From Aurantiochytrium sp. KH105 (Eukaryota > Sar > Bigyra > Thraustochytrida > Thraustochytriidae): a stretch of 64,000 nucleotides of DNA. This document shows positions 1 through 64,000 of the stretch, one piece after another; position 1 is the stretch's first letter, and each line of letters begins with the position of its first letter. The notes under the pieces are model-generated. The model saw only the letters and a list, made by a program, of their open reading frames with translations. It was not told the DNA's origin and made no database searches. The stretch is taken from assembly GCA_003116975.1 (NCBI GenBank), contig BGKB01000128.1, forward strand, positions 64,840 through 128,839, given 5' to 3'. A program made the position numbers and the translations under genes.

Positions 1-2603
1 ATCTTTTCGCCGAAATGAACACCAATGATGACGACATTGTTGACTTTGATGAGTTCCGACACTTTGTCGAGTCCAAGCCCGCCAGAGATCGTCAGCGCAA
101 GCTTGAACTTGAAAATCGTAGACAGCAAGAGCATGAGGCGCACGAGGCGAATTTGCGACGACTGCGCGAACTCGAGCGAGAGCGCGCGCGTGTTGCCCAG
201 GAAGAGCTCGCCCAGCGCCGCAAGGCCGAGGCCGAAGAACGCGCTCGTGAACTTGAGGAAAAACATCGAGAGCACGAGCGCGCCCGAAGGCTTCGTGAAG
301 AGAAATTGGCGCTCGAGTCTGAAAAACGTGCTCAAGAGGAACTCGCTCGTCTTCAGGCCGAAGCCGAGAACCTGGCCAAGGAGGAACGCGAGCGAAAGGT
401 CCGCGAGAAGAAACGCGCAGGACGCGTTCATCACCAACGGCCCCAGGACGTCATGCTCTGGAGGTCCCGGGACGTTGCCGAATGGATTGCCGGTGATCTG
501 GAGCTTCCCGCGTACACTGCTCGTTTCGTCGAGGCTGCTGTGGATGGGCCCTTACTTGTTGCGCTGACGGAGGACGATCTTGGGGGGGCACAACTTGGTG
601 TCCGCGATCCTCTGCACCGACGAAAGATTCTTCTTCGCGCAGCTCGACTCTATGAACTGCACCGTGAGCTCGTCACCGACACCAGGTCTGCGTCCCGGAC
701 TCGAACAAGTCGTCCAGGTTCTTCATCAGGGACGCGACCAGGGTCCGCATCGCATGCCCCATCGCGACTTGATGGCGAGCAAGTTCGTCAAAGACTCGAG
801 CGTGCAAGTCAAGAAGACGCCAAACTCCGTGCAAAACAAAAGCACGACGAATCGCGACGGCAGCAAATATGGCGCTTCGAATATGGAGAGAAGTCCGCAC
901 TTGGAAACAATCTCGAAGCGCTCTCGCCCGCTGATCCATTTGACTGGTACGAAAAGGATGGATTCGGCAGGCCTCGTCGGAGCAGTGGCATCGATGCAAA
1001 CGACCACAGCCGCAACATAATTGGCGGCGGCGGCGACAATGACGACAGCGACGACGACGAAGAGTCCTTTCGTTTGGCAATGACTGAAGTCCGTGATCAC
1101 CTTGTCAAGAAGACTGGTCTCGAGATCGCAAGCCTCGCGCCCTGCTCGAGTCCAGAACTACGGCGACTGAGACTCAAGAACGGAGAACTCGTGGAAGCCA
1201 CAAGTCCGACCGCGCGCGAAATTAAAGCGTTACCACAAGACTACTGGTTTCAGGATCATGAACCCTGGTTTGCGCCGAAGCGTCCAGGCAGTCGTCCTCC
1301 AGCAACAGGACGGCAGGCACGCGCACAGGCACATCGGAACGAAGGATTTCTAGGAGGACGCAACATCCGAAGAATCCCAGAAAATGCCACCGCAGCTGAG
1401 GTCATGCAAGTTCTTCGCGAGGGCATTCATGCGTTGGGCTTGTCGCTTGCGGAGCGACGCGGCGCGGATACAAAGTTGTCTTTGTCATCGAATCCACGCG
1501 ATCAGGAGGAGCAACGTCTGCGTGACGTGTTCGATGCCTTTTGTCGTCTGGAAAACAATGCAGCACAACCTACGCGCAGGCTGTCTCGCCTCAAGTTTCA
1601 GGGTGCTGTCGCAACGGTTCTTGGGATCGAACTGTCCTGGACCCAATTTGATCGTGTATTTCGGATCGTCTCGCCTCCGCGTGGCGACGGCACGGATGGG
1701 ACAATCCAATTTGATGAGTTCCTTTCCGCCTTTGCAAAAGAGCTTTCCGATAACATTAAGCGAGGTGAGCGCGACAGACAACGTCGGCCATCGGAGAGGA
1801 ATCCGCAAGCTGCAAGCGCGCATCGGCCCAAAGATACTGTGCGTTCGCTGCGGGCCCAGCTCTTTGCGATATGCGACACGCTCGTGAGAAACGAGATCAC
1901 TTTGCAGGACCTGTTCCACGGCTTTGATCGTAATGGATCCGAGGAAATTTCCACGGCCGAGTTCGCGTCCATGATGCGGACCCTCTCCCAGGGTTCATTT
2001 TCCAAGGGCGACATCTACAACTTGCTTGCTTGTATGGACGCTGACTTTGACCGCCGCATCAGCATGCAAGAATTCCTTGACTTTTGGCTTGTCATCTTCA
2101 CGCAGTGGCTTCAGAGTCTTTTGCAAAAGAGAGACGCGCACAGGGGAGAGCGTCGAAGCGGCGGCAGAGGCAGTGGCAAGAATTTGCGGGTGGACGAGGT
2201 CGAACGCCTCATCGAACGAGTCAATCACACCATGGACCTAACGTTTGGACGCAAGGCGCGTCAAACTATGCATCGAGCACGCTTGCCAGGACCACTGACT
2301 TCCCTTTTGCGGCACGTTGGGGCTGGCGATGAAGTCATTGATAAATCAATGGGCAAGTCCTGCTACGAAGACCCTTCTGCGTCCCCGCGGGGACCGGGAC
2401 TCGAGGCGGTGAGGGCAGCTCGCCGTCGTCAGCAGACTCAACGAAGAGACGAAAATGCTGGCAAAAATGAGGCGCAACGAGCCCGCATCTTGCTTGCTTC
2501 AGGTGATCAAGGACCGCGACGGGGCCGCGCCAAGCCGCGCGCTGCGCCCTGCAAAGATCTCAATACGCAAATATCCTTCGTCACGGATGGGTACGAGCTC
2601 TGA
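1..2603 (+). CDS. EF-hand / SAM-domain coiled-coil protein, 5' end cut by window edge
   Basis: The reading frame is open to the first base (codons from position 3), so the ATG at 15 is probably internal. The residues read through the edge (LFAEMNTNDDDIVDFDEF) form the second half of an EF-hand, with the loop ending DFDEF. Numbering from that Met, about 24-135 is a strongly charged Glu/Arg helix or coiled coil. About 143-212 is a SAM-like domain (starts DVMLWRSRDVAEWI). Three more EF-hand-like motifs lie near 555, 634 and 668; the last two have canonical loops (DRNGSEEISTAE, DADFDRRISMQE). Calcium binding is expected for this family. SAM domains mediate protein-protein contacts. The combination suggests a calcium-responsive scaffold, perhaps cytoskeletal, but I do not recognise a named orthologue. 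The stop is TGA at 2601. Confidence 0.75.
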   Translation, partial: LFAEMNTNDDDIVDFDEFRHFVESKPARDRQRKLELENRRQQEHEAHEANLRRLRELERERARVAQEELAQRRKAEAEERARELEEKHREHERARRLREEKLALESEKRAQEELARLQAEAENLAKEERERKVREKKRAGRVHHQRPQDVMLWRSRDVAEWIAGDLELPAYTARFVEAAVDGPLLVALTEDDLGGAQLGVRDPLHRRKILLRAARLYELHRELVTDTRSASRTRTSRPGSSSGTRPGSASHAPSRLDGEQVRQRLERASQEDAKLRAKQKHDESRRQQIWRFEYGEKSALGNNLEALSPADPFDWYEKDGFGRPRRSSGIDANDHSRNIIGGGGDNDDSDDDEESFRLAMTEVRDHLVKKTGLEIASLAPCSSPELRRLRLKNGELVEATSPTAREIKALPQDYWFQDHEPWFAPKRPGSRPPATGRQARAQAHRNEGFLGGRNIRRIPENATAAEVMQVLREGIHALGLSLAERRGADTKLSLSSNPRDQEEQRLRDVFDAFCRLENNAAQPTRRLSRLKFQGAVATVLGIELSWTQFDRVFRIVSPPRGDGTDGTIQFDEFLSAFAKELSDNIKRGERDRQRRPSERNPQAASAHRPKDTVRSLRAQLFAICDTLVRNEITLQDLFHGFDRNGSEEISTAEFASMMRTLSQGSFSKGDIYNLLACMDADFDRRISMQEFLDFWLVIFTQWLQSLLQKRDAHRGERRSGGRGSGKNLRVDEVERLIERVNHTMDLTFGRKARQTMHRARLPGPLTSLLRHVGAGDEVIDKSMGKSCYEDPSASPRGPGLEAVRAARRRQQTQRRDENAGKNEAQRARILLASGDQGPRRGRAKPRAAPCKDLNTQISFVTDGYEL

Positions 2604-2975
2604 TTGGGCGGAGAAGATTACCGGGCACGCGTAGCACGTAGAGGCAGTTTGGGAGAGAGAAATAGAGAGAGAGAAAAGAGCATGTCAAAATTTGAATATT
2701 GCACCACCCTCACGAGTCAGGCTGATAGGTTGGTAAACGATCTCGCCATTGATAAAATTGTGAACCCAGACTCGTTCCTGATGTACTTGGGTGTACTTTA
2801 CAACCAAGAGCAGGCCTTCGCCAGCACGCGTTTCAGGAATTGCAAATCAACGAAGCTTGAGCGGGAACATACAAAGCTCCATGAAAAAGAAAGTCTTCCC
2901 CATGCATGCGTGCACGCACGCATACCCGCTAAGGGGCTAAGGCACCATTCCCCTTGAAACAGAAAGAAAGGCAAC
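2604..2975. other. Convergent 3' intergenic stretch
   Basis: About 370 bases between two convergent genes. It holds a purine-rich GAGA tract near 2650-2680 and otherwise nothing recognised. It presumably carries the 3' UTRs of both neighbours. A short open frame here begins without an ATG and has no recognisable domain. Confidence 0.5.
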
Positions 2976-5249
2976 TCACGAGCTTCCCGGTGCAGCCACA
3001 ACGATGGGAGCAGTAAGATCCCCGCGTTCCTCGACCGAGGCGCTGTATGAGTTGGACTTGTGCTTTGGCTCGAAGACGAAACCCTCGGGGGCCGGACCAA
3101 GGAAAAGCTCTGAGATCTTGACCCAGTCCTTGACGCTCGTGGAGCTAAGCAAGGTTTCCTTGTCATCACGGCCAACATAGCACGGGGGGCGGTCGTTCAT
3201 GTGCTGGGGGACATAAATGGGGTCGAGGACGCCAACAGGGACATATCTGCAGGTGAAGCTCAACCACTCGAGCAAAAAACGACGAGTCTTGTTGACACCC
3301 GTCAGGTCCGATCCCCAGTGCTCAAGACCATAGTCGACAAAAGACTTGACGTGCTCCATGCGCTCTGCGCCACTAATGTCCCAGTGCCGCTTCTCCTTGA
3401 TCTCAGTGCTAATCCAGGGCTTGATGAGAGCGCCACGTCCAATCATGCATGTAGTGAGTCTGGCCTGCAACGCATCAAGGTCAGCAGCCACCGACCCTGC
3501 GGCGTCGGTGCCCTTTTCGCCGTCCTGCGCGGAGGCCTCGGTTTCGGAAATGAGCGAATTCCCACCTGCGGAGAGTTTGCCCTGGTTAATGAGTAAATGG
3601 AGACGGCTCTTGGGGTCCTGAGCGTCTTCCAAGACCTCGTCAATATGAGCGCGCCAATCGGTGACGCGGGACATGTGGTCTTCCCAGTCCGAGTAGCAGA
3701 GAATGTCACCGTTGCCAAAGACTGGGACCGGTTCGAGAGAGGTTTGTCCAACAAAACGATTTTTGCGGAAGAGGGCCTCCGTGGCAATTGGACGGGCCGC
3801 GACACTTTGAATATAGTCCCAGTCGGCAGTACTCGTGTAGCGAGCCTGGCGGCTACGGCCGTGCACAGCAGTGTAGCAGATGGAAGACCCGTAAGGGAGA
3901 ACATGGCGCCATCCCTGAATCTCTGAAGCAAGCGTTGTTGCGGTAAACTTTTGGCTCGACCAACCGGCTCGCATTTTCAGACCAATCGGCATTCGACCCT
4001 GCGTCGCACCGAGCATCTCCTCGGCAATGGAGCGCAGCTTGGTGACGCGAGTCATGAGTGCCGAGCCAGCACCCATGTCGGTGACAAGATCGATGGGGCA
4101 GCCAAGGTTGACGTCGATAAAGTCAATGGTGGTTTCGCGGTCGAGAAGCGTGGCCGCTTCGCGCATGAGCTTGGGCGCGGAACCGGCAATCTGGACGCCG
4201 AAAAAGTCTTCGCATTTGTGGCGACGCAAGAGCGCCCATTCGGAGCCAGACCCAGACACGATGTCCTTTGCGAGTGCCATTTCGCCGCACGTAATGTCAG
4301 CGCCAAGATCCTTGACAACGCGACGAAAGGGGAGATTGCCCACCGTGGTGAGAGGCGCAATGTAGATTTTGTTTGCAAAGTCGGCAGCGGTCCTGCGCTT
4401 GCGCGGTTCCGCGTCTGCCGGCCCGCCAGATTTGGAAAAATCGTACTTTTTCTTGCGCACCTGGTGCACAAGATCGGGCCGAAGGTAGTTGCATTCGTCG
4501 ATATCACTGAAGCCGGAGTCGCGTCCGCGCCCCGCGCCGCGGGCGGCCGCCTTTTCAGCAGAGGCCTTCTCCTCTTCGCTACGCATGTCTACATTGCGAG
4601 CAACCTGGACGCTGGTACCGTCGTCACTTTGCTTGGTTTCAATCTTGGTATGCTCTTCGCCAAAGAGACACCGGATACCGCTCTTGCAGAACTTGTGCTT
4701 GGCAAAGCTCGGGCACGGCATACCCTTGCGAAGCGGCTTGTCTTCGACGTACTTGACGGTGTCGTGCGAGTACTGGCATTTCCCTTTTTTCTCTTGAAAC
4801 GGGCAGGCCTCGTCGCGGGCAGCGAAGCCACAAAGATTGTCCCAGGCAGGCCTGGCCATGTGGCCTCGTCGGCGCTTGTCCTCGATCTTTTGTTTCTTGT
4901 AATTTGCTGTTCTCCTTTGCGCAGAGTTCATGGGCCGCTTTCTCCCGTCCTTGTTAGCTTCGTCATTGTCATGATTGTCTTCGTTGTGCCCCTTGCTCTC
5001 CTGCGCGTCCTCCTCCGCTTTGTTGACGGCCTGCGCGGCGTCCTCTTTTTTGGGTCCGCCGGGGCCCCATGACCTGTAAAAGTCTTTCTTGACCTTGGCG
5101 AAGCCTTTGACGCGCTCCTTCGCCTCGAGCTTCGCCTCGATGCTGTCCCAAAAGCCTCCCTGTTGCTCCGACATCTTGCGCTCCTCGCACCGCGCCTCGC
5201 TTTCTTTCCCAGACTGCGCGCGACTCGAGAGCTCGGTCTCGCCATCCAT
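2976..5249 (-). CDS. DUS3: tRNA-dihydrouridine(47) synthase, Dus3/DUS3L type
   Basis: 757 aa. Enzymes of this family use FMN and NAD(P)H to reduce uridine 47 in the variable loop of tRNA. The N-terminal 120 residues are charged and low-complexity. Two CCCH-type zinc fingers follow (about 140-200, around CGFAARDEACPF and CPSFAKHKFCKSGIRC). The TIM-barrel DUS domain starts near 295 with KIYIAPLTTVGNLPFRR. The active-site cysteine is in VNLGCPID, and KMRAGW and HGRSRQARYT are conserved substrate/FMN motifs. The C-terminal helical domain carries HWGSDLTGVNKTRRFLLEWL, closely resembling animal DUS3L. Compared with what I know of animal DUS3L there is extra sequence of about 70 residues after the FMN-binding GNGDI motif. 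Start chosen at the first ATG (5247-5249). It is divergent from the BEACH gene. Confidence 0.93.
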   Translation of the reverse strand: MDGETELSSRAQSGKESEARCEERKMSEQQGGFWDSIEAKLEAKERVKGFAKVKKDFYRSWGPGGPKKEDAAQAVNKAEEDAQESKGHNEDNHDNDEANKDGRKRPMNSAQRRTANYKKQKIEDKRRRGHMARPAWDNLCGFAARDEACPFQEKKGKCQYSHDTVKYVEDKPLRKGMPCPSFAKHKFCKSGIRCLFGEEHTKIETKQSDDGTSVQVARNVDMRSEEEKASAEKAAARGAGRGRDSGFSDIDECNYLRPDLVHQVRKKKYDFSKSGGPADAEPRKRRTAADFANKIYIAPLTTVGNLPFRRVVKDLGADITCGEMALAKDIVSGSGSEWALLRRHKCEDFFGVQIAGSAPKLMREAATLLDRETTIDFIDVNLGCPIDLVTDMGAGSALMTRVTKLRSIAEEMLGATQGRMPIGLKMRAGWSSQKFTATTLASEIQGWRHVLPYGSSICYTAVHGRSRQARYTSTADWDYIQSVAARPIATEALFRKNRFVGQTSLEPVPVFGNGDILCYSDWEDHMSRVTDWRAHIDEVLEDAQDPKSRLHLLINQGKLSAGGNSLISETEASAQDGEKGTDAAGSVAADLDALQARLTTCMIGRGALIKPWISTEIKEKRHWDISGAERMEHVKSFVDYGLEHWGSDLTGVNKTRRFLLEWLSFTCRYVPVGVLDPIYVPQHMNDRPPCYVGRDDKETLLSSTSVKDWVKISELFLGPAPEGFVFEPKHKSNSYSASVEERGDLTAPIVVAAPGSS

Positions 5250-6070
5250 TGACTCTCCAGAATCCTGTCCGCGGCGTGATGTTCTGTCTTGAGCACTGCA
5301 AGAATTTTAGCGATTTTGCAGGATTTACTCGTTTACGGCGCGGTCGCGAGCCTCGGCCTTCTCCCGCTGATGAGAGTCCCGGGGCCAGCCCAGCCTGGCC
5401 CAGCCGACTGGCTAGGCCAGGCTTGCAGGCTGACAGGCTGATGAAGATCTATTCGATGGCGTCAACGACCTCTGGCTTGACAGACAGTGAAAGCTGGGTT
5501 TAACGATCACACTGACTGGCAGTGAGATTGCTTGTTTGGTTCGTAGTCCGTCGGTGGCAGTGCAGCAGCCCAGCCAGCCATCTTGTTGTGCGCAGCAAGC
5601 AAAACTGTCGTTGTCAACCTGGGTTCGTGTTCTCAAGTCGGTGATCTTCAGAGTCAATCAAACTGATCATGATGGTCTCGATGAGGCGCCCCGCCATCGA
5701 GAGGCATCGGCCAGGTCACTCTTTTTCGAATGTCTGACCTCATTCTCAAGCTGCCGTCCTAGCTGGGACACTGACCACCAGAAACGAACTGCATCCCCGG
5801 TCAGTCCCGCGTCCCCAGCCCTCCAGCCAGCCAGCCAGCCAGCCGCGCAGCTACCGCGACGACATGCAGCCACGGACAGGGGTGAGTGAGAGCCAGGTGC
5901 GGAATAGGGCCTAGGCCTAGATTGATCGAATCGATCGATCCATCGCTCGATCAAATCGATCACCCCTTTTGAGGTTGGGCCAGCCAGCGCAGAAAGCAGA
6001 AAAAGCTGCAGAGCACAGCAGTATCATCAACTTGCCATGGGTTGAAGGAAGGTCGCCTCCTCGTTCCTAT

Positions 6071-6123
6071 GAGACAGGCAGACAGACGAGCAGACAGACA
6101 GACAGACAGACAAGCAGACAGAC
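6071..6123. repeat. (GACA)n-like microsatellite
   Basis: Imperfect GACA/GCAGACA tandem units read directly from the sequence, upstream of the BEACH gene. Confidence 0.85.
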
Positions 6124-6344
6124 CCCGAAGGCGCCTCGCGTCCCGCCGCCGTCTCGCGCTGCCTCGCATTGCCTCGCGTTGCCTCGCGGGCTCTGAGGAG
6201 CCGCGGCGTCGGCGCCTGCCTCCTGGTTGCCTGCCTCCTGCCTGCCTGCCTGCCCGCAACCGGTCGGTCGTGCGGTCCGTCGCCCGAGCTCCCGCGTCGA
6301 GCCGCGCCGAGCCGCGCCGAGCAGAGCCAACTTGAACCCCCTCG

Positions 6345-6500
6345 AAGAGCAGAGCAGAGCAGAGCAGAGCAGAGCAGAGCAGAGCAGAGCAGAGCAAGAG
6401 AGAAGAGCAGACAGAGAGAGCGGGAGCAGAGCCGCGCCGAGCAAGCAGCCCTGAGCAGAGCAGCACAGCAGAGCAGAGCAGAGCAGAGCAGAGCCAAGTT
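6345..6500. repeat. (AGAGC)n pentanucleotide repeat with degenerate continuation
   Basis: About ten uninterrupted AGAGC units at 6347-6396 are followed by degenerate units and a second short AGAGC run near 6470-6494. The plus strand is strongly purine-rich. Confidence 0.9.
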
Positions 6501-6600
6501 GACCTGACTTGGGTTGAGTTGAGTTGAGCCGAGCCGGCCGCCGAGACGGCAACCGTCTCTCCGCTCGCTCCCAGGTCCAGGCCGCGCCGGCGCCAGCGAG

Positions 6601-6657
6601 CGAGGGCGAGGGCGAGGGCGAGGGAGGGAGGGAGGGAGGGAGGGAGGGAGGGAGGGA
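6601..6657. repeat. (GAGG)n purine tract
   Basis: A GAGGGC run passes into about nine GAGG units, roughly 110 bases before the BEACH start codon and so probably in the 5' UTR or core promoter. Confidence 0.88.
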
Positions 6658-6764
6658 CGCAGCGGCGGGCGGGAAGGAGAGAGACAGGCAGAAGCGCAGA
6701 AGGCGGCGCGCAGACGGCGAGTCGAGCAAGAGAGCCAAGGCAAGCCAAGGCAGACCCGGCGTGC

Positions 6765-9700
6765 ATGGATGCCCGCGGAGGCATGGCGGGCAAGGGCACG
6801 CAGCGCCGGCCGGCGCTCAGACTGACGGTGAACGCGACCTCCTCCTCCTCCTCCTCCTCATCGTCGTCGCCATCGCCGTCGTCGTCGCCGCCCGGATCCG
6901 CCCCGGCCTCGGCCGTGCCCGAGGTCGATGAGGTCGTGCGGAGGATCTTCAGCTCCGAGAAGCGCCAGCACCGCACCATCCGGAGACCCGCCGACCTGCG
7001 CGCCATGCTCGAAGACGTCGACACATTCCTGAAAAGATCGCCAAAATGGCAAATCGATATCCTGCGCGCCACGAACCGCGCCTTGCGCTCGCGATTTGAT
7101 GTCGCGCGCTTCGTCCTCATCGACAGCGCCCCGGACGACATCGAAATCCTCACGCCAGACGACGACAATGAATCCGCTGCCCTCGCCTCGTACGACGTCG
7201 GCGCGACGCAAGCGCAGCGCGGCCACAATGTTCTCTTTGCGGCCCTTTTACGCATGCACGACGGCCTCCTGCACAAATGGAAAAAAGAATCGGCCAAACG
7301 TGCAGCAGCATTGGGAACAGCAGATGATACCGCGCACAGTGCTACACAAGATGCTGCTGAGGCAGCCCCTCGTCGCCAGGATAAACTCCTGGATCTGCAT
7401 AGCGAGGCAGCAGACGCTGCGCTCGAGCTCCTGAGCAAGCTTATATCGGCCGGCACCACCGCGCAAAACGTGCGCGAGCTCTTGCAACGCAGCGCCCATG
7501 CCCTTGTCAAGCGCGACAGCAAGGCACAGTTGCGCTTCCTGCACACCATGGACCTGGCCATCCGCATGTCCGAGGCCGACCAGCGCTCCTCCTCCAGGAC
7601 CGACGCCGTTGATCTTGGTATCGATGCCGACATTGCCGTAGCCCTCGCGCTTCGCCCTAACGACCGCAAACCGTACGCGCTCCAGGTCTTTGAGGAAGGG
7701 GCTTCCAATGGCGGTCAGCTCTCCCCCGCGCTCGGGCTGTCGGACGCGCCGCGAACCGTGTCGCGCGCACCGAGTCCAGACTACGCATTTTTTAATTTTG
7801 GAGGGCCTGGCGCGGGCATCCAAATGAACACGCTCGACGCCTGGCCCTTCTCGCGCGAGTATTGCGTGTGGATGTGGATCCGAATCGAGGAAGAATGTGG
7901 ACGATGCAACTTGCTGAAACTCCGAAACGCCAAGGGACACGGAATCACCATCGAGCTCGGCGGCGACGACATCATCGGCTACTCAATCACCTGCGTCAGC
8001 AATGATGAGCGCACCTCAGGGAGCGTACGCGTGGGCATCCCGCCAGATCGTCTCTCGTCCCGGACATGGCACCAGATCACGATTCATCACTACTCGCGCT
8101 TGCTGGGCTCCAGTGTGCTGCGAGTCTTTGTCGACAATGTTGAGATCAAGCAGACCAACGGCTACAACTTTTCTCTTCCTTTTCCCGCCCGCGTCAAGGG
8201 CCCACTTCGTGACGCCGTCGCCTTTGAAAACTTTGACGGCCAGACGGGACCTCTGTACATTTTTCGCGAGGGGCTTACGCTCACCGCAGCGTCAGCGCTC
8301 ATGAAAATGCATCTCAATCGGGCCAAGGTTGGCTACAGCACGGCGGTCTCTGTCATCGCTGGTTCCGGACTTATCGCGAGTGCTCTGGACCGTGGCTTGG
8401 AAACAAAGGTATTCCTTGCATTTGACCCCATCTTTGTGGTTAGAGATCTTTGTCTTGAGGTGTATGGCGGCCGTCACGGTTCGCTTGCGTACAATTCGGC
8501 CGTTTGGAACGCCGACAACATCCGCAACCTCATTGGCACCGTTGGCGGCGTCCCTATTCTTCTTCCCTTTTTGTGGAAAAAGCTCGCGGCCGAGGATGTC
8601 GACGACAGTGGTGACCTGACCGAAGACGAAGACGCTGAAAACGAAAAGACCGCGGATGGCTCGCCGTCGCAGGCCGCGCCGGAACAATCCACGGAAAACG
8701 ACTCTTCTTCTGCTACAGAGGACGACGAAAAGTCCAAAGCGAAAACGAATGATGGCAAGCTCACGATTGACACGGGGCATTGCGCGCAGGCTGAAGAGTA
8801 CGACGCAGACAGCAGCAACGAAAGGGACAGCTCTGCAGAACACGCCGAGAGCAGCGGTGCGTCCTCAAGCACGGATTTACTGCCCGCTGGATGCTGCATC
8901 GTCCAAATCATTGGTCTTCTCGCGCGGACAATACGAAATCACGTCAACAATCAAATCGTCTTTCTCGAGCTGCAAGGCCCAGGTCTGATCGCATCCGCGC
9001 TGGAGCGGCTTCCTCGTCGAATCATTGCCAGCGCGGTAAGCCATCGTCTCCTCGTTGATACCTGCGGCGATGAAGATGACTGTTGTGGTAATGATTCTGG
9101 TGCACAAACCAATGGCGAACCGCACGTGGATGACATTGTGCCTGACGAAGTTTCTGGCGCCCCGCTTTTTGTCATGATGCACGCACTCCTGCGCGCGTCC
9201 ACAGGCTTCCCCTCGGTCGTCTTTGAGGAGTCCGTTCCAGTGGAAAGTAGTCTGCACGGAACGACAGTCAGTCTCTCCGACGCCGTCGATTTGCGGCAAC
9301 GAGAAACCGGTCAGGGTCCCCCGGCAGGCCAGCAGCAAATTCCAGCACCTGGAGCTTCCACGGCAAAGTTTAGGTACAATGAGCTCGAGCGAGCTCTTGA
9401 TCTGTCCTTGGTGTTCAACCTGAATATCATTGCGCGTTGCTCGTGCGCAGACGGCTCGCGGTCGTGGACGCAGATACAATGGTTTGACGAGGCTCACGCC
9501 CGCGTCGCCAAGGCACCTCGACTCTTCAAACAGGTTCTCGGACTTCAGCAGTGGGTTGACAACCTCCGCACCGTCTACGAGGATGTTTTCCTTGCCAATG
9601 CAATCGACGTAAGCCTGTCGACTACCAAGGACCTGCTCGACTTTATGGGCGCCCAATGGGTTCGGGTCGCCGCAGCCATGCTCTGCGAAGAGGTCACCGA

Positions 9701-12700
9701 GGAGGAACTGCGCATCATTGTTGCTGCTGCCATTGGCGCTGGCCACGCCCCACTTGGCGTATCTGCCCCGCTTGGCGCTGTCGAGCCGGACTCGCCGCTC
9801 CTCACATCTGTGATTGGATTACCGTTTTTCTCCATCGCCTCCAAGAACACCAAAGCAGACGAGGCCGGAGTTGGCTCACGTCCCAAACTACAAAAGTCGC
9901 CCATCTCCTCTGGCGGCCCCAACTCTCCTTCGGCATCCACACCTTGGAATATCGTCGACCTCTATCTCGCCCGTGACGCCATCCGTCTTCTCACGGTGCT
10001 CTTGCGTTCCACGCCGCCGCCGAAACGCTTCTTCGAGCATTGCGTCAAGCTCGATGGCAAGAGCGGTCTTGCCTCCGTGCTGGCCTTTAACGTTGTGGCC
10101 TCGCCACATGTTGGGGACGACTTGCGCGCTTTAGCCCTTCGATGCACCACCGAGTTCCTCCTTCGTGTCGAGCATCATGTCCCGCACCTGGATGGCTTCC
10201 TCGCACCTTCCCTTCGCCTCTTTACGGGGCCCGCCTTTGCTGCCTACTCGGGCAGCAAAGGTCACTTCTTCGCAAGCTCGAGCGGGCTCAATGTTTCTTC
10301 CTCAACTTCCGCAGGACCGGCAACAGCACTTCAGCAGGTTTCCCAGGGTGTGAAGGCCTTCGCCGATGCCGGAGGCTACAGTTTTCTGGTACACACACTT
10401 GCCAGTATCCTCACACCGTCAAATCCATCGTCAGCGCCTACGACGGCGTCATCCACAGCGGCAGGGGACAACACAACTGTTTTGAATCTCAATGCGACGT
10501 ACACTGCGCTCCTGGAAATGATGATCACGACCCCGCTCGACGATCGTGAACCGATCTCTCCATCCCAGCGTCTCATGGGTGTGCGTCCTCGCGGCAGCAT
10601 TGGTAGTTTTGGAAGTGGGTCCGTTCGTCGTAAGCAGAGCTCTGGATCAGGAAATTGGGGCATTGCGTCGTCTTCATCGAGCTTTCGGATGCACCGCTTG
10701 AGTTCCCTTGCCGTGGACATCGAGGATGCACCCGAGATGGTGGACGACTTATTCACTGAACAAGCCGACCTCGGCCCCATTCTGGACGACACGCAGGTGA
10801 TTCACAATCCGCATGCGCTCATGGTGATCCTCAAACTTCTTCCACGTCTCGACCTGTATCTGCAGCAACGAATCTGCCAAGATCTCTTTTTGCTGCTAAA
10901 GTTCCAGCCAATGAACCGTCTCTACTTTTGCGAGGTTCCTGGTTGGCAAGGGTCTTTTCTTGGCCTTTTGGGGTCTTTGGACAATCAGGGCCTGACGACC
11001 TCGGGAGCTCAAGTCTGTTTCGACCTCGGCGTCAAGCTTTATGTCCTCGTATTGCAAGACGTCCTCGTTGAACGCGTCAACGGATGGGAAGAACTTGAGA
11101 CGATGATGAGTCTGAAGCCACTGCTCGTTCGCGGCGACGAGGTCACGCGCTCCGTTCTTGCCCAGGTCATGGATGGGACCTTGCGCGAATTGCGTATGGA
11201 CATGCCGACGGACCCCGTTCGCCTCACGATTCTCTGGAAGAGCCTTCGCCGGTTAGTCCTGCTTCTCGACATGCTTTCAGGCCTGCTACCTAACAACGAT
11301 GCAGAAACGATGACGACCGTAGAACGCTTGCTCGACGCCATGGACCTTGTCACGTCTATTTCTCCGCATGCGCTTCTGCTCGATGGCGAGTCCGCGTCGC
11401 GCAGCGTCCGGGGAGACATGAGTGCGGTCGACCTCTGTCGCGAGTTCTGCTGGCCCGTAGACCCCCGGCAGCAGGATGAGCTCGATAAGCTGCGGGGCCC
11501 GGTCGCCTTTGCCATCATTTCACTTTCGCTCAGTGCCATGAAGAATTGCGCCATGGGTGCCCCTGCGTTGCGGAAACACGCGCGCCGGGTAACCAAGATT
11601 TGCTCCTTTTTACGGAGAATTCCGCGAATGAAGTCTTTGGTTCGTTGGCCCACGCGGCGCGGAAACAAAGTCAAGGGTGAGAAGAGCGCCTTGGTCATCA
11701 AGACTTTGGTTGATGCTTTTGCCATGATCAACCGCGTCGCCGAGTCCGGAAGCCACGAAGACGGTGCTGTCGCGCACAATTTGGACTACTTGCTCGAACT
11801 CGTGCGAACGGTCTCGACCACCCATAGCGACCTCATTGCACTTACTTGCGACGATGAGTTCTTTGTGCGAAAAATATCGTCGCTCAACGCCGACGGCCAG
11901 CATGGACCCGAGTGGATCTTCACCTCGGTGATCACGCACTCCCCTTTTCTGCAGGTTGACCAGGATGCCGGAGTCGCGTCTGCAAAGGGCGCAGATCAGG
12001 ATGTCGGCGCAGAGAGTGACAGCAGAACGAGCGAAACCGCGTCTCCGGCCACGGATGCCAGCGTGCGGTCTGACGCCGACACGCAGCAAGAAGAGACGGG
12101 CATTCCTGCGGCCCTTCACGCGCTTGAAGAAGCACGTCTAGGCATCAAAACGTTCATGGAGGCACGTCTTCGCTCACGATGGGACGAGCATGGCGCCTTT
12201 GAGATGATGATTGCCAATACGCAGGGACGGGCCCGGCGCGAGTCCATGGCGCTTGGATTCGCTCAGCGCCTCTCCTTTACGGAAAGGAGCAGACTTGCGG
12301 AGCGGTCCATTGCCGAGGCAGAGCACGAGCGCGAGCTTGTCGAGCTTTGGCGTCAGCTGACCATCGAGGCTGCGCACGAAGACTCCATCTGGCAGACTGA
12401 GCCCCCAGAGCAAGTGCGCGAATCTGTGCAGTGGATGCTCTCTGGACGCGAGGACAGGCTTCGATGCCGGCGACTTCTTTGCCGGAACTATCTCTTTGAT
12501 GATCACCAGGACGCCATCTATCATGAGGCACCGCGCGAACTTGATGACTCCCTCCTTGAGAGCGCTCACAGCAACGGCCTTCCGAGCCCTGCCCTCTTAG
12601 GCCCTGACACTGATCAGGAACTCGCACTCGTGGAGGACGACGATGAAGTTGCCCCTAGTACCGATGCTGAACATGAGTATGAGCTGGACGGTCGACGATC

Positions 12701-15700
12701 TATTCACCCTGGCATTGTGAGCGACAGCGCAAGACCGCGGGCGCGGACGGAGGAGGCATACTCGGACCATCTTTACGCAGTCGAAGTGGCAAGCTTTGGA
12801 AGTCGTCCCGGAAGCCCTGATTTGCTGTTGCGCCGTCGTCGATCGCGGCAGCGAACTGGGTCAGACCTCGGGTCCATCAGCCAAACTTCGGTTGACTTTC
12901 GTGACGGCGACGAAGACAACATGCTGCGGTGGTGGCGGTGGCTAGGCGGACGTTACGTAGGAGAGCCAGACTTGCAGTGGTTCGAGTGGCTCGGCGGCAT
13001 CGTTGTTGGCCCGCCACGACCTAGCTCCTGGCGACGCAGACGACCCAGTCTTCGCTGGCAGTTTGGACCTGGACGCGCTTCATTCCTCTCGCCGCCAGGA
13101 ACGCCCTCGCTTGCATCCCCAATGACCCCGCTCGGGCCTCTGGTGGTGGGCACCGTGGGCTATCCACCAGGTGGCGGGGCTGCCGCCATTCGTTCCCCGC
13201 TTCATGCGTCGCGCAAGGTCCCCGTGCTCCCAAGTTTGCGGAGCCCAATGCTCGGCAATGGCCTTGCCGGCATCGGTGGAGGCATCAGTCCCGGGCCGTC
13301 GAGCCCATTTGAGGCGGATCACGCATTGAGCCCAATGGCCGGAGGCCGCCCCCTGAGCCCCATCGGTTCGCCGCTGAGCCCTCAGGGCGGCGTTCGCCAT
13401 GGCGCCCCATTGAGCCCTCGGGGTGGTGGACCTGCGGGCTTCAACCTGATTTCCACACAGCCCCCGACCCCCCCAAACCTGATGTCGCGCAGCTTGAGCC
13501 CCAAGACACCGCGTATTCCCGCGAGTTCATTGCTCAACGAGGTGGACGACTGGGCCGTTCGAGGCTGGGTGAGCGGCCGGAGGGAACACTTTTCCCTGCG
13601 CAAGGGCGAGCAGCTCGTGCACGTGTGCTCGAATGCGCAGTGGATTACGCCTCTGGAAGTCACTCGCGGCAGGCTCGAACTGTCGTCGGAGCACATTTTC
13701 TTTTACGCCAACACGCCAAGCCAGGCCCAAATGCAGCAAGATGCAGCCGAGGGCGGCGGTCAGCGCGCAGAGAGGCCTGAACCGGGCTCGGCGGCCTCGC
13801 AGTCCGCGCCTGCGTGGGTCAATGACCTGAACATCATGGACCCATCTGGCGAAGGCACGGACCGTGACCGGGACGCCGCGAGCGAGACCAGCTCGAAGCG
13901 CCGGAAACGCCTGCAACACCAGAGCAAGGACATGATGCGATGGAATCTTGCCGAGCTGACTGAAGTTCATGGACGTCGATATCTGCTGCGCGCGACGGCG
14001 CTGGAGCTCTTTTTCTCGGATATGACGAACATTTTTCTTTGCTTCCCGTCGCCCAAGGCTCGTTCTGACTTTTTCAAGGCGATTCTCCGGCAACCGACAC
14101 CGAAGCTGGCGCGGACATTCAAGGAGAGTCTTAAACCAAATATTGTGTTCACCCGGTCGGGTCTCATGGAGCGCTGGAAGCGTCGTGAGATTTCCAACTT
14201 TGAATACATTATGCAGCTCAACACTATGGCAGGTCGGAGCTACAACGACATTACGCAGTACCCGGTCTTCCCCTGGGTTCTCACCGACTACGAGTCTGAG
14301 ACGATTGACCTCGAAGATCCAGCTGTATATCGTGACCTTTCCAAGCCGATTGGAGCACTCAACGAGATCCGCCTCCAGGACTTTGTTGAGCGTTTTGAAA
14401 CCTTTTGCGATGCGAGCATGGACATTCCTCCTTTTCACTATGGCAGTCACTACTCGAACGCAGGCATTGTTTTGCACTATCTTTTGCGCGTCGAGCCCTT
14501 TTCGACCTTGGCAATCGACTTGCAGGGTGGTCGTTTCGACTGCCCTGATCGCCTCTTCTTTTCCATCCAGGACTGCTGGCTGAGCAGCATGGAGTCCATG
14601 TCTGATGTGAAAGAATTGATTCCGGAATTCTTCTACTGCCCGGAAATGTTCCTCAACGAGAACGATTTTCACTTGGGCGTTCGCCAGGATACTAACACGG
14701 CGGTTAATGATGTGGTACTGCCACCATGGGCAAAAGGATCGGCGCATGAGTTTGTCCGCATTCAGCGTGAAGCTCTCGAGTCCGACTACGTGTCGGAGCA
14801 CCTGCACGAATGGATCGACCTCATCTTCGGTTACAAACAACTTGGCGAAGCAGCAGAGGACGCCCACAATGTCTTTTACTACCTTACGTACGAGGGTGCC
14901 GTCGATTTGGACGCCATTGTGGATCCGGTCTTGCGCCACTCCATCGAGACGCAAATCGCTCACTTTGGGCAGACGCCTGCGCAGCTCCTCTCGCAGCCGC
15001 ACCCAGCCCGCGGCAAGGCGCCAGACACTCTTGCTTTAAGCCGCGAAACCATCACCAAGGGCGGGGCTCTGCAGGTCGCGCGTCACGCCGTTTGGACGGA
15101 GCCTGCCAATGCGTCATCTGTGATGCCGGCGTCGGCGCCGCGCTCGCCGAGTGCGGGGAGCTCTGGACCCCTCAGTGCCGTCGCAGCCGAGGCAGCAGCC
15201 TCGCTGGTTTCGCCCACGAAGCCAACGTCCTCGTGGGGCTCGTTCTTCAAATCAGCGCGGACACCACGAGTCACTGCAGGTGCAAACAAGGCGGCAGCAG
15301 GAGGCGATTCCGCAGCGACGGTTGACCCTGGTGCCGCAGAGGCCGCCTCGCCCGCCGGCGCACATAGAGGCTCTGGAACGACCGCTGCAAGTCTTGCGAG
15401 CGCCAACAGCAGCGCTGCGGGAAGCAAGAGCCTTGCAGCTTCCGCCCTGGCGTCTGCAGCCTCGGCTGCGTCCTCGGGAGTATTGCCACGCACGCCGCCT
15501 GTCATTTCGCTGACAGCATATTCAGATCGCGTCGTCGCCGTGTACGAGGATCTCAGTGTAGCTGTACATCGCGTCTCAGCCAAGACATGGACGCCCAAGG
15601 CCGGGAATCCGCGTGTACTGACGAGTGCTCCGCTCTCGCTTTCTGCCTGGGCGCGGCCTTGCGACCGGGGTCTGCTGTCCACGAGCATAGGCAAGACAAT

Positions 15701-16694
15701 GCGCGTTGGCAGCGAGACCGTCGCGTGCGCCAAGCAGGGCAAGCTCGTCGTCAGTGCCAACTTTATGGACTGGTCTCTCCGTGCTCAAAATGTGGATAAC
15801 TATCGCGTGGACGGCGCCGTCGTGGCCCATCGCGGTCGTGTTCTTTGCGTTGCAATTTGCGAAAAGGAAGAGGTCCTCGTGACTGGCGGCCAGGACTGTC
15901 GCGTGGTCGTTTGGCGTCTCGGCGGCGCGCACGATATCCGCGACGAGATGATGGATCTCTTTGGGGCCCCGGAGTTGGCCACGAGCGCCGCCTCCAACAC
16001 TGGCGCCGCGGGTAGCGCTGGCGTCGGAGGAGGTGCTTCAGGGCGCCCGAGCGCCATTTCGATTGCCGATGGCACCAAAGATAACGCCACATTGCTCACA
16101 TCTGCTGCAGCGACGGCTGGAACGGCAGCTGGATTCGGCGGTTCGGACGGGCTTCTCATCGCGCAGGGTGCTCTACTAGGCCACAGCACACCTGTGACAG
16201 CGGTTGCTGTCTCGAGCGGCTTATCCATTGTTGTGAGCGGCTCAGAACACGGTCAAGTGCTTCTTCACACCCTGAGTGACGGAGCCTTTGTTCGTAGCAT
16301 GCAGGATCCCATTCATTCCTCGATATCGCGGATTCTAATTGGCAGATTCACTGGCAACATTCTCATTCATGCTGCTGGCTGCGCATCGACGCGCAGCTTT
16401 TCGGTGAATGGAGTATCGCTGGCGCAAACTTTTGATCTGGAGAACATATCGGCCCTTGAGGTCGCATACCTTGAGGGTTTTGGCACCGAAGTCGTGCTTG
16501 TTGGCACTACGCAAGGAGAACTGCTCTTTCTACGTTTTAGCTCCCTCGAGCCTTTGCGCGAGGGCATTAGTCTCGGAAGCAATTCGCCTGTTCGTTCGAT
16601 TGAGGTCGCACCTTCTCAGGTAGCCATCCTTGTCGGAACGGAAGACGGACAAATTGCCGTCGTTCGCGCCGCGGACCCAATGCAGCTGGCATAA
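6765..16694 (+). CDS. Giant BEACH-domain protein, neurobeachin/LRBA type
   Basis: 3,309 aa in one uninterrupted frame. BEACH proteins are large scaffolds for vesicle traffic, endolysosomal fission and receptor sorting. Domains in order: helical N-terminus; ConA-like lectin/LamG-like module at about 340-505 (FSREYCVWMWIRIEEE, RTWHQITIHHYS); long armadillo-like/DUF4704-type region; acidic and phospho-rich linker; Ser-Pro-rich linker at about 2100-2250; PH-BEACH domain at about 2265-2450; BEACH domain at about 2465-2755 with the hallmark PPFHYGSHYSNAGIVLHYLL; and C-terminal WD40 repeats at about 2980-3309. The lectin-DUF-PH-BEACH-WD40 order is that of neurobeachin and LRBA. An in-frame Met six codons downstream (6783) is an alternative start. 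A clustered tryptophan segment (RWWRWLGGRY) lies near residue 2055. The poly-Ser run after the start is encoded by TCC repeats. Confidence 0.92.
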   Translation: MDARGGMAGKGTQRRPALRLTVNATSSSSSSSSSSPSPSSSPPGSAPASAVPEVDEVVRRIFSSEKRQHRTIRRPADLRAMLEDVDTFLKRSPKWQIDILRATNRALRSRFDVARFVLIDSAPDDIEILTPDDDNESAALASYDVGATQAQRGHNVLFAALLRMHDGLLHKWKKESAKRAAALGTADDTAHSATQDAAEAAPRRQDKLLDLHSEAADAALELLSKLISAGTTAQNVRELLQRSAHALVKRDSKAQLRFLHTMDLAIRMSEADQRSSSRTDAVDLGIDADIAVALALRPNDRKPYALQVFEEGASNGGQLSPALGLSDAPRTVSRAPSPDYAFFNFGGPGAGIQMNTLDAWPFSREYCVWMWIRIEEECGRCNLLKLRNAKGHGITIELGGDDIIGYSITCVSNDERTSGSVRVGIPPDRLSSRTWHQITIHHYSRLLGSSVLRVFVDNVEIKQTNGYNFSLPFPARVKGPLRDAVAFENFDGQTGPLYIFREGLTLTAASALMKMHLNRAKVGYSTAVSVIAGSGLIASALDRGLETKVFLAFDPIFVVRDLCLEVYGGRHGSLAYNSAVWNADNIRNLIGTVGGVPILLPFLWKKLAAEDVDDSGDLTEDEDAENEKTADGSPSQAAPEQSTENDSSSATEDDEKSKAKTNDGKLTIDTGHCAQAEEYDADSSNERDSSAEHAESSGASSSTDLLPAGCCIVQIIGLLARTIRNHVNNQIVFLELQGPGLIASALERLPRRIIASAVSHRLLVDTCGDEDDCCGNDSGAQTNGEPHVDDIVPDEVSGAPLFVMMHALLRASTGFPSVVFEESVPVESSLHGTTVSLSDAVDLRQRETGQGPPAGQQQIPAPGASTAKFRYNELERALDLSLVFNLNIIARCSCADGSRSWTQIQWFDEAHARVAKAPRLFKQVLGLQQWVDNLRTVYEDVFLANAIDVSLSTTKDLLDFMGAQWVRVAAAMLCEEVTEEELRIIVAAAIGAGHAPLGVSAPLGAVEPDSPLLTSVIGLPFFSIASKNTKADEAGVGSRPKLQKSPISSGGPNSPSASTPWNIVDLYLARDAIRLLTVLLRSTPPPKRFFEHCVKLDGKSGLASVLAFNVVASPHVGDDLRALALRCTTEFLLRVEHHVPHLDGFLAPSLRLFTGPAFAAYSGSKGHFFASSSGLNVSSSTSAGPATALQQVSQGVKAFADAGGYSFLVHTLASILTPSNPSSAPTTASSTAAGDNTTVLNLNATYTALLEMMITTPLDDREPISPSQRLMGVRPRGSIGSFGSGSVRRKQSSGSGNWGIASSSSSFRMHRLSSLAVDIEDAPEMVDDLFTEQADLGPILDDTQVIHNPHALMVILKLLPRLDLYLQQRICQDLFLLLKFQPMNRLYFCEVPGWQGSFLGLLGSLDNQGLTTSGAQVCFDLGVKLYVLVLQDVLVERVNGWEELETMMSLKPLLVRGDEVTRSVLAQVMDGTLRELRMDMPTDPVRLTILWKSLRRLVLLLDMLSGLLPNNDAETMTTVERLLDAMDLVTSISPHALLLDGESASRSVRGDMSAVDLCREFCWPVDPRQQDELDKLRGPVAFAIISLSLSAMKNCAMGAPALRKHARRVTKICSFLRRIPRMKSLVRWPTRRGNKVKGEKSALVIKTLVDAFAMINRVAESGSHEDGAVAHNLDYLLELVRTVSTTHSDLIALTCDDEFFVRKISSLNADGQHGPEWIFTSVITHSPFLQVDQDAGVASAKGADQDVGAESDSRTSETASPATDASVRSDADTQQEETGIPAALHALEEARLGIKTFMEARLRSRWDEHGAFEMMIANTQGRARRESMALGFAQRLSFTERSRLAERSIAEAEHERELVELWRQLTIEAAHEDSIWQTEPPEQVRESVQWMLSGREDRLRCRRLLCRNYLFDDHQDAIYHEAPRELDDSLLESAHSNGLPSPALLGPDTDQELALVEDDDEVAPSTDAEHEYELDGRRSIHPGIVSDSARPRARTEEAYSDHLYAVEVASFGSRPGSPDLLLRRRRSRQRTGSDLGSISQTSVDFRDGDEDNMLRWWRWLGGRYVGEPDLQWFEWLGGIVVGPPRPSSWRRRRPSLRWQFGPGRASFLSPPGTPSLASPMTPLGPLVVGTVGYPPGGGAAAIRSPLHASRKVPVLPSLRSPMLGNGLAGIGGGISPGPSSPFEADHALSPMAGGRPLSPIGSPLSPQGGVRHGAPLSPRGGGPAGFNLISTQPPTPPNLMSRSLSPKTPRIPASSLLNEVDDWAVRGWVSGRREHFSLRKGEQLVHVCSNAQWITPLEVTRGRLELSSEHIFFYANTPSQAQMQQDAAEGGGQRAERPEPGSAASQSAPAWVNDLNIMDPSGEGTDRDRDAASETSSKRRKRLQHQSKDMMRWNLAELTEVHGRRYLLRATALELFFSDMTNIFLCFPSPKARSDFFKAILRQPTPKLARTFKESLKPNIVFTRSGLMERWKRREISNFEYIMQLNTMAGRSYNDITQYPVFPWVLTDYESETIDLEDPAVYRDLSKPIGALNEIRLQDFVERFETFCDASMDIPPFHYGSHYSNAGIVLHYLLRVEPFSTLAIDLQGGRFDCPDRLFFSIQDCWLSSMESMSDVKELIPEFFYCPEMFLNENDFHLGVRQDTNTAVNDVVLPPWAKGSAHEFVRIQREALESDYVSEHLHEWIDLIFGYKQLGEAAEDAHNVFYYLTYEGAVDLDAIVDPVLRHSIETQIAHFGQTPAQLLSQPHPARGKAPDTLALSRETITKGGALQVARHAVWTEPANASSVMPASAPRSPSAGSSGPLSAVAAEAAASLVSPTKPTSSWGSFFKSARTPRVTAGANKAAAGGDSAATVDPGAAEAASPAGAHRGSGTTAASLASANSSAAGSKSLAASALASAASAASSGVLPRTPPVISLTAYSDRVVAVYEDLSVAVHRVSAKTWTPKAGNPRVLTSAPLSLSAWARPCDRGLLSTSIGKTMRVGSETVACAKQGKLVVSANFMDWSLRAQNVDNYRVDGAVVAHRGRVLCVAICEKEEVLVTGGQDCRVVVWRLGGAHDIRDEMMDLFGAPELATSAASNTGAAGSAGVGGGASGRPSAISIADGTKDNATLLTSAAATAGTAAGFGGSDGLLIAQGALLGHSTPVTAVAVSSGLSIVVSGSEHGQVLLHTLSDGAFVRSMQDPIHSSISRILIGRFTGNILIHAAGCASTRSFSVNGVSLAQTFDLENISALEVAYLEGFGTEVVLVGTTQGELLFLRFSSLEPLREGISLGSNSPVRSIEVAPSQVAILVGTEDGQIAVVRAADPMQLA

Positions 16695-17197
16695 TTCCTC
16701 GCTTCTTTCAAGTTTTGAATATCTCAGTCCATGCGGCAATGATCGATGAAAAAATAATTTTAGTGTGTCTCTTTGGGGGGTGCTCAAACATGTTTATATG
16801 GTCTTTGACGGTGCCGCAATTTCTGATACTTTTGCGCTTTTAGATCGCGCGCAATTCTTGCTTTTGTTCACATGACTTTATCTATGAATATCGAAGTAAT
16901 GAGTTTGGTCTCACTGCGCCACGTTTCGTAAATCTGTCGCACTTCGCTTTGATCTGACTCGTTGCTCACAAAGTTCTACGCGAGCTTGAAAAGCCTCATT
17001 CGGGTTCCCGATCTCAATGTATCAAGCCGCAGTGGATCAGAGTGAGACGCCATTTTTTTTGCATTCGCCTCGCGTTCTTAGATAATTGCCTCATGGCCAG
17101 CTCTTATGCGTTCCTTTCCCAAGGTCATGATCATCAATGTGGAGGTATTAAACATGTTTCAACTTTGCTTATGTACAGTTTGTGTCCTAAGACTACT
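16695..17197. other. Convergent intergenic stretch; left edge of duplicated unit
   Basis: Holds the 3' ends of the BEACH gene and of the first minus-strand secreted gene. From about 16945 the sequence aligns with 19845 onward (shared phrases such as TTGATCTGACTCG and ATCAAGCCGCAGTGG) at visibly lower identity than the coding parts. Nothing else recognised. Confidence 0.6.
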
Positions 17198-17965
17198 CTA
17201 GCAGTTCTTCGCGTAGCACTTTGCCTTGGAGGACGGCTTGTACGCGCCAATGTATCCGCGGTACAGTTCGCAGCGACCTGCACCCTCCTCAATGTGAGTA
17301 CCCCATTGAAGGTTGTCAGGGTTGATCGGCTTGAACTCGTAGTACTTGCACCACTCGTAGCCCGTGCAGGCTTCGCGGCACTTGTCCTCCACACACGGCT
17401 TGTCCTTGTTGCAGTACGTCTTGTAGTCTCCCAGGCCGTACGGGGTGCCGTCGTGGTCGTAGGCCTCACGGCAGTAGCCATTGCCAACAAGCTTGTACTC
17501 ACACGTTGGCTCGGGCTCCGGCCGGGGAGGCGTAAAGCACTCGCTCTTGTCTGCCGTCTTGTACGCTTCGTAGCACTCGACGCCATGCTTGGCCTTGTAG
17601 GCGCCCACTTCGCCGCGATGCACCTCGCACGTCTTGCGATGGCTACGGCTGTCGTACTCCCAGCCGGTGCAGTCTTCGTCTTCGTAGCAGAGCATGGCGC
17701 ACTCGCTTTTGGACTCGATATGCTTGTAGAGGTTGAAGGTTCCGGTTCCAACAGGGTTGCCGTAGTGGTCGACCTTCTCACGGCAAAAGCCGTCGCCGAG
17801 CTTCTTGAAGGCCAAGCAGATGGGCTTGTGCGGGTGCGAGGTGAGCTTGCGGGAGTCTTGCAAAGTGGTCTGAGCCTTGGATCGCAGGCTGGCTGCCTCG
17901 CCCATGGTGGCGAGAACGGCCATGACGAGGACGAGAAGAATGCTGGCTCGCATGTTCATCTCCAT
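17198..17965 (-). CDS. Secreted two-module cysteine-rich protein, copy A1
   Basis: 255 aa from the first of three clustered in-frame ATGs (17965, 17959, 17953). The third gives MRAS, the start shared with the plus-strand paralogue. The frame stays open further upstream to 18124, but that stretch is Lys/Arg/Thr low complexity and precedes the obvious signal peptide (RASILLVLVMAVLATMGEA). The mature protein has two related modules of about 100 residues. Each begins with a G-x-G-[FY]-C-R-E motif (GDGFCREKVDHYGNP; GNGYCREAYDHDGTPYG) and ends near GAYK...CY. Six to eight cysteines per module suggest disulfides. The fold resembles apple/PAN-like secreted modules, but I cannot assign a family. It shares its upstream region with a divergent paralogue. 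Role unknown; extracellular adhesion or ligand binding is a guess. Confidence 0.8.
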   Translation of the reverse strand: MEMNMRASILLVLVMAVLATMGEAASLRSKAQTTLQDSRKLTSHPHKPICLAFKKLGDGFCREKVDHYGNPVGTGTFNLYKHIESKSECAMLCYEDEDCTGWEYDSRSHRKTCEVHRGEVGAYKAKHGVECYEAYKTADKSECFTPPRPEPEPTCEYKLVGNGYCREAYDHDGTPYGLGDYKTYCNKDKPCVEDKCREACTGYEWCKYYEFKPINPDNLQWGTHIEEGAGRCELYRGYIGAYKPSSKAKCYAKNC

Positions 17966-18675
17966 CTTTCTGTTCCTTTTCCCTTTTCCTTGCTTTGCGG
18001 TGGTTTCGCTTTGTGTTTTTTGGCTTGAGGTTTGCTTTGAGGTTTGTTTTGAGGTTCTGGTTCTGGTTGTCGTCTGTCTCGCAACGGGCCTTCGAGCCCT
18101 CGCGCACGATGCCAGAAGTGTCACTTCACTTCATCTTCACTGATCGACTGGCTCGTCTGCCTCTTCCCTTATTGGGAGCGAGTCGAGTAAGTGGTGACCA
18201 ACGCATGACTTCGCTGGCCGATGCGATGAGATCAAAGCTGCCACTGCGTGGACGTGAGCGCGTATACGTGGAGTCACAGCCTGTGCATGGACGGCGGAGC
18301 CGAGCTGTACGATGCACGCGAGGCCAACGCCATGGCCCTTGCGTACATGAACTCGAAGGAGCGCCCGATGCGAGGAAAGAGGGAAGGAAGACAAAGCTGT
18401 CTGGCTATCGCTACCTAATAACCCAGTAGGAGGGTGCTAGTGAGGGCTGGCCGGTGTGTGCTGGGGTCCGGCTCTGTAACTTGGAACATGGTTGAGATAA
18501 AAGGGAACGTAGCAAGCGGACGATGGGCTCATCGGCCTCGATCACCCCAAGCTGCCGAGCATCAGCAAAACGCAAACGACAAGCCTCAACAGACACTGCA
18601 AGCCTCAACAAAGCCTATAAAGCAAATCTCAGCAACAGCAAATAGTCCCAAGAAAGGAACCTCAAAACAGAAAGA
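17966..18675. promoter_or_regulatory. Bidirectional promoter of secreted gene pair, copy 1
   Basis: 710 bases between head-to-head ATGs. From 18026 to 18836, which reaches into the plus-strand coding region, it is identical by eye to 20932-21742. A pyrimidine-rich tract on the plus strand (17966-18025) next to the minus-strand start differs between copies. A TATA-like element precedes the plus-strand gene. Short open frames here are identical in both copies only because the DNA is. Confidence 0.75.
18616..18622 (+). promoter_or_regulatory. TATA-like box (TATAAAG)
   Basis: TATAAAG lies 54 bases before the ATG at 18676 and sits just after two CAAGCCTCAACA direct repeats (about 18580 and 18599). 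The spacing would give a very short 5' UTR. The same element is in copy 2. Confidence 0.5.
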
Positions 18676-19407
18676 ATGCGCGCAAGTGCCCTCTTCGTCC
18701 TCGTCTTGGCCGTCCTCGGCGCCTCAGCCCAGGCTTCCAACGCCACAGAAGCCAAGACCAAGACCATCAAGCACGCACAGCCGACTTGCCTCGCCTTTCG
18801 CAAACTCGGCAATGGCTTTTGCCGCGAGAGGTACGATGCGCACGGCAAGCCAGTCGGCAAGGGCGACTTTGAGCTCTACCAGCACGTGGCCACCAAGTCG
18901 GACTGCGCCGACCTCTGCTACGAGCAAGGTACTGCATGCACCGGGTACGAGTACAACGCACACAAGGAGAAGTGCGAGATCCACCACGATTACGTCGGCG
19001 CCTACAAGAAGGCAGACGGCAACGAGTGCGTCCAGGCGTACATGACGTCCAACTGGAAAAAGTGCCACGTCAAGCCTCCTGTGGACCCTGCGCCCGAAGA
19101 CGAATACGAGCTCGTCGGTCATGGCTTTTGCCGCGAAGAGTACGATCACTGGGGCTACCCGTACGGCAGCGGCGAGTACAAAACGGAGTGCAACGCCAAG
19201 AAGCCGTGCACCGAGTACGAGTGCCGCAAGGCGTGCTCGGACTATGACTGGTGCAAGTACTACGAGTTTCAGGACATTGACCCGATGTACGTGCCGGAGG
19301 GCTCTTACATTGAGGACGGTCACGGGCGCTGCGAGCTGCACAAGGAGGACATGGACGCGTACCAGGCGTCGTCGAAAGCCGTGTGCTACAGGAAGCGACA
19401 GGCGTGA
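18676..19407 (+). CDS. Secreted two-module cysteine-rich protein, copy B1
   Basis: 243 aa. The signal peptide is MRASALFVLVLAVLGASAQA, cleaved about residue 20 and followed by a potential N-glycosylation site (SNAT). Two modules follow: about 33-128 (LGNGFCRERYDAHGKPVG ... VGAYKKADGNEC) and about 134-240 (VGHGFCREEYDHWGYPYG ... CELHKEDMDAYQ). Order and cysteine spacing match the minus-strand partner, so the pair arose by inverted duplication of one ancestor. It differs from its tandem copy at three residues by eye (G/S in GKPVxKG; Y/F and K/Q around TExECRxACS). No membrane segment after the signal, so secretion is predicted. Confidence 0.85.
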   Translation: MRASALFVLVLAVLGASAQASNATEAKTKTIKHAQPTCLAFRKLGNGFCRERYDAHGKPVGKGDFELYQHVATKSDCADLCYEQGTACTGYEYNAHKEKCEIHHDYVGAYKKADGNECVQAYMTSNWKKCHVKPPVDPAPEDEYELVGHGFCREEYDHWGYPYGSGEYKTECNAKKPCTEYECRKACSDYDWCKYYEFQDIDPMYVPEGSYIEDGHGRCELHKEDMDAYQASSKAVCYRKRQA

Positions 19408-20097
19408 CATCTGAGGCTCGCACGAGGCATCAATGTAAATTTCCGGATACCGGATAAGAACCAAACAATGTACATACACTTCTGCTTTTGTTTTCATTTT
19501 TACTTTGGGGGCTAATCGCGAAGACAACACACGGACGCCCGCGAGACATGGCTTGCAATCGAGAGCGTAGCATTTGAGATAGAGACATCCGCTCTTGCAT
19601 GGCCTTCCAATTGAAAGACGTCGATTATGTCGTTACTTTGCTGTTCGCCGTACGCGATCAGTTTGTCTTTGGCATGGAAGACATTCGTTCATGTGTAACA
19701 TTGTCTTTGAGAGAAACTTGTACGCTGTGTAAGTCACTACTCATGTCGGCACTTACGAACGATTCAACAGGTGCAGATGACACCTGCATCCATAAGCGTT
19801 TGGGACGCGTGAAGCTACCATTCGCTCGCAGATATCTTGCCTGGCATCCGCTTTGATCTGACTCGTCGCTCACAAACTTCTACGCAAGCTTGACAAGGCT
19901 CATTGGGTTTTCGATCTCCATGCATCAAGCCGCAGTGGGTCTGAATGAGACACTCCGTACTCTTGCGTTCATCTCAGTGTCATCGATGATGGCCACAAGA
20001 CCTCCTCTTCGAGTTCCCTTTCCCCAAGGTGATGATCATCAATGTGGAAGTATAAAACATGACTTTCTTTATGTACAGTTTGTGTTCAAAGACTACT
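19408..20097. other. Spacer between duplicated units
   Basis: Holds the 3' UTR of copy B1, a unique stretch of about 410 bases (19436-19845), then the diverged left flank of unit 2 with the 3' UTR of copy A2. No further gene recognised. Confidence 0.6.
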
Positions 20098-20865
20098 CTA
20101 GCAGTTCTTCGCGTAGCACTTTGCCTTGGAGGACGGCTTGTACGCGCCAATGTATCCGCGGTACAGCTCGCAGCGACCTGCACCCTCCTCAATGTGAGTA
20201 CCCCACGGAAGGTTGTCAGGGTTGATCGGCTTGAACTCGTAGTACTTGCACCACTCGTAGCCCGTGCAGGCTTCGCGGCACTTGTCCTCCACACACGGCT
20301 TGTCCTTGTTGCAGTACGTCTTGTAGTCTCCCAGGCCGTACGGGGTGCCGTCGTGATCGTAGGCCTCACGGCAGTAGCCATTGCCAACAAGCTTGTACTC
20401 ACACGTTGGCTCGGGCTCCGGCCGGGGAGGCGTAAAGCACTCGCTCTTGTCTGCCGTCTTGTACGCTTCGTAGCACTCGACCCCGTGCTTGGCCTTGTAG
20501 GCGCCCACTTCGCCGCGATGCACCTCGCACGTCTTGCGATGGCTACGGCTGTCGTATTCCCAGCCGGTGCAGTCTTCGTCTTCGTAGCAGAGCATGGCGC
20601 ACTCGCTTTTGGACTCGATATGCTTGTAGAGGTTGAAGGTTCCGGTTCCAACAGGGTTGCCGTAGTGGTCGACCTTCTCACGGCAAAAGCCGGCACCGAG
20701 CTTCTTGAAGGCCAAGCAGATGGGCTTGTGTGGGTGCGAGGTGAGCTTGCGGGAGTCTTGCAAGGTGGCCTGGGCCTTGGAGCGCAGGCTGGCTGCCTCG
20801 CCCATGGTGGCGAGAACGGCCATGACGAGGACGAGAAAAATGCTGGCTCGCATGTTCATCTCCAT
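20098..20865 (-). CDS. Secreted two-module cysteine-rich protein, copy A2
   Basis: 255 aa from the first ATG of the cluster (20865); the MRAS start is at 20853. Near-identical tandem copy of the gene at 17198-17965, with the same signal peptide, two G-x-G-[FY]-C-R-E modules and the same C-terminus (CYAKNC). By eye four residue changes separate them: L/F in the signal peptide, T/A in KAQxTLQ, D/A in LGxGFC and Q/P in NPDNLxWG. I count roughly 15 base differences over 768, many synonymous, so the protein looks constrained and both copies look intact. Confidence 0.8.
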   Translation of the reverse strand: MEMNMRASIFLVLVMAVLATMGEAASLRSKAQATLQDSRKLTSHPHKPICLAFKKLGAGFCREKVDHYGNPVGTGTFNLYKHIESKSECAMLCYEDEDCTGWEYDSRSHRKTCEVHRGEVGAYKAKHGVECYEAYKTADKSECFTPPRPEPEPTCEYKLVGNGYCREAYDHDGTPYGLGDYKTYCNKDKPCVEDKCREACTGYEWCKYYEFKPINPDNLPWGTHIEEGAGRCELYRGYIGAYKPSSKAKCYAKNC

Positions 20866-21581
20866 CTTTCTTTTCTTTTTCCTTTTCCTTTTGCTTTTGC
20901 TTTGGGGTGGTTTTGCTTTGTGTTTTTTGGCTGAGGTTTGCTTTGAGGTTTGTTTTGAGGTTCTGGTTCTGGTTGTCGTCTGTCTCGCAACGGGCCTTCG
21001 AGCCCTCGCGCACGATGCCAGAAGTGTCACTTCACTTCATCTTCACTGATCGACTGGCTCGTCTGCCTCTTCCCTTATTGGGAGCGAGTCGAGTAAGTGG
21101 TGACCAACGCATGACTTCGCTGGCCGATGCGATGAGATCAAAGCTGCCACTGCGTGGACGTGAGCGCGTATACGTGGAGTCACAGCCTGTGCATGGACGG
21201 CGGAGCCGAGCTGTACGATGCACGCGAGGCCAACGCCATGGCCCTTGCGTACATGAACTCGAAGGAGCGCCCGATGCGAGGAAAGAGGGAAGGAAGACAA
21301 AGCTGTCTGGCTATCGCTACCTAATAACCCAGTAGGAGGGTGCTAGTGAGGGCTGGCCGGTGTGTGCTGGGGTCCGGCTCTGTAACTTGGAACATGGTTG
21401 AGATAAAAGGGAACGTAGCAAGCGGACGATGGGCTCATCGGCCTCGATCACCCCAAGCTGCCGAGCATCAGCAAAACGCAAACGACAAGCCTCAACAGAC
21501 ACTGCAAGCCTCAACAAAGCCTATAAAGCAAATCTCAGCAACAGCAAATAGTCCCAAGAAAGGAACCTCAAAACAGAAAGA
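20866..21581. promoter_or_regulatory. Bidirectional promoter of secreted gene pair, copy 2
   Basis: Second copy of the head-to-head promoter. 20932-21742 matches 18026-18836 without a visible mismatch. The pyrimidine-rich tract at 20866-20931 differs in length and sequence from copy 1. Confidence 0.75.
21522..21528 (+). promoter_or_regulatory. TATA-like box (TATAAAG), copy 2
   Basis: Same element and spacing as at 18616, 54 bases before the ATG at 21582. Confidence 0.5.
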
Positions 21582-22313
21582 ATGCGCGCAAGTGCCCTCT
21601 TCGTCCTCGTCTTGGCCGTCCTCGGCGCCTCAGCCCAGGCTTCCAACGCCACAGAAGCCAAGACCAAGACCATCAAGCACGCACAGCCGACTTGCCTCGC
21701 CTTTCGCAAACTCGGCAATGGCTTTTGCCGCGAGAGGTACGACGCGCACGGCAAGCCCGTCAGCAAGGGCGACTTTGAGCTCTACCAGCACGTGGCCACC
21801 AAGTCGGACTGCGCCGACCTCTGCTATGAGCAAGGCACTGCATGCACCGGCTACGAGTACAACGCACACAAGGAGAAGTGCGAGATCCACCACGATTACG
21901 TCGGCGCCTACAAGAAGGCAGACGGCAACGAGTGCGTCCAGGCGTACATGACGTCCAACTGGAAAAAGTGCCACGTCAAGCCTCCTGTGGACCCCGCGCC
22001 CGAAGACGAATACGAGCTCGTCGGTCATGGCTTTTGCCGCGAAGAGTACGATCACTGGGGCTACCCGTACGGCAGCGGCGAGTACAAAACGGAGTGCAAC
22101 GCCAAGAAGCCGTGCACCGAGTTCGAGTGCCGCCAGGCGTGCTCGGACTATGACTGGTGCAAGTACTACGAGTTTCAGGACATTGACCCAATGTACGTGC
22201 CGGAGGGCTCTTACATTGAGGACGGTCACGGGCGCTGCGAGCTGCACAAGGAGGACATGGACGCGTACCAGGCATCGTCGAAGGCCGTGTGCTACAGGAA
22301 GCGACAGGCATAG
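21582..22313 (+). CDS. Secreted two-module cysteine-rich protein, copy B2
   Basis: 243 aa, tandem copy of the gene at 18676-19407 with the same signal peptide and both cysteine-rich modules. I count about a dozen base differences, all after position 21743; the first 161 coding bases are identical to copy 1. The stop differs (TAG here, TGA in copy 1) because the last codons and 3' flank have diverged. No sign of decay, so both copies are probably functional. Confidence 0.85.
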   Translation: MRASALFVLVLAVLGASAQASNATEAKTKTIKHAQPTCLAFRKLGNGFCRERYDAHGKPVSKGDFELYQHVATKSDCADLCYEQGTACTGYEYNAHKEKCEIHHDYVGAYKKADGNECVQAYMTSNWKKCHVKPPVDPAPEDEYELVGHGFCREEYDHWGYPYGSGEYKTECNAKKPCTEFECRQACSDYDWCKYYEFQDIDPMYVPEGSYIEDGHGRCELHKEDMDAYQASSKAVCYRKRQA

Positions 22314-22647
22314 GCTCGAGGCATTAAAATGGAATCTTTAGCTGAACAGTGTATATATGAATTTCTCATTTTCCAAAGATTGTTGCGAGCTGCGCGAGAG
22401 ATTTTTCGCTTCAAAAATCAGATTCTTCAGCAGAGACTATCTTGGTATGTCACCCGGTAATAAGCAAAAGATGAAACACTCGGCCATCTTCCTTGGTTTG
22501 AGTCATAGTCAGAGACGTAGGTGGCGCTCGAACACACAGCTTTCATTCGAAGTCCCTTCCCTGTATGTTTACGGAGAAGCTCAGCCGGTCAAAGTACAAA
22601 TATCTCGCAATCTCCAAGATTCCGTTTTTCAGTGTGACCATCATTTT
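22314..22647. other. Convergent 3' intergenic stretch
   Basis: About 330 AT-richer bases between convergent genes. Nothing recognised beyond presumed 3' UTRs. Confidence 0.5.
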
Positions 22648-23814
22648 TCAATCTTTGTCGTCCTCGTCATAAAAATTAGTTTGCTGAGCCCTGATGTGTT
22701 CCGCCTGTGCCTCTCGATAACCGATGCGGCACGTGTCGAGGTAGTAGTGACCATTCATGGGTACCTTGGGCGTCTGAGTAAAGAGCGAGTAAAGACTCGA
22801 ACCTTCAAAATTCGAGCTCAAAGCGTACGCTTCCACATACTCACAAGGCCACCAGCGACCGAAAAGGACTTCCTGCTCGAGCTGGCCCGAAGTCCAAGCC
22901 ATGTGCCCAAGTAAGAGTTTTGGCGATCCAAAGGTTCCCAAAGGCGCGTCGAGGAAAAGGCGAGCAAGCGAGCTGCCGTCACTTGCTGTTAAAAGCACGA
23001 GTTTCCCCAGAGTCTTGGATTCACAACCTGCCTCTTGCCTTTTCCAATGGCGAATAATAGCGCGCGAATCGTCATTATTAGCCACGATCGCAAACCAGCG
23101 AAATCTAGCGCCTCCAAGACGTACTTCTACCCCGGCTTCCGCCAAAGCCTCTGCTAGAGATTTGCTGCCAAGTCTGCTTTTGAGATGGACTCGTAATTTC
23201 TCGAGCTCAGGATCAAGTCTTGCTTGCATTTCCTGATTCATATATGACGCAAAACTCAGCCCCTTGGCGCCGTCCAAGACATCGTAGTCAAAAATGAGAA
23301 CGACGCGGTTGTCCGTGCCAATGGGAACAAGTAGAGTGCTTTCAACAAATCGTTTGTAAAGTGGGAGCACCGGCCAGGAAGACAGCGTTTGGAAAGCCAT
23401 GTTGTCCGTGACGTCTCCTGGCACGCTTGGCAGCATGCTTAGCGCCAAACGCACCTGTGGATCCTCGTCCTCGAGCTTGACATATTTAGTTCGTCGTTGG
23501 CGCCTTGACGAGCGGCCGTGGCCCGACTCGACAGTGCCTTTGGAAAGCTCTTGCTCATCCCTAGGCCTAGACCTTGTTCCAGGGTCCCGTTCATCGTCGT
23601 CTCGCCCAGGTGTCGAGCTCTCTGAAGGCAAGCCGTTCTTCGTGGTTTCGCCTCGTCTCCGCTCGACGCCAACAGCATTAGCGGACTCTTTGTTTGTGAT
23701 GCTGAGATCTTTCGTGCGGAGGCTTTCGCTCCAAGACAGCACGACGAAGTCGGCGGCCCGGAGGGTCAGCGCCAGGAGCACCAGCGTCAAGAGCAGCCGC
23801 CGTAGCTCGCGCAT
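22648..23814 (-). CDS. Signal-anchored protein of unknown function
   Basis: 388 aa from ATG at 23814. The N-terminus MRELRRLLLTLVLLALTL is a basic-hydrophobic signal peptide or type II anchor. It is followed by about 90 residues of charged, disordered sequence rich in Arg/Ser/Glu, then a compact domain from about 115 to the end. That domain has alternating beta-like and helical stretches (VVLIFDYDVLDGAKG, LLTASDGSSLARLFLD) and a Trp/aromatic C-terminal part (GRWWPCEYVEAY, GHYYLDTC). The topology (short cytoplasmic tail, anchor, stem, lumenal domain) resembles Golgi enzymes, but no glycosyltransferase DxD motif or other catalytic signature was recognised. I do not know the family. Confidence 0.6.
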   Translation of the reverse strand: MRELRRLLLTLVLLALTLRAADFVVLSWSESLRTKDLSITNKESANAVGVERRRGETTKNGLPSESSTPGRDDDERDPGTRSRPRDEQELSKGTVESGHGRSSRRQRRTKYVKLEDEDPQVRLALSMLPSVPGDVTDNMAFQTLSSWPVLPLYKRFVESTLLVPIGTDNRVVLIFDYDVLDGAKGLSFASYMNQEMQARLDPELEKLRVHLKSRLGSKSLAEALAEAGVEVRLGGARFRWFAIVANNDDSRAIIRHWKRQEAGCESKTLGKLVLLTASDGSSLARLFLDAPLGTFGSPKLLLGHMAWTSGQLEQEVLFGRWWPCEYVEAYALSSNFEGSSLYSLFTQTPKVPMNGHYYLDTCRIGYREAQAEHIRAQQTNFYDEDDKD

Positions 23815-24163
23815 AGCTCCTCCCGCGCGAGCTCACCGTTTGCTTCTCGTATTCGCACACCGGAGCGCGTGGCTCGGCGCATGAAGTGCTTGCAATCAAT
23901 TATGGTCTAGAAATGCAAGAAAGACGCTCACTTCGTAGGTCACGAAGAAGGCCAAGGGCTTACGTCAACAAAACAAAAAGCTAATAGAGAAGGGAAAAGT
24001 AGTTGCTCATTCATCTTTGACTCCTAACGGCCTCGCATCTCGTCCTCAACACAAAACGAACACAAACACAATGAGACGAGGCTCGGCTTCCAGGGGCGCG
24101 TATACGACTCACATCACCGCCGCGTTGAACTTATCGACTTTGCTTCGCTTTGCCTTCTTCAAA
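23815..24163. other. Intergenic stretch upstream of the signal-anchored gene
   Basis: About 350 bases between two minus-strand genes: promoter of the downstream gene and 3' UTR of the LPMO-like gene. No motif recognised. Confidence 0.5.
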
Positions 24164-25648
24164 TCAGACATCGTCCGAGTCGATCGAAAAACGATACGCT
24201 TTGTTGTCGCGGCGAGGAGGATTCATTCCCGGTGGCGGCGAGGAGAAGAGCGGCGAAGGAGGCGAAGGTAGTCTGGAGGGGCCTCGGGATTGCAGAAACG
24301 ACGGCAGACGAAAACTCGGGGTGCGAGGACGGTTGGCAATGTTCACGCTCGGGGTCGATGGAGGTGCTACGCTCGGAGGAATCTCCACTTCGGGCATGAG
24401 GCCTCGTGGCAATGGTGATGAAGACCCAGCTGTCGTGGCTTGGGCCGTCGTTGTGCCATGGGCCGGATTCGAAATTTCCACTTCTGGCATGATGCCACGC
24501 GGCAATCGAGACGACGATCCTGCCGACGAGACTTGGGCCGTTGCTCGAGGCGAGCTTGCCGAAAGCCGGAATCTGGAGGCAAGCGAGAGTTTCGCAGAGC
24601 GGCCGCTTTCAGTGTGCGGCAAACTCCGAGGCAGTGACGCTGTAAGGACTGAGTTTGTCCCGGTTGTAAATGTAAAGCTTCGGCCAAAGAAGCGCGACTC
24701 TGCGTCCTCCTCGTTGTACGAGCGTCTCCGCATCCATACAAGTGTAGCAAGACTTGCAAGGACGAGAAAGCCGCCGCTCCCGGCAATCGCACCGCTCGCC
24801 ACTGTGCTCAATCCGCTCAGGGTTTCCTGCTCATCTGCCTCGATGGCAACGTCGGCGCAATTATATGTTGCAGAGGGAAACTCTCCCGCCGTGGCCGGCG
24901 CATCGACAATCGCCATTTGTAACACGCAATGCGCACACGTCACGTTCGCAGGAAGCCTAAATGCGATCGAGTACAAAGAGGCGCCGTGGGGGCCAAGAGT
25001 GTTAGCCTCTGGCAGCACCCAACGATCGACATTGGACGACTCCGGGGAGCACTTCCCGCCTTGTCTGCAGCAAAGTCCCCTAGGGCCTCTGTCTGCAATA
25101 TTTTCGCACTGGAGTTCATCTGGTAGCGCACTATAATCTGCAGGAGAGCTCAGGTTGTATGGCATGTCGTCACTGTATGAGGTCACAACGGCCGTGAGCT
25201 CGTATTCCAGCACGTGCTCGTTCAAGCAATTCTGGGTCGTCACATTCGCTTCCTCGTCGAGCTCGCACAGGCGCATCTCCAGGTGCCCGCCACGATGCTC
25301 GGTGACGACAATTTCGGCAGTGAGCACTCCGCCAGCAAGGTAGGTCGTCTGAACGTCGCTGACCCAGTCGCCGCTTTCCAGCATGGTCTTTGTGGGGTCG
25401 TCAAGGAGTCCACCGCAGAGTCCGTGGCCGCTGGCTTGGTCCACATCGGGCCCGCCGCCGTCAAAGGCGTCAAGCTCCCACGGCGTCTTGTAGGCACCCA
25501 AAGCGACCACATTTCGCGCTGCCGGCGAGCGCATGTATGCGCGGCCTTGAACATGGTGCGCGAGCACGAGCAGGAGCGCCACGCCCAGGACGACTTGTCT
25601 GCGCCCCGGCTTCAAGCGCATCCTCGGCGTCGGCGTGCTCAAGCTCAT
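24164..25648 (-). CDS. Membrane-anchored LPMO-like (Chitin_bind_3/AA15-like) protein
   Basis: 494 aa from ATG at 25648; an ATG at 25621 also gives a perfect signal peptide, and the frame extends upstream to 25909 through Arg-rich sequence that I doubt is coding. Signal peptidase cleavage at VLA|HHVQG would expose an N-terminal histidine, as needed for the copper-binding histidine brace. A second candidate His is in VVTEHRGGHLEMRLC, comparable to the TANH...C segment of AA15 enzymes. SGHGLCGG and LPANVTCAHCVLQ followed by YNCADV are typical of the Chitin_bind_3/LPMO_10 fold. One membrane segment (about 310-335) and a cytoplasmic tail follow; the tail holds two copies of LPRGxMPEVEI. Oxidative cleavage of chitin or cellulose is possible but unproven, since spacing after His1 is unusual. 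Confidence 0.6.
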   Translation of the reverse strand: MSLSTPTPRMRLKPGRRQVVLGVALLLVLAHHVQGRAYMRSPAARNVVALGAYKTPWELDAFDGGGPDVDQASGHGLCGGLLDDPTKTMLESGDWVSDVQTTYLAGGVLTAEIVVTEHRGGHLEMRLCELDEEANVTTQNCLNEHVLEYELTAVVTSYSDDMPYNLSSPADYSALPDELQCENIADRGPRGLCCRQGGKCSPESSNVDRWVLPEANTLGPHGASLYSIAFRLPANVTCAHCVLQMAIVDAPATAGEFPSATYNCADVAIEADEQETLSGLSTVASGAIAGSGGFLVLASLATLVWMRRRSYNEEDAESRFFGRSFTFTTGTNSVLTASLPRSLPHTESGRSAKLSLASRFRLSASSPRATAQVSSAGSSSRLPRGIMPEVEISNPAHGTTTAQATTAGSSSPLPRGLMPEVEIPPSVAPPSTPSVNIANRPRTPSFRLPSFLQSRGPSRLPSPPSPLFSSPPPGMNPPRRDNKAYRFSIDSDDV

Positions 25649-27160
25649 GCTGATGCTCGAGTTTCTGATGATGCCTGTCCTCCGCGTTCTTGACGCGCTC
25701 GGGACCCCGGGTCTGCTCCCTGCGGCCGGCCGGCGAAGCGAACCAAGTCGAGTAGACTTGCGTCGCGTCGCGTCGCGATGACTTCTGGCCGCGCGCTCGC
25801 GCGCTCCCTCTCGATCCGGACAGCGCGCCTCGCGTTCGCGCGGTAAGTTAGGGAGGTCCTCGCCGCGCGCCAAGCCATGCGGGACTGGGACCGGCGGCGG
25901 GTCACTCACTCACTCACTCACTCCCTCACTCCCTCACTCTTACATTCTTGTCTTCGAAGTTTCTCGGAAGCAAAGGACGTACTACGCAGCCTAATAAGCA
26001 GGGCTTCAAGAGTGCTCTTGGACGGGGATCGACTGCGACTGCGACTGTGCAAGGCTTGCCACGCCCCCAAGCAGCGCAGCCTCTCCAGCGACAGCGAGCT
26101 GCTGCAGCCAGCCCTCCGAAGTCATCGTCTCCTGATCAAAACGAAGGGATCGCATGGGAGTCGCATCGCTCGCACAATCGATAAGAGCATCCTTGTGACG
26201 AATCGATCGTCATCGATGGCCATGCCAGCCAGACAGCCACTCACGCCGCGCCGCACAGCTGCCAGCCACCCACATCACCGCGAGCTTGAGCTCGAGCTCC
26301 GACTCGAGCTCCATCTCCATCTCCAGCCAGCTCCAGATGCTGCTGCTCGCTGTCGCGCACATTGGTACGTACGTGCGTACGTACCCGTCAGCTACGCCCG
26401 TGTTCCTGCTCCTGCACTCTGCACGGATTACGGACGCTCGCCCCAGCCAGCTCCGGCTGCTGCTGGCACGTGCGGCACGTGCACCATCGATCACTCGTAC
26501 GTCCCCTCAACCACGCACCGCAGCCTTTGGACGTACGTACCCGCTGCAGCTGCAGCTGCAGCTGCTCAGGCTGCACTTGGATGTTCGAGCCAGGCCTAGC
26601 CACGATGGCCGCCCGATCAGGACAAGCGTTTGGGAGTGCAGCCTTCATTCGCCAATCGTAGCGAAGCGTGGCGTGGCGCGCGGCGTGCAACTGGCGAGGT
26701 CACCAACCATGGCAAGTTGTTCGTTCTTGTTCTTGGTGTCAAGGCGATCGCTACGATGTCGTGTACGATAAGATAACCTGGTCGCTGGGACAGACCGCCG
26801 CAGTCCCGCTGCCGGGCTCGCCAACGGCTCTTCGTCCCACGAGCACCATTTTAGCTACAAGCTAGCTCGGAACAAGTTATACAGGGGAGAGCCGTACCTG
26901 GCGAGACGAAGAAGACGCGCCTCTCTTGCTCGCTTGTACGCTCGCTTGCTGACCTGCTTGCCCGCCGCGAGCGGCGCACCAAGGGAGGCAACAAGCGCCT
27001 ACTCCCTTGCGCTCTTGCGCCCTTGCGCTCTAGCGCCCGTGTTCAGTGTTGGACGAGCGCAAGCGAGCTGAGCGTGGGTCATGAAGAGCGCGGACCTCCT
27101 TGGGCTCCAGAGCACACGTCAGGGGTCGCAAAGGCGTAGACAACTCGGCAGCAGCCGGCG
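25649..27160. promoter_or_regulatory. Divergent intergenic region with palindromes and short repeats
   Basis: 1.5 kb between head-to-head genes (LPMO-like minus, C2 protein plus). Contents: (CACT)n at about 25905-25945, alternating GAGCTC/CATCTC at 26284-26330, GTACGTAC elements at 26364-26385 and 26531-26542, a CTGCAG/CAGCTG run at 26544-26565, and CCTTGCGCTCTTGCG repeats near 27003-27040. Open frames across it are repeat translations with no domain. Confidence 0.55.
26364..26385. repeat. Perfect inverted repeat built on GTACGTAC
   Basis: Arms of 10 bases (GGTACGTACG and CGTACGTACC) flank a 2-base centre. A related ACGTACGTACC lies at 26531. Possible regulatory dyad; function not shown. Confidence 0.7.
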
Positions 27161-30100
27161 ATGGCAGCAACCCTCGAGGTCGAAGTGCGCAAGTGCACGT
27201 TCGCCAAACCGCTCAACTATTTTCTCTCTCTGCAATTAAACGATGGCGAGAAATTACGCACAGAAGTGGCCGACGCGTCGAGCAAACCAGTGTTCAAGAA
27301 CAACACGTTCCGCATGCGAGCGAATGCCGGCGAAGACCTCGCATTCCTTCGCATTGGAGGTTTCTTGATTGTTCGAAAAGATGGCGAAGCCAAAGGTCAG
27401 CCGTCTTTGCTCGGCAGCGGCGAAGTGGACCTTGTCGCCCTCGGGAGACAACTTGCAGGGGGCAAGAGCGTGCTCTGTGACGACGTAACGCTGCGCCGCA
27501 AGTCCAAAAAACAGGGGCAGGGAGAAATTGTTGTCGGCAAGGTTCAGCTGAGCATCCGAGCTCTCGATCCGCTCAATCCCACAGGCTTCGCAGACCTAAC
27601 CCCAACACTCCATCCGGACACATGTCTCTGTAACATGATAGTGCATCGCGCTCTCGTCAAATCCACAAGCGGCTTGCAGCCACCTCTCGATGCGAATCGT
27701 TGTCTTGCTGTGGAAGGCCGTGTCGTTTCAGAACAGGCGCATTTCTTGATGATGGCCTTACGAGAAGATCCGTCGCATCGAACAGAGTTCACGCAAATGT
27801 GGCCAATGCCGACCTGGCGCGGATCAATGCGCTCGCAAGCTCATCGTCGTCAGCGTCCGGATAACTTTGAACAATTCGACTGGAATGAAACAGACGTCTT
27901 TAGGATAGAACCGCGCATGGCAGAAAACAACAAAGCTGTGCGCATCGATCTTGTCGATCTTCCCGTGCCGGATGCCTACACAAACGGCGGCTTACCTCGC
28001 GGATCTTCCGACTCGACGCTGCACTCGCGAGCAGTCTCACCCCGGTTCGACCCGCTCATGTGGGAGAGCCGAGGCGGAGCCACGCTGGCGCTCGGCTTCC
28101 TGCGCAAGCTGCAACAATACAATCTTCGTTTACAATTCACTGATGAACTAGAGCTCGACCTCTCGGTGGAGCTTCAGCCTTCATTCAATGACAACTACAG
28201 ACTCTTCTCTGCCCAACGCAGCAATACGCACGCGACGCTGCGCCGTGTACACGTTCACGTGGTCGGCATTCAAACACCTCTTCACGCAGCTGTCTCGGAC
28301 TGTTTTGTGCGGGTCTCGGGAACTGCCAAGGACCCAAGTCTTGTTTTGCCTTCGGACCCGTTTGTGACTTGCAAATCGCTCCAAAGTATCGACGAGGATA
28401 TCGAGCCCTCACGCAAACCGCCAAAGGAGGCTCATGTCAGCCTGGAAACCTATCCTGTCGCCGAGCCATACAAGGTGACGGCACGATCCGGTCCCTTAAA
28501 AACGCAGACGCCCCGTTGGGACTGTATTTTTGAGTTTAACGCAGAAGGAGACTCGTTTGCAGACGCGATCTCTCTCGAGTTCTTTCGTGACGACGCCGTC
28601 AAGTTTGCGCAGGCATCCATTAATGTTCACGGTCTCGCCCGCAATGGCACAGTCCATTCGTTCAGCGACATTCCCTTACGGTCAGTGCGGGCAAAGCCGA
28701 AGGACCCTGATCCGGCTGCCACCGCTGCTGATCCAGAGGCGGAGGTCACGATCAGCCCAGAGACCGAGATCGAGGCCGAAACAAAGGTAGATCAAGACGT
28801 CGAATCAGAGGATCCGCCGACTTGTCAGCTGAATGTGCGCATTTGGGATTGCGCAGCGTATCTCGATCATTTGGGCAGCACGTTAGAGGAAAGGGCTTCA
28901 GGAAGCCCGCGCATTCTCTCCACACGTACCAGCGAATTTGGCGATGTCGAGAGCGCAGCGCCTTTATCAACGCGAAGTCCACGCCAACAAACCGCGAGTT
29001 CGGAATCAGCGCAAACGCCTCACGTGCCGCGTCTTCCTATTGCGTCTGGAGAGCAACCGCGACTCGAGAGAAGCAACACCAAGATGACACGAGCCAGCGC
29101 AGCTGATGGCGAAGAAGCGCGAACAAAGTCCCGCCGCCAGCGTTCGCCTCAGCAGCAACAGCCTGAGCGGGTCTCCGGTCGTTTGGAAGACCGACCCACG
29201 GTGCTGACTTCGCGAGAGCCGCCGACACCAGAGCTTACCCCAGTTCCTTCGCGCAGTAGTACTCCGTCCGAGCCCGAGGTCCATGAAGATGTCGGCCGTA
29301 ACGATAGTCATGCTAGCAGAAGACGTCGTCGGTCTACAATTGGTCGCAACGTGCCCGAGCTCCCCTTGCCAGAGAGTGGTGTCGATGAACACTCGTCGGC
29401 AGAAGCGATTCTTGAGGAGAGGCTTGCTATTGTCACGAGCGATGTGAAAAATAAGCAAGTGCTTATTGACAAACTCCTCGATGACCTTGATCAGCGTGCG
29501 GAAGCAATACGCATTTGTGGCGCTGAGATTGTGGAGCTACGCAAAGAAAAAGATGGAATCGCTCGTGCCAAGGATGCAGTAGAAGCTAGGCTCCGAGCCA
29601 TTGAAGAGGAGCGCGCCCAGGACGCAGCCGCGCTCGCGCAGGATATACAAAACATAGGTGATCCAGACGATCTCCGGCGACGCGTAACTCTTCTGGCGCG
29701 CAAGTATGCCAACGAAAGGAAGCGAAACCAGGAAATGATGGACCGTCTTGGTCGTGTGCAAGAGGTGGTGGACGATCATCGAGCGGCTGTGCAGCAGCTA
29801 GAGGAGCTGGAGCGCGCACACCAAGCGCAAGGGCGTGTCGTACTCGAACTTCAAGAGGAGAATGCCCAGCTTCAGCTTTTCCAGACGACCATCAAAACAC
29901 AAGAAAAAGTCATTGTCAAACTCGAGGACCTCCTCGAGTCCAAGCTTCGCGAGCAGAGCGCGATCGGCATGAATCCTGCAGTCCGCGAAGACCTCGAGCG
30001 GGAAATGGAACAATTGCGCAGTAGAAACAAAGATCTCGAGGACAAACTTTTGCACGGCGATCTTTTGAACATCAGTGGGGCGGATGATTTGCGTTCGCGC

Positions 30101-30346
30101 ATCAAAGACCTCGAAACACAACTTGAGGAAGCGCGCGCTACGTCCTCGTCCGTAGTCTCTTCTGCACGGGGAACGTCAGAGTCAGGGGTTGGCTCTGCTG
30201 TTGGCGACGGCAAAGACGAACGCATTGAGGCTCTCGAGGAGCAGCTTGTGCAAAATGCTAAATCCTTTGCTGGCGAAATTGCCAAAGCGCGCATGAAGAT
30301 CTTTGAGTACGAAGCAATACTTGATGAGAACGACAACACGTTTTGA
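27161..30346 (+). CDS. C2-domain coiled-coil protein
   Basis: 1,061 aa. Residues 1-135 look like an N-terminal C2 domain (MAATLEVEVRKCTFAKPLNY; beta strands ending GKVQLSIRALDP). A second C2-like beta-rich region is at about 365-505 (RRVHVHVVGIQTP ... TPRWDCIFEFNAEGDSF ... ISLEFFRDD). About 515-730 is disordered and Ser/Pro/Glu-rich. About 735-1055 is a long coiled coil in several segments. C2 plus coiled coil is common in centriolar, basal-body and transition-zone proteins (CEP120, C2CD3, RPGRIP1 groups), but the order here does not let me choose one. The C2 Asp ligands are not conserved, so calcium-independent contact is more likely. The ATG context (GGCGATGGC) is good. It ends 175 bases from a convergent gene. 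Confidence 0.7.
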   Translation: MAATLEVEVRKCTFAKPLNYFLSLQLNDGEKLRTEVADASSKPVFKNNTFRMRANAGEDLAFLRIGGFLIVRKDGEAKGQPSLLGSGEVDLVALGRQLAGGKSVLCDDVTLRRKSKKQGQGEIVVGKVQLSIRALDPLNPTGFADLTPTLHPDTCLCNMIVHRALVKSTSGLQPPLDANRCLAVEGRVVSEQAHFLMMALREDPSHRTEFTQMWPMPTWRGSMRSQAHRRQRPDNFEQFDWNETDVFRIEPRMAENNKAVRIDLVDLPVPDAYTNGGLPRGSSDSTLHSRAVSPRFDPLMWESRGGATLALGFLRKLQQYNLRLQFTDELELDLSVELQPSFNDNYRLFSAQRSNTHATLRRVHVHVVGIQTPLHAAVSDCFVRVSGTAKDPSLVLPSDPFVTCKSLQSIDEDIEPSRKPPKEAHVSLETYPVAEPYKVTARSGPLKTQTPRWDCIFEFNAEGDSFADAISLEFFRDDAVKFAQASINVHGLARNGTVHSFSDIPLRSVRAKPKDPDPAATAADPEAEVTISPETEIEAETKVDQDVESEDPPTCQLNVRIWDCAAYLDHLGSTLEERASGSPRILSTRTSEFGDVESAAPLSTRSPRQQTASSESAQTPHVPRLPIASGEQPRLERSNTKMTRASAADGEEARTKSRRQRSPQQQQPERVSGRLEDRPTVLTSREPPTPELTPVPSRSSTPSEPEVHEDVGRNDSHASRRRRRSTIGRNVPELPLPESGVDEHSSAEAILEERLAIVTSDVKNKQVLIDKLLDDLDQRAEAIRICGAEIVELRKEKDGIARAKDAVEARLRAIEEERAQDAAALAQDIQNIGDPDDLRRRVTLLARKYANERKRNQEMMDRLGRVQEVVDDHRAAVQQLEELERAHQAQGRVVLELQEENAQLQLFQTTIKTQEKVIVKLEDLLESKLREQSAIGMNPAVREDLEREMEQLRSRNKDLEDKLLHGDLLNISGADDLRSRIKDLETQLEEARATSSSVVSSARGTSESGVGSAVGDGKDERIEALEEQLVQNAKSFAGEIAKARMKIFEYEAILDENDNTF

Positions 30347-30521
30347 GAGAAATTCCACGACACACAGTCGACACAAAATTCCGTGGATCAGCTCGCAACG
30401 AGTTTCCCTCTCTCGTAATTTACGCTCATACATTGAGCAAGATCGATCGATGCTCATGTACTGAGAGCGACATTGACTGATGTTCATGTTCTGGGCAAGA
30501 AACAGAAAAAAAAATGCGCTA

Positions 30522-31517
30522 TCATGTGTTTGGAGTTGGAAATCGATGAGGAGCAATCCCGAAGGAAAGAAGCTTGGAGGCAGTTCCGGAGAACTTCGCG
30601 CTTCCCTTGACGTTTTGCGGCGGAAAAACTGTAGTGTGAGCAGTGAACTTGCCAAGAGTTTTCGTGTGAGCCGTACTACTTTCGGACTTTGCTGTAGCTG
30701 ATTCAGGAAAAGCATTAGGATCCACTTGAAATCTTCCTAGTGCAGTTGATGGCGGTTTTGCGGGAACAGGCAGACCTGATGCGCACTGCGCGATTGGGGG
30801 AAATGATCGTTGTGTGTGAACCTGAAAAGCACGCAATGATTTTCTTTGAGACGAGCACTGTTCGGCATGCTGCATTTGAGAGGATGACTTTGACGACGGA
30901 GGAAAACAGCGAGGCGCTGCACCAAATTTGACGAGTCCACGGGTCCTGCTCGAGGAAACCTGACGGTCCGCAGGTGGGAAGTGAGTCGTCGAAATGCCGA
31001 ACGGCGCGAGTCCATTTTGCCGCACTGACGGGTTCTGATCGGGAGGAAATTTGGCTGGGTCCGCACGGAAACGCACAATCAATGATTCGTGAGCGCCTGT
31101 GCGAGCATGGTCCGGGGAGTGCTGCAAGTCATTCTGCGCGCGAGACGCATTAATTGTGGCCACTGCAGGCTCGTCGCTGTGGGAAGATTCTTTCTGCTGC
31201 TGAGGCCGTGGTCTGCCAGGCAAGCCCTGCAGGTGCACTGCGAACTTGCGAAGACGGGCGACAGGTCGCACGGCCCATGGATTCCGGAGCTCTGATCCCT
31301 TTTCTTCATCTTCAAAATCGGGCAATCGTGGCTTTTCCTCAACGCTCGGGCCTTGGAAGCGATGGAGGAGCACCCGTTTTCCAGGGCTGCACCCACCTTC
31401 GGGCTCTGGCGTATACGTTTCATAAAAGGTTTCGAATTTTTCCTTTCGCTTCTCGCGCAGCCTTCGCTTGCGTTCGGCTAGGCTTTCCTCGTTTCCTGCA
31501 GCTTCATTCTGCGTCAC
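30522..31517 (-). CDS. FPP-repeat protein of unknown function; first exon unresolved
   Basis: 331 codons are open, but the first (31515-31517) is GTG and there is no usable in-frame ATG, so a 5' exon is probably missing. Residues 12-40 are a basic helix (AERKRRLREKRKEKFETF). From about 145 to the end the protein is built of seven degenerate repeats with core L-x-x-F-x4-6-x-x-F-P-P (examples: VRFRADPAKFPP, APFGISTTHFPP, VKFGAAPRCFPP, GKFTAHTTVFPP, LSFGIAPHRFPT), spaced 24-33 residues by Ser/Gln-rich linkers. A weak earlier copy is LRKFAVHLQGLPG. Such regular short motifs suggest multivalent binding to one partner. I recognise no family. Candidate upstream exons are at 31562-31605 (donor GTAGGT) and 31681-31743 (donor GTAAGT). 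Confidence 0.6.
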   Translation of the reverse strand: MTQNEAAGNEESLAERKRRLREKRKEKFETFYETYTPEPEGGCSPGKRVLLHRFQGPSVEEKPRLPDFEDEEKGSELRNPWAVRPVARLRKFAVHLQGLPGRPRPQQQKESSHSDEPAVATINASRAQNDLQHSPDHARTGAHESLIVRFRADPAKFPPDQNPSVRQNGLAPFGISTTHFPPADRQVSSSRTRGLVKFGAAPRCFPPSSKSSSQMQHAEQCSSQRKSLRAFQVHTQRSFPPIAQCASGLPVPAKPPSTALGRFQVDPNAFPESATAKSESSTAHTKTLGKFTAHTTVFPPQNVKGSAKFSGTASKLLSFGIAPHRFPTPNT

Positions 31518-32080
31518 GTTGTCACCCGCTGTCAGTAACCACGAACCTCTGGTCCACCTACCTCGTCGTCTCGTCGTCGTTGTCGCCGTCGCCCCGCCCC
31601 GCCATCTTGCGGCTCTTTCGCTCTCTGTCTTTGCCGTCTACGCGCGAGCGCACAAGGCGAGACGAAAGGGCTCAACTTACCCCTGTTGCACTCGCTGAAC
31701 GCGCGCCCCGAAGGCTGCGCGCGCGCCAAGACCGAAGTTGCATGGCCGTCTGTCCTCGCGTCGCGGCAAGGCTGGTTTTGCTCGTCGAGCTCGTCGTCGG
31801 TCTCTGCTTGCCACGGTCCGTCAACTCATGGGTCAGCCAGGCCCTTTGGCTGTCAAGGCGCAAGGGGCCGCACCGGGGCAAGACTATGATCTTGCTGACA
31901 GCTAGTAAGTAAGCCTGCCGATGCAATGAACTGCAAGCCGTCCCTTCGGGCGCCTAAGAAGATTTGGAATTCCCCAAAGAGAGGGCAAATGAATGACGCA
32001 GCATTGCTTGGATACAAAGCTCGTACTTCGTGGTGACTTCTTTTGTTGTTGTGTTCTGATTTTTGTTTTTTACCTTCAAA
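31518..32080. other. Intergenic region with candidate first exons of the FPP-repeat gene
   Basis: About 560 bases between two minus-strand genes. On the minus strand, an ATG at 31605 opens 44 coding bases ending AG|GTAGGT, and an ATG at 31743 opens 63 coding bases ending GGG|GTAAGT. A CTGAC branch-point-like motif lies near 31529-31535, and CAG acceptors follow it. The upstream part holds the 3' UTR of the chromatin gene. Confidence 0.4.
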
Positions 32081-35000
32081 TTAGAGAGCAAATCCGTCCA
32101 TGGACCAGGGGATAACATCCGAGCACATGTCAGGGTCGGTTCTGTCCATGCGGCCTGCGCTGACCTTTGCGAGGTGAGACTTGTCGAAAATCCTGAGAAC
32201 GTTGGCGGCGCTCTCGCGCCAGCGCTCATCTTGAACGCGGTAGCAATCCGACTTTGCCCAATCGACGGCAAGCATACGCGTTGGGTCGTTCGGGCCAAGC
32301 GAGATCCACTCGGTTAGAAGCGGATTGAAGGCGTATATGATGCGATAGGGGGTGTCCGCATGGTGCGTAAAGTCCACCTCGGAGATCTTGGCAGGAAACC
32401 AGCCCACCGGATTTCCCGCAGGATACTCGAGCCTGGACATGACGATAGTGCCAGCCGTATACACTGCAACGCGATCCTTGATGACGCGCTCACTTTTCAC
32501 GAGACGGAGCTCCACACCGTCGCCAGAGCACAGCGGACAGATGAATTCACGCATCCTCTCGCCGTCTCGCTGCGAAATGTCAAAGTCAAAACAGCGTGGG
32601 TGGATCCACCCATTGCAAGCCCCAGTCGCCTTGGAGCACTGCAGATACCACCTACCCTCGCCCTCCATCTCGCTATCGTAGCCTTCGGACTCGCTGGCCG
32701 CCGCACTAGCATCATCATCTCCGTTGCGACGCTGACACATGCAATACATTTTCGAATCATTCGTCTGCCGCGGCGTATTCAAGGCTGCGCGCCCCGCCAA
32801 CTTGCGACGCTTGCGCTTCTTGCGCCCAGGGCCCGCGCGACTGCTGACGCTTTGCGTTTCGTCTTCCTCGAGCGCAGTGTCGCCTTCGCCAGCAGCGTCC
32901 TCGGCCGCAGCCGATGTTGCTTGCGGGCGCCACTGCAAATGAGGGGCCTCGAGGTACTGATGCGAAGCAAGTTCGTCTTCTCGGGCGGTCAGGGCAGGCG
33001 GAGGCTGTTTCTTGGCGCGGAGCGCACGGATCTCCGAAAGCAGAGAATAGCTCTCTTTCATTTTTTGCTGCCGACGCGACTCACGCACGGAGCGGTAGAG
33101 CTTGCGATACACGTGCAGGTTTTCAAAGCTTGTCTCCTCATTATCCTCGTCAATGCCGCTACGCATGTCGTCATCGTCGTCGTCATCGTCGTCCATGTTG
33201 TTTTGGTCCTGATCGTCTTTGTTGCCTCGGCCCGCCTCCCCACTATCGCGGTCATCATCGCCGCCAGCACCACTACCGTTGCCACTTCCTGTTTCTGTAA
33301 TCGCCGCCGCGGATCCGGGGGGAATGTAAAAGATTGAGTACCAGCCCGAGTCTGACCGAACGTTCGGATTCACGCGCCGCTTAATTTCGATTGACCACAG
33401 CGAGGGACTCGCGTACTCGCCGTCCGTTACGCAGTCAACAATGATACCATCGGTGCGAAGATCTGCCCAAAACTCGCGCCCCTTGTAACGTACGCGCAGC
33501 ACACGTTTGCCGGGCCGCAAGACCTCTGCGTCAATCAGATTCTTCATGGTTTCATCCTTTTTCGAGCTGCGCACAGCCGGGAGCGGGCCAGCATTAGCCA
33601 GCTTGACGCCTGGAGGGAGGCGCGAGGCATCTTCGTCTTCGAGCTCGCTATCACTCTCAATCTGCAGCTCAAAAAACCCTTGTTGGCGCGTCGCCTGCTG
33701 GCGTGTCGAGATGCGTCCGCCGCCGCGGCGCGAGCCCGGCTCTGCGCTCGACCATGGAGCCGTAGTAGTCGCTGGGCCTTGACCTGCGACGCCAAGATTT
33801 GCGACGCTGCTCCGAGTGGAAGATCCAAAGTTCGCAGGGAGCGAGGTCGAACACATTGAGTTCGTACGCTGCAGGTTGGCGCCAGAGGAAGTGCTGGCTA
33901 CTGCCCCAGTCGTCACAGAGGATCGCCGCGAGGCGCGACCGCTGGGCGCTGCATCGCCAGCGATGATTGGCTTCCCCGCGGGCGCGCCGGCGGCACCCTG
34001 CTCGGCGAGCTCTAGAGCCTGCTTCTTTTCCTGATACCTTGCCCGAATAGAGTCGAGAGTCTTGCCACGAAACACAATCGAGAGCCAGCCATTGTCCCCA
34101 CTCAGCTTCGGGTTCGTTTTGCGCTTGCAGTGCACGCTAAAGCTGGACACCGAGTCAAAGACGATCCCGTCGCAAAGAATAGTACCATCCGGATTCAAGG
34201 TCGCCTGGGTCAGGTTGTTCTGATACTCGACCAGCAAGACACCCTCGCCAGGCTCCAGAAACCCAAGCTTGATCATATCGAGCAGAATACCGGGCACGTT
34301 CTTTGGTGTGCGAAGAGGAGTCGTCGCGCCCGAGGAGCTTCCGGCGAGGATGCCCGTTCCGACACCGGTATCAAGGTTACTTGGGCGTGCCCCCGCACCG
34401 TTCTCGGCCAAATCTGTTCCTCGCGGCGACATGTCTCCGCCATGCCCATCTTCATCGGCAGCATTGTATTCAGGGGGTAAGCCCGCGTTTGTCCCCTCTG
34501 TGACAAAAGCCTTCCAGCGGGCGTACTCGGGCATATCCTTGTACTGCTTGTAATAGTACGCGATGAGGTCGTGCGGAGACTTGCCGTTGTTGCGGAAGAT
34601 CGGGTCATTCCTATAGATTGAAATGAAGTCCTTTAGACTCTCGTACATGCCCTTGTTGAAAGCGCGGCGTTCAGCGGGCGTCCAGTCGAGGGTCGTGTCG
34701 GCGCGATCGTCCGCGTCGATGGGCAGGGGTTCTGGTTCGTTGTGCATGAGCTTGTTCCACGCCCCGATGCTGCCCTTACCCTTGCCCACCAGCAGAGGGT
34801 CCTTCACCTTTCGGAGCATTGCTGGAATTTCCACCTGAAAGTCGTTACCCACACGAGCGCCAGGGCCTTGCGGCAGAATTGTACCGCCATCTTTGATCGC
34901 ACCAGGAGGCATCCCTGCGTTGGCATCAAGTTCTTTCAGGGCAGCGAGATCGTCCTTGAGCGCCGCAGACGTGCTGTCTGCGGCCGAGGATCCGATAGAG

Positions 35001-36018
35001 TTGCGTCGGCTTGCTCGTCCGCCTCGCTCGCTGCCCTCGCCAGGAAGGCCACTGCGACTGACCTCATGTCCAGCCGCTCGGTCCTTTGATGCGAGCGCGC
35101 TGTCGGCTTCGTCATTGTTCTTGTCGTTCTTGGTATTATCAATGTTGTCGGCACGCTCATCGTCGTCGTCGTCGTCTTCCATCGCGTCACCATCATCACC
35201 CTTGCGAGAGCGGCTACTACGCCTGCGACGCTTGCCATCCGCAGGGTCCGCATCAGCGGAAGCTTCGCCCGAAAGATCGCGATGGCCTCCGATGGCCACC
35301 GCCGCCGCTGCGTCTGCGGCGCTATCGGTGGAGCGTTTACGCTTCGCCACTACGCGCGGAGACATGACGTGCGGGTGGTGCTTGTCGCTGTCGAAAATCG
35401 ATGCCCCTCCGGGCGGTTTGCGCACCGACTTGGAAGGCTCATTGGGAAATGGGCATTCGTTCGCCGTGCGCACGGTTTCGCTGGTGGGCGGGCCCGCGCC
35501 AAAGACGGGTGATTGCGATCGTGAAGCTGCGAGAATGTCGCCTGGCATGCTCGAGCCGTCGTCGCTGCGCCGCGGGGACCCCTCGCCAGGGGCACGTTCG
35601 CCTCGCACAGCAGAGTTCCACGAAAAGACGGTCTCGTCCTTATGGTCCATGCCACCCACTGCGCCGGCGGACCCGCTTCCAGACTGCGCAGAGAGTCTTC
35701 GCTGCCTCGGGGACATCCCGTTCCAGATACGTGGGGACCCTCCCAAAAGCATGCGGCTACTTGAACCAGGAGAGAGACTTCCGTGGCGCTGGCGCGGATG
35801 AGCAGTCCCTGCAGGAGGCTCGTCGATGGCCCACTGTGCGCTGGACGTGCGTTCAAGTGGCGCAAGTGCCAAGTCTTCTGTCTCTGACTTGGTTCCGACA
35901 CGAGCCAGGCCTGTATCCTCCTTTACAGCAGCACTTGCGGCATTTGAAGCTGCAGTTGCGGCATCAGCAGCTGCAGGAAGACTTGCATCAGCCGCTTTGG
36001 TCGTTTCGGCAGCATCGT

Positions 36019-36056
<38 letters not shown>

Positions 36057-36820
36057 ATAGCAGGAGAGGATGACGTCACTTTGCCATTCTTCGTCTCTTC
36101 TTTGATTGCATCTGCGACGGGGTCCGAGTCTTTGTCTGTCTTCTTTTTCTTTTCCTCCTCCTCCTTTCCCTCTTCTTCTACTTTGACGGCCTTGTCGCCG
36201 ACCTTTGTGATATCAGACTCACTCTTTAATCCGAGGGAATCCTTGGCGCTGGCCGCAAGAGCTTTCTCGACACTTGAGGTGTTCTCGGAGGACTCCGTTT
36301 TCGCAAGTTTCGTCACGGATTTTGTATCCTCATCTTTCGGCCTACTTGTACTCTTCACAGGGCTCACAAGGTCGCACGCTTTGACACTGCCAGCGCCGCC
36401 CATTACGGGTACAGGGTCCCCTTCACGTCTGATACAAAGCTGATTTGAGAGTCTGTTCTTGAAGTGCAGCTCCACCATGCCTTCTCTACTCCAAAAGAAG
36501 GTGTCTCCAGTCTTGATTTTGAGCCGCGTGGAGGGCTTTGCGCTATTTTGGTAGTACGCCATGGCGTTCTGTCCTTGGCAGAGGCATTCGAGCCCCCTGG
36601 GACGCCCTGTAACACGGAGTTGTTTCCGGCTCACTTTCATGTCTTCGATGCCAAGCAATGATTCGGTCATGCTAGGGTAGTCTCGACCGATAATTTGCTC
36701 CTCTCCGATTGCGATTCGGCGAAGAGCCTCCGTTTGTCGCGATGGATCGAAAACAACCCAGACTGTTGTCTTGGCTGGCGGTGATGCGGATGCATCCTCG
36801 CCGTCCTTATTGTCGGACAT
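32081..36820 (-). CDS. Chromatin protein: FHA-like, SANT, two RAMA domains, PHD, Tudor-like
   Basis: 1,579 aa. About 15-125 is an FHA-like domain (EQIIGRDYPS, KVSRKQLRVTG). About 125-690 is disordered, with poly-Ala and Asp/Glu runs and basic stretches such as KRRRRSSRSRKG. About 705-775 is a SANT/Myb-like domain (WTPAERRAFNKGMYESLKDF, DLIAYYYKQYK). About 840-930 is a RAMA domain (LLDMIKLGFLEPGEGVLL ... ATLNPDGTILCDGIVF ... NGWLSIVFRG) and about 1092-1177 a second (LIDAEVLRPGKRVLRVRY ... GWYSIFY). About 1355-1437 is a PHD finger (YCMCQRR ... CNGWIHPRCFD ... FICPLCS). About 1440-1520 is a Tudor/chromo-barrel-like region (VGWFPAKISEVDF). RAMA domains are linked to modified-base or DNA-methylation systems. 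A nuclear reader of DNA and histone marks is inferred. Start is the ATG at 36820. Confidence 0.8.
36019..36054. repeat. (CAG)n tract encoding poly-Ala on the minus strand
   Basis: About 12 uninterrupted trinucleotide units inside the chromatin gene, read as alanine codons. Likely length-variable. Confidence 0.9.
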
Positions 36821-37083
36821 CTCGTGATTGTGTTTCGCCCGCTAGGAAATAAGAAGGTGGAAGGGACACCACGAGTCTTTGCTCTTCGGAGCAGAGACAG
36901 CGTCAGAAGCGGAATCTCTTGGCCTTTGTCTGTACCTGCTCGCCTTGAGAATAGTTGTCGTTCTTGTTGGTCTGTCCTTTTCTCCCCGCCTTGAACCCCT
37001 CCAAAAGAAGAAAGAAAAAACACTTCACACGCTAGCAGGTCGCAACGATGCTGCGGCTGCAAAGGGAAAAAGCCTCCCTTTCC

Positions 37084-37084
37084 T

Positions 37085-37116
<32 letters not shown>

Positions 37117-37118
37117 TC
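37084..37118. repeat. (CTTT)n microsatellite
   Basis: About eight to nine perfect CTTT units, about 265 bases upstream of the chromatin gene start. Confidence 0.92.
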
Positions 37119-37264
37119 CCAGGCAGGCCAGCCTCCCAAGCGCGGAGACGCAGCGCCCGCGTAAATGCCGGTGACGTTCCGCGTTGTGCCTCTCGCGCGC
37201 TGGGGCGTAAGCGGCCGCGCCCAAGGTCCGAGGTCGCGGCCGCAAAGTCCACGCGGCGTTAAGA

Positions 37265-37335
37265 ACAGCAAGAGCAGGCAGCAGCAGCGGCGGCAGCAGC
37301 AGCGGCAGCAGCAGCAGCGGCAGCAGCAGCAGAAG
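37265..37335. repeat. (CAG)n/(CGG)n interrupted trinucleotide repeat
   Basis: GCAGCAGCGGCAGCAG units in an intergenic setting; both strands are open only because of the repeat. Confidence 0.85.
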
Positions 37336-38353
37336 CCGCAAACCGGCAACAGGAGCCGTGAAGCCTCGCAAACCTGGCGACGGCCGCTTCCGGTGTCGCC
37401 GGCGCTTTTGCTGGGCCGCGCTTGCGGGAGCTCTCGCCCTTTCGCCGCGGAAGGCGCAAAAGAGCGCCGCGAAGAGCGCGCAGCGGCACCGCGACGTGCG
37501 CGGCCGAGACGAGGTTTTGGTTTTGGTTTTGATTTTTTGTTTTTGTTTTGATTTGCTCGATCAATCAATGTCGCTCCGAAAGCGAAAGAGAAAGAAGGAA
37601 TGGGATATACTTGACTTGCCGGTATACCCTATATATACTGCACTTGCTATACACAATGGCTTATTCGAACCGTCGCAGCAGCAGCAGCGATTGACCGTGA
37701 CGGTGACGGAGTCAGAGAGAACCTTGCAAAGGCGCAACTGCAGGGTCGCTGTGTAAGATCCGCTGGACCTGGTGGTGACGAGCACGTTATAAGGATGAAT
37801 TCTATGGATTATTGGGACACTCGCTCGCCGATCCGCTGCAGAAAAACGTTTGATTTGTTTTCTTTCAAGTTTTTTGTTTTTTCTCCTTTGTTTTGTTTTG
37901 TTCTGTTTTGTTTCGTTTTGTTTTTGCTTCTTCTTTTTTCTTCACTGTCAGGTTGAGTGAAAATCGCAAATTTTGCTCTCTGCATACTTTGGGACTTTTT
38001 TATCATGCGTTTGGTAGTCGTCTCAGCATGAGAGACAGAGCGCAAACTAAACTAAACACAAAGCAGGACCTTCACATGAACTTGAAAGAAACAACCAAGA
38101 TGCCGTGAGCATGCGTGGATTCCGTAAGGAAAAACTTCGATTGTGATAAAGGCTATCTCTCCTCCGTTTCCAGTAAGGTTGACCTAAACTTCTAGACTTT
38201 TACGCCAAGGTCTAGGCCTTTCAAAGCATAAAAAATAGAAGAAAAGATGATTCTGGCCCAAGCCAATTGGACCAGCCTGTCTGAGCCTGACGCAGGGAAA
38301 AAGGCCACTCTCTTTTTGTTCCTCACTTTGCAAAATCCAGCGAGGTAATCAAA

Positions 38354-39900
38354 TCAGGCGACCAAGGCGGGCAAGGGAATCCCATCCGCCGTGCAGACCG
38401 CACCATCACCATCACCAACAACAACCCAGGGAACACCAGCGAGCGAGGCACGAAAGCTCCCGTCGACAGCGAGATCTGGAAGAACCTTCTCAAGAATCTT
38501 CTTCTTTTTCATCTGCGCAGCGCTTGCGGGCTCTCCGGGCGTTCCTGAAGAGCCAAGGAGTCCGATTCGGGCCCCAGGCTGCGCATCAGGCGGAGCTTCC
38601 ACAAGCAAAAGAGCGTCTGTTGCCGTCGATTTGGCGCACATGACCATGCCTGCAGAAGGAATTCCGGCAAGCTTTTGCGGCTTGAGGTTGCACACGACGA
38701 CAACGCGACGACCAACAATGTCCGCTGGCTCATAGTATTTGCCAATGCCAGAGAGAATCTGACGGGGCTCCGCGTTCTCGCCTTCGTCGCCAACGTCAAT
38801 TTTCTCGATGAGGAGTTTGTCTGATTCAGGATGCCGCTCTGCGCCAATAATGAGACCTACACGCAGATCGACAAGCCCAAAGGCGCTCTCTAGGTCTGCA
38901 TTAAGGCTTGCTGCGGGCGCGGGCGCGGACGTGGACGCAGGAGGTGCATCGCCACCAGTAGCAGACGCGGGCGCCGCCGCCGCCGCAGCCGCAGCCGCAG
39001 ACGCAGGCGCGGACGCGGACGCAGGTGCAGGCGCGAGCGCCTCGACGCGAGGAACTGAACACTTCACAACAAAGGCGCCAGTGGCCTTGGCAAACTGCTG
39101 CGCGTTGACCTGGAGCTTGAGGTCGACCTCACCACCCCCCAGGTAAATGACGCCCGGCTCGAGCTCGGCGACTTCGCGCGCCACAATCACAGTGACCTCG
39201 CTCTCCGCCTTGAGGCCGAGCGGCGCAACGGCGTTGTGCTCGAATCCGCAGATCGCGTCAGCCTCCTCCGGCGTCGCGTGGCGAAAGCTGTATTTGGCCT
39301 TGGGCGGGCGGTCCTCCTCCGGCACGAGGTTTCGAATAGCGCGCCAAAGCGCGTCATCGTCGAGCTTGGCCACGTACTGCACAATGACGAGAAAATACTG
39401 GGCATTTTCTGGGCCCTTGTACGCGCTCTCGTCCCAGGCCACGTTCTACCAAAAGAAAATCCATGGCCGCCGCCGCCGCAGGGATGCATCACGAGCTTGA
39501 TGGTCAGTTTTCGGGACGATTCTTGCTGCCGGTGCTGGCGCCCTTGCGGGTGCCCTCTGAAGTCTCTCTCCGCGCCTCGGACGCGACACGCCGGCAGACT
39601 TACCTTGACAAGGACGCTCTTGCACAGCTGCGCCTTGCCGCGCACCGCGTGCAGCAGCTTCGCGCGCTCGTCGAGGCTGCGCTCGTAGTAGTCCCCCGGG
39701 ACCCTGTAGAACCTGTGCGCGACCCCGAGCTGCCTGCACCGCGCCGCGACCCTCGCGTGCGCCTCGCTGCGCTGCTCCTCCTCCGCCTCGCGCCCCAGCT
39801 CCACGCTCCGCGCCGCCGCCGCGTCGCCCGCCGCGGCCGCCGCCTCCGCCCCGCGCAGCTCCGCCGCGCCCAGCCGCGCCTGCAGCCGCTCCGCCGCCAT
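38354..39900 (-). CDS. YbaK/ProX-type aminoacyl-tRNA deacylase fused to EMAPII tRNA-binding domain (2 exons)
   Basis: Exon 1 is 39900-39604 (99 codons, ATG at 39900) and exon 2 is 39445-38354; together 462 aa. The intron is phase 0 and restores a continuous YbaK domain: exon 1 ends AQLCKSVLVK and exon 2 starts NVAWDESAYKG. Residues about 40-240 match YbaK/ProX trans-editing domains (DYYERSLDERAKLLHA, then FLVIVQYVAKLDDD, ATPEEADAICGFEHNAVAP, VIYLGGGEVDLKLQV). The Lys of LCKS is where YbaK has its catalytic Lys. An Ala/Pro linker is followed by an EMAPII/Arc1p-type OB fold from about 290 (LVDLRVGLIIGAERHPESDK, RRVVVVCNLKPQKLAGIPS). Deacylase domains clear mischarged tRNA, and EMAPII domains bind the tRNA elbow, so a tRNA-tethered editing factor is inferred. 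Divergent from the CLC gene. Confidence 0.85.
39446..39603 (-). other. Spliceosomal intron, 158 bp, phase 0
   Basis: On the minus strand the donor is AAG|GTAAGT and the acceptor TTTTCTTTTGGTAG|AAC, with a pyrimidine-rich tract. Removal joins two halves of one YbaK domain in frame. This is the best-supported intron in the window. Confidence 0.9.
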
Positions 39901-40360
39901 CGCGCGCCCGCCTCCTCCCTCCCTGCCTCCGCCGGCCGCGAGCGCGAGCACGGGCGCGAGCGCGAGCGCGAGCACGAGCGCGAGCGCGAGCGCGAGCACG
40001 AGCGCGAGCGCGAGCGCGAGCACGAACACGAACACGAACGCGAACTGCGCGGCCTCGGCGGCGGGAGAGGAGAGGCCATAGAGAAGACGCCCAGAAAGAG
40101 GGCTCCAGGAGCAGCGCTCCCGGCTGGCCGAGCTCAGCTGCAGAGGAGCAGGTAGGCGGAGCAGGCGGAGCAGGCGGAGCAGGCAGCGCAAGTGGAGCAA
40201 GCAGGGCAGGCAGGGCAGGCAAGCAGGCAGACCGCGAGGGCGGGACGCGGCGCGGCGGCGCGCGGAGAGGGAAAGGAGAGGGAGGCGGCGAGCTGCCCGG
40301 CCGCCCGCGCCTGCCGGCCGCCCGGCTGCCCGGCGCGCGGGCGCGGCGGAGGGACCCGCC
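39901..40360. promoter_or_regulatory. Divergent promoter region, hexanucleotide-rich
   Basis: About 460 bases between the head-to-head deacylase and CLC start codons, almost wholly short G/C/A repeats: GCGAGC units at 39938-40043, GCAGGCGGA units at 40150-40185 and GGCAGG units near 40203-40230. No TATA box. Long minus-strand frames here translate only to Leu/Ala or Arg/Ala repeats. Confidence 0.55.
39938..40043. repeat. (GCGAGC)n hexanucleotide repeat
   Basis: About 17 near-identical GCGAGC/ACGAGC units just upstream of the deacylase start. The tract passes into ACGAAC variants at the right end. Confidence 0.9.
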
Positions 40361-42848
40361 ATGCTCGCGGGCGGCGCGGGCGCAACGGCGGNAGGACGAC
40401 CAGCAGGGCCTGGACCGGGACCAGCAGGGCCCGGGCCAGGAGGCAGGCAAGACCAGCACCGGCAGCACCGGCGGCACCGGCGGCACCGGCGCGACCGCGG
40501 CCCCCGCGCCGGAGAGGGACCGGCAGGGCCTGGACCTGGAGGCAGGGAGGCCGCCGGCCGCCCAGCCGGCCGCGGCGCTCACCACGCTCGAAACCTCGGG
40601 CGCGAAATCGAGAAAGTCGCTCGCGCCGCGCGGAGAAAAGCTCGAGTACAACTTCGACAGCAACTCGTTCTCGATTCGCAGCGCGGCGCAGACGCTCGAC
40701 TTCCCAGATGAGGACGCTCTCGTGGTCGACCCGGTCCCTGACTTGAACGGGAGGCCCGCCCCCACCGTTGAGGCCTCGCCGCAGCGCGCGCATGCTCTCA
40801 GGCGAGAGTTCTCGTCGAGCTCGCTGTCTCCACCGCGCGAGGTCTTTGGCTTGGACGCTGACGGCCTCTGCTGCGAGGGAATTTGTCTCCTGCCGACCTC
40901 GTCGCACGCCCGACTCGCCAACGACGAAGACGCCAACAGCGACCCCGGCGCAGACACAGGCGCTGTCGCTATGAAATTCGAAAGCTCGGGGTCGGCCTGC
41001 TCTCGAATACGTGCGCGACTCAAAACCATCTGGGTCCAAGTCATCTTTGAGAGTTCGTGGCTCTTCCTCTGCATCCTCGGCATCGCTAGCGCAGTTCTGG
41101 CATGGTGCATCGACGAAGCTGTTGCGCTACTTGCACAGGGCCGTACCGAGCTCGCGAATACAGCGCAGAGTTCGGTCGTTTCGTACCTTTTGTGGACATT
41201 GTTCACGACCATGCTGGCCGTATTTTCGGTGTTCACCACAGCCAAAATTAGTCCGCTCGCGGCCGGGTCGGGTATCCCGCAAATGCGCAGCATGCTAGGA
41301 GGCTTTTCCATTCCCGGGTATCTGAGTCTCGCAACGCTCACGAGCAAGGTGCTCGGGCTCCTTTTGGCCCTTGGCGGCGGCATGGTCATCGGCAAGGAGG
41401 GGCCCTTTGTGCACATCAGCTGTATCATTGCGAATCAGATGCTGCGAATTCCCATTTTCCAGGAAATTCGATCCAGCCCCGCATTAAAGAAGCAAATTCT
41501 CGCTGCGGCCTGCGCCGTCGGCGTCTCGTCGACATTTGGCGCCCCCATCGGCGGCGTGCTCTTCTCGATTGAGGTGACGTCCTCTCTCTATCAGACGAGC
41601 GAGTACTGGAAGGGCTTTTTCTGCGTCGTCTGCGGCGCTTTCGTCTTCACTGAGCTTTCAAACTTTGGCCAGTCGCGCAACAATGTTGCCTCCCTCTTCA
41701 CGACAGACTTTGACCCTCTGCCGTACTCTTTTCTGGAAATCCCACTCTTTCTCATCTTGTCCGTGGCTTGCGGCTATCTTGGCGGACTCTTTGTGATTTT
41801 CCAGAAAAATATTGCGGACATTCGCCATGATCCGCGAAGTTCTCGTGCTGTGCGAAACCCGTATTCCGCGGCCATTCTCATCGCTGTGCTTTCGTGCACG
41901 CTCAACTTTCCCCTCGGCGACTTTATGCAGTACAGTTTGCACAACGCCATTGATGATCTACTCATCAATGACTCGATGCGGAATGCGCGCTACTCCCCTC
42001 ATTGGGACGAACCTACCGTCTTCATCAACCTCCTGCTTTTTGCGACCATCAAGTTTATCCTCTCAGCGCTGACCATCAATCTCCCGATTCCCTGTGGCGT
42101 CTTCACACCACTCTTTGCTGTTGGTGCTGCAATTGGCCGCTTCTTTGGAGAACTCATTGTTGCTCTGGGTGCCGATGGCGTCGCCGCGGGTGGGTATGCG
42201 CTGATTGGGAGCAGCTCCTTTGTTGCTGCGGCAACGGGCTCTGTGAGCACAGCCGTCATTGTATTTGAGCTGACGAATCAACTCTCGTACATGCTTCCCG
42301 TGCTTTTAGCGGTTCTTATTGGCCAGGCGACCGGTCGCACCATTAGCGACTCCATCTACGAGTCGCTCGCAAAGTCCAAGAATTTGCCGAGCTTCCCGCA
42401 TGTGCGCAGGCAAAAATCGTACTCGCTGCCCATCTCCAAGGTCATGCATTCCGACGCGGCCTGCATTCCTCGCGTCGTCACCAAGACAGACGTTGAAGCA
42501 GCGTTGCTGCGGGCCTATAACCCCGCACTCGATCCGCTTTTTACCATTGCGGTGGTAGATACGCTCGAGGCTGGGTACTATATTGCATCCGTGACGTGGC
42601 GACAGCTCCATTACCTTTTACACAATCAATGGACCGAACGACCCGTGACGGAGCCTGTCGATCTCTTGGAGGTCTGCAATATTGACAAGTCTACCATCAG
42701 CTTGCCTGCGATCACACCTTTGAATGACGCCATCAACCTCTTTGATGTCCACAAGAAGAAATCGTTCTTTGTTGTGCGTCGCGGAAAGGTGATTGGCAAG
42801 CTCAATCTCCGTGAAATTGCCAAACTTTGCGATGACGGCCGTCTCTAA
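40361..42848 (+). CDS. CLC-type chloride channel with C-terminal CBS pair
   Basis: The frame ending at 42848 is open upstream as far as the ambiguous base at 40392, with a plausible N-terminus (KLEYNFDSNSFSIRSAAQ) but no in-frame ATG before 40971. The ATG at 40361 has good context (GCCATG) but is in another frame, so an indel hidden at the N would join them. The ATG at 40971 would still give all membrane segments. CLC signatures: GSGIPQ (41268), GKEGPFVH with the gating Glu (about 41392) and PCGVFTPLF (about 42090). The helix reads FSIEVTSSLY (about 41558), so the position of the proton glutamate of exchangers is Val, as in animal CLC-1/2/K channels. Two CBS domains occupy about 42430-42620 and 42670-42830. 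A plasma-membrane chloride channel is predicted. Confidence 0.88.
40392..40392. other. Ambiguous base (N) in the CLC 5' coding region
   Basis: The only N noticed in the window. It sits in GC-rich repeat sequence between a good ATG (40361) and the CLC frame, and probably marks an assembly uncertainty of unknown length. Confidence 0.9.
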
Positions 42849-43054
42849 TAACAAGACAGAAGCGCGGCTTGACGAAACAAGCGCCTATTGTGAAGTTGCT
42901 GCAAAGGGGTTGCGTTGCGATACGCTGTCAGCAGAGTTTTGAATCTCTTTGGCAGCTGTCTCTACGATGGGCTTGTCACACAAAAATCAATCCCTGACAA
43001 TGCCGTAGAGTCGTTGTGTTCCTCTACTAGCTTCTTTGTTTGATTTTTTATGTA

Positions 43055-43086
<32 letters not shown>

Positions 43087-43251
43087 AAAGAGAAGAAGAG
43101 ATGGAGAGAGCAAGGATGGCATATCTACTCCACTTACTATCACTCCACTTTCCTTGAATTTGTTTGATCAAAAGTCTTGAGATAGGTAATGTAGAATCTC
43201 TTTTACTTATTACAGAAGAAGCGAGCAAAGCAAAGCAAGCAAGCAAGCAAG
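42849..43251. other. Convergent 3' intergenic stretch with GAAA repeat
   Basis: About 400 bases with the 3' UTRs of the CLC gene and the coiled-coil gene. A (GAAA)n tract lies at 43055-43089. Nothing else recognised. Confidence 0.55.
43055..43089. repeat. (GAAA)n microsatellite
   Basis: About eight GAAA units, read directly. Confidence 0.92.
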
Positions 43252-45780
43252 TCACCGTCGCGCATACCGCTCACTTGATGGAAGGATGCTCTCAATCGCA
43301 GGAAGGACGTCGCCTCCATTGCCGGAGCTGGCAGCACCTCGCGGGGCAATTTCAATGTCAGGAAATTTGGCCTCCTTCTTTGATTTGGAGCCCGCCTTTG
43401 ACGACACAATACCAGCATCCTCCTCTTCGCGAGATGTCTGCCCTTCTTTTTTGGCCTCTTCATCGTTGTCTTCACCAGACACATCACCATCATCAGACTC
43501 ATCATGAGACTTGACTTCGTCATCAGAGTCATCAGAATCGGCATCCTCGTTGTCTTCAGAATCGGGATTATTTCCTCCAGACATCTTGGTGCCACCCAGC
43601 ATGCTCAGGTTGAGACTGGACCCATCCAGTGAGCCGACCTGAGAAAAGGCAAGTGCAAAGCTGGCACGAAGCTTGTTGGCTTCCTGCTGGATGCGCTTTG
43701 TCTCCCGATTCGAGGTGGCTCGCGTCCAGTCCAGCTTAGTGCGCAGTTGCACATACTTTTCATCCATGAGTCGCAGCTGGTCCTCGAGGATCCGTGTCCC
43801 CTCTTTGAGCTCCTGCGTGACGCGATCTCGCGACTTGGCCTTTCTCTGTAGCGAAGCGTTCCGCTGCCGGAGCACGGTTGCCTCCTTTTTGTAGTTCTTC
43901 ACCTCTGTGAGGGCAATGTTCTTCGCTGCGGCCTCATGTTTCAAGTGAATCATTACCTTCTCGATGTGCTTGGACAGTGCCTGAATTCGTTCGTTGGCCT
44001 TGTCCAGCTCGCCATTCGTCTTGCCGCGAAGGTCTTTCTCCAGTCGCAGCCTCCTCACCAAATCGTCTGTGCGCCGCTTCAAGGTATCCATACTTTCAAT
44101 GGCTGCCTGACCGGTTCGCTCAATGGACTCAATGCTGTCTATCTTGGCCGTCAGCCGCTTATTGTTCTGCCGTAATACCTGCAACTCGATCTGCAAGCGA
44201 GATATCATATCTGAATTTGCCGATGCAGCCGCAGCAGCGCGCTCAGCGCGCCGGTCATCGTCTTTCATGTCTTCCTTGAGCCCGCGATCAGCCCCGTTCG
44301 GTGGAGCCGCACCGTCGCCATCCTGCACGTAAAATTGAGAACCGCCCATCTCGTCGCTCTCGTCGTCACCTCCGCTGCTCTGGCCGAGATGCGAATGCTG
44401 CGCACGCGAAAGGCGAATGAGATCTTGCACGCTCACGTTCGCAAAGCGATCTACCTCGACGCCCTCACCTGCAATTTCCTGCAGCAAAAGCGTGCGAATG
44501 GCGGTCAACTCGTCGCGAGACTTGTCTTCGCGAGAGGTCAGCTTTTCCAGCTTTTCGTACAGCTGATAGCTCTTTTCGCCTTGCGTGACGAGCTCTTGGA
44601 GCTTTTCCTCGAGCTTCATCTGAAGATTCGTGACCTCCTTTTCTCGGTCCTCGAGCTTGGCTCGCAGCACGGCCACTTCGGTCCGGAGGCCGCGTGCCTC
44701 GTCGCTCGTGTCGACCTTGAGCTTGGATCGTTTGGGAGACATGACCTCTGCAAGAGTAGGCAGAGATTTCGACTCGAGAACAGGTGGTGACGAAGGCAAT
44801 TTGGACTCGCGTAGCTGTGGTTGGTCTTGCGGCAAGGGTGGCGGCGGCGACGGCGAGCCCGGAATCAAGGAAGGCGGCGGCGGCGAAGGCACAGGGGATC
44901 GCGCCGGCGGCGAAATCATCGCTGGCTCGGTGACGCTCGAAATGAGACGCGAGTCCACAGGTGGAGCACTCTGTGGGCTCGTCGGAGCGCCGCGCTCACC
45001 CCGCGAAGATGACCGCTTTCGTCCGGATCGCGAGATTCGGCGTGTCGTCTTTCGAGAGGGTCGCCGCGTCGACGACAAGGATCTGCGGCGTGAAGGCGAC
45101 GCAGGAGATCCTGCCTCGAGCAAACCCGATGGAGACGAGTCCAAGTCGTCTCGCAGCGGCGAACTCACCGACTTGGCGCGCCTGCCACGGGAGGTCGTCT
45201 CGGACATTCGCTGGCCCTTGGCAGCATTCGCCTCTGCAAGTCCGGACCTTTTCAATGCAGCCTCGGTGGCAGCCTTGACTGCCTTTTCCTTTTCTTCCGC
45301 GGCTTTCTTGGCCGCTTTTTCGAGCTCCAAAACACGGTCTTTCGAGAAGGCGAGTTCCTGCTGCAAATCGACGAGCGATTGCTCAAGCCCTCCGCGTGCT
45401 GCCTCTGTCGCCTCGAATTCTTGCAGTTGCGCCTTGAGGCTGTCCAGCTCCTGCGCCATAGCCTCTTGAGAGCTTGCACGTTCTGCCTCTGCATTTCCCA
45501 TGCTTGTAAATCTCTCATCCCAGGCCTTTGCGTCCGCTTCGTACTGCGCGCGGATGTTGTTGTACTCTGTTTCCCATTGATCTGCGCGGGCATTTTCCTT
45601 GCTCGTTGCTGCCAGAAGATCAGAAGCGGCAGCTTCTTTTACGGAGAGCAGATCACTTTCTGCGCGTTTTGCGCGCTCCGTAGCCTCGTTGGCGCGCGCA
45701 TTTGCCTCTTGCGCCTCCTTTTCAGCCTTGGCCAGCGCGTCCTCCAGCTCGCGCACACGCTTTTTCCCTCCTGAGAACAT
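43252..45780 (-). CDS. Long coiled-coil protein, unknown function
   Basis: 842 aa from ATG at 45780. Residues 5-195 are a coiled coil (RVRELEDALAKAEKEAQEA). About 200-350 is a basic, Ser/Pro-rich linker (SRRRSLSSTRRPSRKTTRR, then PPPP stretches). About 360-460 and 545-730 are further coiled coils. About 755-815 is very acidic (DSEDNEDADSDDSDDEV) before a short basic tail. No motor, ATPase or membrane segment is visible. The layout (coil, basic Pro-rich linker, coil, acid tail) fits a microtubule-associated or structural scaffold, but no family was recognised. Convergent with the CLC gene. Confidence 0.65.
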   Translation of the reverse strand: MFSGGKKRVRELEDALAKAEKEAQEANARANEATERAKRAESDLLSVKEAAASDLLAATSKENARADQWETEYNNIRAQYEADAKAWDERFTSMGNAEAERASSQEAMAQELDSLKAQLQEFEATEAARGGLEQSLVDLQQELAFSKDRVLELEKAAKKAAEEKEKAVKAATEAALKRSGLAEANAAKGQRMSETTSRGRRAKSVSSPLRDDLDSSPSGLLEAGSPASPSRRRSLSSTRRPSRKTTRRISRSGRKRSSSRGERGAPTSPQSAPPVDSRLISSVTEPAMISPPARSPVPSPPPPSLIPGSPSPPPPLPQDQPQLRESKLPSSPPVLESKSLPTLAEVMSPKRSKLKVDTSDEARGLRTEVAVLRAKLEDREKEVTNLQMKLEEKLQELVTQGEKSYQLYEKLEKLTSREDKSRDELTAIRTLLLQEIAGEGVEVDRFANVSVQDLIRLSRAQHSHLGQSSGGDDESDEMGGSQFYVQDGDGAAPPNGADRGLKEDMKDDDRRAERAAAAASANSDMISRLQIELQVLRQNNKRLTAKIDSIESIERTGQAAIESMDTLKRRTDDLVRRLRLEKDLRGKTNGELDKANERIQALSKHIEKVMIHLKHEAAAKNIALTEVKNYKKEATVLRQRNASLQRKAKSRDRVTQELKEGTRILEDQLRLMDEKYVQLRTKLDWTRATSNRETKRIQQEANKLRASFALAFSQVGSLDGSSLNLSMLGGTKMSGGNNPDSEDNEDADSDDSDDEVKSHDESDDGDVSGEDNDEEAKKEGQTSREEEDAGIVSSKAGSKSKKEAKFPDIEIAPRGAASSGNGGDVLPAIESILPSSERYARR

Positions 45781-47277
45781 GACGATATTGCGCTCGTTTG
45801 CCTCGAGCTTGATGTATGTGACGTTTGCCTTGGCCGCCCGCGACCCGTCTGCCGCGCTTCGACGCGCTCGCCTCGCGTCGGCGTGCGACCGTGAAACCGG
45901 CCTTGCAGTTTGCTGAAATTTACAGCTTGCTCAAATTTACAGCTTGCTCCTCGTCACGGTCCTCCAGCAGCAGAGAAGTGAATGTACTTCATTCACAAGC
46001 AAATCTCTTGCTTGCTTACTTGCTTGCTTGCCTACTTGCTTGCCGCAAATGCCAAAACGGGGCGAAAGTCTCACTACGCGCTTCGCGTGTTAGTCGATCG
46101 CTCTGGAAAGCTAGAATCCTTGCTCAAACGAAAGTCACAGGCTCTCTCCTCTCATGCATGCAACCAGCCAATCAATCGAACAATCAGATCAATCAATCGA
46201 GCAATTCTTTCTTTCTCGCCGATTGTCCATTTATTCTGAGACACCCATCAATTTCTATCGCCGCGCGCGCCTCGCTCGACAACGTGCGCCTGTTGAAACG
46301 AATGCACGTGGCGCACACCTCCTTCCTTGCTTGCTCACTTTGTTTTTGCCTATGAAGAGAGGACAGACGAACCTCGTCGCAACCCATTTTCCGGTGAACG
46401 GATATATTGGCTGACTTCCGGGTCTTGCGACCAACACGACGCACCGCGCCGGTATTCTGTCGTCCACCTTCCTGTGAGATAACCTCATGCGTCTCCCGGA
46501 GGAAAACTTATTTACAAGATCACGCGCTCGAGCCGCATAATGACTCGAAAACCTGGCCATTCCCGCGGTCGGATTGTCATGCAAGCCGAGCGAGTTTGAG
46601 TCAGCGCTCTTGTCAACGGCTCCGTAGCCGTTGGTGCTACCAGCTATCTATGCCTATCACTAGTAGTGAGATATGAAAAACAATAAGAAAAAAATCAGTG
46701 AATGCCCCAAGATTCTGAGCGAAACTTGCATTTATTGCCTTGGACAAGCGGATTCATCATAGTAACTGCGAGAAGAGTAGTCATGCCTGGTCTTTCGAGG
46801 TCTGAAGCGCCGGCCCGGCCGGTTACTACCTCACCTCCCGCGTAGCAATGCAATTAGTGGAGATGCAGCAGCGTGCGATACAAAGAAAGGACAAAGTATC
46901 GATAATAATCTACGGTCCGTCTAGGAGAGCGTAAAAGTGACCGCTGGAAGGCAGGCAAACCCGCTTGGTTGACGCTGTCAACTGGCTAGTTTTGTGCGCT
47001 GAGCTCGCGCGGGTGGGCGGCACAACATTGCATCGCCAGCGAGCGGATTGCAGAACCCCGACGTTCGTCCTCGCGATCATCACGTCGAGTGCTACTTCCG
47101 CCGAGGCGTACGCACGTCTTAGCTACTTTAAGACTTGATTTACTTCGGCACCGAGGCGCGCGCATTGAGTTGCAGCAAGCAGACTTGGTCCTCTTTCGCA
47201 GAGTTGTAGACTGTGCGATCAATCTGAAAGAAAGAAAGACACGACTCCTCGAGGCGAATCGCCAAGTCGCCAAAATC
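45781..47277. other. Divergent intergenic region, no gene seen
   Basis: 1.5 kb between the coiled-coil gene (minus) and the Tubby gene (plus). It holds CTTG/CTTA repeats at about 46006-46043 and CAAT-type repeats at 46168-46205. A plus-strand open frame at 45825-46355 translates to Leu/Ser/Asn low complexity with no domain. The 190 bases before the Tubby ATG are open in frame without an ATG, so 5' UTR is more likely. Confidence 0.5.
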
Positions 47278-49275
47278 ATGTATCAGAACATGCACAGTGA
47301 GTCGAAGGACGACGACATTTACCTTGATGAAGCGTCCACACCCGGCAGCCTTGGCAGTGCCGGCGGCCTGAATTCTGCCTCGAACCGGCAGCGTGCCCTT
47401 GAGGAACAAAAGAAGCGACTCATGCGAAAGCAGCAAATGCGCCGTGGATCTGCAGGCGCCGTGCAAGCCAACCGTGCCTTCACGGGTGCAGCCAAGAAGA
47501 TCCCGATTTCCAAGACAGGGTCCTCGTTTCGAAACTTTTCCGCGCCCAAGGCCATCGACCCTCTGGAAGGCGAGGAAGACGACGACGAGGGCATCACCGG
47601 TCTCCGAAAGACCGGATATGCCGACAGCTTCCGTGGCTCGAGCCGCAACGCGAGCGGCTCGTACGGCGGCGTATACGAGGCGCTGCACCAGCCGCTGCAC
47701 CAAACGTCGTCGGTCTCCAGCGAAACCTACGAGGACGCCCGCGTGGCTAACGTCAAGACCACATCGCGCCCTTCCGACAACCAGAACGACCTCGACGGTC
47801 GTCGACGGGCAGAAGGTGAGAGCAAGTTTGCGGACGAGAACAGGCGAGACGCCGCAGAAGCAAAGTCTCAAGAGCCAGTCCGCGAATCTTTTGCTGCGGA
47901 GGACCGCAGTCCTGCAATTGCTGAGGACTTTGAAGAGGCTCCTGTGCGTCGTAAGAGCTCGAGTAAATCGCGCTCGCAACGCAAGAAGGAGTCAAGCAAG
48001 ACCAGCAGCAGCAAGTCGAGGTCGAGCACTTCCAAGTCTCGCTCCTCGAACCGTCGCAAAAACTATAACTCCGACGACGCTGTCGAGGAGGAGGAAAGCG
48101 CAGACCTCTCTCCCGAGGCCGAGCTCAGTCAGAACGAGTCGCGCCGCAAAGATGCAGACTCGGTCACTTCGTCGACTTCCCGTCGCCAGCAGCGCGCAGC
48201 TCTGGCCCACAAGCAAGAGGTTGCGTCCTCAGCGTCTGAAGACGAAGATGCCGCAGAGATGATTGTCCCGCGTCCGCCGAAGAAGTCGTCGCGTGTCAAG
48301 AAATCGGCTGAAAAAACCCGCAAATCGCGCAAGGATATTGAGAGCAAGTCAGGAGACCGCGCGAGTGCTGCAAAGGACGTCGACGAGGTCGAAAACGACT
48401 CGGATATCGAGCGCAAGGAGTCCGAGGACCACTTTGACGAGGTTCCTCGGAATGGATTGCACACCAAGACCTTGTCTGAGGCGCCGCAGATCGACCTTAC
48501 TGATATGCGCGCCTTCCTCATGAACCCTGTGCCTCGGGCCTACGGAACTCTCCAATGCTATATCGAGCGCAACAAGAGCGGCGCCAACAAGTTGTACCCC
48601 GAGTTTCAGGTTTTCCTCAAGGACGGCGACCGTTTTCTGATGAGCGGCAAGAAGCGTTCCAAGAACCGGACAACGAACTACGTTGTCACAATGGACCCTA
48701 GAGATTACAACCGGGAATCCCCCAATTGCCTTGGCAAGCTCCGCTCCAACTTTATTGGCACCGAGTTCCAGATCTTCGACAAGGGTGTGAACCCAAAGAA
48801 CGCTGACCCAGATTCATTGCACGTCGGCACGACTCCCGTCCGTGAGGAGCTGGGCGCTATTCTGTACAACTCAAACGTGCTCGGATCGCGAGGTCCTCGC
48901 AAGATGAAGGTTGCCGTCCCCGTCGTCGACGAGAAAACAAACAAGCGCAAGACGATGCGCTCGTCCAAGAAGGGCGATGAGCTCCTGGGCCGCTTCAAGG
49001 ACCGCGACATGGGGGATCTTGTTGAACTCATCAACAAGCCACCGCGCTGGAATGACCACGTTGGCGCCTACGTGCTCAACTTCAATGGCCGCGTCACCAT
49101 GGCGAGTGTCAAGAACTTTCAGCTCATCACTGCGGAGAACGAGGACGAGGTCATTCTCACCTTTGGCCGTTGCGGTACCAACCTCTTCTCCATGGACGTC
49201 GCTTGGCCGCTCAGCCCCTTTCAGGCCTTTTGCATCGCCATGTCTTCGGCAAGCAGCAAGCTTGCTTGCGAGTAG
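47278..49275 (+). CDS. Tubby-like protein
   Basis: 665 aa from the first in-frame ATG (47278; a second at 47290). Residues 1-400 are disordered, with charged Ser/Arg/Lys runs (KSRSSTSKSRSSNRRKN) and acidic patches. The Tubby C-terminal domain spans about 405-665. It begins with DMRAFLMNPVPRAYGTLQCY, continues with FLMSGKKRSKNRTTNYVVTM, has GRVTMASVKNFQLI, and ends with the family's characteristic PLSPFQAFCIAM and SKLACE. Tubby domains bind PI(4,5)P2 with basic residues and, in animals, help deliver membrane proteins to cilia with IFT-A. The long basic N-terminus lacks an obvious match to the short IFT-A-binding helix of TULP3. Whether this protein acts in the flagellum or at the plasma membrane cannot be told from sequence. 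Confidence 0.93.
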   Translation: MYQNMHSESKDDDIYLDEASTPGSLGSAGGLNSASNRQRALEEQKKRLMRKQQMRRGSAGAVQANRAFTGAAKKIPISKTGSSFRNFSAPKAIDPLEGEEDDDEGITGLRKTGYADSFRGSSRNASGSYGGVYEALHQPLHQTSSVSSETYEDARVANVKTTSRPSDNQNDLDGRRRAEGESKFADENRRDAAEAKSQEPVRESFAAEDRSPAIAEDFEEAPVRRKSSSKSRSQRKKESSKTSSSKSRSSTSKSRSSNRRKNYNSDDAVEEEESADLSPEAELSQNESRRKDADSVTSSTSRRQQRAALAHKQEVASSASEDEDAAEMIVPRPPKKSSRVKKSAEKTRKSRKDIESKSGDRASAAKDVDEVENDSDIERKESEDHFDEVPRNGLHTKTLSEAPQIDLTDMRAFLMNPVPRAYGTLQCYIERNKSGANKLYPEFQVFLKDGDRFLMSGKKRSKNRTTNYVVTMDPRDYNRESPNCLGKLRSNFIGTEFQIFDKGVNPKNADPDSLHVGTTPVREELGAILYNSNVLGSRGPRKMKVAVPVVDEKTNKRKTMRSSKKGDELLGRFKDRDMGDLVELINKPPRWNDHVGAYVLNFNGRVTMASVKNFQLITAENEDEVILTFGRCGTNLFSMDVAWPLSPFQAFCIAMSSASSKLACE

Positions 49276-49451
49276 GCTAATTTTAAGCTCAACTTTTTGA
49301 CAAACAAAGGCATAAGTCACCAATTGGTGAGTTTTGCTGGGAGGATTGATCTCTTCGTGCACCAGTGGGGTGGCCGGGCGGCCGGTCGGGCCTACCCATT
49401 GGATACAGAGTACTCTAGTAGTAATGATAGCACAAGTAATGGAAACGAAAG

Positions 49452-51956
49452 ATGAATGAAAACAGTGAACGCGAACTATTCCAGCCAGCTAAACACAAAC
49501 AAGCACGCGCGGGACCCCCGCCTCCAGGTCACGCAGTGTCTTGCCTCGGGTCGATCGCACTCGCTGGCATGGCGGCTCCATCGCAGCTGCCCGCCGATGA
49601 GGCGGCAACCCGCGTCGCCGAGGGCGCGGCCAATGCTGACGGCGACGATGACAGGGTTATCGAGGCCCTCTTCGAAGAGCTCGGCTTGGACGCGCGGCAA
49701 GAGGTGGCGCAAAATATGGACCATGGGAGCAGCCTAGATGGTTATCTCCAAGACTCGCAAACGGATAATGTCGCAAGTGAATACCCCATTATCGAAAGCA
49801 ACCACGAGAACGACAACGTCGACATTGTCGTCGAGGACGACGGGAACAAGGACGGGAACGAAGACAACATTGATAATGTGGAGGAAGAAGGAGATGATGA
49901 CGACAATGACGAGGACTTCGAAAGGCAGATGAACGAGATTTTGGCCATTGGCGACGATTCCCTTTCCACAGAACTATCGGAGCCTACCTGCTATCGTTTA
50001 CAAACACCCAAGCCGATCAATCTTTACTTTCGCATCGCTGACGAAAAGTATGCTGCTATTCGTGTGGATGGCCGGTCCTCGAATCGAGCACTTGCAGGTC
50101 TTCGGGCTTGTATTGAAGAGCATTGCCTCCCTCAAAACGTCGCAATCTCGCTTGAACGGGCGTTATGGGCCAAACTTTCCGCGCTCAGTCCCTTAGAAAG
50201 AGAACCGTCGCCGTTCTTGCTGTCGTCGTCATCATCATCGTCGTCATCGTCGCCGCCGCCGCCGCCGCTGTCTTCGTCATCATCAGAAGATCGGCAGGCC
50301 TCGGAAATCAAGGAGTCCGAATGGATGGACTACTACGCATCGCTAGCAAACGAGCGGGAGCAGCAGTCGCGACATCGTGCGTCGGGGTCGTTGCCGTGGT
50401 TCAAGGACGATTGTAGTGAATCTGTCTTTGTTTTCCGGCGAGCTGCCAAACTAGCTTTGGAAAACAATGCAATCGCTCTTGAAATGTGTACATTCGAAGC
50501 CGAGTGCAGCGCCGAATTCCAAGACTTTTATCAAGAAAAGGTTCTCGCGCTTGACAAGCTTAAAACCGTACAACAGCATGAGTTGAGGTTCATGCAAGAC
50601 TCCTTAGGAGGAGATCATGGCATATCCAAAGCCGATATCGAAAAGCTCCGAGATTCCCACCAGCAAACGCTGTCGCGTTTCGAAGCTGAGCAGAGGCGCC
50701 AAGAAGAGGAGTCGCTATCAGACTGGCTGCAAACGTACCGGCGTCTTGTCCTCTCTCGAATAGGGAACCTTGGGGATGATCAAAGAGATCCAGCATTCGC
50801 GACCAAGGACACTGATTCTAGTTCTATCAAAGATCACTTGCACGATGCATACGAACCACGAGACGCGAAATCACCAGTCGTTTTGCGGGCAGCACACCAC
50901 CTAGGGCTTGGTGCCTTGCGTCCTGAAGCGCCTCAGTCGCACTCGTCTGGAGCCAACAGAGGCCAAATAGCAAAGCTTGCATCTGCTTCGCAAGGTGTCT
51001 TTGGCGCTGCGATGGGCAACCTGACAATGGGTGCTTGGGTCGGCCAATTGGTACAAACGGAGCTGCTTTCGAGCGATCTTAGGCTCGAAGCCTCCGACTC
51101 GGGCGCTCGCGTGCGCGAACGTCTCGATAAAATGGTTTCTACCTACGTGAACGTGGTTGATGTATATGTTGGAGCGCAGCTCAAGGTTCTTTTGCACGTT
51201 CGCGTCGAAACAGTCATTGGCGGAGCGCTCTGGGCGCTAAGTCATGCATCTCCTTGTGTTTCTGACACGGAAGACTTTGCAAACTGGCGTCAGTCGCGGT
51301 TGCTTCGGCTCTTTTCCTCGCGCAAGTCATCAGGAGAACCAATTTCCTTTGTCGCCGTTGCCTTGCCCGGAGCGCAAGCGGCAAGAATCGATGCCGCGCT
51401 GCACCAGACGGTCGATCTCTTCCGGCCGTACCTTGACCAAAATCATGAGAAACAAAGCAGGCAATCTCAAAGGACTGGCATGTCGGAAGGCAAGGTTTTA
51501 TCTACCTTGCACTCAAATCTCGGTCTTGACGTTGTGCGCGTTATGCGCAGCATTCCTAAAGACCGTGATCCTGCATTACGAGCCGTGATTGAAGACGCAG
51601 CTGCTGGAGGCGTCACGAATCTTTGTATTCCTCTCCGTGACTGGATTCTGGAGGAAGAGGCTTTGCGGACCGAAGACAGCGAAGCGAACAATGGCAAATT
51701 TACGCGCACGCGCCTTGGTAAAGCGGAGGTCGAGCAGCTTGTGCGCGTCGTGCGCGCATCATTGTTGAGTCTGGCGCATCGGAATATAATGGGCAAGCTC
51801 CGTGAAGTGACGTTTCTCCTCAAGTCAAGTTGTGCAGATGCAAGTTTGGCAAGAGGCGATGCGGAGGTTAGCGCTCGCAAGGTTCTCTGCGAGCAAGACG
51901 GCTTGATTGTGAGCAAGGCGATGACCCTCATCAAGGCTACTTTCGACGCAACCTGA
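49452..51956 (+). CDS. Probable C12orf4/FERRY3-like protein (DUF2362)
   Basis: 834 aa from ATG at 49452; an ATG at 49569 (MAAPSQLPADEA) has a better context and may be the real start. Residues about 70-170 are very acidic. About 185-250 is a small beta/helical domain (INLYFRIADEKYAAIRVD). Next come a Ser/Pro run and a helical stretch at about 335-435 (EAECSAEFQDFYQEKVLALD). The C-terminal half resembles my memory of human C12orf4: a short strand with HSNL (LSTLHSNLGLDVV), a helix ending in TNLCIPL, and a final strand KLREVTFLLKSS. C12orf4 is FERRY3, part of the endosomal FERRY complex that binds RAB5 and mRNA. The match is by pattern only and needs a profile search. Confidence 0.45.
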   Translation: MNENSERELFQPAKHKQARAGPPPPGHAVSCLGSIALAGMAAPSQLPADEAATRVAEGAANADGDDDRVIEALFEELGLDARQEVAQNMDHGSSLDGYLQDSQTDNVASEYPIIESNHENDNVDIVVEDDGNKDGNEDNIDNVEEEGDDDDNDEDFERQMNEILAIGDDSLSTELSEPTCYRLQTPKPINLYFRIADEKYAAIRVDGRSSNRALAGLRACIEEHCLPQNVAISLERALWAKLSALSPLEREPSPFLLSSSSSSSSSSPPPPPLSSSSSEDRQASEIKESEWMDYYASLANEREQQSRHRASGSLPWFKDDCSESVFVFRRAAKLALENNAIALEMCTFEAECSAEFQDFYQEKVLALDKLKTVQQHELRFMQDSLGGDHGISKADIEKLRDSHQQTLSRFEAEQRRQEEESLSDWLQTYRRLVLSRIGNLGDDQRDPAFATKDTDSSSIKDHLHDAYEPRDAKSPVVLRAAHHLGLGALRPEAPQSHSSGANRGQIAKLASASQGVFGAAMGNLTMGAWVGQLVQTELLSSDLRLEASDSGARVRERLDKMVSTYVNVVDVYVGAQLKVLLHVRVETVIGGALWALSHASPCVSDTEDFANWRQSRLLRLFSSRKSSGEPISFVAVALPGAQAARIDAALHQTVDLFRPYLDQNHEKQSRQSQRTGMSEGKVLSTLHSNLGLDVVRVMRSIPKDRDPALRAVIEDAAAGGVTNLCIPLRDWILEEEALRTEDSEANNGKFTRTRLGKAEVEQLVRVVRASLLSLAHRNIMGKLREVTFLLKSSCADASLARGDAEVSARKVLCEQDGLIVSKAMTLIKATFDAT

Positions 51957-52130
51957 CTGCGCGCAATACCTTTCAGTCGGGATGGAGCGTGATGCGAGGT
52001 GCACGGTACGTGGTCGAAGAACGAGTTCTTTGGGGAAGAGCCGGTGCAGGTCGAGTGACGAATTCTGTAATCTGAACTTTAAAAAATGGATATTACACGG
52101 GGGCAAATCTTGTACTAAGAGGATGCCAAT

Positions 52131-54428
52131 CTAGAATGTAAAAGTTTGGATCCGAACTTGCTCAATGACGGGTCCACTTTCACCTTCATCAGGACGCTGC
52201 TGCTTGCTCTCCGGACTTGCTTTTGAGCTCGTCGCATTTTCGGAAGCAGCTGGCACGGAATGGTCGCCAGCGCCTTGTGCTGCAGGATCGTCAGGTGGCC
52301 AAATGGGGGGGATCGAGGTCCCCGCCGTTGTGCTCGGCGCAGTTTGAGGCGGTCCAGCGTGACTTTCCTCGGGGCCTGCTCGACGCAGCGTGCCCCCCAG
52401 CGACGCCACAGTTTTGGGTCTGTCAACGAGTGCGGGCAAGGACGAGGACCCATTGCCACGAGCTGCATCTGCCTGGTTAAGTCCCGAAGGGCTTTGGAGA
52501 GGCTCCCAATCCTTGCTATCCACGTCGTGAACAAAAGGAGCCACGTGATCGTGGCCTCGACGCGGATCTGGCCGAAGGGCCTTGCTTTTGACTGGGAACA
52601 TTTTCCGATTATTTCCTGCATCTCTCGATCGCACCTGCTGACGGTTCATGGCCGCGTTGTGCATTGCCGGAGCTCGACGCAATAGATCCATCTGACCGGG
52701 CGTGATCTTGCGATTGCACGCGAGGCAGGTGAGCGGATCCTTGGGGCTGGGAGAGGCCCCGTGCGGGCTGAGCGGCTGACCGATGACCCAAGGCTTGACA
52801 CCGTTGTGCTCATCAATGGCGAGACCAATTTCCGCCTTGAGTCTCCGATGCAACATGGAAAGCTTGACGCCAAGCTCTTCCTTTGCGACCTTGCCAGAAA
52901 CCAAGTCGTCGGCCTCGGCGCGCGAAAGTTTGTCTTCCATGTACTTTTGTAGCATTTCCACCTTGTCGCGCATACGCGCATCGAGCTCCAGTTTTTTACG
53001 AATGTCGAGAACCTCGGACTGGTCAGCCTTGCTTTGCGACAAGGTTGTGCACATGTCTTGCAGCTCTTGTGCAGCGCGCTTGAACTCTTCCTCGTCGGCA
53101 CCAGCGCTTGCAATCGCTCGGTCGAGTTCCTCAATGACCTCGTCGAATTTGACTTCGATCTTACTGTCAACGCCATCGGCGTCGAGCTTCGTGTCAATAT
53201 CAGCCTGCATCTTGGAGAGCTGCGAGGCTGTCGCGTTCAGGACGCCGCTCAGCACATTGACCTCTGCCTCAAAGCGCTGAGGAAGGTCGCGCATGCCGCG
53301 GCACACACGGTATGCCCCAGAGGGCGCCGATTGAGATGAGGCGCGGATCTCCGCCAGCTTGCGGTCATGTTCAGAGGGCTGCGCTGCTCCGTTTCGGTTC
53401 GAGGCATCGACGGAGAGACTTTGCGACGGAACCACGGGCGGCTTTGCTTCCACTACGGCAGCAGAAATGCTTGCTGCAGGAGGCGCTTCGGCAAAGACGC
53501 CGGCTTCGTAAAAGCTTCGCAACAGGCCATCCAGGTTAGTGCACGTCGTCTTGAACTCCGTGCTGAGAACAGCCATCTCATCATCAAAGGCGCGCTTTGC
53601 AATTTCGGTTTCAAGATCAAGCAGAGCATCTGCGGTTGTACCCCGGCTTTTTTCAAGCGTGGACATTTTCGCCGCCAGCGCCTGCATAAGCTTGGCAAGG
53701 GGCACAAGATCTTCGCCAAGTTCACCCGTCGCAAAGTCGACACTCTGGCAATAGACCTGTTCGGAGGAGAGTCGAAGGTTTTCGGTACCGACAGGTCCCG
53801 CAGCAAGCGCGGCTGCGCCAGCGCCGCGCGGAGGGCCAGAAGCGCGCCCAGAGCCTCTGTTGTCGCGTCTGCTTGGTCTCTCGTTGCTCGTCTGCTCGTT
53901 CTTCGTTTGCTCGGCATTTTCTGCAGCTTCCTGCGCCACGGCCAGGGCCTGCCTGGCAACGTCTCCAGCAGAGCCCACGTCGAGCTTGAGGACCTGGAGA
54001 ACGGACTGCTGGCGATCCGAGGCGCGCAGAAGACGTTGGAGCTCCGTTTCGTGCTCGCTGACCTCTTCTCGGAGCTGTTCGCGCGCTGTTTCGAGTTCGG
54101 CAATGAGATCGGCATTCTTGCGCTGTTCACGCATTAGGTCCTTTTTCTGCTCGATCATCTTTTTGTTTGCTTGCTTGAGGCCCTGCTCTGCCTCCAGAAC
54201 GCGCCGGCTCAGTACGCTTTGGCTGTCTTCAAGCTCCTTTCGCAATTTCTTCTCTTGGTCGAGCTGCGCTTGCTGCTCGTCCGCCTTTGCGAACAGCACG
54301 CCCACGGCATCGCTCATCTTTTTTAGAGCGTCCGCGAGGTTTTCTTTACTGATCTTTTTGTGCGTGTACTCGTGCTTCGTGGACCCGGCCAAGAGCGCCG
54401 CCACGGCGGCACCATCGAAGCTGCCCAT
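52131..54428 (-). CDS. Coiled-coil protein with QRICH2/DUF4795-like C-terminus
   Basis: 765 aa from ATG at 54428, the only suitable Met; the frame is open to 54614 without one. Residues 20-60 are a helical start (YTHKKISKENLADALKKM). About 60-185 is a strong coiled coil. A Gly/Ala/Arg linker follows, then helical segments to about 560 with alternating KADxxEV and KVExLxKxLEDK-like phrases (SKADQSEVLDIRKKLELD). A C-x-x-C pair lies in LTCLACNRKITP, followed by a disordered tail. The helices ending in a CxxC element resemble the DUF4795 region of QRICH2 and C16orf96; QRICH2 is a sperm-flagellum protein. Flagellar function is therefore possible, though coiled-coil resemblance is weak evidence. 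Confidence 0.5.
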   Translation of the reverse strand: MGSFDGAAVAALLAGSTKHEYTHKKISKENLADALKKMSDAVGVLFAKADEQQAQLDQEKKLRKELEDSQSVLSRRVLEAEQGLKQANKKMIEQKKDLMREQRKNADLIAELETAREQLREEVSEHETELQRLLRASDRQQSVLQVLKLDVGSAGDVARQALAVAQEAAENAEQTKNEQTSNERPSRRDNRGSGRASGPPRGAGAAALAAGPVGTENLRLSSEQVYCQSVDFATGELGEDLVPLAKLMQALAAKMSTLEKSRGTTADALLDLETEIAKRAFDDEMAVLSTEFKTTCTNLDGLLRSFYEAGVFAEAPPAASISAAVVEAKPPVVPSQSLSVDASNRNGAAQPSEHDRKLAEIRASSQSAPSGAYRVCRGMRDLPQRFEAEVNVLSGVLNATASQLSKMQADIDTKLDADGVDSKIEVKFDEVIEELDRAIASAGADEEEFKRAAQELQDMCTTLSQSKADQSEVLDIRKKLELDARMRDKVEMLQKYMEDKLSRAEADDLVSGKVAKEELGVKLSMLHRRLKAEIGLAIDEHNGVKPWVIGQPLSPHGASPSPKDPLTCLACNRKITPGQMDLLRRAPAMHNAAMNRQQVRSRDAGNNRKMFPVKSKALRPDPRRGHDHVAPFVHDVDSKDWEPLQSPSGLNQADAARGNGSSSLPALVDRPKTVASLGGTLRRAGPEESHAGPPQTAPSTTAGTSIPPIWPPDDPAAQGAGDHSVPAASENATSSKASPESKQQRPDEGESGPVIEQVRIQTFTF

Positions 54429-54883
54429 GTTGTTGTTTTCGGCCTTGCGAGCTCGCTGGCCTGCTCTGTGCTCAACGCCAGGCCCTGCGCACGACTTGTC
54501 GCGCGAAGGGCGTCCGCCGCCTCTCACCGACGGGGCCCGGCCGTCGGGCAGCCACTCGGGCGGACTGCCAGCCGCTCTCTCGCTCGCCCTCTCGTCGCTT
54601 TGGCGCTCGCTCACCAGGTTGCCAGAACCAAGCGCGCGGCGCCGGGAGCAGATCCGTTCTAGCGCGGCCCCAGCTCGAAGCTGCGTTCTCGAGAGTACAC
54701 ACCTTTTTTCTTCCTAATTTTTTATAGGCCTACCTCTTTTTTCCAAGACAAGGACCACACAGCAGCAAGACAAGCCCGAGCGCATGCATGCATGCACGCA
54801 TGCATACCCAGCAAACAAGTCACTGGCAGCGAGTGGATGGGCCAAACAGCGCAAGTATGATACTGTATCATCACCATCGTCTA
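54429..54883. other. Intergenic stretch with ATGC palindromic run
   Basis: About 455 bases between two minus-strand genes. A GCATGCATGCATGC-type self-complementary run lies at 54783-54806. No gene seen. Confidence 0.5.
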
Positions 54884-56707
54884 CTATTTGTAGATACGCA
54901 CAGCGTTATCAACCTCGTCAGCCGCAGCAATCGCATTGCACGTGGGGCTGGCTGCAAGGGCAACAGGGGCATGCGGCAATGTAAGATTGCAGCGCCTTGA
55001 GCTTCCCTTGTTCGGGCTCTCCCACCTTACTGTCGGGTCAGGAGCTGCGGCGGACCCGAGGTCGAACAATTGAACTGCCGGGATTCCCGGAAATCCTGCG
55101 CAAATGACGTTCGCGTTCTCAAACTTGAGTGAAGCAAGACAGTTCCTGCGCGCTGACTGCGCAGTGAAGAAGGTGCGCGTAATGTCCTCTACCGTGGAAT
55201 GCAAAAACCTCCCATCGCTCATCATCTCGCTTTCGGTCCGTCGCGAACACTCCACGCGTTCGCGGGTGGTGCCTTGGATGGGATCAAAAATACGTATGGT
55301 GCCTGTTTGCTGCTGAATGATCATTTCGAGCCTTTCCGGATCAGGGCCGTGATGCATGGTCACGACACCATCCATTGCCTGAAGCCCGCGAGTCTGTGGC
55401 GTGAGACGGGTATATGCGAGCTCACCCTTGTAAGGAAAGGTCCATTGATGAAGGCAAGCGGGTTCCTTGCGGGCAGAAAAGGTCCGCTTGCGCATCATGC
55501 GAAGGTCGTAGACGAACATGTAGCCATTCAAGGTCGACGCTACGACATGACGACCGTCTTGGGCGCGACAAACGCCCGTGACAACTGACGAGCCGTGCAC
55601 ACTTCGCTTCCTTGCATCTTCCAAAAGCTGAAGATGCCAGATGTCAGAACTCTTGACGCGGCGATCCCAGGCGAGAAGGTTACCGCTGTTCGATCCAGCC
55701 ATCAAAAGCGTCCCATCAAAGCCAAAATCAAGCGACGATATGGATGAGCACGATCTGGAAGAGAGTTGTTTGGTCATGCCGTCTGCCCGCACCACGTCAA
55801 AGTAGCTCACCGTGGAGGAGAGCCGGCCGCCGACTGCTATTTTCGAAGAGCGTGTCGGGTCCCACGCAAGCGCTTGAAGGACAGAATGGCCTTCGATGCG
55901 TTTCCATACCGACTGTGTCTTTGAACGGACCTTGCCGAGGTCATAAAAGTAATCTTCACGGCTCTCGTCCTCCTGCACAACCTCGACCTCACCAGAAGTT
56001 TGCTGACGAAACTTTGCCCGCTTAAGAGCAACTTCGCGCTTGCGCTGCCGCACAGAGCTCACCATTCTTCGTACCTGATTGCCACGGACTGAAGCCCCGC
56101 TGAGAATGCGCCGCATGGAATGAATTGAGACACCTCCATCAGAGGCTGCAGAGGCCAGCAGGTCTCCGTTTGGGTGAAATTGAAGTACATTAATTCTGCC
56201 CGGGCGTTCCGGTGAGGAATGAATCCTGCCGTTAATTTCGACGCGCTTTTGCTGGACGAGCGTCACCGGGAGCATTTGCATGCGAGCAAGCGCAAAGCGA
56301 CGAATCTCGGCATTGTAGACGCCAGGCAAGCGGGGAAGGCCACTGCTAATTTCGCGCTGCAAAACGCATCGTGGGATATTGGTAGCGATATCGCTTCGCA
56401 ATAGACCATCAAAGCGTGTTGTACGTCGCCGCGCCAACTGAGCTTCCCTTTTCTTCTGCTCGCCTATAAAGTAGCCGAGAAGTGCCTTGTCATCTTTTGG
56501 CGCCATGCCACCGGCAAAAGGCCCTGCCAAGACGCGCTTCTTCCCGTGACCTCGGTCTCGTTGCGTCAGGGCGTCAGGTACCTTCCATGGAGCTACGTCC
56601 TCATCCTCGGCCGCCTCGTCGCGCTTTTCCTGCGGTGCTGCAAGCTCGTCGTCGCGGCGTTGTCTCTTGTGTGATTTTTGCCTCACGATCGTCGGGGCCG
56701 CTGACAT
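54884..56707 (-). CDS. WD40-repeat protein with basic N-terminus
   Basis: 607 aa from the first in-frame ATG (56707); the frame runs on to 56824 but begins there with GTG. Residues 1-60 are Lys/Arg/Glu-rich, probably a nuclear signal (KSHKRQRRDDE). A conserved-looking helical segment spans about 85-170. WD40 repeats start near 185 (INVLQFHPNGDLLASAAS). Recognisable blades include ALAWDPTRSSKIAVGG, SLDFGFDGTLLMAGSNSG followed by LLAWDRR, and FVYDLRMM. The W-D-x-R element (WDRR) and D-L-R are like the DWD motifs of DDB1-CUL4 substrate receptors, so a DCAF-type role is possible. I could not match it to a named member. Confidence 0.75.
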   Translation of the reverse strand: MSAAPTIVRQKSHKRQRRDDELAAPQEKRDEAAEDEDVAPWKVPDALTQRDRGHGKKRVLAGPFAGGMAPKDDKALLGYFIGEQKKREAQLARRRTTRFDGLLRSDIATNIPRCVLQREISSGLPRLPGVYNAEIRRFALARMQMLPVTLVQQKRVEINGRIHSSPERPGRINVLQFHPNGDLLASAASDGGVSIHSMRRILSGASVRGNQVRRMVSSVRQRKREVALKRAKFRQQTSGEVEVVQEDESREDYFYDLGKVRSKTQSVWKRIEGHSVLQALAWDPTRSSKIAVGGRLSSTVSYFDVVRADGMTKQLSSRSCSSISSLDFGFDGTLLMAGSNSGNLLAWDRRVKSSDIWHLQLLEDARKRSVHGSSVVTGVCRAQDGRHVVASTLNGYMFVYDLRMMRKRTFSARKEPACLHQWTFPYKGELAYTRLTPQTRGLQAMDGVVTMHHGPDPERLEMIIQQQTGTIRIFDPIQGTTRERVECSRRTESEMMSDGRFLHSTVEDITRTFFTAQSARRNCLASLKFENANVICAGFPGIPAVQLFDLGSAAAPDPTVRWESPNKGSSRRCNLTLPHAPVALAASPTCNAIAAADEVDNAVRIYK

Positions 56708-57144
56708 GGCTGGTGCCGACGTACGAGAACAACCTCTGCTGTGTGTGCGGCGACTCGTGCTGAAGCGAGTTGGCCGTGGCGGACGGCAGGCAAGTGCCAG
56801 GGCGGCGATCGCTCGTCGCAACACTCTGTATTGCGCTTTTTCCTGATTGCAGTTCGAGGCAACTTGAAGCGATAACCTAACGACGAGTTTTTTCCCAAAC
56901 CCTGCGGGGCCGCTGGACCTGGACCGGACCTTAAGAAAAAAGGGAACAAAAGCAAAAGGGAAAGAATGGAAGGGATCATCATGATGTGGAAAATGGGGGG
57001 GTTGGGGAGGGTGGAAGAGAAGGTTACTTTTGATCGCCGGCTCACGCTTCTGCTTTCCTCTTTCTGCTTTCCCTCTCCCCCACCCAGAACTATCTATGGT
57101 GGTGACAATGAGTCAAGATTGACGGAGGAGATGACGCGAGTTTT
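56708..57144. other. Intergenic stretch between two minus-strand genes
   Basis: About 440 bases: promoter of the WD40 gene and 3' UTR of the Frizzled-CRD-like gene. A G-run (AAAATGGGGGGGTTGGGG) lies near 56990-57007. Nothing else recognised. Confidence 0.5.
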
Positions 57145-57648
57145 TCACAGAGCCTCAACCGGATTGACTTTCGTAGCAGCCTTCTTCGCGTTCTTACGAG
57201 ACTTGCGCGCGAGGAGTTTTTGGCGTTGCCGATCTTTCTGGGCGGCTAGCTCCTCCTTGAGCTGCTGCTGCGCAGAATGGTGGTCCTCCTTGAGCCGATT
57301 GACCTTGTGCTCGACGGTGATAATCTTGTTAAAGACATTGGCAACCTTGCTTGCAACCTCACGCTGTCGTGCTTCCGCAGCGGCGCGCTCACGCTCCATC
57401 TTGGCTTCCGTCTGTTGAAGGCGCTGCCGAACCTTGACCCGCCTCTGCTCCAACGTCTTAAGCTTGGCGGCACGGTCAGTGCGCTTCTTCTCCTCGAGTC
57501 GCGCAAGTGCCGTCTCATACTCTTCTTGAGAAGGTGCTTCGGCTCGAAGACTTGCCAGTTCAGCCTCAAAGTCTCGCTCCACACCTGCAAGTACCTCTGC
57601 AACGAGTTCGTTGGTAGTGGCTGCTCCATTGGCGGCAGTGGCGGCAGT

Positions 57649-57685
<37 letters not shown>

Positions 57686-60171
57686 TGTCCATCGCCGTCG
57701 AAGTCAGAGAGGTCAGTGTTGCTCTTGGCGTCCTCAATCACCATGGCAATACGATGTTTGCGACGTTCGGCAAGCTTGGCTCGATGGTGCTCACGACGGT
57801 CGACGATCGAATTTTGCAAATTGTTGAGCGAGGCGGTATACTCTTGCTTGATGCGTTCGCGCGGATCTTCAGCAACATCGCGAAGCGCACCTTTCGCGAC
57901 AAGGCCGTCCACAAAATGAAGAAACGCCTCTGCGTCGATCTCGTCCTGCAACTGATTGCGAAAAGCCTTGAGTTGGGCAACATCCCCCACCTCTTGGCCC
58001 TCGTCAAGACGTTGCGGTGCATCATGGACTCGCCTTGCCGCGGTGACTGGCGTGACTGCGGCAAGAAAGCGCTCTGCACCAGCTTCTAGGTCCTCGGTTG
58101 GCATCTTGTCTTGGAAACTTTTTTGCACGGCTTCGAGCTCCTCGCGCGAGCCGCTCGCCAACTCCTCGTGGAAAGCTGCCTCGTCGGCTTCAAAAGCCTC
58201 CGCTGCTTCGGGGTCAAGATCACGAAGCTCTTCCTTTTCGACAGCCTCGACTTCCTTCGCCGCATCTTCCGCTTCCTTTTCGAGAGATTCTCGCTCCTGG
58301 TCGAGTCTTTCCTTTTCTGACAAAAGCTCCTTCTCCTGGGCCTCCATCTCTTTTACCTTGGCAGCGAGCTCCTGCTCGCGCGCGTCGAGAGATGCTGCCT
58401 TGCGATCCACAGCTTCCTTTTGAACATCAAGCTCTGCTTCGCGGGCACGAAGGTGTTTCATCCTGCGACGGATCACGAAGCCAGCACCCAGCACGGCAAT
58501 CCCAAGCACGCACGCGATGACGGCAATGATTTTTGCGTCCAGCGTCGTACTTGTTGCAGTGGTGAGGCCGCGCAGCTCCTTCAATGAGCCTCCATCGATA
58601 CTGACAAACGCAACCGCGGCGCAGCTGTCCGATGCGTTGATTAGGCCTGCATTGAAAAGCGCCTGCGCGAGAGGATATACAAAAAGTGGATCGAGAAGTC
58701 GTGCTTCAATTGCCGACTGATTGGCCGTTGTCGTTCTGATCTCTGTATGCACGCTTGTCTCCTCGAGCTCAAGGACACGGACGTTGGGCACCCCAAAGTC
58801 AAGGTCCAGGTCGGCGTTCAGAACCTCGACAAATGCGACCCGAAAAAGGTAGACATCAAAGCTGTCAACATTCCCAATGTTTAAAAGGACCTTCGTGCGC
58901 AAATAGACGATGTCCGAGTCCGAGGGCGGCAGAACCTCCTCATCAACGACAGAAAAGTCGAGGACAAGTTCTGCGCTCGGTGCCTTGCCTCGACCTACGG
59001 TACGCAAACGTACGATGTGACGCCCTTGACGTACGAAACTGAGCCACTTGCCATTCGGGACGAGGTCAACCAGCCCCGCGTGGTAATTGGCCGGCGTCGG
59101 GTCTTCAGCACAGCTCTTGTCGCATGCATCAGACGCTGCCGACGCGTGCGCCACAAGAATATCGCAGGCCGCGTCGCACCGCAGCTGCATTTCGAACGGC
59201 ACACTCCACACACCTGGAGTGACTTCGGTGGCGCCAGAGTCAATTGTCACCGTTGGCGCGCCCCAGCGCTCGACGTCGGGGTCATTCTCTTCGTACGAGT
59301 ACGTATCTTCGAGGTAGGGAAGATAACATTCGAAGATGACCTTGCCATCCTCAGTTCGGTCGACGGGTTCCCACACGCCGCCATTACGCTCACATGACTC
59401 CCGCGTGGGAAAGATGCACTCGGGCGATTCAGAAGAATATGCGTCGCCATCGCGAAGAACATACTCACCACCCTTGGCTTCGCAGCGAGCTCTAAAGTCG
59501 TCATTGTCGAGGTATTTGTCATTCCAAAAGTAGTCTTCGTCGCTGTAAATTTCCTCTTCCTCGGCTCTTTTGCCCCAGCAGGGGGAGGCGAATGTTTCAC
59601 CGGAGGTGGGGTCTGTCACGCTTGTATCCCAATCAATGAAGACATTTTCCCCTTGCCATTGAGCCAAGTAATTGCGCGTCAGGTAGCTATGGCCTGTGGC
59701 TTCATTGCCGATGACTGCGTCGCAGTTGACGACGCGGTGTGCTTTGGCATCATTTTTCAAATGCTTGAAGGCTCGAGAGCACGCGTCCCAAATCGTGTCG
59801 CACTCTGACTCGCACAACCTTTGTGGCGCCTCCACGCCAGCTTCGTTGTTGATGTAACATGGAGGCAGCGCAGTCAGACAGAGCCTTTGCTTCCATCTTT
59901 TACGGCAGTGCTCGTCTGGCTCGTCTCTCGTTGCATTCCGTACACTTTCAAGGCCATCTGCAATGTCGGCGACCTGCTCTGCTTGTGACATTCCATCGTA
60001 GACCCAAACAAAGTCGACATCAAGCACATCATCGCAGGCAAGACCCGTCTGGCGGCGCCTGCAGCTGCCCCACTCGTGCGCCGTTTGCTCAGGAGCTGCC
60101 GGGGCTGCTCTTGCGCTGCGCAGTTCGTTGGCCAGCGACACGAGTCCGCCAAGCAGAAGAAGTGCCTTCAT
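57145..60171 (-). CDS. Type I membrane protein with Frizzled-like CRD and cytoplasmic coiled coil
   Basis: 1,008 aa. The signal peptide is MKALLLLGGLVSLANELRSA. About 35-150 has ten-cysteine spacing like a Frizzled CRD: CRRRQTGLAC, then LCLTALPPCY, RLCESECDTIWDACS and a final VVNC. About 190-300 is a second Cys/Asp-rich region (CEAKGGEYVLRDG, CERNGGVWEP) resembling short repeats of extracellular proteins. About 305-540 is beta-rich, with no further domain recognised. One membrane helix lies at about 548-570 (IIAVIACVLGIAVLGAGFVI), followed by a basic stop-transfer. The cytoplasmic part is a coiled coil (about 575-665 and 860-1000) broken by a poly-Ala run near 827-843. CRDs bind lipids or lipid-modified ligands in animals; ligand and signalling here are unknown. 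No kinase or catalytic domain seen. Confidence 0.75.
57648..57684. repeat. (AGC)n tract encoding poly-Ala on the minus strand
   Basis: About 12 uninterrupted units inside the coding region, lengthening a poly-alanine run in the cytoplasmic tail. Confidence 0.92.
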
Positions 60172-60630
60172 CGCTCTCGCTTCTGACGTTTGTGCCTCGA
60201 GATGGCTCGAGCGCGACTTTTTAGCATGCCGTCTTGGCGTTTATATCTGCTCTAAGCTTTCAGCTGCTGAAGACCGTTACGGCAGCGGTCTTTCAATTGG
60301 GTCACTTGTAGCATGATGGCAGTATCCGTCTACATTGGTGATTGCGAGTGAACCTGGTTATACTACTTGGCCTACTGTGATGGTGCGGAGGTGAGATGGG
60401 CGATTGGCGATGTGGCAGAGACCTCCACATCGGGGCTAGTAACTTGGGACATTTCCATGGCAGAATCCTTCAATAACCATGCTCGCGAGAAAGAGAGAGA
60501 GAGAGAGAGAGCGAGCGCAGTGGATGACGAGAGGGGAAGAAGAAAAGGAAGAATATCGATCGTCACTGAGTGTGGCGTAGTAGGCCCTTTTCTGATAAGA
60601 TAGGAGTTCGTACTTTTTCCATGGCCGGTG
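60172..60630. promoter_or_regulatory. Divergent promoter region with GA repeat
   Basis: About 460 bases between head-to-head genes. A (GA)n run lies at 60489-60512. An out-of-frame ATG in good context (CCATGG, 60621) precedes the SDR start and could act as an upstream start if included in the mRNA. Confidence 0.55.
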
Positions 60631-61857
60631 ATGGCCGAGTCCGCTCTTTGCGCACTCGCCAGCAGCGCTCGAGACCTGCTGGTAAATCTTCTTCTCCAAA
60701 TCTTCTTCTTCGCGTGCGCAGGAAAGTACTACAGGCCCGAGAAGAAAAGCACCCTTGAGCTTGAGACGGCGCGCAGCACCGTCGCAGACGACAGCGAACG
60801 AGCGCTGGGGAATAGACGCAGAGGTAAAAGGGCTGGTGTTGCTGAGCTCATTGGGGACGCAAAGATGACGCTCGGCTGGGGAAGCACGTGCGAGCAGGTG
60901 GCCGCAGCGCTGCCCGAGGGCGCCCGCGAGATCGCCGGGACAACGGTCATTGTGACGGGGAGCAACACCGGGATCGGGCTCGAAGCAGCCCGGCAATTTG
61001 CCCGGCTCGGCGCGCATGTAGTGATGGCCTGCAGAAACGCGGCAAAGGCGGAGAAGGCGCGCGACGAAATTTGCGCCAAGAACAAGGATACGGTTCCGCA
61101 ATCGCGCGTGTCGATTATCACGGTAGACCTTGGAGACCTTGCCAGTGTGGAGAGTTTTGTCAAGGAATTCTCGCAGCGTACTGAGGACGAAAACTGGCCT
61201 CCTCTTCGTACGCTCGTACTAAATGCAGGTCTCATTCTCAGCAAGGCGGAGCGCTCGGCGCAGGGTTATGAGAAGACCTTTGCAACGAATCACCTGGGCC
61301 ACATGGCTCTTACGCTGGGGCTGCTTCCGGTCTTGCGCGAGAATGCGCCGGGCCGCGTCGTTGTGTTGTCCTCGGACAGTCACTATGGGCCTCTTGCGGA
61401 GAAAAACGTCGAGTCTGTTGAGGCGCTACGGAACGTCTTTGTGCAACCTTCAGGCGACCCGGGTGCGTCGATATCGCTCAAGAAAGGGATGGAGCTCTAC
61501 GGTTCGAGCAAGCTCTGCAACTTGCTTTTCGCAAAGGAACTGCACGCGCGCGAATCCGACAACGGAATCGTAGCCTGCTCACTACACCCGGGCACACTGA
61601 TTGCGACAGACATCGTTCGCAATCAGAATGGCTTGGTACAGTTCCTTACCCGTTATGTGATTAGCTTTTTTACCAAGTCGGTGAATCAGGGAACGAGCAC
61701 GACCATGTACTGCTCTCTTGCGCCGCATGACTCGCTGCAAGGACAGTACTACGATAACTGCGCGCCAAAGCGGGAAAGCAAGCGGGCTACCTCCACAGCA
61801 GCCAAGGTACTTTGGGACTTATCGGAAGAACTTTTGGGTCAGCAGTCGCGGCTTTAA
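60631..61857 (+). CDS. Short-chain dehydrogenase, retinol-dehydrogenase-like
   Basis: 408 aa from ATG at 60631; a later in-frame ATG (60865, MTLGWGSTCEQV) would give 330 aa, nearer the usual length. The N-terminus has a hydrophobic segment (DLLVNLLLQIFFFACAGKYY) like the ER anchor of RDH-type enzymes. The Rossmann nucleotide motif is TGSNTGIG, then ACRN (basic residue favouring NADP), VDLGDL and LNAG. The catalytic Ser is in VVVLSSDSH and the Tyr/Lys pair in YGSSKLCN. HPGTLIATDI is the usual post-catalytic PG motif. It oxidises or reduces a hydrophobic alcohol or ketone; substrate unknown. Best compared with RDH11-14/WWOX-type SDRs. The extra 40 residues between anchor and Rossmann fold are unusual and could contain an unrecognised intron. 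Confidence 0.88.
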   Translation: MAESALCALASSARDLLVNLLLQIFFFACAGKYYRPEKKSTLELETARSTVADDSERALGNRRRGKRAGVAELIGDAKMTLGWGSTCEQVAAALPEGAREIAGTTVIVTGSNTGIGLEAARQFARLGAHVVMACRNAAKAEKARDEICAKNKDTVPQSRVSIITVDLGDLASVESFVKEFSQRTEDENWPPLRTLVLNAGLILSKAERSAQGYEKTFATNHLGHMALTLGLLPVLRENAPGRVVVLSSDSHYGPLAEKNVESVEALRNVFVQPSGDPGASISLKKGMELYGSSKLCNLLFAKELHARESDNGIVACSLHPGTLIATDIVRNQNGLVQFLTRYVISFFTKSVNQGTSTTMYCSLAPHDSLQGQYYDNCAPKRESKRATSTAAKVLWDLSEELLGQQSRL

Positions 61858-62334
61858 GATTTGTAGCGAGCGAGCCTCTGTTTTTTTTTTTTTTCATGAC
61901 AGCATATTACACTCGGGTCGTTTATCATCGTAAGCAAGCTCCATGACATCCTTCAACCAAGCAAGCAATCAACCAATCAATCAACCAATCAAAATCAATC
62001 TTCTTCTTTGTTCGCTAGCGTGCTGCTCGCTCATGAAGCAAAATCCATCAGGCAGCCAAGTTAAACTCTAAAATCGACTGGGAATTCTGACGGATACAAG
62101 ATCGACATTCTACGCCACGCCAACGACTCAGATGGAGGCCACCAACACGCCCCGTTCGACTAGCATCGCTTCGGCCGCGCATGTACGTACCACTGAATCT
62201 TGCAATGCGCCAGCTCACGTGCCATCTGTATCTTCATTCCTGCCTGCTCATGCATATAAGAGCCTTTAGGAGATAGGTTCATGCGATGCGCACGAACAGG
62301 CAAAGACACAGAGAGGATCGACTCGAGTCCCAGA
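61858..62334. other. Convergent 3' intergenic stretch with CAAT repeats
   Basis: About 480 bases with the 3' UTRs of the SDR gene and STRAP. It holds a T-run near 61880-61894 and CAATCAAC repeats at about 61958-62000. Open frames here are antisense shadows of STRAP. Confidence 0.55.
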
Positions 62335-63387
62335 TTACTCCTCAGCAGCCTTGTTCTCGTCGGCCTCATACTTCCAGAGGCGGATGGTACCGTCCTCGGA
62401 ACCACTGGCAACGACCTCGCCGTCAGGGCGGTAGCGCAAGCAAAAGACTGGACCGTGGTGACCCTTAAAGGCCGTGAGCTCCTTGCCGGTCTCGACATCA
62501 TAGAAGTGAACCCAAAGGTCGGAGCCGCCCGCAACAAAATGCTTGCCCGTAATTGGGTGCAGCGATGCGCCCTCGACATCAATGGTGAGGTCAACGGTCT
62601 TGCGGAGCTCGAGGGACTTGAGGTCGTAAAAGGAGACCTGCTTGCCAGCTGCAATGGTAATGGTACCCTGCGAGGCACAAACCTCGAGGTCCTTGACCCG
62701 GCCGCCAGGGGCCTTCCACTCGCGCTCCGGGCCGGCCGAGGCATCCTTTTTGGTGTCCCAGACCTGAACGGCGCCGTCGTCGCAACCAAGGATAATCTTG
62801 TTTGTGGCGGCACCAGAACCATTTTCAAGCAGCCAGCTTGCCTTTCGGATGGGGGCAGGGGCATTGATCTCCACCTCACAAGGCATACCCTCAGCCTTGA
62901 GGTTAAAGACGCGCAGCTTCTTTTCGCTGCCGCCCGTAAGCAGATGCTCGTCGTCGGGGGAGAACTCGACCGTTTTGACCACGTGCTTGTGGTCAAACTG
63001 ATGGATGAGGTCGCCGTTGACGGCGTCCCAAAGCCTCGCGGAGAAGTCGCCGCCGCCCGTTGCCACGCGAGTAGCGTCCGAATTAAAGGCGGCGCTCCAC
63101 ACGGCGCCCTTGTGGCCCTCAAAGGTACCGATCCAGTCTCCGTTATCTGCCCAACGCAGCATCGGGCTCTTGTCGTGGCATCCGCTCACCAAGAAGACGC
63201 CGTCCTCTGCCTTGGTGCTGAAGCGCACGTCCACCACGGGCCGCAGGTGGCCTGGGCACACGATCGGGAACTTGGTCTCCATGATGCCCGCATCGCCGCC
63301 CGCCTCGGGCTGGCCCGCGCCCTCCGCCTCGCGCGTATCTTCTGCGCCCTCCGCCGCCGCGCCCTCCGCTGGCGTCTTCCGAGCCAT
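62335..63387 (-). CDS. STRAP: STRAP-like WD40 protein (SMN complex / unrip)
   Basis: 350 aa from ATG at 63387, the same length as I recall for animal STRAP; the frame extends further upstream through unlikely sequence. After a short Ala/Glu-rich start (about 1-35), seven WD40 blades fill the protein: PIVCPGHLRPVVDVRFS, DGVFLVSGCHDKSPMLRW, GTFEGHKGAVWSAAFN followed by FSARLWDA, VVKTVEFSPDDEHLLTGG, IILGCDDGAVQVWDT, HPITGKHFVAGGSDLWVH, and GHHGPVFCLRYRPDG ending SGSEDGTIRLWKY. Lys/Arg and WD positions match STRAP/UNRIP. In animals STRAP joins the SMN-Gemin complex for snRNP assembly and translation control and also binds TGF-beta receptors; only the former can be expected in a protist. Confidence 0.9.
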   Translation of the reverse strand: MARKTPAEGAAAEGAEDTREAEGAGQPEAGGDAGIMETKFPIVCPGHLRPVVDVRFSTKAEDGVFLVSGCHDKSPMLRWADNGDWIGTFEGHKGAVWSAAFNSDATRVATGGGDFSARLWDAVNGDLIHQFDHKHVVKTVEFSPDDEHLLTGGSEKKLRVFNLKAEGMPCEVEINAPAPIRKASWLLENGSGAATNKIILGCDDGAVQVWDTKKDASAGPEREWKAPGGRVKDLEVCASQGTITIAAGKQVSFYDLKSLELRKTVDLTIDVEGASLHPITGKHFVAGGSDLWVHFYDVETGKELTAFKGHHGPVFCLRYRPDGEVVASGSEDGTIRLWKYEADENKAAEE

Positions 63388-64000
63388 CCTGCTTTCCTCC
63401 GCGCGCTGCCCCGCGTGTCCGAGCGACCCTCCCTTCCTCTGATCGATCCTCGATCTCAACGATGACGATTTGCATGCATTTCGATGCATTCTCACATTGT
63501 GGTGAGGATGATGGGATGGAGCGAAGCCTGAAAAGGGGATGGGGTGAGGCGACAGCTTGGACGCACTGCCTCGACCGTCTGCTCGTGCATTGCATTGCAT
63601 TGCATTGGCAAAGGCAAAGGGACAGAAGCTCCGACTTGCTTCGCGAGCAGCTCAACATCGATCGTGTGACGCTGGGCATCTTCGCTCGAGCTCATAGATG
63701 AACAAAAACCTTATAGTGAGCCGCAAACGATGACGAAGCTGTTTCTAGCATATCGTATACCTAAACACGAAATGCTGTCATGATTGCCGACCAATGACTA
63801 CGTTTTTCTGAAAGATTTTCGACTCTGGTGCGGCAGCACACGGCGAGAAATCGAGGACCATGGCGATGACGATGACCAATGACGATTCATGCAACGATGA
63901 CATTTGCTATTCGCCAACGTCGAGTAAACGTGCAGAGAGAAGATGCTTCACTTCTTTTGCATCATGGTTGCGTTGTTGAAGCTCTTGGTGTTTTCAATGT
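63388..64000. promoter_or_regulatory. Upstream region of STRAP to window end
   Basis: About 610 bases. A TGCAT repeat (CATTGCATTGCATTG) lies at 63587-63608, and AT-richer sequence follows to the end. No further gene is recognised before the window ends. Confidence 0.45.

Follow-up and report, generated by a model that had tools for sequence, protein, structure and literature searches.

A recent gene-conversion tract as the probable origin of an identical 811-bp stretch shared by tandem head-to-head gene pairs

Two direct repeats, each with a head-to-head gene pair, share an exact stretch of 811 bp in their middle, with sequence that has diverged between the copies on either side. This pattern is truly present in the sequence as given. 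The identical stretch covers most of the spacer between the divergent genes and runs into the coding region of the plus-strand gene. It is probably best explained by a recent interlocus gene-conversion tract within an older, partly homogenised repeat.

Self-comparison of the 64-kb window, i.e. the whole stretch of DNA analysed, shows the repeat. In direct orientation and 2900-2906 bp apart, units A and B align at 96.2% (2469 columns, blastn), as expected from an earlier note on this DNA, which had described tandem copies of a head-to-head gene pair. Each unit carries a minus-strand gene of 251 aa and a plus-strand gene of 243 aa, with a distance from start codon to start codon of 722 bp in unit A and 728 bp in unit B. 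The units and their genes are as follows.

16945..19407: first tandem unit (A), with left outer flank, minus-strand gene, spacer and plus-strand gene; direct repeat with 19849-22313
17198..17953, minus strand: minus-strand gene of unit A, 251 aa; PAN_1 22.6 bits against a cut-off of 21.4; apparent signal peptide (by eye)
18676..19407, plus strand: plus-strand gene of unit A, 243 aa; PAN_1 21.9 bits against a cut-off of 21.4; apparent signal peptide (by eye)
19849..22313: second tandem unit (B); direct repeat with 16945-19407
20098..20853, minus strand: minus-strand gene of unit B, 251 aa; PAN_1 23.6 bits; 15 substitutions from the unit A copy
21582..22313, plus strand: plus-strand gene of unit B, 243 aa; PAN_1 23.0 bits

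Judging by its gene content the window is eukaryotic. It may come from a heterotrophic protist poor in introns, for example a thraustochytrid. Directly upstream of the locus lies a gene for a BEACH/WD40 protein of 3309 aa (6765-16694). A dihydrouridine synthase and a Tubby-family protein are also encoded, together with an eIF3i-like protein that scores below the cut-off of its model, and both strands carry long uninterrupted reading frames. Among those on the minus strand, a frame of 581 aa at 24164-25909 matches LPMO_10 (lytic polysaccharide mono-oxygenase) with 28.1 bits against a cut-off of 23, a frame of 1579 aa at 32081-36820 contains two RAMA-domain stretches, and a frame of 1008 aa at 57145-60171 matches the Frizzled cysteine-rich (Fz) domain with 27.7 bits, below the cut-off of 32.1.

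The four gene products of the locus look like PAN-domain proteins that are apparently secreted. All of them start with MRAS followed by a hydrophobic stretch which, by eye, resembles a signal peptide. PAN_1 (PF00024) exceeds its curated cut-off of 21.4 in all four proteins, if barely (21.9-23.6 bits), while PAN_4 and PAN_3 matches in two of the four stay under their cut-offs. Thus the proteins resemble known PAN/Apple domain proteins (PF00024, PF14295) in being cysteine-rich, apparently secreted and above the PAN_1 cut-off in every case, but differ from them by scores that are marginal (PAN_1) or below cut-off (PAN_4, PAN_3). AlphaFold2, run on four sequences, reached a mean pLDDT of only 35, too low for the model to be used. 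For P0002, the one of the four proteins that was searched against the PDB, no relative was found by sequence. Neither were relatives of P0002 confirmed in viral contigs, prokaryote genomes and phages, nor a relative of alignment A1 in viral contigs, these collections being ill suited to a eukaryote. The two genes within a pair are old paralogues, with 126 of 241 aligned residues identical and a dS of about 1.1.

The units were aligned globally. The earlier note had given 811 bp without any difference, and this figure is exact to the base. Differences are not evenly spread along the alignment: there is a single exact run of 811 columns, and the next longest comprises 148. The parts of the locus that bear on its extent are listed below.

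18026..18836: identical tract, unit A copy; spacer (650 bp) plus the initial 161 bp of the plus-strand coding region; exact run of 811 columns
20932..21742: identical tract, unit B copy; matches 18026..18836 without difference
17954..18025, minus strand: 5' leader of the unit A minus-strand gene, adjoining its start codon; diverged between the units, 79 columns containing 7 substitutions and 8 gap columns
16945..17197: outer flank on the left, on the 3' side of the minus-strand gene; homologous and diverged, with 50 substitutions in 247 aligned sites and 8 gap columns

The tract ends sharply. The closest difference events are located at 18025, 18007 and 17998 on the left and at 18837, 18852 and 18856 on the right. 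Hence the tract stops 72 bp before the minus-strand start codon and 161 bp (53 codons) inside the plus-strand coding region, and no functional landmark is evident at either end. When all 37 difference events were placed randomly over 2214 columns, a run of at least 811 was obtained in none of 200,000 shuffles (longest 789). Placing only the 28 coding events yielded such a run in 13 of 200,000 shuffles, and weighting by silent sites in none of 100,000, whether the diverged 5' leader was included or left out. The possibility that the tract stems from a mobile insertion was considered and is unsupported, given that the tract enters the plus-strand coding region in register in both units and that the spacer has no further match elsewhere in the 64-kb window using blastn.

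Outside the tract most differences between the coding regions are synonymous. The minus-strand genes differ by 15 substitutions in 756 bp (11 synonymous, 4 non-synonymous) and the plus-strand genes beyond the tract by 13 in 568 (10 synonymous, 3 non-synonymous), or, counting the stop codon, 15 in 571. These values are close to the approximately 15 in 768 and 12 in 571 counted by eye before. The corresponding dS is 0.073 for the minus-strand gene and 0.099 for the plus-strand gene outside the tract, with dN of 0.005-0.007. Within the tract, the 650 bp of spacer and the 161 bp of coding sequence are both free of changes. Taking 2% divergence as a yardstick, the earlier note expected 16-18 changes in the tract. 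This measure is too mild: purifying selection holds coding differences down, so that 2% understates the contrast with a silent divergence of 7-10%. If the 650-bp spacer were neutral and evolved at the rate of synonymous sites, about 47-64 changes would be expected in it. Pooling spacer and synonymous sites, silent changes amount to 0/689 in the tract vs. 21/266 outside (Fisher, p = 1.2e-12). For the tract, silent divergence has a 95% upper bound of 0.43%, i.e. about 4-6% of the value in the adjoining genes. When non-coding sequence is compared with its immediate neighbour, changes amount to 0/650 for the spacer in the tract vs. 7/71 for the leader next to the minus-strand start codon (p = 7e-8).

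Such a pattern might also arise with no exchange of sequence between the units, if a shared bidirectional promoter together with the 5' end of the plus-strand gene were under strong purifying selection. The tract does span most of the spacer between the divergent genes. Moreover its synonymous sites alone (0/39) are not significantly depleted (p = 0.063 vs. the rest of the plus-strand gene, p = 0.088 vs. both genes), so the in-tract synonymous depletion is by itself only suggestive. Selection would however have to hold all 650 spacer bases and yet spare the 72 bp beside the minus-strand start codon, and the right end of the tract lies 161 bp inside a coding region where no landmark is seen. 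Tract borders inside a leader and inside a coding region are allowed by recombination and are not predicted by promoter selection. The earlier note had left the choice between conversion and promoter selection undecided. Based on the silent sites and the sharp ends conversion is the better supported of the two, whereas selection alone fits poorly and has in our view only a very small probability.

The outer flanks are far more diverged than the rest of the units, as had been noted by eye. On the left side divergence is 20%, which is above that of the synonymous sites in the coding regions (p = 6e-5). For the right outer flanks, beyond the plus-strand stop codons, the alignment of A and B is no better than that of shuffles. 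The view that non-coding DNA is the most conserved part of the repeat is therefore not correct in general, since non-coding DNA outside the tract is less conserved than any other part. Overall the locus appears layered, from zero divergence in the tract over 7-10% at silent sites of the coding regions and 20% in the left outer flank to a right outer flank that is not alignable. As the left flank exceeds the coding regions in divergence and the right flanks cannot be aligned, we infer that the coding parts were themselves homogenised at an earlier time.

The tract might also be an assembly error. A direct repeat of 2.9 kb is a classic site for errors in which the assembler, gap-filling or polishing copies the middle of one unit into the other or merges reads of both, and copying by software would be expected to leave an exact run longer than a short read. 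A false duplication of two haplotypes was considered as a simple form of such an error. It is disfavoured, because the outer flanks align no better than shuffles and because a silent divergence of 7-10% is high for alleles. Altogether we consider an assembly error unlikely, though it is the main rival of conversion.

Reciprocal unequal crossing-over in a once larger array, followed by loss of copies, might likewise have left the same middle in both units, and direct repeats 2.9 kb apart can cross over unequally. However, this would require at least two exchanges ending near 18026 and 18836 plus the loss of the intermediate copies, and no remnant of a further copy is found in the self-comparison of the 64-kb window. 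This scenario seems very improbable.

Gene conversion would account for the layers as follows. An ancestral gene for a PAN-like secreted protein would have been duplicated long ago, giving rise to an inverted, head-to-head pair, and this pair would later have been duplicated in tandem to form units A and B. The units would then have exchanged sequence by non-reciprocal homologous recombination, i.e. interlocus gene conversion, to which direct repeats at a distance of 2.9 kb are well suited. The coding regions of both units would have been homogenised at an earlier time, and the tract would be the youngest layer. In the latest event about 811 bp, comprising most of the spacer and the first 53 plus-strand codons, would have been copied from one unit to the other, too recently for any change to have accrued. 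Which unit served as donor is not indicated by the changes, since they polarise evenly: with its partner in the pair serving as outgroup for each gene, the 28 coding changes outside the tract were assigned to A in 10 cases and to B in 11, with 7 unclear.

The spacer was further inspected for sequence features.

18019..18056: 12-bp tandem repeat across the left end of the tract
18045-18057 and 18657-18669: inverted match, perfect over 13 bp, between the two divergent leaders, both copies being oriented alike relative to the start codon
18241-18386, plus strand (same in unit B): stretch with coding-like codon use, stop near 18417
18616..18621, plus strand: TATAAA, sole match to TATA[AT]A on either strand within 17950-18690

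The 12-bp tandem repeat is a possible end point of recombination. TATAAA at 18616 is a possible candidate for the TATA box of the plus-strand gene. As to a putative bidirectional promoter, the head-to-head arrangement and this single motif are the only features seen. The 13-bp match of the leaders was reached in 5 of 1000 dinucleotide shuffles and the score of their best local alignment by 1 of 500 mononucleotide shuffles. This lends weak support to a common leader element that both genes may have kept, and some conserved element of this kind would also be in line with selection on the promoter.

The stretch at 18241-18386 was considered as a candidate for a hidden third gene in the spacer. 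It scored 0.28 bits per codon when read from 18241 and 0.30 from 18260, compared to a shuffle mean of -0.11 (sd 0.12) and a best value of 0.289 for the 18241 stretch in 2000 shuffles. Little can be read into this score, since presumed intergenic control stretches elsewhere reached 0.22 and 0.32. The deduced peptide has no Pfam match. Its one PDB match (whole-sequence E 0.011, best stretch alone E 11) and a weak tblastn match within the 64-kb window, antisense to the upstream large gene (E 0.008), were both regarded as chance matches. Units A and B have the same sequence here, so that the stretch offers no substitution pattern. The presumed intergenic region 45785-46000, with 0.32 bits per codon, is possibly an unlisted exon.

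The earlier note regarded the conversion tract as centred on the promoter. This is right with respect to position, but neither a promoter role of the spacer nor a targeting of conversion to it is indicated. A more far-reaching version would be a concerted evolution of bidirectional promoters, where conversion is repeatedly drawn to the spacer such that a single regulatory region, perhaps including a small coding element near 18241-18386, is maintained in both pairs and their secreted products and outer flanks diverge. We regard this as quite unlikely.

An identical tract with sharp borders, embedded in direct repeats that have otherwise diverged, is what interlocus (ectopic) gene conversion between tandem duplicates looks like, and a length of some hundreds of bases falls within the range usual for conversion tracts. 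Different from this familiar picture, the tract described here covers the spacer of a divergent pair, making the non-coding part look more conserved than the genes, and is seen in one genome. A close published parallel was not found in the literature searched, as far as the accessible parts of the sources go; in the available part of PMC12221091 the whole-word counts for "pan" and "apple domain" are both zero. The nearest system is the mouse major urinary protein (Mup) cluster, which likewise consists of tandem genes for secreted proteins where the authors inferred that conversion reshuffles promoters and coding sequences (PMC4777540). In that cluster identical exon 1 sequences are combined with divergent promoters, which is the reverse of the pattern seen here, and the study concerns many copies in a mammal with population data (PMC4777540).

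The mechanism as such is well known and ordinary, and the locus would be a clear example of it. If real, it would be a clean natural case of a regulatory spacer that is younger than the coding sequence surrounding it. It would further serve as a warning that high identity of non-coding DNA between duplicates does not necessarily reflect constraint. Finally, it would provide a small locus for measuring conversion tracts in a eukaryotic microbe.
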